NCBI GenBank assembly: GCA_030649335.1
Contig: JAUSLL010000085.1
Coordinates: forward strand, 1-52,107
Direction: 5' to 3'
Length of the DNA stretch: 52,107 nt
DNA from: Parvibaculum sp.
GTDB taxonomy: Bacteria; Pseudomonadota; Alphaproteobacteria; Parvibaculales; Parvibaculaceae
Part shown: piece by piece, positions 1 to 52,107 of the stretch
Layout of the letters: each line of letters begins with the position of its first letter
Numbering within the stretch: position 1 is the first letter of the stretch
Translations under genes and position numbers: made by a program
Notes under the pieces: generated by a model
What the model was told of the DNA's origin: nothing
The model's database searches: none
What the model saw: the letters and a program-made list of their open reading frames with translations, nothing else

Positions 1-1
1 G

Positions 2-454
2 ACCTTCCTCAAGACCGCGTTGAACTCGGTCCGCAAGGCCCGTGGCGAAGACGAGCTTGATGCCCCGCGCTTCCTCAAGCTGGTACGCGAAAAGGCCAAA
101 CCCTTGAACGTCGCCGACGATATGCTGAAGCGCGCGCTCAACGTCGGTTTTTCCGGCGGCGAGAAGAAGCGCGCGGAAATCCTGCAAATGACATTGCTCG
201 AACCCGCGCTGGCGATTCTCGACGAAACGGATTCAGGCCTCGACATCGACGCGCTGAAAGTTGTAGCCGATGGCGTCAACGCGCTGCGCTCACCCGAGCG
301 CGCAATGATTGTCATCACCCATTACCAGCGTTTGCTGGATTACATCGTGCCGGACGTTGTTCACGTTCTTTCCAAAGGGAAAATCGTGCGCACAGGCGGC
401 AAGGAACTCGCTGGCGAACTCGAACGCACCGGCTATGCCGAATTTGCGGCATAA
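2..454 (+). CDS. sufC: SufC, Fe-S assembly ATPase (5' end missing)
   Basis: ABC-type ATPase of the SufBCD scaffold, which builds iron-sulfur clusters in the cytoplasm. Only the C-terminal 150 residues are present; the reading frame is open from base 2, so the gene begins upstream of the window. Visible are the ABC signature FSGGEKKR, the Walker B stretch LAILDETDSGLD with its D-loop, and the H-loop histidine in VITHYQ. The Walker A motif is outside the window. The protein ends 10 bases before sufD, and sufD, sufS, sufT and sufA follow in the same direction, which confirms the assignment over other ABC ATPases. sufB is expected just upstream. Confidence 0.96.
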   Translation, partial: TFLKTALNSVRKARGEDELDAPRFLKLVREKAKPLNVADDMLKRALNVGFSGGEKKRAEILQMTLLEPALAILDETDSGLDIDALKVVADGVNALRSPERAMIVITHYQRLLDYIVPDVVHVLSKGKIVRTGGKELAGELERTGYAEFAA

Positions 455-464
455 GGACGAATTG

Positions 465-1781
465 ATGAGCGAAGCTGCCAAAACATTTATCGAGACCTAC
501 CAGCACCAGCGCGATGCACTGGCCGCCGCCGGTCCTGATTGGCTGCGCGCCGCACGTGACGCGGCGATGGATGCCTTTGCGCAAGCGGGTCTGCCGCACC
601 GTCGCATGGAAGATTGGCGCTACACGGATCTCGCCCGCCTGCTGGAAAAAGCGACGCTGACGCCTGTGCCTTTGCACAGCGGTTCCGTCGCGCTACCCGC
701 TGATCGTCATTCCTTCAGCATGTTCAATGCCATCGACCGCCACGTCATCGTCTTTGTTGATGGTCTGTTGCGCGCCGATCTGTCGGATATCCCCTCAGGC
801 GTGAGCTTCGCGCCGCTCGGCGACGTGCTCGGTGCCGGTTGGACCAAGGCGTTGATCGAAGCGCCGGTCAACAAGGCTCAAGCGACAAACGTGTTGGCGC
901 TCAATCTGGGTCTGATGAGCGGTGGTTTCGGTCTGCATCTCGCGGTGGGTCAGAAACTCGCCAAACCTTTGCACCTTGTCCATCTCGCACTTGGCGACGG
1001 CGCATCGCATTCGCGCAATCTCATCCGCCTCGACGATGGCGCGGAAGCAACGATTTACGAGACTTGCGTGAGCGCAGGAGCGACAAACTACTTTGCTGAC
1101 GCCGTGACCAATGTGTCATTGGGCGAGGGCGCACGGCTCACGCTGGTTAAAGTTCAGGATGAAGCCGCAGGCGGCATCCATCTCGCCACGCTGAGCGCAC
1201 AGCTTTATGCACGGTCCTATCTCTCTGCTTTCACAATGACATTGGGCGCGGGCCTGTCGCGCTGCCAGAACTTTGTGCGCTTTGAAGGCGAGGGTGCGGA
1301 AGCCCACGTCAACGGCGCGACCGCTTTGCGCGGGCGTCAGCAGGGTGACCAGTTCTGCGTCACCGATCATGCTGTGCCCCACTGCACCAGCGCGACTTTG
1401 TTCCGCACCGTGCTTGACGACGCCGCCACCGGCGTCTTCCAAGGCAAGGTCATCGTGCGTCCCCACGCGCAGAAAACCGACGGCCGCCAGATGAGCAACG
1501 CACTTATTCTGTCGCGTGACGCGGCGATGAACGCTAAGCCCGAGCTTGAAATCTATGCTGACGATGTGCAATGCGCCCACGGCAGCACCATTGGCGAGTT
1601 GAACCGCGAAGCTCTATTTTATCTGCGCTCACGCGGCATCGATGAGCAATCGGCGCGCCAACTGCTGATTTCCGCGTTTTTGGACGAAGCCTTCGAAACC
1701 GTACCCGACGAAGCCGCACGCGAAGGTTTGCGCGGGCTTGCCGCCGATTGGTTCCGCTTGAGTGAAAAGGAGAGCGCATGA
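465..1781 (+). CDS. sufD: SufD, Fe-S cluster scaffold subunit
   Basis: Scaffold subunit that pairs with SufB and SufC for de novo Fe-S assembly. The 438-residue product has the SufB/D core over its C-terminal half, with the conserved region from QGDQFCVTDHAV to VQCAHGSTIGELN. Cys370 and His372 in CAHG correspond to the conserved C-x-H of SufD proteins. The ATG at 465 was chosen because AAGGA lies about 8 bases upstream and the protein begins MSEAAKTF; the same frame is open further upstream inside sufC but has no ribosome site there. The stop overlaps the sufS start by four bases (ATGA). Confidence 0.95.
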   Translation: MSEAAKTFIETYQHQRDALAAAGPDWLRAARDAAMDAFAQAGLPHRRMEDWRYTDLARLLEKATLTPVPLHSGSVALPADRHSFSMFNAIDRHVIVFVDGLLRADLSDIPSGVSFAPLGDVLGAGWTKALIEAPVNKAQATNVLALNLGLMSGGFGLHLAVGQKLAKPLHLVHLALGDGASHSRNLIRLDDGAEATIYETCVSAGATNYFADAVTNVSLGEGARLTLVKVQDEAAGGIHLATLSAQLYARSYLSAFTMTLGAGLSRCQNFVRFEGEGAEAHVNGATALRGRQQGDQFCVTDHAVPHCTSATLFRTVLDDAATGVFQGKVIVRPHAQKTDGRQMSNALILSRDAAMNAKPELEIYADDVQCAHGSTIGELNREALFYLRSRGIDEQSARQLLISAFLDEAFETVPDEAAREGLRGLAADWFRLSEKESA

Positions 1782-3025
1782 CAATCGCGCCGAAAATCTC
1801 CAACCTGCCTTATGACGTCGAGGCCATCCGCGCGGATTTCCCCATCCTCAAGCGCGAAGTCTATGGCAAGCCTTTGGTCTATCTCGACAATGGCGCCTCG
1901 GCCCAGAAGCCGCAGGTCGTCATCGACGCCATGCGGCAATCGCTTGAGCATGAATATGCCAATGTGCACCGCGGTCTTCATTATTTGTCGAACACGGCCA
2001 CGCAATCCTTTGAGGACGCCCGCGAAAAAGCCCGTGCCTTCCTCAATGCGCCCACAACTGATGAAGTTATCTTCACCAGCGGCTCGACCGATGCGCTGAA
2101 CCTTGTCGCCTCAAGCTTCGTCGCGCCGATGATCGAGCCGGGTGACGAGATCATCCTGTCGGTCATGGAACATCATTCCAACATTGTCCCCTGGCATTTC
2201 CTGCGGGAACGTCAGGGTGCGGTGCTGAAATGGGTGCCGGTGACGGATGCGGGTGACCTCGACATGGACGCCTATGCCAAATTGCTCGGGCCCCGCACCA
2301 AGGTTGTGGCGATCACGCACATGTCCAATGTGCTTGGCACCGTGACGCCGCTCAAAGAGATCATCCGCCTCGCGCATGAGAAGAATATCCCCGTTGTCGT
2401 GGATGGTTCGCAGAGTGCAGTCCATCTTGAGGTGGACGTTCAGGCTCTGGATGTGGATTTCTATGCCGTAACGGGCCACAAGATTTACGGCCCGACCGGC
2501 ATCGGTGTCCTTTATGGCAAGAAGCATCTGCTCGCAGGCATGCGCCCATACCGTGGCGGCGGCGAGATGATCCGCGAAGTCTCGATGGATAATGTGACTT
2601 ATGCGAGCGCCCCGCATCGCTTTGAAGCCGGAACGCCCGCTATTGTCGAAGCCATCGGCCTCGGCGCGGCGCTCGACTATGTGCGCAGCATCGGCCGCGA
2701 CCGTATCGCCGTGCATGAGGATAACTTGCTCACCTATGCGACCGCCAAAATGTCGGAAATCGAAGATCTGCGCATCATCGGCACGTCGCAGACCAAAGGT
2801 GGCATTATCTCATTCACGATGGGTCAGGCTCACGCACATGACATCGCCACCATCATCGACCGTGCGGGTGTCGCGGTGCGTGCCGGGCACCATTGCGCCC
2901 AGCCGTTGATGGATCGCTTCGGCGTCACCGCCACCACGCGGGCGTCCTTCGCCATGTACACGACACACGAAGACATCGACCGTCTGGTCGCGGCGTTGCT
3001 CGACGCCCGCAAGTTTTTTATCTGA
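1778..3025 (+). CDS. sufS: SufS, group II cysteine desulfurase
   Basis: PLP enzyme that takes sulfur from L-cysteine as a persulfide and passes it to the SUF scaffold. The 415-residue length fits the family. Lys235 in TGHKIYGPTG is the expected PLP Schiff-base lysine and Cys373 in RAGHHCAQP the persulfide cysteine. The PLP-binding segment reads DGSQSAVH where DGAQAVPH is commoner, a mild change. The start overlaps the sufD stop (ATGA), so translation is probably coupled. The sulfur acceptor SufE or SufU is not encoded in this window. Confidence 0.96.
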   Translation: MTIAPKISNLPYDVEAIRADFPILKREVYGKPLVYLDNGASAQKPQVVIDAMRQSLEHEYANVHRGLHYLSNTATQSFEDAREKARAFLNAPTTDEVIFTSGSTDALNLVASSFVAPMIEPGDEIILSVMEHHSNIVPWHFLRERQGAVLKWVPVTDAGDLDMDAYAKLLGPRTKVVAITHMSNVLGTVTPLKEIIRLAHEKNIPVVVDGSQSAVHLEVDVQALDVDFYAVTGHKIYGPTGIGVLYGKKHLLAGMRPYRGGGEMIREVSMDNVTYASAPHRFEAGTPAIVEAIGLGAALDYVRSIGRDRIAVHEDNLLTYATAKMSEIEDLRIIGTSQTKGGIISFTMGQAHAHDIATIIDRAGVAVRAGHHCAQPLMDRFGVTATTRASFAMYTTHEDIDRLVAALLDARKFFI

Positions 3026-3033
3026 GGTTGCCC

Positions 3034-3417
3034 ATGTCAGAAGACACAAACCTGAACGAAGTGCCGGTGGAAGATGCCGACCTGAAAGTGTCCGCCATTC
3101 CGTCGGAGGAGCTGGCGGCGCTGACCGACGACATTGTGGCGGCGATGAAGTCTGTTTATGACCCGGAAATTCCCGTGGACATCTACGAGCTGGGCCTGAT
3201 TTACAAAGTTGATGTGTCGGACGACCGCGACATTGAAATCCTGATGACGCTGACGGCGCCGGGTTGCCCTGTGGCGGGGACAATGCCCGAAATGGTGGCT
3301 GACGCCGTGCGTTCTGTGGATGGTGTCGGTGACGTGAACGTCACGCTGACCTTTGATCCGCCTTGGGACCAGAGCCTGATGTCGGACGAGGCGCGTCTCG
3401 CGCTCAATATGTATTGA
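3034..3417 (+). CDS. sufT: SufT, MIP18/DUF59-family Fe-S maturation protein
   Basis: A 127-residue protein of the DUF59 (MIP18/PaaD) family, whose SufT members help mature Fe-S proteins when cluster demand is high. The family core DPEIPVDIYELGLIY is at residues 43-57, the conserved cysteine is Cys78 in TAPGCPVAG, and DPPWDQ follows near the C terminus. The ATG at 3034, 9 bases after the sufS stop, gives the compact protein; a longer in-frame extension would run inside sufS. The acidic N-terminal 35 residues are poorly conserved in this family. Its position between sufS and sufA supports the name. Confidence 0.9.
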   Translation: MSEDTNLNEVPVEDADLKVSAIPSEELAALTDDIVAAMKSVYDPEIPVDIYELGLIYKVDVSDDRDIEILMTLTAPGCPVAGTMPEMVADAVRSVDGVGDVNVTLTFDPPWDQSLMSDEARLALNMY

Positions 3418-3470
3418 TGACTTGAACGGATGAGGCGCAAGGGCCATCTTTAAGGCTTAAGGAACGAAAC

Positions 3471-3830
3471 ATGGCAAGACAGCTTCCCAAAGCGATCCGA
3501 CTGACCGACAAGGCCGCAGACCATGTGCGCGATATCATGGCGCAGTCGGACGGCAAATATATCGGCTTGCGCGTCGGCGTAAAAAACGGCGGCTGCGCGG
3601 GCATGGAATATACGATGGAATATGCTGAAGGCCGCAATCCGCTTGACGAAGTTGTCGAGGATAAGGGTGTGACAATCCTGATTGATCCCAAGGCGATCCT
3701 GTTTCTGATCGGCACCGAGATGGATTATCAGACCGAGAAATTCTCGGCGGGGTTCAAGTTCAACAACCCGAACCAGACGGATGCCTGTGGCTGCGGCGAA
3801 AGCGTGACACTGACGCCCGCACAGCTCTGA
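3471..3830 (+). CDS. sufA: SufA/ErpA-type A-type Fe-S carrier
   Basis: A-type carrier that accepts assembled clusters from SufBCD and delivers them to apoproteins. The 119 residues include the three expected ligands: Cys42 in GGCAG and Cys106/Cys108 in ACGCGES. It is the last gene of the operon, preceded by a 53-base gap with an AAGGA-like ribosome site. SufA, IscA and ErpA cannot be separated by sequence alone; the name rests on operon position. A convergent kinase gene ends 18 bases downstream. Confidence 0.93.
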   Translation: MARQLPKAIRLTDKAADHVRDIMAQSDGKYIGLRVGVKNGGCAGMEYTMEYAEGRNPLDEVVEDKGVTILIDPKAILFLIGTEMDYQTEKFSAGFKFNNPNQTDACGCGESVTLTPAQL

Positions 3831-3848
3831 GCAAGCGGCTTAACGCCG

Positions 3849-5339
3849 TCAGGCCAGCGCATTCCATTTTATATCGCCCGCAGCATCTGGCGCCACAAAG
3901 CGGCTCTTAGGGAATGTGGCGATGGCATTCGTGCCTTGTCCCACTTCGCTTTCAAGTTCGATAGTGCCGCCATGCAGGCTCATGATCTTGCGGACCAGCG
4001 GCAAGCCGAGGCCAGTGCCCTGATGGGTACGGGACATGGCATTTTCGACCTGCACGAAGGGTTCGAAGATGCGTTCAACATCGTCGCGCTTGATGCCGAT
4101 GCCTGTGTCTTTGACGGTGAGACCGAAGTTACCCTGTGCGTCGATACCAATTTCGATCCAGACGCGGCCGCCTTCGGGCGTGAACTTCAGAGCATTTGAC
4201 GTAAGGTTGATGGCCACCTGATTGAACAGGCGCGGGTCGGCGATGATCCACGGAATGTCGCCACGCACACGGAAAGTAAGATCGACACCGATCTCGGCAG
4301 CGCGCAGTCGGAACATCTGCATCGAACGGTTGAGTGCGTCCACCGGATCAATCGGCTCTTCCTCAAGCGACAGCTTGCCGGCCTCAGCCTTTGAAATGTC
4401 GAGAATGTCGTTGATGATGCTCAGGAGATGCGTGCCGCTGGAGCGGATATCACCGGCATAATCGGCGTATTTTTCCTGACCCACGGGACCGAACATCTCA
4501 TTGGCGATGATTTCTGAAAATCCGATAATGGCGTTGAGCGGCGTCCGCAACTCATGGCTCATGATCGCGAGGAAGTCGTTCTTGGCGCGGTTGGCGGCTT
4601 CCGAACGGCTCAGCAGGCGTTCCGACCGGCGTTGCTCGATGCGCAGTTTTTCCTTATCCACGAAACCGCGGCGCAACTGATATTCCTGGATGTAATTGAC
4701 AAAGACGCTGACGCCGATGGCAAAGCACATGAACGCATTATTGTTGAGCAGAATGTCAGCGGGCACGGGGTTGATAAAGGTCACCACAAGCTCGTAGCAG
4801 ACCAGCACCAGCAACGACATGAACGTCGAATGCATGTAGCCGAGCCGCCACAGGCAGTTGTTGTAGCCGATGATGATGATAATGCCGGCGTAATAGAGGT
4901 GATTACCCGGCGAAGTTGCAAGGGCGCACATGGCGACCACGCCTAGGCTGGGCAAAGCCAGCGACAGCGCAAGCAGCCCCTGCAGACGATAGGTGAATAT
5001 CGGCGCATAAGAAAAAGCGACGATGGCCATAAGCAAGGGACCAACAATGCCGAAGCGGATGATCCAAGCCTCGAAGGTGATTTCGGGAATGATGTAAGGA
5101 TCAAGCAACGCATAGAGCGCGAAGATCAACGCGCCGCCGGCAATTGAAAACCGGGTGAGGGCAATGTTCTGAGAGAAATTGCCGATCTGAAAATAGTCTT
5201 CAATGGCGGGATCGCGGAACCGGAGCGTGGACAAATTAATGCCGAAATTAGGCGCGCGATCAAATACGGTTTCACCCGCAGCTGACACACCGTCCCGCGC
5301 GCCTTTGTAGTTTGCACTGACCTCGCCTTGGCCCAACAT
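3849..5339 (-). CDS. Membrane sensor histidine kinase
   Basis: Hybrid-free histidine kinase of 496 residues. Several hydrophobic segments lie between about residues 60 and 215, giving a multi-pass membrane sensor with little periplasmic sequence. A coiled linker follows, then the dimerisation domain with the H box SHELRTPLNAIIGFSEI (phospho-accepting His about 262). The ATPase domain shows an N box (NLTSNALKFTPEGG), G1 (DTGIGI), F box (FEPFVQVE) and G2 (GTGLGLPLV). There is no receiver domain and no neighbouring response regulator, so the partner is elsewhere. Start: ATG at 5339; an in-frame TTG at 5360 is also possible. The signal sensed is unknown. Confidence 0.85.
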   Translation of the reverse strand: MLGQGEVSANYKGARDGVSAAGETVFDRAPNFGINLSTLRFRDPAIEDYFQIGNFSQNIALTRFSIAGGALIFALYALLDPYIIPEITFEAWIIRFGIVGPLLMAIVAFSYAPIFTYRLQGLLALSLALPSLGVVAMCALATSPGNHLYYAGIIIIIGYNNCLWRLGYMHSTFMSLLVLVCYELVVTFINPVPADILLNNNAFMCFAIGVSVFVNYIQEYQLRRGFVDKEKLRIEQRRSERLLSRSEAANRAKNDFLAIMSHELRTPLNAIIGFSEIIANEMFGPVGQEKYADYAGDIRSSGTHLLSIINDILDISKAEAGKLSLEEEPIDPVDALNRSMQMFRLRAAEIGVDLTFRVRGDIPWIIADPRLFNQVAINLTSNALKFTPEGGRVWIEIGIDAQGNFGLTVKDTGIGIKRDDVERIFEPFVQVENAMSRTHQGTGLGLPLVRKIMSLHGGTIELESEVGQGTNAIATFPKSRFVAPDAAGDIKWNALA

Positions 5340-5465
5340 CAAGCTTCTTGCTTCCGTCAATTCAGTTAGGTCTGCGAGTACTTTCTCGCCCCTGCCATTG
5401 ATATGACAAAAACGTCTAACACGAGGTTAAGCAGGATTTACCTTTCGGTAACAATGAGCGCCGGA

Positions 5466-6269
5466 TTAGGCCGTCCACATGAAAAAACCGGCTAGCAGTG
5501 TGCCGAAAATGATGCGGTACCAACCAAAAATGGCAAAGCCGTGATGGCTGACAAATTCGACGAGCCAACGCACGACGAAAATGGCGGATATGAAAGCCGC
5601 TATAAACCCGACGGCGATGACGGCGCTGTCATCAAGGTTCAGTAGATCTCGGGCCTTCCAGAGGTCGAGGGCCGTTGCCCCGAGCATGGTGGGGATGGCA
5701 AGAAAGAATGAAAATTCGGCGGCCGTTTTACGCTCAACGCCGAGCATGACCGCGCCAAGAATAGTGGCACCTGAACGCGACACCCCGGGGACCATGGCGA
5801 GGCACTGAAATAGTCCAATTTGGAATGAAGTCAGCGGCGTCAGATTTTCGACATCAACGACGCGGGTCTCGGGTTTCCACTTTTCGATGAGCAATATCGC
5901 GATGCCACCGAGTACCAGAGAAACGCAGACGATCATCGGGGAGAAGAGCATCTTGATGAAATCGTGGAGCAGCAATCCGAGAACAGCAGAAGGGATGAAG
6001 GCGATGATAACCGCCAAAGCAAAATGCCTCGCTGCCGGATCGCTGGTGAGCCCGAATGCGACGCCGAGCAGCTTGCGCGCATAAAGAACGCAGATGGCGA
6101 GAATGGCACCAAGCTGGATCACAACTTCGAACACATTGGCCGTTGAGCCCTCAAAGCCGATGAGCTGGCCCGCGATGATCAGATGACCGGTTGAAGATAT
6201 TGGAAGGAATTCCGTAACACCTTCCACAACGCCGAGAAAGATGGCCTGAAACAACACGAAGAAAGTCAT
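5466..6269 (-). CDS. uppP: Undecaprenyl-diphosphatase UppP/BacA
   Basis: Integral membrane phosphatase that recycles undecaprenyl diphosphate to the monophosphate carrier for peptidoglycan and other envelope polymers; overproduction gives bacitracin resistance. The 267-residue protein has both family signatures: GVVEGVTEFLPISSTGHL near residues 13-30 and PGVSRSGATI at 161-170, with Arg165 in the active site, plus about eight hydrophobic helices. The ATG at 6269 gives the usual N terminus MTFFVLFQAI; a 16-codon extension upstream has no ribosome site. It is divergent from the surface-antigen gene. Confidence 0.95.
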   Translation of the reverse strand: MTFFVLFQAIFLGVVEGVTEFLPISSTGHLIIAGQLIGFEGSTANVFEVVIQLGAILAICVLYARKLLGVAFGLTSDPAARHFALAVIIAFIPSAVLGLLLHDFIKMLFSPMIVCVSLVLGGIAILLIEKWKPETRVVDVENLTPLTSFQIGLFQCLAMVPGVSRSGATILGAVMLGVERKTAAEFSFFLAIPTMLGATALDLWKARDLLNLDDSAVIAVGFIAAFISAIFVVRWLVEFVSHHGFAIFGWYRIIFGTLLAGFFMWTA

Positions 6270-6465
6270 GAGAATCGCTCTGGTCAATGCGTGGTGACAG
6301 GACCTTATCACGGTCAAAAACCAGAATTATGGCGAAGTCCGGTTCACCGCGAAGGGGTGGAGAAGGAAACGGTTCATCTTGGGTTCAGCTTGGCAGTGAG
6401 ATTATGCCATCTACCGGATTTTGATTGGGGCATCGCGTCCGGGGTCAAACAGGAGATGGCCAATC

Positions 6466-7677
6466 GTGAAAACCTTCAATTCAATATCAATCGGATCACT
6501 CAAGACTGTTGGATTGGCAGCGGCGCTCGTTTTGGGTTCCGCGGGCCTCATGTCATCAACGGTGCTTGCAGCAGACCGCGGACAGGATCGTTCTGATCAG
6601 AACAGTCAACGCGGCATGCAACGTGGCGGAATGTCCGGGTCGCAGCAACAGGATCGACAACAGGATCGGCGCGAACAGCGGCAGGAGCAACGCCAAGAGC
6701 AACGCCAGGAGCAACGTCAGGCGGCTCAACCCCAGCGTCAGGAACAGCGCCAAGAGCAACGTCAGGAACGACGTCAAGAACAGAGACAGGCGCAGCCGCA
6801 ACGTCAGGAACAGCGGCAGGACCGGCGTCAGGCGCAAAATCAGGACGGACGCAATCAGCGTCAGGATCAGAGACAAGACCAGCGTCAGGGCCAGAGACAA
6901 GATCGCCGTGACGACGGACAGCAGCAGCGTGCGCAGCGCGAACAGGCTCAGCGCGCGCAATATCAGCAGCAACAGCGTCAGCAGCAGCAAAGCCAGCGTC
7001 AAATTGACCGCAGGGATGATCGCCGCGATGCACGTCAGGATGCCCGGCAACATGATCGTCGTGACGTGCGTCAGGCGCAGCACCATGGTTCATCGCGTCA
7101 CGCTGCGCGGGGTCCGCGCTGGGATCACTGGCGTACGCGCCATTATGTGAGCGCGCCGCGTTACACATGGGGCTATGATCGTCGTTCGCGCCCGTGGTTC
7201 GACTATAACCGCGTCACTTACATTTCGATCTACCGCCCGACATATATCGTGCCGACCTATGGCTACGGCGGCTACGGTGCGAACTACTACGGCTATGCTG
7301 GCTGCAACCGTGATGTGGTCGGTGCCGTGCTCGGCGGTGTGGCAGGCGGATTGATCGGTGCGCATAACGGCGGCGGTCGTGCGACGCTCGGCGGTGCCAT
7401 CATCGGTGCCATTCTCGGTGGCACACTCGGACGTGCCGTCGATCTCAGTGATCAGGCTTGCTACGGACAGGTGCTCGAATATGCCCCGTCAAACCAGCCG
7501 GTCTATTGGGAAAGCGATGGCGGCCAGTATCAGGTGACACCGATGCGTACCTACCAGTCGAACAGCGGTCAGTATTGCCGCGAATATCAGACCTATATCT
7601 ATATCGATGGTCGTGAAGAACAGGCTTATGGCACAGCATGCCGTCAGCCGGATGGTGCCTGGCGCTCAATGAGCTAG
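6466..7677 (+). CDS. Secreted Gln/Arg-rich protein with glycine zipper and surface-antigen domain
   Basis: A 403-residue exported protein of three parts. Residues 1-36 are a signal peptide ending near VLAA. Residues 37-215 are almost entirely Gln, Arg and Asp, built from tandem QRQEQ-like units. The C-terminal part is rich in Tyr and Arg, then carries a glycine zipper (about 285-325, GAVLGGVAGGLIG type) and a Cys-containing tail like the RT0821/Lpp0805 (17-kDa surface antigen) family. The GTG start at 6466 is chosen because AGGAGA lies 9 bases upstream and it opens directly into a good signal peptide. Likely in the periplasm or attached to the outer membrane; function unknown. The Gln/Arg block is the odd part. 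Confidence 0.82.
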   Translation: MKTFNSISIGSLKTVGLAAALVLGSAGLMSSTVLAADRGQDRSDQNSQRGMQRGGMSGSQQQDRQQDRREQRQEQRQEQRQEQRQAAQPQRQEQRQEQRQERRQEQRQAQPQRQEQRQDRRQAQNQDGRNQRQDQRQDQRQGQRQDRRDDGQQQRAQREQAQRAQYQQQQRQQQQSQRQIDRRDDRRDARQDARQHDRRDVRQAQHHGSSRHAARGPRWDHWRTRHYVSAPRYTWGYDRRSRPWFDYNRVTYISIYRPTYIVPTYGYGGYGANYYGYAGCNRDVVGAVLGGVAGGLIGAHNGGGRATLGGAIIGAILGGTLGRAVDLSDQACYGQVLEYAPSNQPVYWESDGGQYQVTPMRTYQSNSGQYCREYQTYIYIDGREEQAYGTACRQPDGAWRSMS

Positions 7678-7750
7678 CGCGGCGGGTGCGAGCAGAAAGT
7701 CGCGCTCCGCTGCGTTCCTTGATGCGGTGTAAATGATAAGAGCGTGATGC

Positions 7751-7785
7751 GGCGGTCCGAGGGGGTTCTCGGACCGCCGTTTTTT
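7751..7785 (+). terminator. Rho-independent terminator
   Basis: Perfect 11-bp stem (GGCGGTCCGAG at 7751-7761 with CTCGGACCGCC at 7768-7778), a 6-base loop, then a run of T from 7780 to 7785. It lies 74 bases after the surface-antigen gene and ends just before the convergent ilvD stop. The opposite strand lacks a T tract, so it acts on rightward transcription. Confidence 0.85.
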
Positions 7786-7792
7786 GTGCGGA

Positions 7793-9658
7793 TTATTTGT
7801 GGCCGCGCTTGTGCAAGCCGGCCAGCTGCGAGACGTCACGCACAGCGCCGCGCGCGGCGCTCGTCGACATGGCGGCATAGGCCTGAAGGGCAGGCGACAC
7901 GCGACGCTTGCGTACTTCCTTGGGCATCCATCCGTCTTTGTCAGCCTGCTCGCGACGCGCGGCCAGCACATCATCGCCAACGGCCAGATGAATCTTGCGC
8001 TGGGGAATGTCGATCTCAATGAGGTCGCCCGTTTCAACGAGACCGATCAGGCCGCCTTCGGCAGCTTCCGGCGAGACATGGCCGATGGAAAGGCCCGATG
8101 TGCCGCCCGAGAAACGCCCGTCGGTGATGAGAGCACAGGCTTTGCCGAGACCCTTCGACTTGATGTAGCTCGTCGGGTAGAGCATTTCCTGCATACCGGG
8201 TCCGCCGCGCGGTCCTTCATAGCGAATGACAACGACTTCGCCGGCTTTCACTTCGCCGTTGAGAATGCCGAGGACGGAACTGTCCTGACTTTCATAAACG
8301 CGCGCTTTGCCGGAAAACACGAGCACCGACGCATCGACGCCAGCCGTCTTCACGATGCAGCCATCCTCAGCAATATTGCCATAGAGGACAGCAAGCCCGC
8401 CGTCTTTGGAATAGGCGTGCTCAATATCGCGGATAACGCCGTTGCTGCGGTCGAGATCAAGCTCGGGATAGCGCCGCGACTGGGAGAAAGCTTCCGTGGT
8501 GCGGACGCCGCCGGGGGCCGCGCGGAAAAATTCATGCGCGTGATTGCTTTTGGAACGGCCGATGTCCCAATGGTCGATGGCCTCGCCCATTGTCGGACTA
8601 TGGATCGTCGCCGCGTCGCGATGAATGAGGCCGCCATGATCAAGCTCGCCCAGAATGGCGAATACGCCACCGGCGCGGTGAACGTCTTCCATGTGAACAT
8701 CGTTGCGCGCGGGCGCGATCTTGGACAGGTTCGGCACACGATGGGACAGGCGGTCGATGTCCTTCATTGTGAAGGGCACTTCGCCTTCATGGGCGGCGGC
8801 GAGAAGATGCAGGACCGTGTTGGTTGAACCGCCCATCGCAATGTCGAGCGACATGGCGTTTTCGAAAGCGTCAAAGTTCGCGATATTCCGTGGCAACACG
8901 CCTTCGTCATCGGTTTCATAGTAGCGGCGCGTGATTTCGACGATCAGGCGTCCGGCCTCAAGGAACAGTTCCTTACGGTCTGAATGGGTGGCGAGCGTTG
9001 AGCCGTTGCCGGGCAGGGAAAGACCCAGCGCTTCGGTGAGGCAGTTCATCGAATTGGCGGTGAACATACCGGAGCACGAGCCGCAGGTCGGGCAGGCCGA
9101 GCGTTCGACGACGGCGACTTCTTCATCTGAAATTTTGTCATCGGCAGCCGCCACCATCGCGTCGATCAGGTCGACGGCGCGGGTTTCGTCTTCCCATACC
9201 ACTTTGCCTGCTTCCATCGGACCGCCGGACACGAAGACCACGGGAATATTGAGGCGCATGGCGGCCATCAGCATGCCGGGTGTGATCTTGTCGCAATTGG
9301 AAATGCAGACGAGCGCGTCGGCGCAATGCGCGTTGACCATATACTCGACGCTATCGGCAATGAGATCGCGTGAGGGCAGGCTGTAAAGCATGCCGTCATG
9401 GCCCATGGCGATGCCGTCATCGACCGCGATCGTGTTGAATTCCTTGGCGACGCCGCCCGCTTTCTCAATCTCACGCGCGACGAGCTGGCCCATGTCTTTC
9501 AGATGTACGTGACCGGGCACAAACTGCGTGAAGGAATTGGACACGGCAATGATCGGTTTGCCGAAGTCGCTGTCTTTCATCCCGGTGGCGCGCCAGAGGC
9601 CGCGGGCACCGGCCATATTGCGGCCATGAGTGGTCGTGCGTGAACGATAGGGAGGCAC
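7793..9658 (-). CDS. ilvD: Dihydroxy-acid dehydratase IlvD
   Basis: Fe-S enzyme of branched-chain amino-acid synthesis; it dehydrates 2,3-dihydroxy acids to the 2-keto acid precursors of valine, isoleucine and leucine. The 621-residue protein matches the E. coli-type enzyme along its whole length: [15 protein letters not shown] at the N terminus, Cys122 in [10 protein letters not shown], Cys192/Cys195 in [10 protein letters not shown] and GRFSGGTSG near the end. The GTG at 9658 was chosen because it puts the protein start ([11 protein letters not shown]) where the family begins and has AAAGGA 8 bases upstream; an ATG 11 codons earlier has no such site. It stands alone, not with other ilv genes. 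Confidence 0.96.
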
Positions 9659-9831
9659 TTTGAGTATCCTTTCGGAAGGCGAATTCTGCACCGCTTATAC
9701 AGGGAGCGATGCGGGTATTTCTATCTGTGCGGAAGCCAACAGACAAATACCACAAAAACATGCGCGCGGGGAGGTCTTAGTCCCCTGTTCTCAAAGGGTT
9801 ATTCCACCAAAATTCCGCCATCTGCCGGTAA

Positions 9832-10449
9832 TCAGTAAAGATTGTCCTTGGCGTCCTTGTCGAGGGCCATATCGATGACTTCCGCGGGCACAGGAAGCTT
9901 CATCTGATCGCGCATGATCTGGCCGAAACTCGGCATCGTCTCGCGCGGAACCTGTTTCTGAGAATTCCAGAGTTCTGAGCGGCGGAGGGCCTTGGTGCAG
10001 TGGAAATAGACCTCTTTGGTTTCGATGATCATGACGCTGCGGGGCGGTTTGCCATCCACCGTAAAGCGGTTCATCAGGTCCGGGGCCGTGCTGAGGGTCG
10101 CAACGCCGTTGACGCGCACCATTTCCTCAAAGCCGGGCAGGAAGAAAAGAAGGCCGACAGCGGCTGCATGCGTGACGTTGGTCAGTGTATCGAGACGGTT
10201 ATTGCCGGGGCGGTCGGGCATCGCCAAATGCGTATCGTCGAGAACATGGACAAAGCCTGCCTCACCGCCGCGCGGGGACACGTCAGCCAGCCCGTCGGGA
10301 CGACTGGTGCCAATGCAAAGAAATGGCGAAAGGCTGATGAAGGTCTTGCTGTGCGGGTCGAGATAGGAGAGCTGCTTGTTGACCGCGCCGTCGGACGGCT
10401 CGCGGTATACGGTCCGTAGCGCCGCTTCATCCTGCATTGTCTCGCTCAT
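9832..10449 (-). CDS. Pyridoxamine 5'-phosphate oxidase-fold protein
   Basis: A 205-residue protein of the PPOX split-barrel flavoprotein superfamily, resembling the MSMEG_1061-type group. Typical features are FLCIGTSRPDGLADVSPRGG (residues about 44-63), a central LLFFLPGFEEMVRVNGVATL strand region and EVYFHCTKALRRSELW, where such proteins contact flavin or phosphate. The substrate is unknown; members have been linked to flavin, F420 or heme chemistry. The ATG at 10449 has GGGGAG about 8 bases upstream and is preferred over an ATG five codons earlier. A palindrome in its presumed promoter suggests repression. It is divergent from the oxygenase gene at 10609. Confidence 0.8.
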   Translation of the reverse strand: MSETMQDEAALRTVYREPSDGAVNKQLSYLDPHSKTFISLSPFLCIGTSRPDGLADVSPRGGEAGFVHVLDDTHLAMPDRPGNNRLDTLTNVTHAAAVGLLFFLPGFEEMVRVNGVATLSTAPDLMNRFTVDGKPPRSVMIIETKEVYFHCTKALRRSELWNSQKQVPRETMPSFGQIMRDQMKLPVPAEVIDMALDKDAKDNLY

Positions 10450-10477
10450 AGCCAAACTCCCCATATGATTTCACGGG

Positions 10478-10506
10478 AGATTATTGAGAATTGTTCTCAA
10501 CTTCAA
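10478..10506 (-). promoter_or_regulatory. Promoter with a 17-bp palindrome filling the spacer
   Basis: Read on the minus strand: TTGAAG (10506-10501), then the 17-base palindrome TTGAGAACAATTCTCAA (10500-10484, 7-bp perfect arms around 3 bases), then TAATCT (10483-10478). The hexamers match -35 and -10 consensus only partly (4/6 and 3/6), but the palindrome exactly occupies an ideal 17-bp spacer. It also fits TGA-N9-TCA and is near the 7-3-7 layout of the Irr iron control element. A repressor site for the PPOX gene is inferred. Confidence 0.55.
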
Positions 10507-10608
10507 GCTTGCAGGTTCATTTTAACTGCCAGCGTCATGTCAGGATGTAACATTCAATTGGACGCATAAGATCTATGGGTATGTCTCCCGTTCTAAAGGT
10601 AGCTCGCG

Positions 10609-11610
10609 ATGGAAAAACTTCCCGTCATCGACATGAAACCGCTGTTTAACGGCACGCAGGATGAACGCTTGTCTGTCGCCCGCGAAATCGATGCGGCTTG
10701 TCGCGACAACGGATTTTTCTATGTCTCCGGCCATGGTGTCGATCCGCAAGTTCTTGCGCGCCTTGAGGACGCAAGCTGGCGCTTCTTTTTATTGCCTGAC
10801 GCCGTCAAGCTTGGCATTGCAATGGAAAAGGGTGGCCGCGCCTGGCGTGGCTTTTTTCCGGTCGGCGGCGAACTCACTTCCGGCAAACCTGATTTGAAAG
10901 AAGGCGTCTATTTCGGCACCGAACTGCCCGCCGATCATCCCCGGGTTCGCGCAGGTGTGCCGCTTCACGGTCAGAATTTGTTTCCGGCCGAAGTGCCTGA
11001 ACTACGCGACGCTGTGCTCGACTATCTTGCCGCGTTGACCCGCACAGCTCACGCGCTGATGGAAGGTGTCGCGCTGGCTCTTGGTCTTGAGCAGCGCTAT
11101 TTCGCCGATCACTACACAGCTGACCCCACCATCTTATTTCGCATTTTCCATTATCCGCCATCGGCAGGCGGTGATGAGGAGTGGGGTGTTGGCGAGCACA
11201 CGGACTATGGCCTGCTCACCCTGTTGGCGCAGGACCGTATCGGCGGGCTGCAAGTCAAAACTCAATGCGGCTGGATTGATGCACCGCCTATCGACAATAC
11301 ATTCGTCTGCAATATCGGCGATATGCTCGATCATCTGACCGGCGGCATCTATCGTTCGACACCTCATCGCGTGCGCAACGCTAGCGGCAAAGGACGACTT
11401 TCATTTCCGTTTTTCTTCGATCCCGATTTTGACGCCGATATTGTGTCCCTTCCGCTTTCTGACACGAGGTCACGGGACACTGGCGTTCAAATCTCGGGAG
11501 CTGATCGTTGGGATAAGGCAGATATCCATGCCATCAGCGGGACATATGGCGACTATCTGATGAGCAAAGTCGGAAAGGTCTTTCCGGATCTCCGCCGCAA
11601 TGTCCTGTAA
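10609..11610 (+). CDS. 2-oxoglutarate/Fe(II)-dependent oxygenase (isopenicillin N synthase family)
   Basis: A 333-residue non-heme iron oxygenase. The N-terminal DIOX_N region (about 5-110) contains the usual [11 protein letters not shown]. The C-terminal jelly-roll supplies the facial triad His197-x-Asp199 ([11 protein letters not shown]) and His253 (TPHRV), and Arg263-x-Ser265 (GRLSFPFF) is the 2-oxoglutarate-binding pair. The enzyme should couple decarboxylation of 2-oxoglutarate to hydroxylation or desaturation of a small molecule; the substrate cannot be read from sequence. AAGG lies about 9 bases before the ATG. It seems to be transcribed alone, divergent from the PPOX gene. Confidence 0.88.
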
Positions 11611-11760
11611 AATGGTCTGAGCTGTAAATTTAGATTGAATTTTGTATTCATTTTGGAATTGGATCAATCCCCGCTTGCCGCGGGGCACCGCTTGGATTTC
11701 AGTTATCTCAGGGCAGTTAAAGCAACGCAATCGGGCGGCGTGCGTAGCTGGTGACCGATC

Positions 11761-12336
11761 ATGTTCAAGCGGGTAAATGAATTTTTCAAATTTTTGGAGC
11801 GCCAAATTCCCCAGGTGGCAGGCGAGCACGCAGAAACGGAAGTGGGGCCTGCTGTCACGGACGCCATGCATCTGATGATGCCGCTTGCAGCGCGTAAGGA
11901 CGTTAGTCTCGGGATCACCGGCCCCGAGGTCGACTGCAAGCTGATGATCAGCGAACAGATACTGCGCCAGATTTTGCTCAACATTTTATCCAACGCCATC
12001 AAATTTACAAAGGCGGGTGGCATCGTCCGCCTCTCGGTTGAGAGTCAGGCAAACGGGGATTTGGCTATCCGCATCCACGATACGGGAGTCGGGATGTCGA
12101 AAGGCGACATTATGGTGGCTCTCGCGCCCTTTGGGCAGGTGACAAATCAATTTCCAGACCACTGTCAGGAGCAGGGGGCGGGCCTCGGTCTTCCACTCGT
12201 CAAAGCTATGATTGACTCGCAACATGGCGCGTTGCACATCGACAGCCTGCCGGGTGATGGTACGATTGTTAATCTTATGTTTCCCGCCAGTCGCGTTGTG
12301 CGTGCGCAGCCATTGCGCTGCGCAAATACGCATTAG
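11761..12336 (+). CDS. Orphan histidine-kinase ATPase domain
   Basis: A 191-residue protein consisting almost only of a HATPase_c domain: N box LNILSNAIKFTKAGG (about residues 73-87), G1 HDTGVGM, and G2 GAGLGLPLVKAM. There is no H box or dimerisation helix: about 35 residues precede the ATPase fold, and an in-frame stop at 11752 rules out a longer protein. The flanking DNA is AT-richer than its neighbours. It could be a relic of a kinase like the one at 3849-5339, or an independent ATPase acting on a partner histidine protein. The ATP-binding residues look intact, which argues against old decay. Confidence 0.6.
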   Translation: MFKRVNEFFKFLERQIPQVAGEHAETEVGPAVTDAMHLMMPLAARKDVSLGITGPEVDCKLMISEQILRQILLNILSNAIKFTKAGGIVRLSVESQANGDLAIRIHDTGVGMSKGDIMVALAPFGQVTNQFPDHCQEQGAGLGLPLVKAMIDSQHGALHIDSLPGDGTIVNLMFPASRVVRAQPLRCANTH

Positions 12337-12680
12337 TGGCGTGGTCGGGATGCAGTTCGCCCGTATTTTGTGCAACGCAAGGCTGCGCAGGTTTTGGTAC
12401 GACAAGGGCGTTTACTGAACATCGTGAAATGAACGATTTTTTGAAGAGGTGCGAAAGGCCTCCGCATTGTCGATTCTGGTGATTGAATTTGATCATATGG
12501 CAATTTGAGGTGTTATGGGTCGCAGATATAGGGTTAACTTGGTGACGGAAATTGGAGCCGGTGGGGGCTGTGGCCTTCGGGTGCGACCTTCCACGAGGGT
12601 CCAGTTATTTTGCACTACCAAACCGCTTGAGGCATTCATCTGCCTTTACGAAGCAAACGAAATCAGAACGGAGCTTCTTT
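12337..12680 (+). other. Gene-free stretch before potF
   Basis: A 344-base region without a convincing gene. It holds a weak terminator-like element (ATCGT at 12421-12425, ACGAT at 12433-12437, then six T to 12442), which may end the ATPase transcript. A small inverted repeat (AGGCA-N6-TGCCT at 12630-12645) lies in the probable potF leader. GGAG at 12670-12673 is the potF ribosome site. No clear promoter could be picked. Confidence 0.4.
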
Positions 12681-13781
12681 ATGAACTGGAAAATCGGGAC
12701 TGGATTTGCCGCATTGGCGATGGTCGGAATGTTCGCCGCCACCGCTCAGGCAGAAGACAAAGTCCTCAACATCTACAATTGGTCGGACTATATCGCCGAA
12801 GACACGGTGGCGAAGTTCGAAGCTGAAACGGGCATCAAAGTTCGTTACGACGTCTATGACGGCAACGAAACAATGGAAGCCAAATTGATGGCCGGCAATT
12901 CGGGTTACGACATTGTCGTACCGACAGCCTTTCCGTTTCTTGATCGTGAGATCAAAGCCGGTGTGTTTCAGAAACTCGACAAGAGCAAAATTCCGAATCT
13001 GAAAAATCTTGATCCGGAACTGATGAAACGTGTGTCTGCGGCCGATCCGGGCAATGAGCATGCGGTCATCTGGATGTGGGGCACCACGGGCATCGGTTAC
13101 AACGCCGATGCGGTGGCAAAGCGCATTCCTGATGCACCCACCAATTCGTATGATTTGGTGTTCAAGCCTGAAAATGCAGCCAAGCTCAAGGATTGCGGCA
13201 TCACCTTCCTTGATAGCCCGACAGACATCATGCCGATTGTCCTGAACTATCTCGGTCTTGATCCGCTGTCGTCAGACCCGGCCGATCTGAAAAAGGCCGA
13301 AGTGCTGATGATGTCCATCCGTCCTTACGTCAAATACTTCAACTCATCGCAGTACATCAATGACCTCGCCAATGGCGATGTCTGCGTGTCGGTGGGTTGG
13401 TCGGGTGACGTGTTTCAGGCTCAGGCGCGTGCCTCTGAAGCCGCGAACGGTGTGAACATCCAGTATTCGATCCCGAAAGAAGGAACGATGATCTGGTTCG
13501 ACAACGTGGCCATTCCGAAAGATGCACCGCATCCCGAAAATGCCACGAAATGGATCAACTTCATCCTGAAGCCGGAAATTGCAGGCGCAAACTCCGATTA
13601 TGTCGCCTATGCCAATCCGGTGCCGGCCTCGAAGGAGTTCATGTCCGAAGAAGTGAAGGACAATCCGGAGATCTATCCGTCTGAAGAAGTGATGGCGAAG
13701 CTCTTCGCTGTCCCGACGAAAGAAGCGTCCTATACGCGACTTGAAACAAGAGCCTGGACAACAATTCGTACGGGCCAGTAA
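12681..13781 (+). CDS. potF: Polyamine ABC transporter substrate-binding protein
   Basis: Periplasmic binding protein for putrescine or spermidine. The 366-residue precursor starts with a 24-residue signal peptide (MNWKIGTGFAALAMVGMFAA, cleavage after AQA) followed by the PotD/PotF-type opening KVLNIYNWSDYIAEDTV. Later family regions include YDIVVPTAFPF, WGTTGIGYN and GDVCVSVGWSGDVFQA. The ATG at 12681 has GGAG 7 bases upstream; longer in-frame starts lack a signal peptide. Two permease genes follow after a hairpin terminator. PotF (putrescine) is preferred over PotD because the closest gene layout is potFGHI, but specificity is not proven. Confidence 0.9.
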   Translation: MNWKIGTGFAALAMVGMFAATAQAEDKVLNIYNWSDYIAEDTVAKFEAETGIKVRYDVYDGNETMEAKLMAGNSGYDIVVPTAFPFLDREIKAGVFQKLDKSKIPNLKNLDPELMKRVSAADPGNEHAVIWMWGTTGIGYNADAVAKRIPDAPTNSYDLVFKPENAAKLKDCGITFLDSPTDIMPIVLNYLGLDPLSSDPADLKKAEVLMMSIRPYVKYFNSSQYINDLANGDVCVSVGWSGDVFQAQARASEAANGVNIQYSIPKEGTMIWFDNVAIPKDAPHPENATKWINFILKPEIAGANSDYVAYANPVPASKEFMSEEVKDNPEIYPSEEVMAKLFAVPTKEASYTRLETRAWTTIRTGQ

Positions 13782-13789
13782 AAACAACG

Positions 13790-13827
13790 CGGCCCCGGAG
13801 ATTGTTTCTCCGGGGCCGTTTCTCTTT
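13790..13827 (+). terminator. Intra-operon terminator/attenuator after potF
   Basis: Perfect 11-bp GC-rich stem (CGGCCCCGGAG 13790-13800 with CTCCGGGGCCG 13808-13818), 7-base loop and a TTTCTCTTT tail. It begins 9 bases after the potF stop and ends about 35 bases before potH. Partial read-through would give more binding protein than permease, as is common in ABC operons. Confidence 0.8.
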
Positions 13828-13861
13828 GATCTATGATTTGGTTTTCGCTGGGGTGATCTGA

Positions 13862-14812
13862 TTGGCTGACGTTCAGGGGCGAGATGTGACCGTGATTGAG
13901 CGGGTCATGGCGGGGTTAGCGCGAGTTGGCCTGACAGGCAGGCGCCTGGTTATCGGCGTGCCGCTCATCTGGCTCTGCGTCTTTTTTATTCTTCCCTTCC
14001 TGATCGTCCTCAAAATCAGCTTTGCGACACAGATGATCGCCATTCCGCCCTTCTCTCCATTGTTGGATTGGAGTGCCGGTGGCTGGCTTCCCGGCGTGCA
14101 TATCGACTGGACCAACTACCAGTATATGTTTTCCGACAGCCTCTACATTGTCGCTTATTTCAATTCAGTGCGGATCGCGTTTTTCGCCACTTGTATCTGC
14201 ATCTTACTTGCCTATCCGATGGCCTATGGCGTCGCGCGCTCGCCGGAGCGGTGGCGCAACATTCTGCTGCTGTTGATCGTGCTGCCGTTCTGGACCTCGC
14301 TGCTGTTGCGCGTCTATGCCTGGATCGGACTGCTCAAGACCAATGGTGTCATCAATAATTTCCTCCTCTCGATCGGCATCATCAGTGAGCCCTTCCAGAT
14401 GATGAATAATTCTTTCTCGGTCTATGTCGGTATCGTTTATTCCTATTTGCCCTTCATGCTTCTGCCGCTCTACGCTGCCTTGTCACGCCTCGATTTTACG
14501 CTTCTCGAAGCTGCAAGCGATCTCGGCGCGTCGCGCACACGGGCGTTCCTGACAATCACGCTTCCCTTGTCGCTGCCCGGCGTTGTCGCGGGTGCGATGC
14601 TGGTCTTCATTCCGGCGGTGGGCGAATTCGTGATCCCGTCGCTTCTCGGTGGCACCGGCGTCACGATGATCGGACGCGTGATCTGGGATGAATTCTTCAG
14701 CAATCAGGCATGGCCGGTCGCGTCCGCGGTCGCGGTCACGCTCATGATGTTCCTTGTGGTGCCCATTATGCTCTACCAGCACTTCCAGACACGTGCGGAG
14801 GGCCGGGCATGA
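13862..14812 (+). CDS. potH: Polyamine ABC transporter permease PotH
   Basis: Inner-membrane permease with about six transmembrane helices; the first hydrophobic stretch is VPLIWLCVFFILPFLIVL. The EAA cytoplasmic loop that docks the ATPase is EAASDLGASRTRAFLTITLP. Length is 316 residues from a TTG at 13862, which has a GGTGA site about 6 bases ahead; a GTG at 13889 or an ATG at 13907 would shorten the cytoplasmic N terminus only. The stop overlaps potI (ATGA). No potG ATPase gene lies between potF and potH or elsewhere in the window, unlike the usual potFGHI order. Confidence 0.88.
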   Translation: MADVQGRDVTVIERVMAGLARVGLTGRRLVIGVPLIWLCVFFILPFLIVLKISFATQMIAIPPFSPLLDWSAGGWLPGVHIDWTNYQYMFSDSLYIVAYFNSVRIAFFATCICILLAYPMAYGVARSPERWRNILLLLIVLPFWTSLLLRVYAWIGLLKTNGVINNFLLSIGIISEPFQMMNNSFSVYVGIVYSYLPFMLLPLYAALSRLDFTLLEAASDLGASRTRAFLTITLPLSLPGVVAGAMLVFIPAVGEFVIPSLLGGTGVTMIGRVIWDEFFSNQAWPVASAVAVTLMMFLVVPIMLYQHFQTRAEGRA

Positions 14813-15633
14813 GAAAGACCGGACTATCCCCCTTCATTCTCGCCTGCATGGTGTTTGGCTTCACGTTTCTTTACGCGCCCATCATCATGCTGATTATTTT
14901 TTCGTTCAATGCGTCGCGTCTCGTGACTGTTTGGGCCGGATTCTCGACCAAATGGTACGGCGAGTTAATGCACGATGAGCAGATTCTGGGTGCGGCTTAT
15001 CTCAGCTTCCAGATCGCAACCATCAACGCATTTCTATCGGTAATTATTGGCACCATGGCGGCTTTTGCGCTGGTGCGCTTTGGACGTTTCTATGGCCGGT
15101 CGCTGATGATCCAGTCGATCTCGTCGCGGCTTGTATTGCCGGACGTTATTTTGGGACTTTCAATCCTGTTGCTGTTCGTTTCGTTGCAGGGATTGATCGG
15201 CTGGCCAGAGCGTCGCGGCATGATGACGATCATCATCGCGCATGTGACCTTTTCGTCGGCCTATGTGGCCATCGTTGTGCAGTCGCGACTTGCAGGCCTT
15301 GACCGCTCCTTCGAAGAGGCCGCCTTTGATCTTGGGGCAGGTCCCTTCACGGTTTTCCGGACGGTCACACTGCCGATGATTGCACCGTCGCTCATCGCCG
15401 GCTGGTTGCTCGCGTTCATTCTCTCATTCGACGATCTGGTCATTGCGAGCTTTGCCTCCGGCCCGAGCGCTACGACGCTGCCGATGGTGATTTTCTCGAA
15501 AGTGCGTCTCGGCATTAATCCGGAGGTGAATGCGCTCGCTACCATCATTGTCGTCGCAGTCGCGATCGGCGTCGTGCTGGCCGGTAGTTTGTTGCAGCGG
15601 CAGGCGGCGACACGCGGAGACGGCAAACCCTGA
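14809..15633 (+). CDS. potI: Polyamine ABC transporter permease PotI
   Basis: Second permease subunit, 274 residues, about six transmembrane helices. The EAA loop reads EEAAFDLGAGPFTVFRTVTL, and LSFDDLVIASF is typical of the PotC/PotI group. The ATG at 14809 sits in the four-base overlap with the potH stop, so the two subunits are translationally coupled in equal amounts. The gene ends the operon: a convergent DUF1295 gene stops 8 bases downstream, with no obvious terminator in the gap. Confidence 0.9.
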   Translation: MRKTGLSPFILACMVFGFTFLYAPIIMLIIFSFNASRLVTVWAGFSTKWYGELMHDEQILGAAYLSFQIATINAFLSVIIGTMAAFALVRFGRFYGRSLMIQSISSRLVLPDVILGLSILLLFVSLQGLIGWPERRGMMTIIIAHVTFSSAYVAIVVQSRLAGLDRSFEEAAFDLGAGPFTVFRTVTLPMIAPSLIAGWLLAFILSFDDLVIASFASGPSATTLPMVIFSKVRLGINPEVNALATIIVVAVAIGVVLAGSLLQRQAATRGDGKP

Positions 15634-15641
15634 ACCGTCGG

Positions 15642-16448
15642 CTATTGACCATCCGGCTTGCGGGGCGGCCAGGGCAGGAAGCTGCTGGTGCGTTCCACAT
15701 ATTCGCTATAAGCCGGACGTGATTTCAGCAGGCGCCTTTCAAGCAAGGCAGCGCCGCTCCATTTGATGAGCAGAAAACTCATCAGCAACGGCGCCGGAAA
15801 ACTCATCCAGCCATAGGGCGCTTCGCATGCCAGCAGGAAGCAGCCCCACCAAAAGCAAAAATCGCCGAAATAATTCGGGTGCCGTGTGTAGCGCCATAAG
15901 CCGGTGTCGAGCACGCGCCCGCGATTATCCGCGTTCCGTTTGAACCGCGACAACTGCCAGTCGCCGATGCTTTCAAATACAATGCCCGCGACCGAAAGAA
16001 CCACACCCGCGAGAGCAAGCGTGCCCAACGGGCCGGTCGCGCCATAGGCACCGAGCTGGATCGGCAAGGAGACGACCCACATCAGCGCACCCTGAAGCGC
16101 AAAAACCTTGGTCAATGTGAAAACGTGTTTGTTGCCTTTGGCGCGGCCAATCATGGCGAGGTAACGCCCGTCGGCACCTTCGCGCTGCCATCGCGCCAGC
16201 AGGTAGAGCCCGAGGCGTAGGCCCCAAACGACGACGAGGACGGTCAATGCCTGCTGGTGACTACCACCGAACGGAAAGAGTCGCACGGTTACGCAGGCAA
16301 CCAATACAAACCCGAAGGCCCAGAACCCGTCGATGAAGCTCACATCGTCGAGCAGAATGCTGAGCACCCAAAGGCCCATCATCATCAGAGCGATAGCCCC
16401 GAGATTGTAGAGCAAGAGCATTTCGACGCTGATTGTTTCGAAGACCAT
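15642..16448 (-). CDS. DUF1295 membrane protein (steroid 5-alpha-reductase fold)
   Basis: A 268-residue polytopic protein of the DUF1295 family, related to C-terminal steroid 5-alpha-reductase/ICMT membrane domains. Six to seven hydrophobic helices are visible. The conserved region TGLWRYTRHPNYFGDFCFWWG (split around residue 185-205) and the basic EYVERTSSFLPWPP tail are diagnostic; the RHPNY motif binds the cofactor in related reductases and methyltransferases. The reaction in bacteria is not established. The gene is monocistronic and divergent from the YaiI gene. Confidence 0.85.
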   Translation of the reverse strand: MVFETISVEMLLLYNLGAIALMMMGLWVLSILLDDVSFIDGFWAFGFVLVACVTVRLFPFGGSHQQALTVLVVVWGLRLGLYLLARWQREGADGRYLAMIGRAKGNKHVFTLTKVFALQGALMWVVSLPIQLGAYGATGPLGTLALAGVVLSVAGIVFESIGDWQLSRFKRNADNRGRVLDTGLWRYTRHPNYFGDFCFWWGCFLLACEAPYGWMSFPAPLLMSFLLIKWSGAALLERRLLKSRPAYSEYVERTSSFLPWPPRKPDGQ

Positions 16449-16579
16449 GTTCCCTCCCGAGGATTCGCACGAAGTTTAAGACGCATTGTACCTGTTGTCA
16501 CAATGAGCTTTACGCAAACCGCAAACTATCGGATCAAGAGATGTGCCGGAGGTCGGCACACCTTGCAGGAGAACAAGAG

Positions 16580-17035
16580 ATGGAAATTTATGTCGATGCA
16601 GACGCCTGCCCGGTCAAAGACGAGGTGCTCCGCGTCGCCGAGCGCCATAATTTGCTTGTCCATATCGTGAGCAACAGCGGCATGAGGCCGAGCCGAAATC
16701 CGATGGTCCGGCAGGTGATCGTGCCACAAACGCCGGACGCGGCCGACGATTGGATTGCAGATCACATCCAGACTGACGACATTTGCATCACCGCCGACAT
16801 TCCGCTGGCCGCGCGCTGTATTGAACAGGGGGCGGCTTCGCTGCATTCCAACGGCAAGCCGTTCACAACCGAAAGCATCGGCATGGCGCTTGCCATGCGT
16901 AACTTGATGCAGCAATTGCGCGAGGCGGGCGACGTGAAAGGCACAAATCCGGCCTTCACCAAAGAAGACCGGTCACGGTTTCTCCGTTCGCTGGAAGACA
17001 CCATTCAATTGCATTTGCGCAATGCAACGCGCTGA
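16580..17035 (+). CDS. YaiI/YqxD family protein (UPF0178)
   Basis: A 151-residue member of the UPF0178 family, a PIN-like fold of unknown biological role. The N terminus MEIYVDADACPVKDEVLRVA and the ITADIPLAARC and NGKPFTTESIG segments are the family hallmarks; the acidic cluster DADACPVKDE resembles a nuclease-type metal site. The ATG at 16580 has AGGAG about 9 bases upstream and matches the family start; upstream in-frame codons are not needed. Confidence 0.9.
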   Translation: MEIYVDADACPVKDEVLRVAERHNLLVHIVSNSGMRPSRNPMVRQVIVPQTPDAADDWIADHIQTDDICITADIPLAARCIEQGAASLHSNGKPFTTESIGMALAMRNLMQQLREAGDVKGTNPAFTKEDRSRFLRSLEDTIQLHLRNATR

Positions 17036-17060
17036 CAACAGCCGACGGCGGACTTGCCAT

Positions 17061-17072
17061 TCTCACGTGAGA
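17061..17072. promoter_or_regulatory. 12-bp perfect palindrome upstream of hydrolase
   Basis: TCTCACGTGAGA reads the same on both strands and lies 38 bases before the hydrolase start. A second pair of arms (ATTCTC at 17059 and GAGAAT at 17076-17081) partly overlaps it. It could be an operator or a leader hairpin; no T tract follows, so it is not a terminator. Confidence 0.35.
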
Positions 17073-17110
17073 GTGGAGAATTACCGGACAAAAAGACAGC
17101 AGGGATGGGG

Positions 17111-17992
17111 ATGGTCGAAATCACAGAACACGCTTTTCATTTTCGCGGCGCGGACGGGCATAATGTTGCCGCATGGCGCTGGTCGAAACCTGTGCCGCCC
17201 CGCGTTGTTCTGCAGGTTGCGCACGGCATGGGCGAACATGCGCTTCGCTATAAGCCGAAACTTGAAACGCTGATGGATGCCGGTGTGGTCGTTTATGCAA
17301 ATGATCACCGTGGTCACGGCGCGACAGCGCCGACGCCTGCACAATATGGCGATTTCGGCGAGAGTGGATTCCCCGCCCTCGCCAGCGATATGTCATTGCT
17401 GACTGTGCAGGCGCGTAAGGAAAATCCGGGTCTGCCGATTGTTTTGCTGGGCCACAGCATGGGCTCCTTTGCCGCGCAGCTATATGCGGTTGAGCACTCC
17501 GACCTGATTGACGGTCTCGTCATCTCCGGTTCATCTGCGCTTGATCTGGTCATCACCGTGCTGCCCGCCGATCCGGACGCACCGGCGCTTGATGCTTTCA
17601 ACGGCGCGTTTCAGCCAGCACGCACACCGTTCGATTGGCTGAGCCGCGACAATGCCGAAGTCGATGCCTATATCGCTGATCCGATGTGCGGCTTCTCAGT
17701 GACGCCTGCTTCCATGCAGTCGATGGTTGTTGCCTTGTTGCCGACCGCGACACCGGAGGCCGTTGCGAAAATTCGTAAAGACTTGCCTGTCTACTTCTTC
17801 TCCGGCGACAAGGACCCCGTCGGCGGTCCGGCTCTGAGTTTTCTGGCGGTCTTGGTGGAACGCTACAAAGCGCGCGGCCTCAAAGTGTCGTCGGATTTCT
17901 ACAAGGACGGTCGGCATGAAATGTTGAATGAGACGAACAGAGCAGAAGTCGTGGCCAATCTCGGTCGCTTCATCGAGAGCGTGATCCCGTGA
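17111..17992 (+). CDS. Alpha/beta hydrolase, monoacylglycerol-lipase-like
   Basis: A 293-residue serine hydrolase of the Hydrolase_4 (PldB/monoglyceride lipase) type. Visible are HGMGEHALRY (oxyanion region), DHRGHG, the nucleophile elbow GHSMGSF, the acid in FSGDKDPVGG and the catalytic histidine in DGRHEMLNE. Likely acts on lysophospholipids or monoacylglycerols in the cytoplasm; no signal peptide is seen. ATG at 17111 has AGGGA about 5 bases ahead; ATG at 17105 would add two residues. Its stop overlaps the next gene (GTGA), so both products are probably made together. Confidence 0.85.
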   Translation: MVEITEHAFHFRGADGHNVAAWRWSKPVPPRVVLQVAHGMGEHALRYKPKLETLMDAGVVVYANDHRGHGATAPTPAQYGDFGESGFPALASDMSLLTVQARKENPGLPIVLLGHSMGSFAAQLYAVEHSDLIDGLVISGSSALDLVITVLPADPDAPALDAFNGAFQPARTPFDWLSRDNAEVDAYIADPMCGFSVTPASMQSMVVALLPTATPEAVAKIRKDLPVYFFSGDKDPVGGPALSFLAVLVERYKARGLKVSSDFYKDGRHEMLNETNRAEVVANLGRFIESVIP

Positions 17993-19014
17993 CCGTCGCG
18001 CCGTCGCTCGCCGGATATAAAGCTGTATCCAAGCTGTATAACGCCTTGATGACGGGGCTGGTGCTGACCCTCGTCACACGCAAGAGTGCTGACGCGGCAG
18101 CACAATTTGTTGAGGGACATTTTCGTCGCCAGCATTTGGAGAAGTTTCTGCCCGGGTTGAAAAAACTCGGACTCGACGCACAGCCCGATGCCGTTGCCTG
18201 TGCTCAGTATCACTATTTTTCAAATGCGCTCGGCGGCGTCAAAACGGAGTATTACGCCGAAAGCGATCAGAAAGCCTGGGTACGCTATCCGCCACCGCGC
18301 TGGATCTGGCAGGGTGCAGCCATCTGCGGCATTCCCTCGCACGTCAACGCGGGCATGCTGCACGGCTGGCATGGCCACAATGGTGTGTCGCTCGGCAACA
18401 ACAGGCTCGGCTTTGTCTGCACGGGTCAAACGGTTGACGGGTCTTCGGGCCTCGAGGGCTATTACTTCGACTACGGCCGCGAAATTACCGAGAGTGAGCG
18501 CGTGCGTTTCGCCTACGACGAGACAACGCCGGACTATGATTCCGCCAATGCCCCCAAGCTCGATCTCGCGGACTGGCCGGAAGAACGCTTGAAAAAAGTC
18601 GAGCGTGGTTACGCGATGGAATATGTGCGTTCCCTTGTACCGACCATGCTTGCTCTGTTCGGGCCGGACGACACCCGCAACCATCTTGGTCAGGCCGCGC
18701 GGCTCATCGGCATGCAACTCTACGATGAAACCTCGGCGCTCCTCGGTGTAGAACCGGGCAGCCCGCAATCATTCGCCACATATCTCGCTTCACTCGCCGC
18801 CGCTCAGGGGGAGACCATCGATATCGCCGAAGGGGGCGGGGCGATCACGCTGCATCAAACAGGCTGGCGGCTGATGGACGGGCTCGATCCGCACCTTGCC
18901 GCATTCGAAGCATGGAACCGGTTGTGGGAAGGCGCGCTCGCCGTTCATAATCGTCGCCTGACGCTTACAACCAAGCGCACCACCGACGGCATCGAATGGC
19001 GGATCAGCGCTTGA
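17989..19014 (+). CDS. Uncharacterised 341-aa protein
   Basis: I do not recognise this family. The GTG start overlaps the hydrolase stop, so it is coupled to it. No signal peptide is evident, though residues 10-30 are mildly hydrophobic. A His/Gly/Trp-rich patch (IPSHVNAGMLHGWHGHNG, about residues 114-131) precedes SLGNNRLGFVCTGQTVDG and an aromatic EGYYFDYGREI; the rest is predicted helical with acidic stretches. The patch could bind metal, but this is only a guess. Codon use and length look normal, so it is a real gene. It converges with and overlaps the GFA gene by 11 bases. Confidence 0.75.
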   Translation: MTVAPSLAGYKAVSKLYNALMTGLVLTLVTRKSADAAAQFVEGHFRRQHLEKFLPGLKKLGLDAQPDAVACAQYHYFSNALGGVKTEYYAESDQKAWVRYPPPRWIWQGAAICGIPSHVNAGMLHGWHGHNGVSLGNNRLGFVCTGQTVDGSSGLEGYYFDYGREITESERVRFAYDETTPDYDSANAPKLDLADWPEERLKKVERGYAMEYVRSLVPTMLALFGPDDTRNHLGQAARLIGMQLYDETSALLGVEPGSPQSFATYLASLAAAQGETIDIAEGGGAITLHQTGWRLMDGLDPHLAAFEAWNRLWEGALAVHNRRLTLTTKRTTDGIEWRISA

Positions 19015-19480
19015 GCGGAACCGGGCGTTTTCCTTTTTCAGCGAATTCCTGAATGAGCGCCGGATAATCATCCATCGTCGGGAACGTATCGAACTGATGG
19101 ATCGCTGTCGTTTGGGCCCAAGGCAATCGTTCGGGGACACAGGACTCGATAAAGGGTTCAAACCATGTTGCGTCATCGAGCATAGTCGCGCGCAGATTCA
19201 TGAAAGGCGAGGCCTCGTCAAAACGCGTGAAGACCCAGCTCATGCAATGCGGGCAGAAATAGTGAATCGGCTTTTCGTGCATTCCGCCGATGACCGGTTC
19301 GCCCTTGGTGATTTCAAAGCCGTCGATCGCCACCAGTACGCTAAGCGAATAGGCGCTGGCGGTCATGCGCTGACAGCCAACGCAATGACACGCCATAGTG
19401 ATGAGAGGGGCGGCGCTGACCTTGAAGCGCAACTGACCGCAGCGGCAGCCGCCCTCCCATGGCAGGTTCCATTCATTCAT
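19004..19480 (-). CDS. GFA family zinc protein
   Basis: A 158-residue protein of the GFA (glutathione-dependent formaldehyde-activating/CENP-V) family. Zinc-site cysteines are visible in EGGCRCGQLRF, ACHCVGCQRMT and FCPHCMSW. Despite the family name, most members have no proven link to formaldehyde. ATG at 19480 has AGGGAG about 7 bases upstream and gives the family start; 14 more codons upstream are unlikely. A second GFA gene is at 37909-38331. Confidence 0.85.
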   Translation of the reverse strand: MNEWNLPWEGGCRCGQLRFKVSAAPLITMACHCVGCQRMTASAYSLSVLVAIDGFEITKGEPVIGGMHEKPIHYFCPHCMSWVFTRFDEASPFMNLRATMLDDATWFEPFIESCVPERLPWAQTTAIHQFDTFPTMDDYPALIQEFAEKGKRPVPLKR

Positions 19481-19555
19481 CGGCTCGCTCCCTGACAGAT
19501 TCGATTTTCGACGGTGCGCCAAATCTAAGCAGAGTCCCGCTTTTTACCCAATGCG

Positions 19556-19585
19556 TTGACAAAGTTCCTTTTTGGAACTTATATT
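19556..19585 (+). promoter_or_regulatory. Sigma70 promoter with embedded operator-like inverted repeat
   Basis: -35 TTGACA at 19556-19561 (6/6), -10 TATATT at 19580-19585 (5/6), spacer 18 bases. The spacer holds AAGTTCC-TTTTT-GGAACTT (19562-19580), a perfect 7-bp inverted repeat. A repressor bound there would block RNA polymerase. It lies 30 bases ahead of the SDR gene; the TetR protein at 22429-23160 is the nearest candidate regulator. Confidence 0.7.
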
Positions 19586-19614
19586 CAGGCCAACAATAAC
19601 CGGAGGGTTCACGC

Positions 19615-20361
19615 ATGGCGGCCAAACGAAATGCGACAGTCGCGGTCATCGGCGCGGGCGACTATATCGGCGGCGCCATCGCCAAGCGGTTTGCAGCGGA
19701 AGGCTACACGGTCTATGCCGGTCGCCGCACGGCCGACAAACTCGCTCCCCTCAAATCCGAAATCGAGGCAGCGGGCGGCGCATGCGAGACGCGCGGTCTT
19801 GATGCGCGCAAGGAAGACGAAGTAACGGCCTTTCTCGCGGAGGCCAATGCGCTCGCGCCGCTCGAAGTTTGTATTTTCAACGTCGGCGCCAATGTGAATT
19901 TCCCCTTGCTCGACACGACCGAACGCGTGTTTCGCAAGGTCTGGGAGATGGCTTGTTATTCGGGCTTTCTTGCCGGTCGTGAGGCCGCACGCCATATGGT
20001 GCCACGAGGGCAGGGGTCGATCTTCTTTACGGGCGCGACGGCAAGCCTGCGTGGAGGTGTTGGTTATGCAGCCTTTGCATCGGCCAAGTTCGGCCTGCGG
20101 GCTGTTGCCCAAAGCATGTCGCGTGAACTGGGCCCGAAAAACATCCATGTCGCGCACCTCATCATTGACGCCGGTGTTGACACCGCCTTTGTCCGTGACC
20201 GCATCAGGGCTGCGCAGGGCGAGGAAGCGGTCGCCAATCTGCCGTCGGATCGCCTGATGAACCCGTCCTCCATCGCCGATACCTATTGGATGCTACACAA
20301 TCAGCCGCGCGATGCATGGACACATGAACTTGATATTCGTCCTTATGGGGAGCAATGGTAA
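19615..20361 (+). CDS. SDR-family protein with altered active site
   Basis: A 248-residue short-chain dehydrogenase/reductase fold. The nucleotide-binding turn is VIGAGDYIGGAIAKRF, ending in a Gly pattern looser than TGxxxGxG, and NVGAN replaces NNAG. At the catalytic site the usual Tyr of YxxxK is Phe154 (FASAK, Lys158 kept), and the catalytic Ser region reads TGATAS. The enzyme may use a different mechanism, or bind ligand without redox catalysis; several related SDRs share the Phe. It starts the cluster behind the 19556 promoter, and its stop overlaps the next start by one base (TAATG). Confidence 0.82.
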   Translation: MAAKRNATVAVIGAGDYIGGAIAKRFAAEGYTVYAGRRTADKLAPLKSEIEAAGGACETRGLDARKEDEVTAFLAEANALAPLEVCIFNVGANVNFPLLDTTERVFRKVWEMACYSGFLAGREAARHMVPRGQGSIFFTGATASLRGGVGYAAFASAKFGLRAVAQSMSRELGPKNIHVAHLIIDAGVDTAFVRDRIRAAQGEEAVANLPSDRLMNPSSIADTYWMLHNQPRDAWTHELDIRPYGEQW

Positions 20362-20978
20362 TGACTAACGTCACAGTGGAACATCATTTCGATTTCGGCA
20401 GCCCGAATTCCTATCTTGCTTGGAAAGTCATTCCTGAGATCGAAAAGCGGACAGGTGTTGCCTTCACCTATGTCCCTGTGCTGCTCGGCGGTATTTTCAA
20501 GCTGACGGGCAATCAACCTCCGATGATCGCATTCGGGAGTATCAAAAATAAGCCGCAATATGACGCGCTTGAAATGAAGCGCTTTATTGCGCGGCACAAG
20601 TTCGACAAATTCAAAATGAATGCGCATTTCCCCGTGAACACGGTCCAAATCATGCGCGGTGCTATCGTCGCGCAGATGGGTGGCAATCTTCCGCAATATC
20701 TCGACATCGTTTTCAATGCCATGTGGGAACAGTCGTTGAAGATGGATGACGCAGACGTGATCGCCGCCGCGCTTAATGCGGGTGGTCTCGACGGGGCGCA
20801 TATTCTGGCGCGCATTCAGGATCAGGATGTAAAAGACAAACTTCTGGCCAATACATCGACCTCGGTCGAACGCGGAACATTCGGTGCCCCGACATTTTAT
20901 GTCGGCAACGAGATATTCTTCGGCAAGGACCGTTTGCGCGATCTGGAAGAAGAGATTGTTCGGGTAAAAACGGCCTGA
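20361..20978 (+). CDS. GST-kappa/2-hydroxychromene-2-carboxylate isomerase-like protein
   Basis: A 205-residue thioredoxin-fold protein of the DsbA/GST-kappa family. FDFGSPNSYLA near the N terminus puts Ser14 where HCCA isomerases bind glutathione, and ERGTFGAPTFYVGNEIFFG is the second signature. Known members isomerise 2-hydroxychromene-2-carboxylate in naphthalene breakdown, but the family is broad and no aromatic pathway is present, so the substrate is open. ATG at 20361 has GGGGAG 9 bases upstream; ATG at 20355 is too near it. Confidence 0.85.
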   Translation: MTNVTVEHHFDFGSPNSYLAWKVIPEIEKRTGVAFTYVPVLLGGIFKLTGNQPPMIAFGSIKNKPQYDALEMKRFIARHKFDKFKMNAHFPVNTVQIMRGAIVAQMGGNLPQYLDIVFNAMWEQSLKMDDADVIAAALNAGGLDGAHILARIQDQDVKDKLLANTSTSVERGTFGAPTFYVGNEIFFGKDRLRDLEEEIVRVKTA

Positions 20979-21017
20979 TTGGCATTGCGCGGCACATTTG
21001 AAGGTCTATCATTCTGT

Positions 21018-21030
21018 CCAAATAATTTGG
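21018..21030. promoter_or_regulatory. 13-bp palindrome before the esterase
   Basis: CCAAATAATTTGG, 6-bp perfect arms around one base, ends 9 bases before the esterase ATG. A weak promoter (TTGCGC at 20985-20990, 16-base gap, TATCAT at 21007-21012) would place it at the transcription start. The half-site CCAAAT recurs at 23206-23211 between the TetR and SDR genes. Operator role is inferred. Confidence 0.4.
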
Positions 21031-21039
21031 GAGAGAGAC

Positions 21040-21951
21040 ATGAGAGATCCGGAAATCGTTGTAGTGCGTGAGTTTCTTGCCAATTCCAATTTCCCTCAGG
21101 ACACAGCGGAACTGCGCGCGGCCTATGACGCCATGGGCGATATGTTTCCGCCTGCGAGTGATGTGACGCTCGAGAAAGTCAGCGCCAATGGCGTGCCGGC
21201 TGAATGGTCATCGACGCCGACAGCCAATCAGGATCGTGTCATCCTTTATGTGCATGGTGGTGGTTATGTTATCGGTTCCGTGGCGAGCCATCGTCACCTG
21301 GTGACTGAGCTTGGTCGTGCTTCCGGCACGCGCACATTGGCGCTTGATTACAGGCTAGCACCCGAACATCCATTCCCCGCTGCGGTCGATGACGCAATGG
21401 CGGGCTACAAGTTTCTCCTCGCGCAGGGATTTGCGCCCGGCAACATCGCGATTGCCGGTGACAGTGCGGGCGGCGGACTGACGGTCGCCACTCTGTTGGC
21501 AATCAAGGATGCTGGTCTGGACCAACCTGCATGTGGCTTTTGCATCTCGCCCTGGATCGACCTCGAGGCATTGGGTAATTCCATGGTGACACAAGCGGCA
21601 CTTGATCCGATGGTGCAGAAAGACGGTTTGCTCGGTATGGCAGCCGCCTATCTCAACGGCAGCAATCCGCGTGCGCCGCTCGCCGCACCGCTCTACGGCG
21701 ACTTCCGCGGTATCGCGCCTTTGCTCATTCAGGTCGGCGCAGCTGAGACATTGCTCGACGATGCGACGCGTCTTGCGAGCGTTGCAGGAGCCGCTGATGT
21801 GGAAGTCAATCTTCAGGTCTGGCCGGAAATGATCCACGTTTGGCATTTCTTCCACCCGATCCTCGGCGCGGCGCGTCACGCGATCAAAGGGGCGGGCGAA
21901 ATCATTTCTAAAGCGATGGACCGCAGCGTGGGCCTGCAGAAAGTCGCCTGA
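21040..21951 (+). CDS. HSL-family (group IV) esterase/lipase
   Basis: A 303-residue alpha/beta hydrolase of the hormone-sensitive-lipase family. The oxyanion motif HGGG is at 72-75 and the nucleophile elbow GDSAGGG has Ser142. RLAPEHPFPAA follows the family pattern; the acid lies in VGAAETLLDDA (Glu in the Asp position, known in this family) and the histidine in MIHVWHFF. Members cleave short acyl esters and some lactones. ATG at 21040 follows a GGGAGAG site. It is followed by a strong two-way terminator. Confidence 0.9.
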   Translation: MRDPEIVVVREFLANSNFPQDTAELRAAYDAMGDMFPPASDVTLEKVSANGVPAEWSSTPTANQDRVILYVHGGGYVIGSVASHRHLVTELGRASGTRTLALDYRLAPEHPFPAAVDDAMAGYKFLLAQGFAPGNIAIAGDSAGGGLTVATLLAIKDAGLDQPACGFCISPWIDLEALGNSMVTQAALDPMVQKDGLLGMAAAYLNGSNPRAPLAAPLYGDFRGIAPLLIQVGAAETLLDDATRLASVAGAADVEVNLQVWPEMIHVWHFFHPILGAARHAIKGAGEIISKAMDRSVGLQKVA

Positions 21952-21959
21952 TCAAAATT

Positions 21960-21993
21960 ACGGGTTCCGGCGTAAATTCCGGAACCCGTTTTT
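21960..21993. terminator. Bidirectional terminator
   Basis: Stem ACGGGTTCCGG (21960-21970) with CCGGAACCCGT (21979-21989), 8-base loop. TTTTT follows on the plus strand (21989-21993); on the minus strand TAATTTT follows. It serves both the esterase gene and the convergent SnoaL-like gene, whose TAA stop lies in the T tract. Confidence 0.85.
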
Positions 21994-22414
21994 ACTGCGC
22001 TAGAAACTTGGTGAACGTATCGCCGACTTTCCCGCCGCTCATTTGATCCAGCACGGCCGCGGTGTCCAAAGCTTCAAACACTTCCCGAATTCCATCCGCG
22101 CCGCATCGCGCAAACAACGTGTATTCATTCACGTATGGGCTGCCGTTCGACCGGTACCGTGCGCTATAGATGAAACGCACCGCGCTCAATTGTTCGTTGC
22201 CGATTTCGTCGAGGATATCGACTTTGCAATCGGCGAAGTATGTGTCGTTCCAGACGCTAGTGTTGAACGCGACGACGGCGTCAAAACTCTGCATCGGGCG
22301 CGGAAATGGAAGCGATGCTGACAGGCTCCACTGAATGTTGGGTGCGTACATCGCCTTCATTTTGTCGACGTCGCCGAAAGCTGAGACCAGCCGTCCCGCC
22401 GGTGTGTTCACCAT
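21992..22414 (-). CDS. SnoaL-like/NTF2-fold protein
   Basis: A 140-residue protein with the cone-shaped NTF2/SnoaL fold, judged from the pattern AGRLVSAFGDVDKMKAMYAPNIQWSL (split, residues about 6-31), a central FNTSVWNDTYFADCKVDIL and the closing EYTLFARCGADGIREVFEALD. Such proteins are isomerases, cyclases or simply binding proteins. ATG at 22414 has AGGGAGA about 6 bases before it; an ATG pair six codons earlier overlaps the TetR stop. It follows the TetR gene closely and is probably in its transcript. Confidence 0.75.
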   Translation of the reverse strand: MVNTPAGRLVSAFGDVDKMKAMYAPNIQWSLSASLPFPRPMQSFDAVVAFNTSVWNDTYFADCKVDILDEIGNEQLSAVRFIYSARYRSNGSPYVNEYTLFARCGADGIREVFEALDTAAVLDQMSGGKVGDTFTKFLAQ

Positions 22415-22428
22415 TTCTGTCTCCCTCA

Positions 22429-23160
22429 TCAATCTAAAATCATGCCGACGGAGCCGATAATCGCGCGGGGTTGCTTCGTCCTGCGCGCTGCCCCTTCAAA
22501 TGAGCCTTCATCAAGCGACGCTTCAAGCATCACAGTCAGCGTCTGCACCAGATGCGGCAGCGTATCTTCGGAATTCCACATGGAATGTGTGCGCGAGCGA
22601 TCGGTAAGCGCTGCCTCGCGCATGCTGAGAATGCTGCTGAGATAACCACCCATAAAAACAAAACGTTGATTCTTGGCGGCCGTAGGCATGTTGGGCATGA
22701 GGTGTCGCAAATGCTCCAGCGCGCGCAGGTAGCCGGAGTTCCAGCGCTTTTCGAGTGCATCCATGAAAAGCGTGCGGTGGTTGAGCGTCAGCATAGCAAT
22801 GAAACGAATATAGGTGTCTTCTTCGTCTTCGCTTTTGCCCAAACCGATGGAGGGATAGACGAGCGCTTCCACAACATCATGCACATTGTTTGGTCCGCCC
22901 GCCTGTTCCAGCTTGTCAAGAAAGGCGTTACGCCTCATATCGATCAGCTTTGCGCCATCCGCCACAAGTTCGCGCACCAGTGCTTCCTTGGTGCCGAAAT
23001 AATAGGTGAGCGAACCGTGGTTCTTCTGTTGTGCAGCATCAACGATTTCGCGCACGCTGGCCCCGTCAATACCGGAAATGGCAAAGAGTCGTCGGGCTGC
23101 AAGCTTGATCTGCTCGCGCGCCGGAATTTTCTCTGCTGGTTTCCCTTGCGTCTTTGCCAT
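22429..23160 (-). CDS. TetR-family transcriptional regulator
   Basis: A 243-residue regulator. The DNA-binding domain (about residues 15-65) has the helix-turn-helix DGASVREIVDAAQQKNHGSL followed by TYYFGTKEALVREL, the TetR signature. The long C-terminal ligand domain is of the type found in regulators of acyl-CoA or aromatic catabolism. Start is uncertain: ATG at 23160 fits the family, a TTG two codons earlier is better placed after AAGG, and upstream ATGs lack ribosome sites. It is transcribed away from the SDR/ACAD genes, the usual place for a local repressor. Confidence 0.9.
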   Translation of the reverse strand: MAKTQGKPAEKIPAREQIKLAARRLFAISGIDGASVREIVDAAQQKNHGSLTYYFGTKEALVRELVADGAKLIDMRRNAFLDKLEQAGGPNNVHDVVEALVYPSIGLGKSEDEEDTYIRFIAMLTLNHRTLFMDALEKRWNSGYLRALEHLRHLMPNMPTAAKNQRFVFMGGYLSSILSMREAALTDRSRTHSMWNSEDTLPHLVQTLTVMLEASLDEGSFEGAARRTKQPRAIIGSVGMILD

Positions 23161-23252
23161 GCGCAAAAGAATGCCTTGCGTCAGAAGCATCGTCAAACTT
23201 ATTATCCAAATGACCTAAAATTAGAAATCAAAAATGCATGAGGGAGCCATTG

Positions 23253-23987
23253 ATGTCTGAGCTCGATTTTTCAGGAAAAACAGTGCTGGTCGTTGGTGGC
23301 TCAAGCGGCATCGGCAACGGCATTGCGCATGCATTCAAAGATAAGGGGGCGGCGGTTCACGTCTGGGGCACGCGCGCGAAAGCGTCAGATTACTCCGTCG
23401 CCGAAGGCTCGGACATGACGGGGCTTCACTATGACCGGATGGATGTGTCCGATTTCGAGGCCATTGAAAAATACGATGCTCCGTTCAAATCGCTCGATGT
23501 GCTGGTGCTGAGCCAGGGCACGGTTATCTACCAGCGCGGCGAATTCAAGATGGATGGTTTCCAGAAGGTGATGGACGTCAACGTCAACAGTCTGATGGCT
23601 TGTGCGATCAAGTTTCATCCCTTGCTTGCTGCGGCCAGGGGTTCGCTCATCACGGTGAGTTCAACCGCCGCCTTTCATTCAACGCGCGGCAACCCCGCCT
23701 ACAACGCTTCAAAAACCGGTGCGGTCGGCCTCACGCGTACATTGGCTGAGGCTTGGGCCAAAGACGGCATTCGCGTGAACGGTATTGCGCCGGGTCTCGT
23801 TGATACGAAACTCACCAAAGTGACAACAGAAAATCCGGAACGCCTTGCAGGGTCCATTCAAGGTATCCCGATGCGTCGCCTCGGCACACCGGCAGATATG
23901 GCCGGTGTCGCGTTGTTTCTCGCATCACCACTCGCGTCTTACGTGTTGGGTCAGACGATCCCCGTGGATGGCGGCCTCATTCTTTAA
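23253..23987 (+). CDS. Short-chain dehydrogenase/reductase
   Basis: A 244-residue SDR with an intact active site. The cofactor turn is VVGGSSGIGNGIA, and the catalytic set is Ser in VSSTAAF plus Tyr/Lys in AYNASKTG. The structural NNAG is replaced by LSQGT. The end GLVDTKL...PVDGGLIL is typical of 3-oxoacyl reductase-like SDRs. AGGGAG is 6 bases ahead of the ATG at 23253; an earlier ATG overlaps that site. It is the first gene right of the TetR gene, 39 bases before the acyl-CoA dehydrogenase, and likely in its operon. Confidence 0.9.
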   Translation: MSELDFSGKTVLVVGGSSGIGNGIAHAFKDKGAAVHVWGTRAKASDYSVAEGSDMTGLHYDRMDVSDFEAIEKYDAPFKSLDVLVLSQGTVIYQRGEFKMDGFQKVMDVNVNSLMACAIKFHPLLAAARGSLITVSSTAAFHSTRGNPAYNASKTGAVGLTRTLAEAWAKDGIRVNGIAPGLVDTKLTKVTTENPERLAGSIQGIPMRRLGTPADMAGVALFLASPLASYVLGQTIPVDGGLIL

Positions 23988-24026
23988 ATTTCAAATTCAG
24001 AACAAAAACAAATCAAGGAGAGACAA

Positions 24027-25319
24027 ATGGCGTGGGATTTTGAAACCGATCCGGAATTTCAGAAAGACCTCGATTGGATCGCGGAATTTGTCCGCACCGA
24101 AGTTGAGCCGCTTGATCACGTACTGGGTAGTCCCTATGACGTGAAGAACCCCAACAACATCAAGCTCGTGCGACCGCTGCAAGCAAAAGTGAAAGCGCGC
24201 AAGCTCTGGGCCTGCCATCTCGGACCCGAACTCGGAGGCCAAGGCTATGGTCAGGTGAAGCTAGCGCTGATGAACGAAATTCTGGGTCGTTCGCATTTTG
24301 CGCCGACCGTCTTCGGCTGTCAGGCGCCCGACACGGGCAATGCGGAAATTCTTGCTCATTACGGCACGGAGGCTCAAAAGAAAAAATATCTCCAGCCGCT
24401 TCTCGACAACGAAATCGTCTCTTGCTTCTCCATGACCGAGCCGCAGGGTGGTGCCGATCCGCTGATCTTCACGACAACAGCGGTGCGCGACGGCAATGAA
24501 TGGGTCATCAACGGCGAGAAATGGTTCTCGTCCAATGCGAAATATGCCGCCTTCTACATCGTGATGGCGATTACCGAACCCAATGCGCCGCCCTACCAGC
24601 GCATGTCCATGCTGATTGTTCCTGCGGAAACACCGGGCGTAGAGATTTTGCGCAATGTTGGTTTCGGCTCGGAAGGCGAAGGCAGCCACGCCTATATCCG
24701 CTACACCAATGTGCGCGTGCCGATTGATCACGTGCTGGGCGAACCAGGCGGTGCGTTTGTCGTCGCGCAGGTGCGCCTCGGCGGCGGCCGCATCCACCAC
24801 GCCATGCGCACCATTGCCGATGCCAAAATGGCATTCGATATGATGTGCGAACGCGTCATTTCACGTGAAACGCAAGGCACCAAGCTTTCTGAAAAACAGA
24901 TGGTGCAGGAAAAGATTGCCGATTCATGGATCGAGATAGAGCAGTTCCGCCTGCTCGTGTTGCGCACAGCCTGGCTCATTGACAAGCACAAGGACTACCG
25001 CGTTGTGCGCAAGGATATTGCAGCAGTGAAAGCGGCTATGCCCAAGGTGCTGCACGATGTGGCGGCCCGCGCGCTTCATCTGCACGGCTCGCTCGGTCTG
25101 TCGAATGAAATGCCGTTCACAGGTCAGGTCATTTCGTCCTTCTTCCTTGGTCTTGCCGATGGCCCGACCGAGGTTCACAAGGTGACAGTCGCCAAGCAGG
25201 TCTTGCGCGAATACCGCCCTAGCAATGAACTTTTCCCCACCTATCATCTGCCCAATGTGCGCAAGCATGCATTCGAGAAATACGGTGACCAGATCGAAGA
25301 CCTCGACGAAGCTGTGTGA
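24027..25319 (+). CDS. ACAD10/11-like acyl-CoA dehydrogenase
   Basis: FAD-dependent acyl-CoA dehydrogenase of 430 residues. The segment CQAPDTGNAEIL (about 98-109) and CFSMTEPQGGAD follow animal ACAD10/ACAD11 closely. At the catalytic-base position (YEGT in medium-chain enzymes) it has ADGPTEVH, with Asp378, the same ADGPxEVH layout as in ACAD11. Those enzymes, and LvaC of Pseudomonas, process phosphorylated 4-hydroxyacyl-CoA instead of simple fatty acyl-CoA. The partner kinase domain is encoded separately at 27189. Ribosome site AAGGAGAG precedes the ATG. Function by analogy, not proven. Confidence 0.88.
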   Translation: MAWDFETDPEFQKDLDWIAEFVRTEVEPLDHVLGSPYDVKNPNNIKLVRPLQAKVKARKLWACHLGPELGGQGYGQVKLALMNEILGRSHFAPTVFGCQAPDTGNAEILAHYGTEAQKKKYLQPLLDNEIVSCFSMTEPQGGADPLIFTTTAVRDGNEWVINGEKWFSSNAKYAAFYIVMAITEPNAPPYQRMSMLIVPAETPGVEILRNVGFGSEGEGSHAYIRYTNVRVPIDHVLGEPGGAFVVAQVRLGGGRIHHAMRTIADAKMAFDMMCERVISRETQGTKLSEKQMVQEKIADSWIEIEQFRLLVLRTAWLIDKHKDYRVVRKDIAAVKAAMPKVLHDVAARALHLHGSLGLSNEMPFTGQVISSFFLGLADGPTEVHKVTVAKQVLREYRPSNELFPTYHLPNVRKHAFEKYGDQIEDLDEAV

Positions 25320-25340
25320 TCAAAAGCAAGAAGGGGGGGA

Positions 25341-26114
25341 ATGGCCATGATGGAATCGCGTTCGTTAAAGGGCCTGAAGGTGATCGTCACCGGAGCGGCC
25401 AGCGGCATGGGTCGCGCCACGGCGGAGATATTCGCCGCCGAGGGCGCACATGTGGCGGTGACCGACTACACGCTTGAGGGTGCGGCAGCAGTTGCGGATG
25501 CCATTGTCGCCTCGGGTGGCAGCGCCAAGGCGTGGAAACTTGATGTCGGTGATAAGGCGGAGATCGAGACCGTTGTGGTCTCTATCGCGCAGCATTTCGG
25601 CGGGCTTGATGCCGTGGTCAATAACGCAGGCATCTCCGGCTTCACCCAGATCGACAATGAAGGCTATGACGAGCTGTGGGAGCGCATGATCCGCGTTTGC
25701 CTGACAGCGCATCAGCGCATCATCCGTGCGGCTCTGCCTTACCTGCGGCAATCAAAAAGCCCGCGTATCGTCAACATTGCCTCGACGGAAGCTCTGGGTG
25801 CAACAGCGCTCGACAGTGCATACTCAGCTGCGAAGGCAGGCGTCACGGGTTTAACGCGCGCGCTCGCCGTTGAACTCGGCAAGGAAGGCATCACCGTCAA
25901 TTGCGTCTGCCCTGGTCCGATCTCAACCGGTATGACGCAAGGCATTCCTGACGATCACAAGGAAATCTACGCCAAACGGCGTACCGCGATGCGTCGCTAC
26001 GGCCGACCGGAAGAAGTAGCGCATATCACCGTCAGCCTCTGCATGCCTGCCGCTTCCTACATCACCGGCGTCACCATCCCCGTCGATGGTGGGTTGATGG
26101 CGCGCAATGCTTGA
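25341..26114 (+). CDS. Short-chain dehydrogenase/reductase
   Basis: A 257-residue classical [16 protein letters not shown] is the cofactor turn, NNAGISG the structural motif, and Ser in NIASTEAL with Tyr/Lys in YSAAKAG the active site. The C terminus has [11 protein letters not shown] and PVDGGLM. Probably NAD(H)-linked oxidation or reduction of a hydroxy/oxo acyl intermediate. A G-rich ribosome site precedes ATG 25341; the in-frame ATGs at 25347 and 25350 are alternatives. It lies 21 bases after the dehydrogenase gene. Confidence 0.9.
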
Positions 26115-26132
26115 ATTTTTGAGGTCAGATAC

Positions 26133-27173
26133 ATGAAGGCGCTTCTCTATCAAGGCCCGCGCGACATTCGCTACGAGAGCTTTGACGATCCGTCGCTTCT
26201 CGCTGACACCGACGCCATTATAAAGATGGACAAATGCGGCATTTGTGGCAGCGACCTGCACATCTATCACGGCGAAGGCTTCAGCCCCGACCTGGGCTTC
26301 TGTGTGGGTCATGAGGCCGTGGGCGAAGTCGCCGAGGTCGGTCGCGGTGTGCGGCGTCTAAAGGCCGGTGACAAGGTGATGCTGTCGGCGGCGGTTGGCT
26401 GCGGCTCATGCGTCAATTGTCTCGCGGGCAATATCAATCATTGTTTGTCGGGTGGAGCAGGGTGCTATGGTCTCAGCCATAAGCTCGAAGGATGTCAGGC
26501 GGAAGGCATTCGCGTGCCGATGGCCGATTTCAATGCGCACCCCATTCCTGAAGGTATCACGACCGATCAGGCGCTGATGCTCACCGACAATCTGCCAACC
26601 GCGTGGTTCGGTTGCGTCAATGCCAATATCCGGCCGGGTGCGAAGGTCGGTGTCGTTGGCCTGGGGCCCATCGGCTTGATGGCGGTTGAAAGTTGCTTCG
26701 TGTTGGGCGCGTCGGAAGTCTACGCCATCGACCTCGTGCCCGAGCGGCGCGCCATCGCGGCGACAATGGGCGCTATACCGGTGGATGGTGCCAATGCGCT
26801 GGAAGTAATCGGTGCGGCCACCAAGGGCCAGGGACTTGATAGCGTTGTCGAGGCTGTGGGTGCAGACGCCACGATCAAAATGTCGATCATGTTGGCGGGC
26901 AAGCGCGGTCATGTCTCGGCCATCGGCGTCAACCAATCGCGCGATTTCGCTTTTCCGATGGGATTGGCCTTCATGAAGGGCCTGACGTTCCACATCGGCA
27001 CCTGCTCGGTGCAATCGCATTGGCCGGACCTTGTGCCACTCATCCGCAGCGGCCGCCTAAAGCCGGAGCGGTTCATCACCCACGAAATGAGCCTTGCCGA
27101 AGGGGCGGAAGCCTATCGCCTGTTCGACGGTCGCCAGAAAGGCGCCCTGAAGACCGTCATGGTTCCGGCTTGA
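26133..27173 (+). CDS. Zinc-dependent alcohol dehydrogenase
   Basis: A 346-residue medium-chain dehydrogenase. Catalytic zinc ligands are Cys38 (KCGICGSDLH) and His60-Glu61 (VGHEAVGE). The structural zinc lobe has all four cysteines: 90, 93, 96 and 104. The Rossmann turn is VGVVGLGPIGLMA, followed by an acidic residue in AIDLVPERR, which favours NAD over NADP. Likely oxidises a secondary alcohol or polyol. It is placed 18 bases after the SDR gene and 15 before the kinase gene, inside the same operon. Confidence 0.9.
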   Translation: MKALLYQGPRDIRYESFDDPSLLADTDAIIKMDKCGICGSDLHIYHGEGFSPDLGFCVGHEAVGEVAEVGRGVRRLKAGDKVMLSAAVGCGSCVNCLAGNINHCLSGGAGCYGLSHKLEGCQAEGIRVPMADFNAHPIPEGITTDQALMLTDNLPTAWFGCVNANIRPGAKVGVVGLGPIGLMAVESCFVLGASEVYAIDLVPERRAIAATMGAIPVDGANALEVIGAATKGQGLDSVVEAVGADATIKMSIMLAGKRGHVSAIGVNQSRDFAFPMGLAFMKGLTFHIGTCSVQSHWPDLVPLIRSGRLKPERFITHEMSLAEGAEAYRLFDGRQKGALKTVMVPA

Positions 27174-27188
27174 GGAGGCAGTAAGCAT

Positions 27189-28238
27189 ATGTCACTCGAA
27201 AGCTGGACTGATCTTGTTGATCTTGAGCGTCTGACCGGATGGATGGACGAGCAGGGGTTGGAAAAAGGTCCGCTGACCGCTGTGACGGCGCTCACTGGCG
27301 GCACGCAAAATATATTGCTGAAATTCCGCCGCGGCTCGCGTGACTTCGTGCTCCGCCGCCCACCGCACCGCCCGCATATGAACGGCAGCGAGACGATGCG
27401 CCGTGAAGCGCGTGTGCTGGGTGCATTGGCGGGCAGCGATGTGCCCCATCCGGGCCTCATTGCGGCTTGCGCCGAGGAAGATGTGCTTGGCGCGGCTTTC
27501 TATCTGATGGAGCCGGTTGACGGGTTCAACGCCACCGTCGGCCTTCCGCCGCTCCATGCGGGCAATGCGTCGGTCCGTCGTGAAATGGGTCTCGCCATTG
27601 CCGACGGGGCCGCGGCTCTTGGTCGTGTCGACTATGTTGCCGTCGGGCTCACCGGCCTCGGCAAGCCCGAGAACTATCTCGAACGTCAGGTCGCACGCTG
27701 GCGCGGTCAGCTCGAAAGCTATGCGGAATATGAAGGCTGGGCAGGTCCCGGCGACATTCCCGGTGTTGAGCGCGTCGCCAAATGGCTCGGCGACAATTGC
27801 CCGCGTGATTTCAAACCCGGCGTCATCCACGGCGACTATCACCTTGCCAATGTGATGTACCGACACGACAGCGGCCAGCTTGCCGCCATTGTCGATTGGG
27901 AATTGACCACCATAGGCGACCCGCTGATCGATCTCGGCTGGCTGATGGCAACCTGGCCGGATGCCGATGGCGTGCGCACGACAGGTTCTGTAGGTATCCA
28001 GCCGTGGGAAGGTTTCCCGACCGCGCCGGAACTCATCGCCCGCTACGCCGAAGGCAGCACCCGCGACCTGTCGGCCATCGGCTGGTATGCGGTCCTCGCC
28101 TGCTACAAGCTCGGCATCATTCTGGAGGGCACAAATGCCCGCGCCGCCGCTGGCAAGGCCCCACGCGAAACCGGCGATATGCTCCACGCCTCGACCATTG
28201 GTCTGTTCCGGCGTGCACTCGGCTGGATCGACACCTGA
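27189..28238 (+). CDS. APH-fold kinase (ACAD10/11 N-terminal-domain type)
   Basis: A 349-residue aminoglycoside-phosphotransferase-fold kinase. The catalytic loop is HGDYHLANVMY (His214, Asp216, Asn221) and the metal-binding Asp236 lies in VDWELTTIGDPL, a form typical of the kinase halves of ACAD10/11 and of LvaA-type enzymes, not of antibiotic kinases. In those systems the kinase phosphorylates a 4-hydroxyacyl-CoA before an ACAD protein acts. The adjacent ACAD gene at 24027 supports the same job. It is the last gene of the cluster. A drug-resistance role is unlikely. Confidence 0.88.
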   Translation: MSLESWTDLVDLERLTGWMDEQGLEKGPLTAVTALTGGTQNILLKFRRGSRDFVLRRPPHRPHMNGSETMRREARVLGALAGSDVPHPGLIAACAEEDVLGAAFYLMEPVDGFNATVGLPPLHAGNASVRREMGLAIADGAAALGRVDYVAVGLTGLGKPENYLERQVARWRGQLESYAEYEGWAGPGDIPGVERVAKWLGDNCPRDFKPGVIHGDYHLANVMYRHDSGQLAAIVDWELTTIGDPLIDLGWLMATWPDADGVRTTGSVGIQPWEGFPTAPELIARYAEGSTRDLSAIGWYAVLACYKLGIILEGTNARAAAGKAPRETGDMLHASTIGLFRRALGWIDT

Positions 28239-28269
28239 TTTCAAGTGGAATCCGGATTTTTTTGAAATC
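28237..28269. repeat. Inverted repeat at the operon end
   Basis: GATTTCAA (28237-28244) and TTGAAATC (28262-28269) are perfect 8-bp arms around a 17-base loop that holds the palindrome AATCCGGATT (28249-28258) and a run of seven T. It overlaps the kinase stop. It may fold at the transcript end but is not a classic terminator because the T run is inside the loop. Confidence 0.4.
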
Positions 28270-28406
28270 ATCCGTATGCCCGCCATAATCCCGCCACCGA
28301 CGGAGCGCCAAATCGCCGCCGGACAGTGAATCGTGTCATGCTGATGTGTGTTTGATATGCTCTGTTCGTCTCACATCCCCCCGGCCTTTCGCGAAGGTGC
28401 CCCGCC

Positions 28407-31400
28407 ATGACTGAGATCCGCCGTTCCGCTCTGTTTGTCGCCCTCTTTTTGGCAGCAGTAAGTTGGGCGGGGTGGGTTCCCGCAGCGCAGGCGGCGGAAG
28501 GGACGCTGAGCGTCGCCCGCATCACACCTTCGGGCATGGACGCTGCTGCAGGGCAGCAAATGGTGATCGAGTTCGACCGTGCCGTCGTGCCGCTCGGACG
28601 GATGGAACGCAGCAGCGCTGAAATTCCTGTCGAAATCTCCCCCAAGCTTAATTGCGAATGGCGCTGGCTCAGCGACCGCGCGCTGGCCTGCCAATTGGGT
28701 GAGAAAGACGCTATGGCGGCGTCCACACATTATACCGTGACGGTCAATCCCGGCATTATTGCGGCTGACAACACGACGCTCGCCGAACCGCTGCATCACG
28801 AGTTTGTCACGAGCCGTATCGCGCTTGATCGCGTCGAATTCTCCGGTTGGACCGGACCGGGTGTGCCTGCGCTGCAAATGACATTCAACCAGCCTGTCCG
28901 CCGTGACAGTGTGGCGCGCAGCATCAATTTCGCATGGACGGAAAACGGCGAGGGCACACGCGCCGTTACGGCTGAAGCTGGTCCCGATTGGTCGCAAGCG
29001 CCGGATGACGCACTTGTCGATGTACCGCGCCAGCCCGGCATCGCTGGATTCTTCAGGCGGCTCCTGTCCTATTTCTCGTGGTTCCGCGCCGACAACGAAC
29101 CCGCGCCGCACGAATGGGCGCGCCGCACATGGGTCGTGACACCGGCCAGCCCCTTGCCGCTCGACACGGAAGTCGAACTCCTCATGAAGCCCGGCCTGAT
29201 ATCGGCTTTGGGTGCCGAACCCAGCATTGTGGACCAACAGGTCAAGAAATTTGCCACTTTCGGCGCGTTCAAATTTCTCGGTGCACGTTGCGATGACAAT
29301 TCGGGCAACACAATCAGCATTGCCCCCGGCGACAAAGCGGGTGCTTTGTGCGGACCGTGGAACATTGTTCGTCTTGCATTTTCTTCGCCCGTTCAACGTA
29401 AAGAACTGAAAGACCATGTTGTCATTTCGCCGGAGCTTGGCAAGCCGACCCCGGACAGCGATCCTTGGGCCGACGTCGATCTGGATCAGACAGACGGCTA
29501 CTACGACTGGAAAGGTCACGACAAGGCTGATGAATTTTCAGCACGGTTTCCGGTCTACTTGCGCTCAGGTCGCGACTACGAAGTCAGCCTAAAACCCGGC
29601 GACACCAAGATCGTCGATATATTTGGCCGCGAGCTGGAAGGTGACGTCAGCGCCCGCTGGCGCATGGATGATCGTCCGCCAAATTTTGAACTGCCCAATA
29701 ACATCGCTGTACTTGAAAAAGGTATCGACAGCGAAGTACCGCTGTTCGTCAACAACCTCACCAAAAGAGTCGTCACATTTTCGCGTATGACAGCGGCGGG
29801 CATCAAAACCGGCCTAGAAGATGTGCGAAAAATCGATCCGATCCGCAATGTTCAATATGCCATTCCGCTCGGCGTGCGGGAGATGCTGGAAGGCAAATCC
29901 GGTTCCATATTCGGCCGGATGACGACGACGCCTGCGACACGTAAGCAATCGCCCTTTGTTTTTGCGCAGGTCACGCCTTTCGCGCTCCATGTCAAATTGG
30001 CGCATTACAATACATTCGTGTGGGTGACAGATCTCGCCACAGGCGAACCTGTGTCCGGTGCGCGCGTATCGCTTTATCGCGATCCGGATTTGTTCAGTGC
30101 CTTCTGCTCGTCGAACAATTATGTCGCTTGGAACGCGCAACGCGAGGAAGCCTTCGCCATCAGCGACGCCAGTGGTCTCGCGCTGCTGCCGGGCAAACCG
30201 CGCAAGGTGGACGGGTGGGAATCGCCTTGTGACACCGCGCTGACCGTTAAAGCGCAAAAGGCCGACGATCTTGCCCTCATGCCGCTCTACTATCAGTTTG
30301 AAGCAGATACCTATCGCGCGTCGGGTGAGCAACTCTGGTCCACCAGCCAGTCAGCGCAAGAGCATATGCGTGTTTGGGGCACCACAGCGCAGGGTGTCTA
30401 TCGCGCGGGTGACACGATCCAATACAAAGTCTATGTGCGCGGTCAGGACAATAAGGGCCTCACTGCCGCGCCGCCGTCGAACTATCGAGTGCAGTTGATC
30501 GACCCGACCGGCAAGCTAGTTGCTGAAACCAAAGACCTGTCTTTGAACGAATTCGGCGCAACGTCGGGCGACTTCAACATCTCGAAAAACGGCACAGTCG
30601 GCTGGTATCGTTTCCGCCTCTTGCAAAAACTTTATGTGACAGCCGGAGACATCAAGGACTACTCAACCGATGAAGGCCCGTTGGGCGAAACAGGCTGGTA
30701 TGCCTGGAAGCCGATGCAGGTGCTGGTCAGTGATTTCACTCCGGCATCATTCCGCGTGACAACCACCGTCAACGGCAAGATTTTTGGAGCCGGTCAGTCG
30801 GTTGATGTGGAAAGCAAAGCGGCGCTCCATGCCGGTGGCCCCTATACCAATGCCACGGCGCGCTTCACTGCCATGCTCAGCCCGAAGGCGATGCATTCTG
30901 ATCATCCGGTCGCCGCCAGTTTTGATTATTCAAGGAGCGACGAAGACTATTCCGGATCGCAAAGAATGATCGCGCAACTCGAGCAGCCGCTCGACGCGCA
31001 AGGCCTCGCCAAAGTGTTGGTCAAAATTCCCGATGAGGAAAGTGCCGCATACGGCAATCTGACTTTTGAAAGTGCCGTTGCCGACGACCGTGGCAAAAAC
31101 ATTGCGAACGCGGCAACAGCTATCTATGCCGCGACAGATCGCTTTGTCGGGTTGAAGCCCACCGCATGGATTTTTCAGGCTGCGAAACCGGCATCATACG
31201 AATATGTCGTGGTCGACGCTGAGGGGGTGCCGGTCAAAGGTGCGAAGGTCGATCTCGAAATCGCTTATAAGAATGTCACCGCTGCGCGCGTGAAATCAGC
31301 GGGCAATGTCTACCAGACCGTTTACAACACCAGTTGGGATAAAGCCGGAAGCTGCGCGGGCACGTCGGAAGAAGGTCCGGCGAAGTGTGCCTTCACACCG

Positions 31401-34382
31401 GCGGAGGCGGGCGAATACCGAATCACTGCGACTGTCAAAGGCACAGCCGGAAAAACCCACACCGCATCAAGCGACTTTTGGGTCACGGGCCGTAATGTCG
31501 TTCTTTGGGAAAGCGAACCGGATACTGCGCTGCAAATGTTCCCCGAGCAGGCGAAATATAAAGTCGGTGATACAGCGCGCTATCTGATCAAGAACCCCTA
31601 TCCGCATGCCAAGGCGCTCATCACCATCGAACGCTACGGTGTCATCGATCATTTCGTGCAGACATTCGACAGCTCAACGCCCATCGTCGAATTTCCGGTG
31701 AAACCGGAATATGCACCGGGATTTTATGTCTCGATTGTGCTGGTGAGCCCGCGCGTCGACAAGCCGCTTGAAGCGAACATGGTCGATCTCGGCAAGCCCG
31801 CATTCCGCATGGGCTATGTGTCTGTGCCGGTCACGGATCCATACAATGAAATGGTCATCAGCGCCAAAGCCGCAAAGGACGAGTATCGTCCCGGTGACAA
31901 GGTGGCGGTCAATCTGCATGCGGAGCCGCGTCACAAGGGAAGCAACGAACCCATCGAATTTGCGGTCGCTGTTCTCGATCAGGCTGTGTTTGATCTGATC
32001 TCAGGCGGCAATGCCTATTTCGATCCCTATCGCGGCATGTATCGTCTCGATGGTCTTGATGTTCACAATTACAATCTTCTGCTCAACCTCATCGGTCGGC
32101 AGAAGTTTGAAAAGAAAGGTGCGAACCCGGGAGGTGACGGCGGACCTGATCTCAAACTCCGTGACGTCACAAAATTTGTTGCCTATTGGAATCCGTCTGT
32201 TCTGGCTGATGCCAAAGGCAATGCATCCATCGAGTTTGAGGTGCCCGACAATTTGACCGGTTGGCGTGTATTAGCACTCGCCGCTGATCCCGCTCAGAAA
32301 ATGGGTCTCGGTGTCGGCGAGTTCAAAGTTAATCGCGAAACCGAAATTCGCCCCGTCATGCCTAATCAGGTTTTGGAAAGCGACAAGTTCACGGCGGGTT
32401 TCAGCGTGATGAACCGCACCGAAGCGGCCCGTGAAATCAAAGTCGTTGTCACAGCCGAGGGTGATCTCGCGGATGGAAAGACGACCTCAGTTGAAAAGAT
32501 CATTAAGCTCGAACCCTTCGCCCGCAGCACAGTCTTCGTGCCGCTGACGGCGGGCATGATTGCGACGAAGCGTAACGTTAGTGCCGGTGCCATCGGCTTC
32601 AAAGTGAGCGCCGGTGACGAGATCGACAAGGATGGGTTTGCCTATAGCCTGCCAGTTGGCAAAGGCATCGACCTTGTGACCTCGGCCTTCTATGGCACGA
32701 CAGATAGCGAGAATGTTGTCACGCCGATTGCATTTCCGAAAGCGATCCGCCCTGACGCTGGTGAACTGTCTGTCACATTGAGCCCGACGGTCATCACGGA
32801 TGTAGCATCTGCCTTCCGCTATATCGCACTCTATCCATTCTATTGCTGGGAGCAACGTCTCACCAAAGGCGTGATGGCGGCAAACTTTGCGGCGCTTCGC
32901 AAATATCTCCCCGCCGATCTGGACTGGAAGGATGCTCCGGCGACGCTTGCCGCCACGATGAAAAGTGCGGCGGACTTTCAGGCTCCTAACGGCGGCATGG
33001 CCTATTGGGTCGCCACCAATGACCGCGTGGACCCTTATCTCTCCGCCTATACGGCGCTCGGCTTTACCTGGCTGCATGATCGCGGCACGGACGCGCCGAC
33101 GCCTGTGAGCGAGAAACTGCAAGCCTATCTGCAGGAGTTTTTGCGCAAGGACATCGCACCGGACTATTACAGCAAGCAAATGTCGGCGTCTGTACGTGCT
33201 GTTGCCTTGGCCGCTCTTGGCCGCGAAGGTCGTGTGACATTGCGCGACATCGAACGCTTGCGTCCGGAGTTCCTCACCATGGGTCTCTTCGGCAATGCCA
33301 TGGTGTTGCAGGCGGCTCTTTCGCTGAAGGATGACCAGGGTGCGAAACTCTCTCGCGAGATGGTCGATCTGATCCTGTCGCATTCCAACCAGACGTCAGG
33401 CAAGTTTCTCTTTAGTGAAGAACGCGGCGAAGGTTTCGCGCGTATTTTGTCGACACCCTTGCGTGACAATTGCGCGATCCTTACCAGCCTCGTCGCCTAC
33501 TCGCGTGCGCCGGGACAACGCGACTATGTGGAGCAGACCGCGTTCAAACTCGTGCGTGCGATCTCGCAAAGCCAACGCAAGGATGGTTATTGGGGCAACA
33601 CGCAGGAGAATATGTTCTGCGCCAATGCGCTCGCCGATTACGCCAGCGCCTTCGAAGCAACCGAGCCGAACCTGACTGTCAAAGCGACATTGGATGGCGA
33701 AGATATGGGCACAGCAACGCTTCAGGGTGTGGCTGCAACGCCGGTCAAGCTGACACATGACATCGAAGCCAAAGACGTTGGCCGTGATGCCAAGCTCAGC
33801 ATCGAACGCGAAGGTGAAGGGCGTCTCTACTATGCGACGCGCCTTAGCTATGCACCCGTCGATGGTGTGACGGAGCCGGTCAATAGCGGTATCGAAGTGC
33901 GTCGCGAATACAGCATCGAACGTGATGGCAAACGTGTGCTGCTTGGCAATGACGCGAAGATCAAACGCGGCGATCTGGTGCGTGTCGACATTTACATGTC
34001 GCTGCCCGCCGCGCGTAACTTTGTGGTGGTAAATGATCCCGTGCCGGGCGGGCTTGAGCCGGTCAACCGCGACCTTGCCACGACCTCGATTGTCGATGCT
34101 GACAAAGCCGAAATCACGCCGCCTGAAGGCAGCTGGGTCACGCGTTTCTCGGACTGGCTTGAATACGCGGCGGGCTACTGGTCCTTCTACCATCAGGAAA
34201 TGCGCGACGACAGCGTGCGCTTCTACTCGGACTATCTGCGTCCCGGCAATTACCACCTGTCCTATGTGGCACAGGCTGTGGCGACAGGTGAGTTCACGCA
34301 TCGGGCGGTAAAGGCCGAAGAAATGTACGATCCTGATGTCTTCGGCTATGGCGCTGCGGGTCGTCTGACGGTGGAGGAATAG
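28407..34382 (+). CDS. Bacterial alpha-2-macroglobulin (YfhM type)
   Basis: A 1991-residue protease-trapping protein of the periplasm. The signal peptide (residues 1-30, ending AAQAA) has no lipobox cysteine, so the protein is probably soluble, unlike lipoprotein YfhM of E. coli. Macroglobulin domains fill the first 1400 residues, then comes the thioester motif CWEQ at Cys1480 (TGC at 32844), which in active members traps proteases covalently. The thioester-helical region and receptor-binding-like end follow. pbpC starts 6 bases downstream, the usual partnership: the inhibitor is thought to protect cells when peptidoglycan is breached. AAGG lies about 10 bases ahead of the ATG. Confidence 0.93.
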   Translation: MTEIRRSALFVALFLAAVSWAGWVPAAQAAEGTLSVARITPSGMDAAAGQQMVIEFDRAVVPLGRMERSSAEIPVEISPKLNCEWRWLSDRALACQLGEKDAMAASTHYTVTVNPGIIAADNTTLAEPLHHEFVTSRIALDRVEFSGWTGPGVPALQMTFNQPVRRDSVARSINFAWTENGEGTRAVTAEAGPDWSQAPDDALVDVPRQPGIAGFFRRLLSYFSWFRADNEPAPHEWARRTWVVTPASPLPLDTEVELLMKPGLISALGAEPSIVDQQVKKFATFGAFKFLGARCDDNSGNTISIAPGDKAGALCGPWNIVRLAFSSPVQRKELKDHVVISPELGKPTPDSDPWADVDLDQTDGYYDWKGHDKADEFSARFPVYLRSGRDYEVSLKPGDTKIVDIFGRELEGDVSARWRMDDRPPNFELPNNIAVLEKGIDSEVPLFVNNLTKRVVTFSRMTAAGIKTGLEDVRKIDPIRNVQYAIPLGVREMLEGKSGSIFGRMTTTPATRKQSPFVFAQVTPFALHVKLAHYNTFVWVTDLATGEPVSGARVSLYRDPDLFSAFCSSNNYVAWNAQREEAFAISDASGLALLPGKPRKVDGWESPCDTALTVKAQKADDLALMPLYYQFEADTYRASGEQLWSTSQSAQEHMRVWGTTAQGVYRAGDTIQYKVYVRGQDNKGLTAAPPSNYRVQLIDPTGKLVAETKDLSLNEFGATSGDFNISKNGTVGWYRFRLLQKLYVTAGDIKDYSTDEGPLGETGWYAWKPMQVLVSDFTPASFRVTTTVNGKIFGAGQSVDVESKAALHAGGPYTNATARFTAMLSPKAMHSDHPVAASFDYSRSDEDYSGSQRMIAQLEQPLDAQGLAKVLVKIPDEESAAYGNLTFESAVADDRGKNIANAATAIYAATDRFVGLKPTAWIFQAAKPASYEYVVVDAEGVPVKGAKVDLEIAYKNVTAARVKSAGNVYQTVYNTSWDKAGSCAGTSEEGPAKCAFTPAEAGEYRITATVKGTAGKTHTASSDFWVTGRNVVLWESEPDTALQMFPEQAKYKVGDTARYLIKNPYPHAKALITIERYGVIDHFVQTFDSSTPIVEFPVKPEYAPGFYVSIVLVSPRVDKPLEANMVDLGKPAFRMGYVSVPVTDPYNEMVISAKAAKDEYRPGDKVAVNLHAEPRHKGSNEPIEFAVAVLDQAVFDLISGGNAYFDPYRGMYRLDGLDVHNYNLLLNLIGRQKFEKKGANPGGDGGPDLKLRDVTKFVAYWNPSVLADAKGNASIEFEVPDNLTGWRVLALAADPAQKMGLGVGEFKVNRETEIRPVMPNQVLESDKFTAGFSVMNRTEAAREIKVVVTAEGDLADGKTTSVEKIIKLEPFARSTVFVPLTAGMIATKRNVSAGAIGFKVSAGDEIDKDGFAYSLPVGKGIDLVTSAFYGTTDSENVVTPIAFPKAIRPDAGELSVTLSPTVITDVASAFRYIALYPFYCWEQRLTKGVMAANFAALRKYLPADLDWKDAPATLAATMKSAADFQAPNGGMAYWVATNDRVDPYLSAYTALGFTWLHDRGTDAPTPVSEKLQAYLQEFLRKDIAPDYYSKQMSASVRAVALAALGREGRVTLRDIERLRPEFLTMGLFGNAMVLQAALSLKDDQGAKLSREMVDLILSHSNQTSGKFLFSEERGEGFARILSTPLRDNCAILTSLVAYSRAPGQRDYVEQTAFKLVRAISQSQRKDGYWGNTQENMFCANALADYASAFEATEPNLTVKATLDGEDMGTATLQGVAATPVKLTHDIEAKDVGRDAKLSIEREGEGRLYYATRLSYAPVDGVTEPVNSGIEVRREYSIERDGKRVLLGNDAKIKRGDLVRVDIYMSLPAARNFVVVNDPVPGGLEPVNRDLATTSIVDADKAEITPPEGSWVTRFSDWLEYAAGYWSFYHQEMRDDSVRFYSDYLRPGNYHLSYVAQAVATGEFTHRAVKAEEMYDPDVFGYGAAGRLTVEE

Positions 34383-34388
34383 CGGGCC

Positions 34389-36620
34389 ATGAACTGGTTG
34401 CGCTGGAGCATCGACAGAGCCGAGTGGCCATACGCGCTTTGGCGTAAGTGGCGACTGCGGAGCTGGGTGACGCTCGGCACAACGGGAATGGTTGCGGCTC
34501 TTTCTCTTGCCACCTGGATGAGCCTTGCCGACGCACCGCAATTGCGTTTGCAGCTTGCGGCACAACGACAAATCCTGCTCGACCGCGAAGGTCACGCGCT
34601 GTCCGAAGAACTTGGTGAGTGGAATGTTCAGGATCAGGTGTCGCTCTATCAGGTGCCACAACGTTTGCAGCAAGCTGTTCTGACGGCGGAGGATCGTCGC
34701 TTCTACAGCCATCGTGGTGTTGATTGGTTGGCGCGGATGCATGCGATCTGGCAAGGCGTGAAGGCAGGGCGGAATGTGCGTGGTGCGAGCAGCATCACGG
34801 AACAAGTGGTGCGCATGTTGGTGCCGCGCCCGCGCACCCTGTGGTCGAAATGGATTGAGGGTTTCGACGCGCGACGGCTTGAGTATGCGGCGACGAAATC
34901 CGACATTCTTGAATTCTATATCAATCAGGTTCCTTACGCGTCGAACCGGCGAGGCGTAGTGGCGGCGGCGAAGTACTATTTCAATCGCGATCTCGATACG
35001 CTCGATGGCCGTGAGATGCTGACGCTTGCCATCCTGCCGCGCGCGCCATCTGGTTTTGATCCTTATCGCAGCGGCGCAAAGCAACTTGAACGGCGCAGCA
35101 TTCATCTGGCGAGCGAGATGCGCCGCGCCGGATTTCTCAGCGGTGATGAATGGGAGCAGATTATCGACACGCCGCTGACGCTTGAACGCACGGCCGCGTC
35201 CTCCTCGATCGGACATTTCAGAACATACGTTGAAAGACAACTGACGCGCTCCACTGATCTCAACAAACCCGAACGCGTGACGACGACGCTCGACAGTGGT
35301 TTGATGCAACTGGCACAGGGACTTGTTGATCAGCGCGTGAAGGCTTTGGGTGGTCGGAAAGTTCATAATGCGTCCGCTCTTGTGATTGATCATCGCAGCG
35401 GTGAAATTCTCGCTTGGGTGGTTGCCGGATCGGAAAAGGAAGCCCGTACTCCGGGGCGTTATCTCGACGCTGTGCTGGTGCCGCGCCAACCCGGATCGTC
35501 GATGAAACCCTTTCTCTATGCGGCAAGTTTTGATGTGGGCTGGGCACCGGGTTCGCGCATTGAAGATGCTCCGTTGTCGGAAGCTGTGGGCACTGGTTTG
35601 CATCGGTTCAACAATTACTCGCATCAATTTTATGGCGACGTTTCGATACGCCAAGCCCTTGGAAACTCTCTCAATATTCCTGCCGTACACGCCGTAAATT
35701 TCGTCGGGCCGGATCGCTATTTGTCGTTGCTGCATCAACTCGGTTTCAAAAGTCTGTCGCGTGGTGCGGGCTTTTACGGCGATGGTTTGGCACTCGGAAA
35801 TGGTGAAGTTTCGCTCCTCGAACTGGTTCAGGGCTTCGCGGTTTTGGCCAATCAGGGCCAGACGGTGCGTCTTCGGGCGGTGAAGGGTGAAAGCACGCAA
35901 CCCCTTAAAAATAAACGTGTTTTCAGCGCACAGGCGGCGACCATGGTGAGTGACATCCTGTCGGACCCCTGGGCGCGTTCGTTGGAATTCGGTCGCTATT
36001 CCATGCTCGATTTCCCCGTTCAAACGGCTGTAAAAACAGGCACTTCCACGGATTACCGCGATGCTTGGGCGGTAGGATACGACAGCCGCTATGTGGTGGG
36101 GATATGGATGGGCAACCTCGACCAGTCACCGACCGATGGGATCACCGGATCGACCGGTCCCGGCCTTGTTTTGCGCGGGATTTTTGCCTATCTGAACCGC
36201 GATCAGAACACCTCGAGACTAGGCTTGGATTCCGAGGTTTTCCTGCGAGAAAACTGTGCATTCCATGTCGAGGGTCAAGTCGAGGGTTGCGGGCAGATTT
36301 TGGACCTGCAAACAGCGACCAGCGTGAAATTCACAGGGGCGGATAAACCTGCTCCGTTCATCTTATCCCCGACCCGCGATCTCCGCCTCGCCTTCGATCC
36401 GCGCCTGCCCGCAGACAGGCAATCCTTCCGCTTCTCGGTCGCGGGGCTGGGACCCGAGGACAGGGTGACGTGGATTGTGAATGATGAAATCGAAGGCGAA
36501 GCAAAAGGCGGGGATTTCGATTGGCCGGTTGTGCGCGGAAAATATGTGATGCGCGCCGAGGTTGAACGCGCAACCGGGCATAAAATATTGCTCGGGCCGG
36601 TGCCTTTTTCTGTGCGCTAA
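34389..36620 (+). CDS. pbpC: Penicillin-binding protein 1C
   Basis: Bifunctional class A peptidoglycan synthase, 743 residues. After one N-terminal membrane helix (about 28-47) the GT51 transglycosylase has the catalytic Glu101 in TAEDRRFYSHRG and SSITEQVVR. The transpeptidase carries Ser370-x-x-Lys373 (PGSSMKPF), SLN in GNSLNIPAV and Lys549-Thr-Gly (KTGTS). The last 90 residues form the BiPBP_C domain typical of PBP1C. It is cotranscribed with the alpha-2-macroglobulin gene, and its stop overlaps the convergent VOC gene by four bases. Confidence 0.95.
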   Translation: MNWLRWSIDRAEWPYALWRKWRLRSWVTLGTTGMVAALSLATWMSLADAPQLRLQLAAQRQILLDREGHALSEELGEWNVQDQVSLYQVPQRLQQAVLTAEDRRFYSHRGVDWLARMHAIWQGVKAGRNVRGASSITEQVVRMLVPRPRTLWSKWIEGFDARRLEYAATKSDILEFYINQVPYASNRRGVVAAAKYYFNRDLDTLDGREMLTLAILPRAPSGFDPYRSGAKQLERRSIHLASEMRRAGFLSGDEWEQIIDTPLTLERTAASSSIGHFRTYVERQLTRSTDLNKPERVTTTLDSGLMQLAQGLVDQRVKALGGRKVHNASALVIDHRSGEILAWVVAGSEKEARTPGRYLDAVLVPRQPGSSMKPFLYAASFDVGWAPGSRIEDAPLSEAVGTGLHRFNNYSHQFYGDVSIRQALGNSLNIPAVHAVNFVGPDRYLSLLHQLGFKSLSRGAGFYGDGLALGNGEVSLLELVQGFAVLANQGQTVRLRAVKGESTQPLKNKRVFSAQAATMVSDILSDPWARSLEFGRYSMLDFPVQTAVKTGTSTDYRDAWAVGYDSRYVVGIWMGNLDQSPTDGITGSTGPGLVLRGIFAYLNRDQNTSRLGLDSEVFLRENCAFHVEGQVEGCGQILDLQTATSVKFTGADKPAPFILSPTRDLRLAFDPRLPADRQSFRFSVAGLGPEDRVTWIVNDEIEGEAKGGDFDWPVVRGKYVMRAEVERATGHKILLGPVPFSVR

Positions 36621-37372
36621 ACGAGATTTATTTCTATCCCGCAAATTTTGAAACCCGATCCGGCTACGGTCAGCCCGCGCGCTTTGGCGGCGGCGAAAAT
36701 GGGGGCGGCGTCGCGCACTGCGACGTCGATACCGATGACGCCGGTGCCATCTTCATCGACGGGCGGGACAAAGCGGATCTCGCCCTTGGCGAGCTTCACG
36801 TTAGTCGATCCGATAACAGATGAATTGAGATGGTCGGCCCAGCGTTTGGCCGCGTCGGCAGGGTCGCGCGACTGAATGGTGACGGCGGGCAGGCCGAGCA
36901 CATTGGCGTCCGCGCGAAAGTCGCGCCATTCGGGTCCGGCAGGCGGCCAGTTGCTTTCGCTTTCGAGATAGTCTGCAACGCCACCAACTGAATCGATGGA
37001 GGTGAGCACGCCGTCAAAATCGCCCGGATGAAAATGCGTGAACGTGTAGGTCTTGCCTTCGTGTGCCGCGATGGAGCGCAGACCCTTGGCGACCAGACGG
37101 TCGCGATGGGAGAGTGCCTCGCGGTCCTGTAGGATCACCATGTAACCGGCGTCCCCGCTGCGACGCTTCAGATAGCGCGCGGCGGACGCATCGTCGCGCA
37201 CCGGCTGGACGATTTCGAGAAACTCGCCGCCGACGGGGAAGACGACATTGACGAGACCGAAGACGGCGACACCCGGATCGCGGAAGGCGACCTTGAGACC
37301 GAGCGTGGCGGCGAGGTCTTCGACGTAAGGGTCGAGGTCTTTGGCGACGAGGGCAATCTGGCGCAAACGCAT
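36617..37372 (-). CDS. VOC-family (glyoxalase-like) protein
   Basis: A 251-residue protein with two vicinal-oxygen-chelate modules, opening MRLRQIALVAKDLDPYVEDL. ALVAKDL and VFGLVNVVFPVGGEFLEIVQP are typical strand patterns, but the set of metal ligands is incomplete by eye, so the activity (lyase, dioxygenase or binding) is not clear. The ATG at 37372 has GGAGGA 7 bases upstream and is preferred over a start 30 codons earlier, which would add a sequence without fold features. Confidence 0.8.
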   Translation of the reverse strand: MRLRQIALVAKDLDPYVEDLAATLGLKVAFRDPGVAVFGLVNVVFPVGGEFLEIVQPVRDDASAARYLKRRSGDAGYMVILQDREALSHRDRLVAKGLRSIAAHEGKTYTFTHFHPGDFDGVLTSIDSVGGVADYLESESNWPPAGPEWRDFRADANVLGLPAVTIQSRDPADAAKRWADHLNSSVIGSTNVKLAKGEIRFVPPVDEDGTGVIGIDVAVRDAAPIFAAAKARGLTVAGSGFKICGIEINLV

Positions 37373-37484
37373 GGTTTCATCCTCCCGTTTTTCAAAGAGG
37401 GTGCATGCGGCAGACGGATTGTGCAAGGGAAAGGGTGACGGGTAGTGTTGAGGTTGGGGCAAAAATCACTCGGGGGGAGCTGTC

Positions 37485-37874
37485 ATGTCTGTGGAGCTTT
37501 GGTGTTTGTTCGGGGCGATGGTTTTGGGGCTGGTGCATATGTCGGCGGCGTCCCTCACGTTTAAGGCGCAGGTGGGCAATCGCTATACGGTGGGTGCGCG
37601 GGACGAAGCGTTGCAGCCGACGGGCGTGGCGGCGCGGCTTGATCGGGCGCAGCGGAATTTTAATGAGACGTTTCCGATTTTCGTCGCCGCTGTGCTGATG
37701 GTCGAGGTGCTGCACAAAGCGGGCGAGTTCAGCTATTGGCGCGCGCTGATTTATCTCGGCGGTCGGCTGTTTTTCTTGCCGCTTTATGCTGCCGGTGTGC
37801 CGTGGCTGCGCACATTCAGCTGGAACGCGGCGACGCTCGGGCTGGTGTTGGTGATGGCGCAGATTGTGATGTGA
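37485..37874 (+). CDS. MAPEG-family membrane protein
   Basis: A 129-residue integral membrane protein of the MAPEG (microsomal glutathione transferase-like) family. Four hydrophobic segments are seen, with the conserved loop ARLDRAQRNFNETFPIF (about residues 50-66) that forms the glutathione site in eukaryotic members. Bacterial members often have no known reaction. GGGGAG precedes the ATG. Confidence 0.85.
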   Translation: MSVELWCLFGAMVLGLVHMSAASLTFKAQVGNRYTVGARDEALQPTGVAARLDRAQRNFNETFPIFVAAVLMVEVLHKAGEFSYWRALIYLGGRLFFLPLYAAGVPWLRTFSWNAATLGLVLVMAQIVM

Positions 37875-37908
37875 TTTCGAGTTGTGCGACTGAAGGTGAT
37901 GTCGGTGG

Positions 37909-38331
37909 TCAAATGCCGTTTTCGGGCTTCCAGCCCGGTTGTGTGTCGTAGGACTCGATCGCGGGATTCGGGTGGTCCCAATCGCGTTGATTCCGTGTGA
38001 AAATTTCGACCTGCGGCAGCATTCCGTCGGATGTATCTAACGTTCCCATCGCAACCGTCATGAAGCCAGGCATGCCGGTGTTTTTGCCAAACAGCGGGCT
38101 ACCGCAAGTTCCGCAAAATAAACGTGTGACGGTATTGCCCGCATTGCTTTCTATTTTGTAGGTGGCTGGTTGGCCGAAGAGGCGAATGGAGGACTCGGGG
38201 AACATCGCGCCGGTGGTGTGGCCGGTGCCGCTAAGTCGCTGGCAGTCAGTGCAATGGCAGACGGCGATCACAATCGGTTCATCGTCAATTTCATAGCTGC
38301 ACATGCCACACAAACATTTTCCCGTGCGCAT
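37909..38331 (-). CDS. GFA family zinc protein
   Basis: A 140-residue GFA/CENP-V fold protein with zinc ligands in GKCLCGMCSYEI, VCHCTDCQRLSG and FCGTCGSPLFG, a complete set. It starts MRTGKCLCG with the zinc knuckle right at the N terminus. The gene is a separate unit from the molybdoenzyme gene, 46 bases upstream of it on the same strand, and could be cotranscribed with it. Substrate unknown. Confidence 0.88.
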   Translation of the reverse strand: MRTGKCLCGMCSYEIDDEPIVIAVCHCTDCQRLSGTGHTTGAMFPESSIRLFGQPATYKIESNAGNTVTRLFCGTCGSPLFGKNTGMPGFMTVAMGTLDTSDGMLPQVEIFTRNQRDWDHPNPAIESYDTQPGWKPENGI

Positions 38332-38377
38332 AAATGTTCCTTTGCATTGCCCGCAAATGATGCCGGTCGGTCGCGTC

Positions 38378-39139
38378 TTACGAGCCGCTATACCAGTTGT
38401 AGCCTTCGTCTTCCCAATAGCCGCCGGGGTAATCGTTGGTCACGAAAATCTCGACGATATGTTTGGGGTTTTTGAAACCAAGTTTTGTCGGCACACGGAG
38501 TTTCATCGGGTAGCCATATTTGACTGGTAGTTCATCGTCGGCAAAGTCGAGTGCCAGAATAGTTTGCGGGTGTCGCGCGGTCGGCATGTCGATGCTGGAA
38601 TAGTAATTGTCAGCGCATTTGAAGCCGACATATTTGGCGTCCTTGTCCGCGCCGACGCGATCAAGAAAAATATGGAAGGGCACACCGCTCCATTTACCGA
38701 TGGCGCTCCAGCCTTCGACGCAGATGTGACGCGTGATCTGGGACTCCTGCGGCAGGGCGCGCAGGTCCGCCACTGTCCACGGCTTGCGGTCTGCGATTTT
38801 GCCCGAAAGCTTCAGACTGTAAGTTGAGCGGTTGACGACCGGTGCTTTGGATTCGGCATAGAAAGCATTGAACGGAAAGGGCTTGGTGATCGCGCTTTCA
38901 GGGTAAGTCGGTGCCAGCGTGGTCGGGCTGAAAATCGCAGCCTGCACGCCGTCGTTCCACTTCGACATATTGTCGAGAACCTTTTGCACCGAAAAGCCGC
39001 TGCCAAGATCGCAACCTGTCAGCATGGTCAGTGCGCCAAGCGACAGGCCTTGACGCAAAAACAAGCGACGTTCGATGTTTTTGATTTCGGGCGCGATGTC
39101 CCTGAGGTTCACGGCCAGTTTTTCATCACGGCGTTTCAT
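38378..39139 (-). CDS. Tat-exported sulfite-oxidase-fold molybdopterin enzyme
   Basis: A 253-residue protein with the oxidoreductase molybdopterin-binding (YedY/MsrP-like) fold. Molybdenum is expected on Cys140 in RHICVEGWSAIGKWSG, and GYPMKLRVPTKLGFKNPKHI is typical of the C-terminal part. The N terminus has a long leader, a twin-arginine motif ERRLFLRQG (Arg24-Arg25) and then LTGC at Cys43, which fits a lipobox, suggesting a Tat-exported lipoprotein. It is coupled to the upstream cytochrome b gene (ATGA), which would carry electrons. Best analogy is the MsrPQ system, but the substrate is unproven. Confidence 0.87.
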   Translation of the reverse strand: MKRRDEKLAVNLRDIAPEIKNIERRLFLRQGLSLGALTMLTGCDLGSGFSVQKVLDNMSKWNDGVQAAIFSPTTLAPTYPESAITKPFPFNAFYAESKAPVVNRSTYSLKLSGKIADRKPWTVADLRALPQESQITRHICVEGWSAIGKWSGVPFHIFLDRVGADKDAKYVGFKCADNYYSSIDMPTARHPQTILALDFADDELPVKYGYPMKLRVPTKLGFKNPKHIVEIFVTNDYPGGYWEDEGYNWYSGS

Positions 39140-39777
39140 TGGGGAGCCTCCGTGTGGGGTTTGGCATGGGACGCGGGGGAGCGGCCTGTGATCATGGGGA
39201 GAAGGGTGGAAGGGACCAGCAGGACCAGAGCGAGATGGACGAAGATGAAAGCGACAATGCCTGCCATGCAGAAGAAGTGGACGAGCCGCGCGCCTTCATA
39301 GCCGCCGAAGACACTGGCGAGCAGATGGAACTGCACCGGCTTCCAGACAGCCAGGCCGCTGAGGACGACGAGGACGCCGAGCGCGAGGACACCGAGGTAA
39401 AGCACTTTTTGCACGGCGTTGTAGGTGCCCAGACTATGCGCGAGTTTGAAATTGAGTGCGGCGACAGAGTCGTCCCAGAAGGATTTGGGCGAGACAGGCA
39501 GCATGGCGCGGTTGAGATGACCCGACCAGAGCCCGTAGATGAGATAGACAAGGCCGTTGGCTACCAGAAGCCACATGGCAGCGAAGTGCCATTGCAACGC
39601 ACCGCCGAGCCAGCCGCCGATGGTGATGGAGCGCGGGAACATGAAATCGAAAAGGGGTGAGGCATTGTAGATGCGCCAACCGCTACCGATCATCAGCACC
39701 ATGGCGAAGGCGTTGACCCAATGGGTCAGGCGCACAATAAGCGGATGAGGCGAGGGCAGGCCTTTGGGCTTGGTCAT
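39136..39777 (-). CDS. Cytochrome b561-type membrane electron carrier
   Basis: A 213-residue protein with about four transmembrane helices, of the cytochrome b/b6 (Ni-Fe hydrogenase b-subunit) type. Likely heme ligands are histidines in RLTHWVNAFAMV, LQWHFAAMW, and VHFFCMAGIVAFIFVHLAL. It would pass electrons from the quinone pool to the molybdoenzyme, whose start overlaps this stop. GGAGGA 7 bases ahead supports ATG 39777; ATG 39780 is too close. It differs from MsrQ, so the pair is only MsrPQ-like. Confidence 0.87.
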   Translation of the reverse strand: MTKPKGLPSPHPLIVRLTHWVNAFAMVLMIGSGWRIYNASPLFDFMFPRSITIGGWLGGALQWHFAAMWLLVANGLVYLIYGLWSGHLNRAMLPVSPKSFWDDSVAALNFKLAHSLGTYNAVQKVLYLGVLALGVLVVLSGLAVWKPVQFHLLASVFGGYEGARLVHFFCMAGIVAFIFVHLALVLLVPSTLLPMITGRSPASHAKPHTEAPQ

Positions 39778-39869
39778 CATGTGTTCCTCCACACATTCAT
39801 AATAGCGCCGAACGGCTTCAGTTGGCGCGTGATTTTCGTATAGACTTCACCAATGCCTGACGGGGGAAT

Positions 39870-40877
39870 GTGGTGACCAGTATTTGCATCGGCGTGCCGA
39901 GCTACAAACGGGCTGATCTGCTGAAAGACTTGCTGGACCGGCTGTTGCCGCTGCTGGCGGAGCGGCCGCATATCCGCCTCTGTGTGGTGAACGATGGGAG
40001 CCATGACGCGCGATATGACGAGGTTGTGTCGGCGCGCGCGAGGCAATTCGATTACCGGATTTTGCCGGTCAACGGTGGCTGCGGCGCGGCGCGGCGGGCT
40101 TGTTTTGAAGATGCCCGCGAAGACCATCTCGTTTGTATCGATGATGACTGTTTGCCGACACGCGAATGGCTCGACTGGCTGGAGGCGATGATTGCGACAT
40201 GGCCCGGCGTTGATTTGTTTGCGGGCGATGTGAAACCGCATTTTCCGGAAGGCGCGACGCGCTGGCAGAAGGCATTGTCCACTGTGGACGAAGCCCATTC
40301 GGCACTGGAAATGAGCTTCGGACTGCTGACGGCGGTGACGGCCAATCTCGCCATGAAGCGTAGTACTTATGAAGCGGCGGGTGGTTTCGACGCTGGCCTG
40401 CGCGGCGCGGAAGATTGCGATATCACGCAAAAGGTGATCGCGGCGGGGGGAACCTATCTGATCGTGCACCACTGGGTAATTTTCCATGTTGCCAAGCTGA
40501 AGACCCGCGAGATGCGAAAGCGGTTCCGTCAATATGGTTTCGCCACAGCAAGCTATGTGGTTACACGCAACGCTTGGAAAATTGTTTCAAGGTCGGATTT
40601 CGGCCAGTTGCGACCGGCGCTGAGGCGCGCGCGGGAATGTCTGAAAAACGAGCTGGCAAAAAAGCGAAGGCTCGGATTGCCGCCGGTTGTGCAATGGCAG
40701 AGGGCGGGTGTGACCACGCTGTTGCAGCTTGAATATGAATATGGCTGGTACAAGGGGATGAAGGCGCATGGGCGCAGCACATCGTCGCCGCTGCCCTATC
40801 AGCCCAAGCTCATTGATCGCTATCGCGACTTCACGGAAGAGGACCGCGCTGCGCTCGCCCTGCGCTCAGGCGCGTGA
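39870..40877 (+). CDS. Family 2 glycosyltransferase
   Basis: A 335-residue GT-A-fold transferase. IGVPSYKRADLL opens the domain, VNDGSHD is the nucleotide-binding loop, CIDDDCLP (about residues 90-96) is the metal-binding DxD, and GAEDCDITQKV is the acceptor-side acidic motif. No membrane helix; the C-terminal third is basic. Probably transfers a sugar in envelope polysaccharide or glycolipid synthesis. The GTG at 39870 follows GGGGGAA. It converges with another glycosyltransferase, overlapping by 12 bases. Confidence 0.87.
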   Translation: MVTSICIGVPSYKRADLLKDLLDRLLPLLAERPHIRLCVVNDGSHDARYDEVVSARARQFDYRILPVNGGCGAARRACFEDAREDHLVCIDDDCLPTREWLDWLEAMIATWPGVDLFAGDVKPHFPEGATRWQKALSTVDEAHSALEMSFGLLTAVTANLAMKRSTYEAAGGFDAGLRGAEDCDITQKVIAAGGTYLIVHHWVIFHVAKLKTREMRKRFRQYGFATASYVVTRNAWKIVSRSDFGQLRPALRRARECLKNELAKKRRLGLPPVVQWQRAGVTTLLQLEYEYGWYKGMKAHGRSTSSPLPYQPKLIDRYRDFTEEDRAALALRSGA

Positions 40878-42065
40878 GGCGAGGCGGAGTGCCATGTCGG
40901 CGGCAAGGCCCAGCGGATCGGCGGGGAGGCCGAGGCGGCTGACAGCTTGTGCCTGCGCGGCGGCGGCCTGCATCATCGTCGGGTCGGTGGCGGCGTGACG
41001 GATGGCGTTGCCGAGGGCGGCGGTTTCAACGTCGCCGTCGGTCGGATCGAAGCAGAGGCCGGTGCCGAGCTTCACGATCTGGCGGGCGATCATTTGTGAT
41101 TCCGAATGGATGGGGACCACGACCTGCGGGCGACCGGCGGCGAAGGCGGATTGCGACAGGCCCGCACCGGCATGGGACACGATGACCGAGACGCGTGGGA
41201 AAATATCGCTGACGTTCGGCATGTCAGTCAGAACCTCCGCACCCTGACGTTTGAGAAAGCGCGTTGACTCTGTCTCGCCGCCGGTGAGGTGGGCGATGAC
41301 GGGCAGGCCAGTGCTGACACTTGCCTGAACCAGACGCCGCGTCAGCGCCAGATTGGCGTGACCATAGATGAATATGGCGGGTGCAGGCGGCGGCGCGAGC
41401 GGCACGATGCCGCTCTCATAAGTGCCGAGAAGGGGTGTGTCGCGCAAAGGCCCATAGGGATCGAACACGGGCAGCATGAAAACGGCACGCGCGTCGCCTT
41501 CCATGAAATGCGGCAGCGCGGCGATTTCGGGAAGGTCACGCCCGCGCAAGGCAGCGTTGACCGCAGCGAGCATGGTGTGCTGAATGGGCGGCGCGTCTGT
41601 GCCTGCGATGAGGGCGGGATAGTTTTTGATCTGTGCGGGTGGCGCGTTGAACGCATTGCCTGTGACGAGGGTGGGCACGCGGCCTCGCGCGGCGAGGACG
41701 GCGAGCGGGCTGTGGTCGGCGACGAGGACGTCCGGTGCACAGAGCGAGAAAATATCATCCCATGCGGCGAGGCCGCTAAGAAGATCGTCGCTGCGCGAGA
41801 AACCGGCGAGCGCCAGAATTTCGGCAAAGCTTGCCGTGTGGGAACGGATGTTGCCGAGCGAGGCAGGGCGCGGGGCGGCGAGCGCCAGATCACCTTCGGT
41901 CAGATGCGGGCGGATGTGATGCGGGTCATGCAGGACATAGACCGCGCGGAAGGGGGCTTCGCCGGCTGCGGCAAGACGCGCGCGCATGGCGCCTGCTATG
42001 CGTAGCAACGGCATGACATGGCCGAGGCCCGCGCCGAGTTCTGCCGTGAAGAGAATGGTTTTCAT
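40866..42065 (-). CDS. GT-B glycosyltransferase (UGT/MurG-like)
   Basis: A 399-residue GT-B-fold transferase. The N-terminal TAELGAGLGHVMPLL has the G-x-G-H glycine loop of UDP-sugar transferases, and the C-terminal donor site is SHAGAGLSQSAFAAGRP (about residue 300) with PIHSESQMIAR. It uses an NDP-sugar to modify a lipid or small molecule. The convergent GT2 gene suggests both serve one glycoconjugate, though convergent genes need not be linked. MurG itself is not excluded but lacks mur neighbours. Confidence 0.8.
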   Translation of the reverse strand: MKTILFTAELGAGLGHVMPLLRIAGAMRARLAAAGEAPFRAVYVLHDPHHIRPHLTEGDLALAAPRPASLGNIRSHTASFAEILALAGFSRSDDLLSGLAAWDDIFSLCAPDVLVADHSPLAVLAARGRVPTLVTGNAFNAPPAQIKNYPALIAGTDAPPIQHTMLAAVNAALRGRDLPEIAALPHFMEGDARAVFMLPVFDPYGPLRDTPLLGTYESGIVPLAPPPAPAIFIYGHANLALTRRLVQASVSTGLPVIAHLTGGETESTRFLKRQGAEVLTDMPNVSDIFPRVSVIVSHAGAGLSQSAFAAGRPQVVVPIHSESQMIARQIVKLGTGLCFDPTDGDVETAALGNAIRHAATDPTMMQAAAAQAQAVSRLGLPADPLGLAADMALRLASRA

Positions 42066-42103
42066 GGGCGCATTATGGCGTCAGAGAGACAAGGGCGATA
42101 CGG

Positions 42104-42140
42104 ACAAAAAAACAGCCGGCAAATGAATTTGCCGGCTGTT
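42104..42140 (-). terminator. Rho-independent terminator (minus strand)
   Basis: Read leftward: AACAGCCGGCAAAT (42124-42111 complement) pairs with ATTTGCCGGCTGTT (42127-42140) as a 14-bp stem, with a T tract from the complement of AAAAAAA (42104-42110). It lies 27 bases after the end of the barrel gene. Confidence 0.8.
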
Positions 42141-42166
42141 TGACGCAATGTAGGTAGCAAGCGAAA

Positions 42167-43612
42167 TCAGACAGGGCCGATATAAGGCGCTGTGTAGTTG
42201 TTGCCATCCTGCGAGATGGAATCGAGGCCTTGCAGCGCCAGATTGTCCACCGGATCGTCCAGACGGTTGCGATCCTTCAGGCTCTTGGTGCCGCCGCCGA
42301 AATAATAGCGGATGCCGACCGAGGCGTTGACATAGCTGTCGTCAGCGACGGCAGCGTCAGCAAAGAAGGTGAGGCCGGAGAGGCTCGCCATGCCGGGCTG
42401 AAACTCGAAGCCGGCATGGGCGGACATGTCGAGCACGGGGTCATTGGCACCACCCGCGACAAATTTCAGATTGTCGGTGGCGTACCATGACAGGTCGATG
42501 CCTGAGTAAGTGCCGGCATCGACATTCGAGCCCCACTGGTAGCCGCCGCGGGCTGTGACGGTGAACTGATCGAGATAGAGTTCACCTTCGCCGCCGAGAC
42601 GGGTCAGCGACTGGTCGGGACCGTTGCTGTTTTGCTTTTTCACATGGGCGAGCGTCACGCCGAGGAGAGCCTTGGACGGATCACGCCAGAAGAAGTGACC
42701 GCCGATGCCGCCCGTGCCTTCGCCGCCGTCGCGACCGATGGCACCGTCGAACTGGACGCCCCACTGTTTGTCACCGGGCAGTGTGAGCGAACCGGCGAAA
42801 AGGCCGCGATTGTGGTCTGTGTCATTATCGCTGTCGGAATAGCCGCCGATGATGGCGACCTTGCCGTTGATGCCGGAAACGGCGGGCGCGGTTTCATCTG
42901 CTGACGCCATGCCGACCGAGCCCATGCCGATGAGGGCACCGAGCGCAGGCATCATCATGTTGGAGCGCATGATGCCGAAGATCGAGCGGCGGGCGACCTG
43001 CGAACGTGCGTCGATGGGCACGAGCGCGAGGCGGGGCAGCTCGAAGCAGAGGCGCATGGCCGGTTTGAAGTCTTCCGTGAGGCCACTTGTGGCATCGAGG
43101 AGATTTTTGAGTGTGAGGTCTTCCATCGCGCCGAGATCGGCGGTGCTGAGCTTGCCGTCGCGGATGAAATGCTTGTGGTTGAGAACCACATAGGCTGTGC
43201 GCCAGCGCGAGTTCCAGTAGAGACCCGCAAGCTTGTCGCCGAGTTCGGCACGCATCTCGCGCGCGAAGGAAACAAGGGCATGGCCGCGGTCGATGGCGCC
43301 GGTGGCGTCATGCAGCGACTGTTCATGCGCGAAGGTTTTGACGAAGCCCTCGATGGAGCGGGCGCGCTCCAGGCTACGGTCGCTGTGACGGCGGAGTTTG
43401 ATCGCGCCGGTGTGACCGCATTCTGCCAGTTCGAGACGCAGCGCGTCCATCTGCTGGCGCGAGACGACCGATTTGGCGGCGTGAACCGTGACAACGGATT
43501 TGCCGGACCGCGTGTTGTCGCTGCCGACATAGAAGGCGGGAGAATTGGTGTTCAGCATCATCGCCGCCACGGGCTGCTGCGACAACATGATGGATTCATT
43601 TTTGGAATTCAT
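42167..43612 (-). CDS. Two-part protein: novel N-terminal domain plus outer-membrane-like beta-barrel
   Basis: A 481-residue protein of unusual build. Residues 1-205 are soluble-looking, mixed helical and basic, and I recognise no family. Residues 208-238 form a classic signal peptide (basic RRSIFGIMR, hydrophobic core, ASA before DE) in the middle of the protein. From 240 on, the alternating glycine/aromatic strands, FFWRDPSKALLG and GGEGELYLDQFTV look like an alphaproteobacterial outer-membrane barrel, closing with SVGIRYYFGGGTKSL. An ATG at 42970 (residue 215) could start the barrel alone, but no ribosome site precedes it. AGGGG lies before ATG 43612, favouring the full protein. Confidence 0.72.
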   Translation of the reverse strand: MNSKNESIMLSQQPVAAMMLNTNSPAFYVGSDNTRSGKSVVTVHAAKSVVSRQQMDALRLELAECGHTGAIKLRRHSDRSLERARSIEGFVKTFAHEQSLHDATGAIDRGHALVSFAREMRAELGDKLAGLYWNSRWRTAYVVLNHKHFIRDGKLSTADLGAMEDLTLKNLLDATSGLTEDFKPAMRLCFELPRLALVPIDARSQVARRSIFGIMRSNMMMPALGALIGMGSVGMASADETAPAVSGINGKVAIIGGYSDSDNDTDHNRGLFAGSLTLPGDKQWGVQFDGAIGRDGGEGTGGIGGHFFWRDPSKALLGVTLAHVKKQNSNGPDQSLTRLGGEGELYLDQFTVTARGGYQWGSNVDAGTYSGIDLSWYATDNLKFVAGGANDPVLDMSAHAGFEFQPGMASLSGLTFFADAAVADDSYVNASVGIRYYFGGGTKSLKDRNRLDDPVDNLALQGLDSISQDGNNYTAPYIGPV

Positions 43613-43782
43613 GAGTATGCACCCCTGATGCGATTGGTTGTGCCCCTGAGAATGGCGCGAATCGACTAAGCATGATTTTGCCGCTAGTTTGGCAACAAAG
43701 CAAAGTAGCAGAAAGACAAATTTTGCCGTGGTCGATTCCCTGCCTACCGAGCCACATTAAGGCGCGCGAATACGGCACGCAG

Positions 43783-43802
43783 TCACCCAAAAGGGTGATT
43801 TT
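43783..43802 (+). promoter_or_regulatory. Hairpin with T tract in the aguB leader
   Basis: TCACCC (43783-43788), AAAA loop, GGGTGA (43793-43798), then TTTT. A small terminator-like hairpin 17 bases before the amidase ATG. Too short to stop transcription surely, but well placed as an attenuator or operator. Confidence 0.4.
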
Positions 43803-43819
43803 ACGGAGACCTGATACGG

Positions 43820-44710
43820 ATGACCGAACTGACCGTTGCTGCGACGCAAATGGCCTGCAGCGCCGATGCCGATGAGAACATCGCCAATGCCGAACGGCTG
43901 GTAACAAAGGCAGCCGAGCAGGGCGCACGGTTCATCCTGCTGCAGGAGCTCTTCGAGACGCCCTATTTCTGTAAGGACATGGCACCTGACCTACTGCATC
44001 TGGCGGTGCCTGTGGAAAACAATCCCGCGGTCAAAGCCATGCGGGCGCTCGCCAAGCGACTCGGCGTGGTGCTGCCTGTGTCGATCTATGAGCGTGCCAA
44101 TAATGCGCTCTACAATACACTGGTGATAGTGGACACGGACGGCGAGGTGTTGGGCCTCTATCGCAAGTCGCATATTCCCGACGGGCCGGGTTATAGCGAG
44201 AAATACTACTTCTCGCCCGGCGACACGGGGCTCAAGGTCTGGGACACCAAGGTCGGCAAGATCGGCGCGGCGGTCTGCTGGGACCAATGGTTCCCCGAAG
44301 CGGCCCGCCTGCTGGCGCTCAAAGGCGCGGACATCATTTGTTACCCGACGGCAATCGGCTCCGAACCCCATGACGCGACGATCCATTCGCGCGACCACTG
44401 GCAGCGGACCATGCAGGGACATGCAGCCGCCAACATGACCCCCGTGGTGGCCTCCAACCGCATCGGCAAGGAGCAGGGACGGACCTGCGACATTACTTTT
44501 TACGGCTCGTCCTTCATTGCCGACAATACGGGTGCCAAAGTGGTGGAAGCCGGTGAAACAGAAGAAGCGGTGTTGACCGCCACCTTCGACCTCGACAAAT
44601 TACGCCGCACGAAAATTGAATGGGGCGTCTTCCGCGACCGCCGCGTGGACCTCTACGGCGACCTGCTGTCGCTCGACGGCACCACCCGCCATCCGACAAG
44701 CAAGGGCTGA
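43820..44710 (+). CDS. aguB: N-carbamoylputrescine amidase
   Basis: Nitrilase-superfamily amidase of 296 residues. The catalytic triad is Glu43 (LLQELFETPYF), Lys116 (YRKSHIPDGPGY) and Cys153 (AVCWDQWFPE). The DGPGYSEKYYFSPGDTG loop is typical of enzymes that release putrescine, CO2 and ammonia from N-carbamoylputrescine, the last step of the agmatine route. aguA (agmatine deiminase) is not in the window. An acyl-CoA dehydrogenase gene starts 5 bases after its stop. It links to the polyamine transporter genes at 12.7 kb by pathway, not position. Confidence 0.93.
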   Translation: MTELTVAATQMACSADADENIANAERLVTKAAEQGARFILLQELFETPYFCKDMAPDLLHLAVPVENNPAVKAMRALAKRLGVVLPVSIYERANNALYNTLVIVDTDGEVLGLYRKSHIPDGPGYSEKYYFSPGDTGLKVWDTKVGKIGAAVCWDQWFPEAARLLALKGADIICYPTAIGSEPHDATIHSRDHWQRTMQGHAAANMTPVVASNRIGKEQGRTCDITFYGSSFIADNTGAKVVEAGETEEAVLTATFDLDKLRRTKIEWGVFRDRRVDLYGDLLSLDGTTRHPTSKG

Positions 44711-44715
44711 GACAA

Positions 44716-45912
44716 ATGGATTTCTCTTTCACCGCGGCGGATGAAGAATTCCGCATGACCGTCCGGCATTTCTTCGAGACGGAATATCCCCAAGACCTGA
44801 TCGAAAAGATCGGCAAAGGTCACTCGCCCGCCAAGGCCGATTATCAGCGTTCCGAACGTGCGCTCGACGCCAAGGGCTGGGTCGCGGTCAACTGGCCCAA
44901 AGACGCGGGCGGTACAGGCTGGACGTCCAACCAGAAATACATTTTCGACGAGGAACTGGAACGGGCAGGCGCACTCAACGTCGTGCCCATGGGCCTCCTT
45001 TATGTAGGGCCGGTGATCTACACATTCGGCACACCGGAGCAGAAGGCAAAATTCCTGCCTGGTATTTTGAACAGCACGACATTCTGGGGGCAGGGCTATT
45101 CCGAACCTGAGTCAGGCTCGGACCTCGCCTCGCTGCAAGCCAGCGCCGTGCCGGACGGAACTGATTATATCGTCAATGGCACAAAAATCTGGACGAGCCT
45201 CGGCCAGCACGCCGACTGGATCTTCTGTCTGCTACGCACGGATAATTCCGGCAAGAAGCAGGAAGGCATTACATTCCTTCTGATCGACATGAAATTACCC
45301 GGCATCACGGTGCGCCCGATCATCACGATTGACGGCAAACACGCATTGAACGCCATCGACTTTGTCGATGTGCGCGTGCCGCAGGAAAACCGCATCGGCG
45401 AAGAGGGCAAGGGCTGGACTTATGCCAATTACCTGCTCGGCCATGAACGCACGTCCTATGCCCATGTGGCGGGCAAGCGCAAACAACTCCGCAATATCCG
45501 CCAGAGCGCCTCGCGGCTCATGAGCGACGGCGTGGCACTGATCAAGGACGCGAGCTTCGCGCAAAAACTCGCGAGCCTCGAAGCCCGCCTCGACGCGCTG
45601 GAACTCACCGTGCTGCGCGTGCTGGCTTCGGTGGCTGACGGCGGCGCACCGGGCGAGGAATCCTCGATCCTCAAAGTGATCGCCACAGAACTGGCACAAG
45701 ACATCACCGAACTGGGCGTCGAGACTTTTGGCCCCTATGCGCAGCCCACATTCCCTGATTCCGTGGCACCGGAGGGGTCGGATAATTTTGCCATACCGGC
45801 AGCCGCTGCCCCATCGGTCGCGCAATATCTCGGCGCACGGGCCCAGTCGATTTACGGCGGCTCGAACGAAATTCAGAAAAACATCATCGCCAAGCGTATA
45901 TTGGCTTTGTGA
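44716..45912 (+). CDS. Acyl-CoA dehydrogenase (FadE-type)
   Basis: FAD enzyme of 398 residues with MDFSFTAADEEFR, GYSEPESGSDLAS as the FAD/substrate loop and IYGGSNEIQKNII at the C terminus. In the last motif Gly stands where medium-chain enzymes have the catalytic Glu (YEGT), so the base is probably elsewhere, as in many bacterial members. The substrate could be a branched or steroid-like acyl-CoA. ATG 44716 lies right after the amidase stop, suggesting cotranscription; the pairing with a polyamine enzyme is unexplained. Confidence 0.9.
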   Translation: MDFSFTAADEEFRMTVRHFFETEYPQDLIEKIGKGHSPAKADYQRSERALDAKGWVAVNWPKDAGGTGWTSNQKYIFDEELERAGALNVVPMGLLYVGPVIYTFGTPEQKAKFLPGILNSTTFWGQGYSEPESGSDLASLQASAVPDGTDYIVNGTKIWTSLGQHADWIFCLLRTDNSGKKQEGITFLLIDMKLPGITVRPIITIDGKHALNAIDFVDVRVPQENRIGEEGKGWTYANYLLGHERTSYAHVAGKRKQLRNIRQSASRLMSDGVALIKDASFAQKLASLEARLDALELTVLRVLASVADGGAPGEESSILKVIATELAQDITELGVETFGPYAQPTFPDSVAPEGSDNFAIPAAAAPSVAQYLGARAQSIYGGSNEIQKNIIAKRILAL

Positions 45913-45945
45913 GGCACCGCGAGGTCTGCCCGTGCTGCGCTGCGG

Positions 45946-45960
45946 TATAGCGTCGCTATA
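45946..45960. promoter_or_regulatory. 15-bp palindrome between dehydrogenase and helicase genes
   Basis: TATAGCG-T-CGCTATA, perfect 7-bp arms. It lies 184 bases ahead of the DEAD-box gene in an otherwise gene-free 231-base leader and overlaps TATAAA-like sequence. Candidate operator or leader hairpin; no T tract. Confidence 0.35.
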
Positions 45961-46143
45961 AAGGCCATTCGAGGTATAAATCGGCACAATTCGGCCCATT
46001 TCGGCGTTCGGGTTGAAGTTCTTGCGTGACTAGGAGGCGGGGTCGCGCTATTGCCCGCACTCCCGACAGGCGTGCGTGCAATCCGCCCCTTTTGTTGCGG
46101 GCATCTCAGGCGCTCCATTTACGTTCAAGGCTAGGTTTTACCC

Positions 46144-48456
46144 GTGGCATTTCCCCCGACATCAGCTCCGCTCGCCCGTGCACTCGTCGATCGCGAATAT
46201 AATGATCCGACACCGGTGCAGTTGGCGGTGATGGAAGCCGAAGCTGCTGACCGCGATCTGCTCGTGTCGGCCCAGACAGGCTCTGGTAAGACGGTCGCTT
46301 ACGGCCTCGCCTTTGCCTCGACGCTACTGGGCGTGGACGAATATCTGCCGCGCGCCGACGGGCCGCTGGCCCTCGTTGTTGCCCCGACACGCGAACTCGC
46401 GTTGCAGGTGCACCGCGAGCTGACATGGCTTTATGAGCACGCAGGCGCGCGCGTCGTTTCCTGCGTCGGCGGCATGGACCCCAAGAGCGAAGCCCGCCAG
46501 TTGAACATCGGCGCGCATATTGTCGTCGGCACACCGGGCCGCCTGCGCGACCATCTGGAACGCGGTCGCCTGCGCATCGGCGATCTCAAAGTCGTCGTTC
46601 TCGACGAAGCCGACGAAATGCTCGACCTCGGTTTCCGCGAAGACCTCGAATTCATTCTCGAAGCGACACCGGAGGAGCGCCGCACACTGCTCTTCTCGGC
46701 AACGCTGCCCAAAGAAATCGTCAGCCTCGCCAAAAAATTCCAACGCGATGCGGTCCGCATTCAGGCCGGTGGCGGCGAACGCGGCCATGCCGACATCGAA
46801 TATCGCGCCATCACGATTGCGCCGCGCGATGTGGAGCATGTGGTTGTGAACGTGCTGCGTTTTGTCGAAGCGCCGAGCGCGATTGTGTTTTGCAATACGC
46901 GTGAGTCCGTGCGCCATCTGCACGCCATTTTGTCGGAACGCGGTTTCTCGGCTGTGTCTCTGTCGGGCGAATTGAGCCAGAGCGAGCGCAACCACGCGCT
47001 GCAGGCTTTGCGCGACGGACGCGCCCGCGTTTGCGTGGCGACCGACGTTGCCGCGCGCGGTATCGACTTGCCGAACCTTGGCCTCGTCATTCATGCCGAT
47101 CTGCCGCATGACCCTGAAGTGCTGCAGCATCGTTCTGGCCGTACGGGCCGCGCAGGCCGCAAGGGCGTCAGCGTTTTGCTGATCCCGCATTCGCGCCGTC
47201 GCAAAGCCGAAATCCTGTTGCGCAATGCGCGCATCACGCCGAACTGGCTGGCCGCTCCTTCGGCTGATGACATCCGCAAGCTCGACCATGAGCGCCTGAT
47301 GCACAGCACGATGTTCGATGGTGAAAATTCCGAAGACGATCTGGTGATGGCGAAGGCGCTGCTCGCCGAACGTTCGGCGGAAGATATTGCGCTGGCGCTG
47401 GCGCGTGTCTATCGCTCGCAATTGCCTGCGGCTGAAGACGTGATTGATGCCGGCCCGAGCCCGCGCGATACGCGCGACAATGGTCGCAACGATCGCAATG
47501 ATCGTGGAGCACGCGGCGAATCCGAAGGCCGCAACAGACGCGACCGCGAGCCGCGCGAAGACCGCGCCCCGCGTCCGCCGCGCAAGACATCCGGCCCCGC
47601 CATGCCCGGTGGCAGCGTCTGGTTCCGCCTCAATGTGGGCAGTGCCAAAAACGCCGACCCGCGCTGGCTGCTGCCGATGATTTGCCGTCAGGGTGGCGTG
47701 ACGAAACGCGAGATCGGCGCGATTCGTATTTTTGAACATGAGACACGCGTGGAAGTTGCGGGCGTTGCGTCCGATGGTTTCCTCGAAGCCGTGCGTCAGG
47801 TGCCCAAGGGCGAAGTGCGCATCGAGCCGATGAAGCCCGGTGCGGAACAGCAAGAACCGACAGCGGCAGACCGCATGAAAGACGATGCCCCGCAGGCGAA
47901 AGCGCCGCGCGAAGACCGCTCGCAGCGTGAGGAACGTCCCCAGCGGGAAGAACACGCGCCGCGCGAAGAGCGCACCCACGAGAACAAAGCGCCTGCGAAG
48001 AAAAAATGGGAGCCGCGTGATCGTCCGGTGTTCATTGCCGAACCCGACACACGTCCCGATGGCAGCCAGGCTGATGGCGGCAAAGAACGCTACAAGCCCA
48101 AGCACGAAGGCAAGCCGAAATACGAGAACAAGGGCAAGCCCGAGGGAAAAAGCAAATACGAGGGCAAGCCGAAGTTCGAAGGCAAACCCAAGTATGAAGG
48201 TAAGCCGAAATTCGAAGGTAAACCGAAGTACGAAGGTAAGCCCAAGTTTGAGGGCAAGCCGAAAACGGAAGGCACGCGGCCTGATCGCGGCGACGCACGC
48301 GACCCGTCGGCACGTCTGAGCTTTTCGGATCGTCCGAAGACGGCTGGCAAGCCTGCGTTCAAAGGCAAGCCGAAGTTTGCGGGCAAGCCCGGTGCGAAAG
48401 TCGGCGGTAAGCCGGATTATTCGAAGTCCAAGGGCAAGGGCGGTCCGCGGGGCTAA
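46144..48456 (+). CDS. DEAD-box RNA helicase, DbpA/CsdA-like, with repeat tail
   Basis: ATP-dependent RNA helicase of 770 residues. Motifs are complete: PTPVQ (Q motif), AQTGSGKT (Lys49), PTRELA, DEAD 154-157 in VLDEADEML, SAT 185-187, and HRSGRTGRAG. Residues about 490-560 form a DbpA-type RNA-binding domain. Basic RDREPRED and REERPQREE stretches follow, then a tail of KPK-[FY]-EG repeats (about 653-710). Such proteins act in ribosome assembly or cold adaptation. The GTG at 46144 is the first good start, with a weak AAGG 12 bases ahead. The long leader may be regulatory. Confidence 0.92.
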   Translation: MAFPPTSAPLARALVDREYNDPTPVQLAVMEAEAADRDLLVSAQTGSGKTVAYGLAFASTLLGVDEYLPRADGPLALVVAPTRELALQVHRELTWLYEHAGARVVSCVGGMDPKSEARQLNIGAHIVVGTPGRLRDHLERGRLRIGDLKVVVLDEADEMLDLGFREDLEFILEATPEERRTLLFSATLPKEIVSLAKKFQRDAVRIQAGGGERGHADIEYRAITIAPRDVEHVVVNVLRFVEAPSAIVFCNTRESVRHLHAILSERGFSAVSLSGELSQSERNHALQALRDGRARVCVATDVAARGIDLPNLGLVIHADLPHDPEVLQHRSGRTGRAGRKGVSVLLIPHSRRRKAEILLRNARITPNWLAAPSADDIRKLDHERLMHSTMFDGENSEDDLVMAKALLAERSAEDIALALARVYRSQLPAAEDVIDAGPSPRDTRDNGRNDRNDRGARGESEGRNRRDREPREDRAPRPPRKTSGPAMPGGSVWFRLNVGSAKNADPRWLLPMICRQGGVTKREIGAIRIFEHETRVEVAGVASDGFLEAVRQVPKGEVRIEPMKPGAEQQEPTAADRMKDDAPQAKAPREDRSQREERPQREEHAPREERTHENKAPAKKKWEPRDRPVFIAEPDTRPDGSQADGGKERYKPKHEGKPKYENKGKPEGKSKYEGKPKFEGKPKYEGKPKFEGKPKYEGKPKFEGKPKTEGTRPDRGDARDPSARLSFSDRPKTAGKPAFKGKPKFAGKPGAKVGGKPDYSKSKGKGGPRG
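48091..48275 (+). repeat. Tandem repeats encoding the helicase tail
   Basis: About ten imperfect copies of an 18-base unit, reading EGKPK[YF] when translated, in frame with the helicase. Codons vary between copies (AAG/AAA, GGC/GGT), so the amino-acid pattern is kept while DNA drifts, which argues for selection on the peptide. Copy number may vary between strains. Confidence 0.75.
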
Positions 48457-48474
48457 TTAACACCCATAACTGTC

Positions 48475-48644
48475 ATCCCGGGCTTGTCCCGGGATCCAGG
48501 GCGGCAAGGTCGGTGGGCGTGGGGCCTCGTCCTTCGAGACGGCGCAAGCGCGCCTCCTCAGGATGAGGGTTTGTTTTATGACTTCTGTTTTCCACACACT
48601 ATTCCTCATCCCGAGGAGCCGCGAAGCGGCGTCTCGAAGGATGG
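48475..48644. repeat. Cluster of REP-like palindromes
   Basis: Three elements in a gene-free gap: (1) ATCCCGGG-N5-CCCGGGAT at 48475-48495; (2) a 45-base element at 48525-48569; (3) its inverted copy at 48604-48644. Copies 2 and 3 both hold a central hairpin, GGCGC/GCGCC in one and GCCGC/GCGGC in the other, so both arms changed together. These resemble the dispersed intergenic repeats of alphaproteobacteria. They would form hairpins at the end of the helicase and hydrolase transcripts. Confidence 0.8.
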
Positions 48645-48666
48645 CCGCGGGCGATGATATCGCTCG

Positions 48667-49464
48667 CTAACTTCCGAACCCCTCCACAAAATCGATGATC
48701 CGATCCAGCGTCGCGCTGTCCTGTGCGATGAGGCGGTGGCCTAACTCGTCTGTGAGGATGATCTTCGCACCCGGCCATGCGCGTTTCAGGTCTTGCGAAT
48801 TCGAGGCGGGGCAGCTTTCGTCGTCGAGTGAGTGCACGAAAAGCGCCTTGGCTTTCATGTCTTCGGCGGCGGCCTCCGGATCGAAGGACGGGGCCCTGTC
48901 GGCGTGCTCGGCGGCATAAAGCTCCTGCGCGCGGGCGACCACATCATCGGGCACACCTTTTTCCGTAATGCGCTTCCAGCGTTCCGACATGCGCGGGATG
49001 GGCGGGGCGATGAAAGCGACACGCGGCACGGCGAGGCCGGCGGTCATCGCCTGCATACTGGCGATGCAGCCGAAGGAATGGCCGACGATGCTGTCGATGG
49101 GGCCTTGTGCAGCGGCGACGGCAGCGATGGCGCGAGCGGCGACGTCCGGCGAGGTCAGTTCCGATTTTGAAAACCCGTGGCCCGGCAGGTCCATCGCCAC
49201 AACGGCGCGGCCAAGCTGGAAGCATTTGTCGGCAATGGGTCCCCAGAGGCAATTGTCGTCTTCCCAACCGTGGACCAGCAGCGTTGCCGGACCCTTGCCG
49301 ACGCGCCAGCTCATGACCGACCCATCGGGCGTTTCGACTTCCATATCTTCGGCGTCGCGGAAGGCCTCGGCTATGCGGGGGCGCACGCGGCGTTTGGGCC
49401 GCAACATGACATCAAGGACTTGTCGCGCGAGATCATCGAGCTCGTCGGAGGGGGTATCGCTCAT
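48667..49464 (-). CDS. Alpha/beta hydrolase
   Basis: A 265-residue hydrolase. VHGWEDDNCLW is the oxyanion region, GHSFGCIAS the nucleophile elbow, the acid is probably in HSLDDESCP and the histidine in DELGHRLI. No lid domain is obvious. The substrate cannot be named. ATG 49464 has AGGA 9 bases ahead, while an ATG 3 codons earlier touches that site. It converges with the helicase gene across the REP cluster. Confidence 0.85.
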   Translation of the reverse strand: MSDTPSDELDDLARQVLDVMLRPKRRVRPRIAEAFRDAEDMEVETPDGSVMSWRVGKGPATLLVHGWEDDNCLWGPIADKCFQLGRAVVAMDLPGHGFSKSELTSPDVAARAIAAVAAAQGPIDSIVGHSFGCIASMQAMTAGLAVPRVAFIAPPIPRMSERWKRITEKGVPDDVVARAQELYAAEHADRAPSFDPEAAAEDMKAKALFVHSLDDESCPASNSQDLKRAWPGAKIILTDELGHRLIAQDSATLDRIIDFVEGFGS

Positions 49465-49662
49465 GTTTGTCATTCCTAGCGAGGGTTATTCCTCTGTTCT
49501 GATTGGCAATGGCGTTGGTGACAGCATAGCGAAATTGCCGGATTCGATATGGCGAAATTCCCAAACAGAACGGATGACGTCGGACAGGGTTGCATCTGTG
49601 CCAAACAGACGAAAAAAGCAGCGGAATGAAGATAAATATGGCGAAAAAGTGAATTCCAGCCT

Positions 49663-49690
49663 TTGCAACTGTGAAATCGATACATATATC
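49663..49690 (+). promoter_or_regulatory. Candidate promoter of the RND operon
   Basis: TTGCAA (49663-49668), 16 bases, then TATATC (49685-49690), 65 bases before the adaptor gene and in an AT-rich part of the 291-base gap after the hydrolase. Match is moderate and no operator palindrome is seen. Confidence 0.35.
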
Positions 49691-49755
49691 TTGCGGGCAT
49701 TTCGCTCTGTCTACAGAGCGGGAAACTCCCCCTTTGTGTCCGGCAGAAAGACCCA

Positions 49756-50868
49756 ATGAAAAAAATAACCGGCATTTCGCTGCATCGTTCGCATTACATC
49801 GCCATCGGTATCACGGTGGCGATTGTCCTTTGGTTTGCGAGTGGCATTTTTGCCAGCGACGACACAGGCCCCGAACTGACGGCGGCGCAGGAAGACGCGG
49901 CGCATGAGGGCATCGCGACCCGCGTGCAGGTGGTGAATTCGGTCGCCGAGATGCGGCGCGGCGCAGTGGTGATCCGTGGCCGGACAGCGGCAAAACGCGC
50001 TGTGCAGGTGCGGGCCGAGACGCAGGGCAGTGTTGCCTCGTTGCCGGTTGAAAAAGGCGCGCGCGTGAAAAAGGGCGATGTGCTGTGCAAGCTCAACATC
50101 GACGCGCGCGGCGCGGCGCTGGCCGAAGCACAGGCCGTGATGCGCCAGCGCAAACTCGAGTATGACGCCTCGCGCCAGCTCGCTGAAAAGGGCTATCGCT
50201 CGCAGACGACGGCGGCGGGATCGAAGGCCGCTTACGATGCGGCGGCAGCGCGGCTCAAATCCGTACAGATTGAATTGGCACAGACTTCCATTGTCGCGCC
50301 TTTCGACGGTGTGTTTGACGACCGGCCGGTCGAGGTCGGTGACTATATGCGCATGGGCGATGTCTGCGGTTCGGTCGTGGAACTGAACCCGCTGCTGGTT
50401 GTCGGTCAGGTGGCCGAGGACCGTGTGAACGCGCTCGCCATTGGCGTCAAAGGCCGTGCAAAGCTGGTGACCGGCGAAACGGCGGAGGGCACGGTGAGCT
50501 TTGTCGCCAAAACCGCCGATCCTTCGACACGCACTTTCCGCGTCGAGCTTGAAGTGCCCAATGAGGCGCTTGCCATGCGCGCTGGTGTGACGGCGGAGAT
50601 CATTGTGCCGAGCAAGGAAATTTTCGCGCACCGGATTCCAAGCTCGGTGATCGCGCTCGACGATAATGGTGTCATCGGTGTGCGCACCGTGAACGGCGAC
50701 AAAGTGGTCGAGTTCACCCGCGTTGAGCTGGTGGACGACACGCCGGAAGGCCTCTGGGTGTCGGGCCTACCGGAAAAGGTGACGCTGATCACGGTTGGTC
50801 AGAATTACGTCAAGGCGGGCGAGAAGGTTGACGCCGTTGTTGCCTCGAAGGCGGGAGACGCTTCGTGA
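49756..50868 (+). CDS. RND efflux adaptor (membrane fusion protein)
   Basis: Periplasmic adaptor of 370 residues, anchored by one N-terminal helix (about 13-33) instead of a lipid, since no lipobox cysteine is present. The lipoyl half-motif VRAETQGSVASLPVEKGARVKKGDVLCKL (about 92-120, split) is followed by a coiled-coil hairpin, the second lipoyl half (TSIVAPFDGVFDDRPVEVGDY, split) and the beta-barrel. It overlaps the permease start by GTGA. No regulator or outer-membrane channel gene is next to it. Confidence 0.9.
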   Translation: MKKITGISLHRSHYIAIGITVAIVLWFASGIFASDDTGPELTAAQEDAAHEGIATRVQVVNSVAEMRRGAVVIRGRTAAKRAVQVRAETQGSVASLPVEKGARVKKGDVLCKLNIDARGAALAEAQAVMRQRKLEYDASRQLAEKGYRSQTTAAGSKAAYDAAAARLKSVQIELAQTSIVAPFDGVFDDRPVEVGDYMRMGDVCGSVVELNPLLVVGQVAEDRVNALAIGVKGRAKLVTGETAEGTVSFVAKTADPSTRTFRVELEVPNEALAMRAGVTAEIIVPSKEIFAHRIPSSVIALDDNGVIGVRTVNGDKVVEFTRVELVDDTPEGLWVSGLPEKVTLITVGQNYVKAGEKVDAVVASKAGDAS

Positions 50869-52107
50869 ACGCACTCATTGATGCGGCCATGTCGCATGCG
50901 CGGACCGTGATGACCGCGATGATACTGCTCGTCGTGGCGGGCATCCTGTCCTATATCGCGATCCCCAAAGAAGCCGATCCGGATATTCCGATCCCGATTT
51001 TCTATGTCTCGATCCTGCATCACGGCATTTCGCCTGAAGATTCCGAGCGCCTGCTCGTGCGTCCGATGGAAACGGAATTGCGCTCGCTGGAAGGGCTTGA
51101 GGACATCACAGCCATTGCCTCGCAGGGCCATGCGGGCATTCTGCTGGAGTTCGACGTCAACTTCGACAAGGACGCGGCGCTGCAGGACGTGCGCGAGAAA
51201 GTGGACCTTGCGCGCGCCAAACTGCCGAGCGACACGGAAGAACCCACAGTCCGCGAATTCAACACGGCATTGTTTCCCGTGCTCATCGTCACCCTGTCGG
51301 GCGATGTGCCCGAACGCACGCTGTATGAAGCCGCGCGCCGGTTGAAAGACGAAGTCGAAGCTGTGCCGACCGTGCTGCAGGCCGAACTTGTCGGCCATCG
51401 GGAAGAATTGCTGGAGGTCGTGGTCGATCCGGCGAAGCTCGAATCCTATAATGTCTCGCAAGCCTCGCTCATCAATATTGTCGCGCTGAACAACCGGCTG
51501 GTGGCGGCGGGCAATATCGACACAGGGCAGGGGCGCTTCTCGGTCAAAGTGCCGGGTCTTTTCGAAACGCGCGAAGACGTGCTGAGCTTGCCCGTGAAAA
51601 CATCTGGCGACGGCGTTGTGACGCTGTCGGACATTGCCGACATCCGCCGGACCTTCAAAGACCCCGAGGGCTTTGCGCAGTTCAACGGGCATCCCGCTAT
51701 TGCCATTGAAATCACCAAGCGCATCGGCACCAATATTATCGAGAACAACGATCAGGTGCGCGCGGCTGTGGCGGCGGCAACGAAGGGCCTCAACCCGGCC
51801 ATTGAAATCAACTACACGCTCGACGCCTCGAACTGGATCCACCGTTCGCTCGGCTCGCTGGAAAGCTCGATCACCACAGCGATTGTGCTGGTGATGATTG
51901 TGGTCGTGGCTGCACTCGGTATGCGCTCGGCGCTGCTGGTCGGCTTTGCCATTCCGACATCGTTCATGATCGGCTTCTTCTTCCTTTCGACTGCCGGATA
52001 CACGATCAACATGATGGTCATGTTCGGCATGTTGCTCGCTGTCGGCATGTTGGTCGACGGGGGCATCGTCGTTGTCGAATATGCCGACCGCAAAATGTCC
52101 GAAGGGT
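50865..52107 (+). CDS. RND efflux permease (3' end missing)
   Basis: First 414 residues of a hydrophobe/amphiphile-type RND pump; the frame stays open to the window end. The GTG start overlaps the adaptor stop. Residues 1-35 give the first helix, followed by the porter region with VRPMETELRSLEGLEDI and GQGRFSVKVPG, and helices 2-4. In helix 4 the proton-relay pair VDDAIVVVEN of AcrB is VDGGIVVVEY here: the first Asp is kept, the second is Gly. The same VDG form occurs in other alphaproteobacterial pumps, so it may be a subfamily trait. Confidence 0.92.
   Translation, partial: MNALIDAAMSHARTVMTAMILLVVAGILSYIAIPKEADPDIPIPIFYVSILHHGISPEDSERLLVRPMETELRSLEGLEDITAIASQGHAGILLEFDVNFDKDAALQDVREKVDLARAKLPSDTEEPTVREFNTALFPVLIVTLSGDVPERTLYEAARRLKDEVEAVPTVLQAELVGHREELLEVVVDPAKLESYNVSQASLINIVALNNRLVAAGNIDTGQGRFSVKVPGLFETREDVLSLPVKTSGDGVVTLSDIADIRRTFKDPEGFAQFNGHPAIAIEITKRIGTNIIENNDQVRAAVAAATKGLNPAIEINYTLDASNWIHRSLGSLESSITTAIVLVMIVVVAALGMRSALLVGFAIPTSFMIGFFFLSTAGYTINMMVMFGMLLAVGMLVDGGIVVVEYADRKMSEG

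Follow-up and report, generated by a model that had tools for sequence, protein, structure and literature searches.

A gene cluster of Parvibaculum sp., lying in a stretch of 52,107 nucleotides (hereafter, the window), encodes both an APH-fold kinase and an acyl-CoA dehydrogenase (ACAD), which raises the question of whether the two enzymes together remove hydroxyl groups from CoA esters and, if so, which of their neighbours take part. The lva operon became known in bacteria in 2017, and the mammalian enzymes of kinase-assisted hydroxyacyl-CoA dehydration were identified only in 2024–2025.

Organization of the gene cluster

Ten ORFs, all of them open and each with a fitting Pfam match, span positions 19615-28238 of the window, and their translations contain the ACAD motifs CQAPDTGN and ADGPTEVH and the kinase motifs HGDYHLAN and DWELTTIG, confirming the cluster described in an earlier, sequence-only reading. 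The first three genes, on the forward strand, encode a protein with a short-chain dehydrogenase fold (SDR3, 19615-20361; adh_short), in which FASAK replaces the usual SDR YxxxK, with Phe instead of the catalytic Tyr; a GST-kappa/DsbA-like protein (20355-20978; DSBA); and an HSL-family alpha/beta-hydrolase, annotated as an esterase (20998-21951, with a possible start at 21040; Abhydrolase_3), which scores 314 bits against the NCBIfam GESAG HSL family, below its cut-off of 430. The reverse strand carries a SnoaL-like gene (21992-22432; SnoaL_2) and, in the same direction, a gene for a TetR-family regulator (22429-23196; TetR_N). Divergent from the latter, and again on the forward strand, are SDR1 (23238-23987, with an intact YNASK), the ACAD (24027-25319), SDR2 (25341-26114, with an intact YSAAK), a zinc alcohol dehydrogenase (Zn-ADH, 26133-27173) and the kinase (27189-28238). 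Fold models of the cluster proteins are consistent with these family assignments and leave their function undecided; the ACAD11 kinase domain and 9O56 are absent from the PDB list that accompanies the models, which says nothing either way. Searches across the whole window with 24 reference queries (E 1e-5) gave no match to an acyl-CoA ligase or CoA transferase, as the earlier reading had stated for ligases; CoA activation would have to be supplied from elsewhere.

Residues and lineages of the ACAD and the kinase

The window ACAD matches ACAD11 far above chance (E 2e-73; 41% identity to the PDB chains). The residues of ACAD11 that handle 4-phosphoacyl-CoA are R626, R631, H634 and R637, all on one helix, plus the base D753 (PMC12440821). 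In our alignment, all five are retained in the window ACAD, as R250, R255, H258, R261 and D378, the last within LADGPTEVH. Of the 180 aligned ACAD rows (partly non-independent), 134 have this RRHRD set; ACAD11 and the LvaC-like rows are among them, and no row labelled conventional is. The phosphate-type ACADs form one clade of 36 rows apart from the conventional ACADs (support 97/92), in a tree where the conventional rows number only five, on long branches, and no single branch sets the named outgroup apart. Judged by its residues, the window ACAD thus belongs to the phosphoacyl-CoA class that includes ACAD10/11 and LvaC. Within this class it represents a lineage of its own (W), separate from the LvaC-like clade and from the 14-row clade that contains ACAD11 (100/99).

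The kinase also resembles ACAD11 far above chance (E 6e-26; 27% identity to the PDB chains) and retains the D/N/D catalytic set as D216, N221 and D236 (aligned to ACAD11 D220/N225). In addition, its R72 and R166 match ACAD11 R86 and R176, probable CoA contacts; the R86 equivalence is unsure, since it equates R86 with the Arg adjacent to the helix-C Glu (E73 in the window kinase), whose counted position is chain residue 83 for the Arg. As with the ACAD, the window kinase falls in its own lineage (W), separate from the LvaA-like kinases and from the 8-row clade (94/94) in which the ACAD11 kinase domain sits on a long branch.

These residues suggest that the window pair most likely converts a hydroxyacyl-CoA into an enoyl-CoA through a phosphorylated intermediate. 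The kinase would phosphorylate the hydroxyl of the CoA ester at the expense of ATP; R250, H258 and R261 of the ACAD would then hold the phosphate while D378 abstracts the alpha proton, and phosphate would be eliminated by transient redox of FAD to yield a 2-enoyl-CoA for beta-oxidation. That the hydroxyl is at C4 we infer by analogy with the known enzymes. The kinase might instead target another position, such as a ring or tertiary alcohol in the CoA ester of a terpenoid or steroid, with subsequent elimination of phosphate, much as the 25-hydroxy steroid kinase phosphorylates a free steroid. We regard this as unlikely, because the window kinase is far nearer in sequence to 3DXP (E 7e-39) than to the steroid kinase (E 4e-8), and because both the arginines that probably contact CoA and the ACAD's phosphate pocket are retained.

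Conserved core of the cluster

Comparison with related genomes separates the cluster into a conserved core, formed by TetR, SDR1, the kinase and a phosphate-type ACAD, and genes that do not belong to the conserved unit (HSL, GST-kappa, SDR3 and SnoaL). A divergent TetR gene was found in five related genomes (G003, G005, G006, G027 and G031) as well as in Hydrogenophaga L107, Caulobacter L048 and Camelimonas L191; of 80 loci, 15 are kinase-linked, and 13 of these contain SDR1. Five genomes of the genus carry SDR2, which was not seen at the G027 locus. The Zn-ADH gene occurs in G003, G006, G027 and G031; at the loci of G005 and G015 it was not seen.

The sequence-only reading had suggested one pathway for the cluster, in which the HSL protein would open a gamma-lactone and the resulting hydroxy acid would undergo activation, after which the pair would phosphorylate and dehydrate it. 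The ten genes are indeed adjacent, and G003 and G006 retain the complete set in one place, G005 eight of the ten positions and G015 six, the latter with SDR1, SDR2 and the kinase, lacking TetR and the ACAD. SnoaL, present in G003 and G006, was nevertheless not seen in G005 or G015; HSL, GST-kappa and SnoaL, with one SDR, are missing from the sister-genus locus (none of the three was seen in the 20 kb around the G027 module), and the three have no match of at least 100 bits in 88 loci of other relatives (many with short flanks), where SDR3 has a single one (34%, L094). Moreover, HSL-type esterases are general carboxylesterases, and the window lacks the ligase or CoA transferase for the activation. 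We rejected lactone opening as the principal interpretation, since HSL, GST-kappa, SDR3 and SnoaL are not carried along with the core, and consider it improbable. The one exception is a weak GST-kappa match (28%) in G400, 6.6 kb from one kinase copy (L223).

Returning to the core, the interval between TetR and SDR1 contains a probable TetR operator, GTCA-N15-TGACCTAA (23192-23218, forward strand), identified by its sequence. The site is exact in the window, G006 and G027, occurs also in G031, Hydrogenophaga L107 and Camelimonas L191, and has one change in G003 and G005. Conservation is partial: when 19 loci were scanned for GTCA-N15/16-TGAC, six had it between TetR and SDR1 (the window, L056, L058, L059, L107 and L191), and 13 did not, including Caulobacter L048, Brevundimonas L106 and Sulfuricaulis L194 and L196. 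The beginning of the longest TetR ORF extends into this site, and the true start of the gene probably lies further inside. From this site, TetR would repress an operon of SDR1, ACAD, SDR2, Zn-ADH and kinase. By its position, SDR1 is probably a 4-oxo/4-hydroxyacyl-CoA oxidoreductase that interconverts both forms, in a role like that of LvaD and not as its orthologue. Together, residues and gene order make it likely that TetR, SDR1, ACAD and kinase constitute a module for the kinase-assisted removal of hydroxyl groups by these steps.

Linkage of the kinase with varying ACADs

We defined the kinase lineage by an identity of 43% or more, which gave 51 distinct loci, 41 of them with 4 kb on both sides. 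A signature ACAD lies within 4 kb in 30 of these 41 (21 of type W, seven of type x, one of type z and one LvaC-type), whereas eight have no ACAD in that interval and three only a non-signature ACAD. This kinase lineage thus adjoins ACADs from three deep lineages. At the corresponding locus, G005 carries an ACAD of the ACAD11-side lineage, so that within one genus this locus can have the W-type ACAD of the window, another ACAD, or no ACAD at all. Both the association with three lineages and the exchange at one locus are new here; in the part of the literature covered, we found no published account of ACAD exchange in such a module. They provide circumstantial support for the coupling of kinase and ACAD.

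A rival reading takes the ACAD for a conventional dehydrogenase that lies fortuitously beside a kinase with no relation to it. In agreement with this, 65 of 80 W-type ACAD loci show no kinase of at least 50% identity in the fetched stretch, many of these stretches being short. Also counting against coupling, 11 of 36 chosen genomes with a W-type ACAD lack a W-type kinase (best identity 31–37%; most are metagenome assemblies); in 12 more of the 36 the kinase is away from the ACAD. Across 385 genomes of the class, the ACAD occurs in 10, the kinase in 5 and both in 3, in one of these on different contigs. Against fortuitous linkage stand the replacement of the ACAD at a conserved locus, the signature residues, and the presence of a signature ACAD near 12 of 15 loci found mainly through the kinase (a hand-picked subset, for which we estimate a chance value of about 1.3%), so we give this explanation little credence. 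That the kinase is a drug-modifying phosphotransferase, as its APH fold could suggest, can be dismissed, because its best curated antibiotic family, APH(3'), yields 25.6 bits where the cut-off is 205 (Mph(F) and Cph are lower), it retains the residues of ACAD11 and its gene lies within a CoA-metabolism operon; searches by family and against PDB sequences did not show the grouping with antibiotic or choline kinases raised in the earlier reading, the kinase tree being built without them.

Coming back to the hydroxyl-removal module, its neighbourhoods do not point to a common substrate: Pfam analysis of 20 selected neighbours (Pseudomonas abietaniphila L118, Paraburkholderia L088 and Pseudomonas GM21 L068) and the annotation of 14 plasmid records, three of which list no gene in the stretch or lack kinase linkage, both show varied clusters, and a literature search on one strain name yielded nothing of relevance. 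We tentatively propose, as an idea that may well prove wrong, that the kinase lineage forms the constant centre of a widespread and patchy catabolic module of alpha-, beta- and gammaproteobacteria and actinobacteria, with the phosphate-eliminating ACAD as an exchangeable cartridge from three deep lineages, each perhaps suited to another carbon skeleton, including ring and terpenoid acids for which degradation via phosphorylation is not yet known. The swapped ACAD slot would then be a natural test of which enzyme determines substrate range. If our reading of the module is correct, bacteria possess, in addition to their ACAD10/11 counterparts, other lineages with this chemistry, often adjoining ligases, CoA transferases and oxygenases, and this could account for the entry of hydroxylated branched or cyclic acids into beta-oxidation.

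Comparison with known systems

The window pair shares with ACAD10 and ACAD11 the combination of kinase and ACAD and the same phosphate-binding and catalytic residues (PMC12440821, PMC11342911), and it differs from them in that these are one polypeptide, whereas the window has two ORFs (24027-25319 and 27189-28238) of other lineages in both trees. Both trees also rule out orthology with ACAD10/11, whose type is represented in this genome by contig C39, with an ACAD 60% identical to ACAD11 and two kinases of 43–47%. The earlier view of the window genes as the two halves of ACAD10/11 is supported for the class of chemistry, as far as residues tell, and not supported for descent.

With the lva operon (PMC6692424), the window shares a split kinase and ACAD plus an SDR, and the LvaC-like rows have RRHRD. 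Nevertheless, the LvaA/LvaC-like proteins, to which the pair had also been compared, fall in separate clades, with identities of 33% to the window ACAD and 28–32% (partial) to the kinase, and the two probable CoA-contacting arginines of the window kinase are absent from the three LvaA-like rows. The window also lacks an LvaE-like ligase and a DUF6285 gene adjoining the kinase; we take DUF6285 to be LvaB, the partner, by gene order only, and the sole one found in the genome adjoins another kinase on contig C19. Our LvaA/LvaC-like references (L209-L211) were identified by lva gene order and are not the KT2440 sequences. Because the identities of KT2440 LvaC, 62% to ACAD10 and 56% to ACAD11 (PMC11342911), exceed the 37% (54% similarity) between the LvaC-like protein of L210 and ACAD11, the lva label of these references depends on their gene order together with the lengths of the kinase and the SDR. 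Were KT2440 LvaC nearer to ACAD11, there would still be three lineages, but the name LvaC would be wrong for one of them.

The 25-hydroxy steroid kinase of Sterolibacterium (PDB 9FSG, 9FT5) likewise has an APH-like fold and phosphorylates an alcohol to prepare it for phosphate elimination, although it acts on the free steroid, matches the window kinase weakly and is reported without an assigned lyase (PMC8449060). Finally, a split kinase and ACAD pair from Burkholderia, which like that of the window uses separate proteins for the two steps, replaces the domains of ACAD10 in vitro (PMC11342911). The same source places it nearer to ACAD10, and related bacterial kinases reach 51% identity to ACAD10 and 38% to ACAD11 (PMC11342911), whereas the window kinase shows 27% to ACAD11.

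A conserved gene cluster with a putative operator

The TetR-linked cluster recognized in the sequence-only reading was borne out: positions 19615-28238 contain ten open ORFs, each with a suitable Pfam match, in the order SDR3, GST-kappa, HSL, SnoaL (minus strand), TetR (minus strand), SDR1, ACAD, SDR2, Zn-ADH and APH kinase, and all four motifs cited as hallmarks of ACAD10/11 are found in it. SDR3 (19615-20361) may not be a functional SDR, because Phe replaces its catalytic Tyr (FASAK). The plus strand also encodes a conserved 341-aa protein (17989-19014) adjoining an alpha/beta-hydrolase, which has homologues at E 1e-30 in 28 of the 61 relatives and no Pfam match at E 1e-5, and a large bacterial alpha-2-macroglobulin (28407-34382); in all five genomes of the genus that have the locus (G000, G003, G005, G006 and G015), the latter is located within 2 kb on the downstream side of the kinase.

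All ten genes are retained in G003 and G006, of the same genus, and in the 20 kb read from G027, of a sister genus, TetR, SDR1, ACAD, ADH and kinase were found and no other gene of the cluster. Among 80 loci of named genomes collected via the ACAD, 15 contained the kinase at at least 50% identity within the stretch, 13 of them with SDR1; additionally, SDR1, ACAD and kinase occurred together in three of eight plasmid loci. In these 88 loci, many of them short stretches, HSL, GST-kappa and SnoaL had no match at at least 100 bits and SDR3 had a single one (34%). One copy in genome G400 showed a weak GST-kappa match (28%) 6.6 kb off the kinase. We take these four genes as accessories of the genus.

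A putative operator, GTCAAACTTATTATCCAAATGACCTAA (23192-23218), lies between TetR and SDR1. A like element occupies the same gap in six of the 19 loci scanned (the window, G006, G027, G031, Hydrogenophaga and Camelimonas), and has one base altered in G003 and G005; the remaining loci, including that of Caulobacter, showed none. In genome-wide searches with the exact gapped pattern, the TetR/SDR1 site was the sole match in G006 and in G027, in the latter as an overlapping palindrome; there was one extra match in the window's own genome, at contig C99, and none in G003 and G005. A reversed control pattern gave 0 to 3 matches per genome, and the argument for an operator rests on the position of the site, not on the match count. 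Judging from its family, TetR would act as a repressor.

The window kinase and ACAD fall in lineages apart from ACAD11

The closest solved proteins to the window ACAD were 4HR3 (E 4e-78) and ACAD11 (E 2e-73). PMC12440821 proposes that three ACAD11 residues close to the base D753, namely R626, H634 and R637, enable the enzyme to hold a 4-phosphoacyl-CoA; changing these three to Ala or Leu was the most disruptive, and R631 is common to ACADs. The window ACAD has the equivalents R250 (R626), R255 (R631), H258 (H634), R261 (R637) and D378 (D753). This residue set (RRHRD) appeared in 134 of 180 aligned sequences (relatives of the window ACAD plus plasmid neighbours, partly non-independent), including ACAD11 and the LvaC-like proteins; 32 others, which take in every sequence labelled conventional, have other residues. 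The last 14 sequences, a separate group (RRHND; own-genome L036, C2:24392-25450, and those from L012-L024), all have Asn at the R637 position, perhaps reflecting another substrate or leaving group.

In a tree of 41 ACADs, with conventional ACADs few and on long branches, phosphate-type ACADs formed a single clade (36 sequences, 97/92) containing the LvaC-like (3 sequences, 100/99), ACAD11-side (14, 100/99) and window (17, 100/97; 98/93 once joined by the RRHND group) lineages, in agreement with an earlier quick tree of 61 sequences. In the 77-sequence kinase tree, the window kinase falls within a clade of 52 (100/100); the kinase of ACAD11, on a long branch, groups apart, with 3DXP and two own-genome kinases from contig C39 (8 sequences, 94/94). 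The genome itself (3.54 Mb, 135 contigs, ca. 93% completeness) contains further relatives of both proteins, and its C39 ACAD is nearer to ACAD11 (60% identity) than to the ACAD of the window (37%). Together, the two trees and these identities argue, at the sequence level, that the kinase and ACAD of the window make up a second system alongside an ACAD10/11-type one.

Different ACADs occur beside the same kinase lineage

The G005 locus reads alpha-2-macroglobulin, kinase (83%), SDR2, an ACAD11-side ACAD, SDR1 (89%), TetR, HSL, GST-kappa and SDR3. At the G015 locus SDR1 adjoins SDR2 and no ACAD is present, other ACADs of the family being elsewhere in that genome. We collected 51 distinct kinase loci at at least 43% identity, 41 of them with at least 4 kb on each side. 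A window-type ACAD occurred in 21 of the 41, a count inflated by the many loci found through the ACAD, an ACAD11-side one in seven, a type on the window side of the tree in one (a Rhodococcus ZPP plasmid) and an LvaC-like one in another (Mycobacterium shimoidei); three had solely ACADs without the signature residues and eight had none.

Because of this inflation, we hand-picked 15 loci found mainly via the kinase: five from a class survey, two further copies from G072 (titled Sulfuricaulis sp.), and eight from plasmids, kept from 11 considered of 40 listed after dropping one interrupted kinase and two under 43% identity. Twelve contained a signature ACAD (five window-type, six ACAD11-side and one from the window side of the tree), in a subset that includes three plasmid stretches reached via the ACAD, and G072, selected for its ACAD; Sulfitobacter L147, Rhodococcus L150 and G040 L226 had none. 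By our own estimate, the chance of a nearby signature ACAD is 1.3%, assuming about five per 3.5 Mb; four were confirmed in the window's own genome. G072 holds four copies of the kinase lineage (L194-L197, 62–67%) in four gene settings. For L147, a Sulfitobacter pontiacus plasmid, PLSDB predicts a 'vanG' resistance gene (16800-16901) where an unannotated ACAD-like stretch next to the kinase and SDR1 begins; this prediction appears to be erroneous.

Evidence against coupling came from 36 genomes picked from the 80 window-type ACAD loci: the kinase was beside the ACAD in 13, elsewhere in 12, and lacking at at least 45% identity in 11 (best 31–37%), in assemblies of unstated completeness. The class survey of 385 genomes found the ACAD in ten (E 1e-120), the kinase in five (E 1e-75) and both in three, on different contigs in G040; the hypergeometric chance of this co-occurrence, ignoring kinship, is 0.0001, or 0.003 without the window's own genome. 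Window-type ACADs may therefore also be partnered by other kinases of the broad family.

Proposed function and comparison with known systems

By analogy with lva and ACAD10/11, as described in PMC12440821, PMC11342911 and PMC6692424, the module would convert a hydroxyacyl-CoA, via a phosphorylated intermediate, to an enoyl-CoA. The role of SDR1 would be to generate the hydroxyl or take it away, as LvaD does for levulinyl-CoA; both this role and the C4 position are inferred from the analogy. Directly upstream of SDR1 there is a CoA transferase in 7/22 annotated loci (family III in the one neighbour checked) and an acyl-CoA ligase in 3/22; neither was found within the window. P450, Rieske and amidohydrolase genes close to some relatives could indicate branched or ring acids that carry hydroxyls, which keeps in play the less likely alternative that the kinase targets a hydroxyl elsewhere than C4.

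Split bacterial kinase/ACAD pairs performing the chemistry proposed for this module are already published (PMC11342911). In three Pseudomonas loci (L209-L211), genes for a kinase, DUF6285, an ACAD, an SDR and an acyl-CoA ligase follow one another as in lvaABCDE, an arrangement that points to DUF6285 as LvaB. As far as the literature searched shows, what is new here is a kinase lineage of its own, the association of this kinase with ACADs from three lineages, and the locus with a replaced ACAD.
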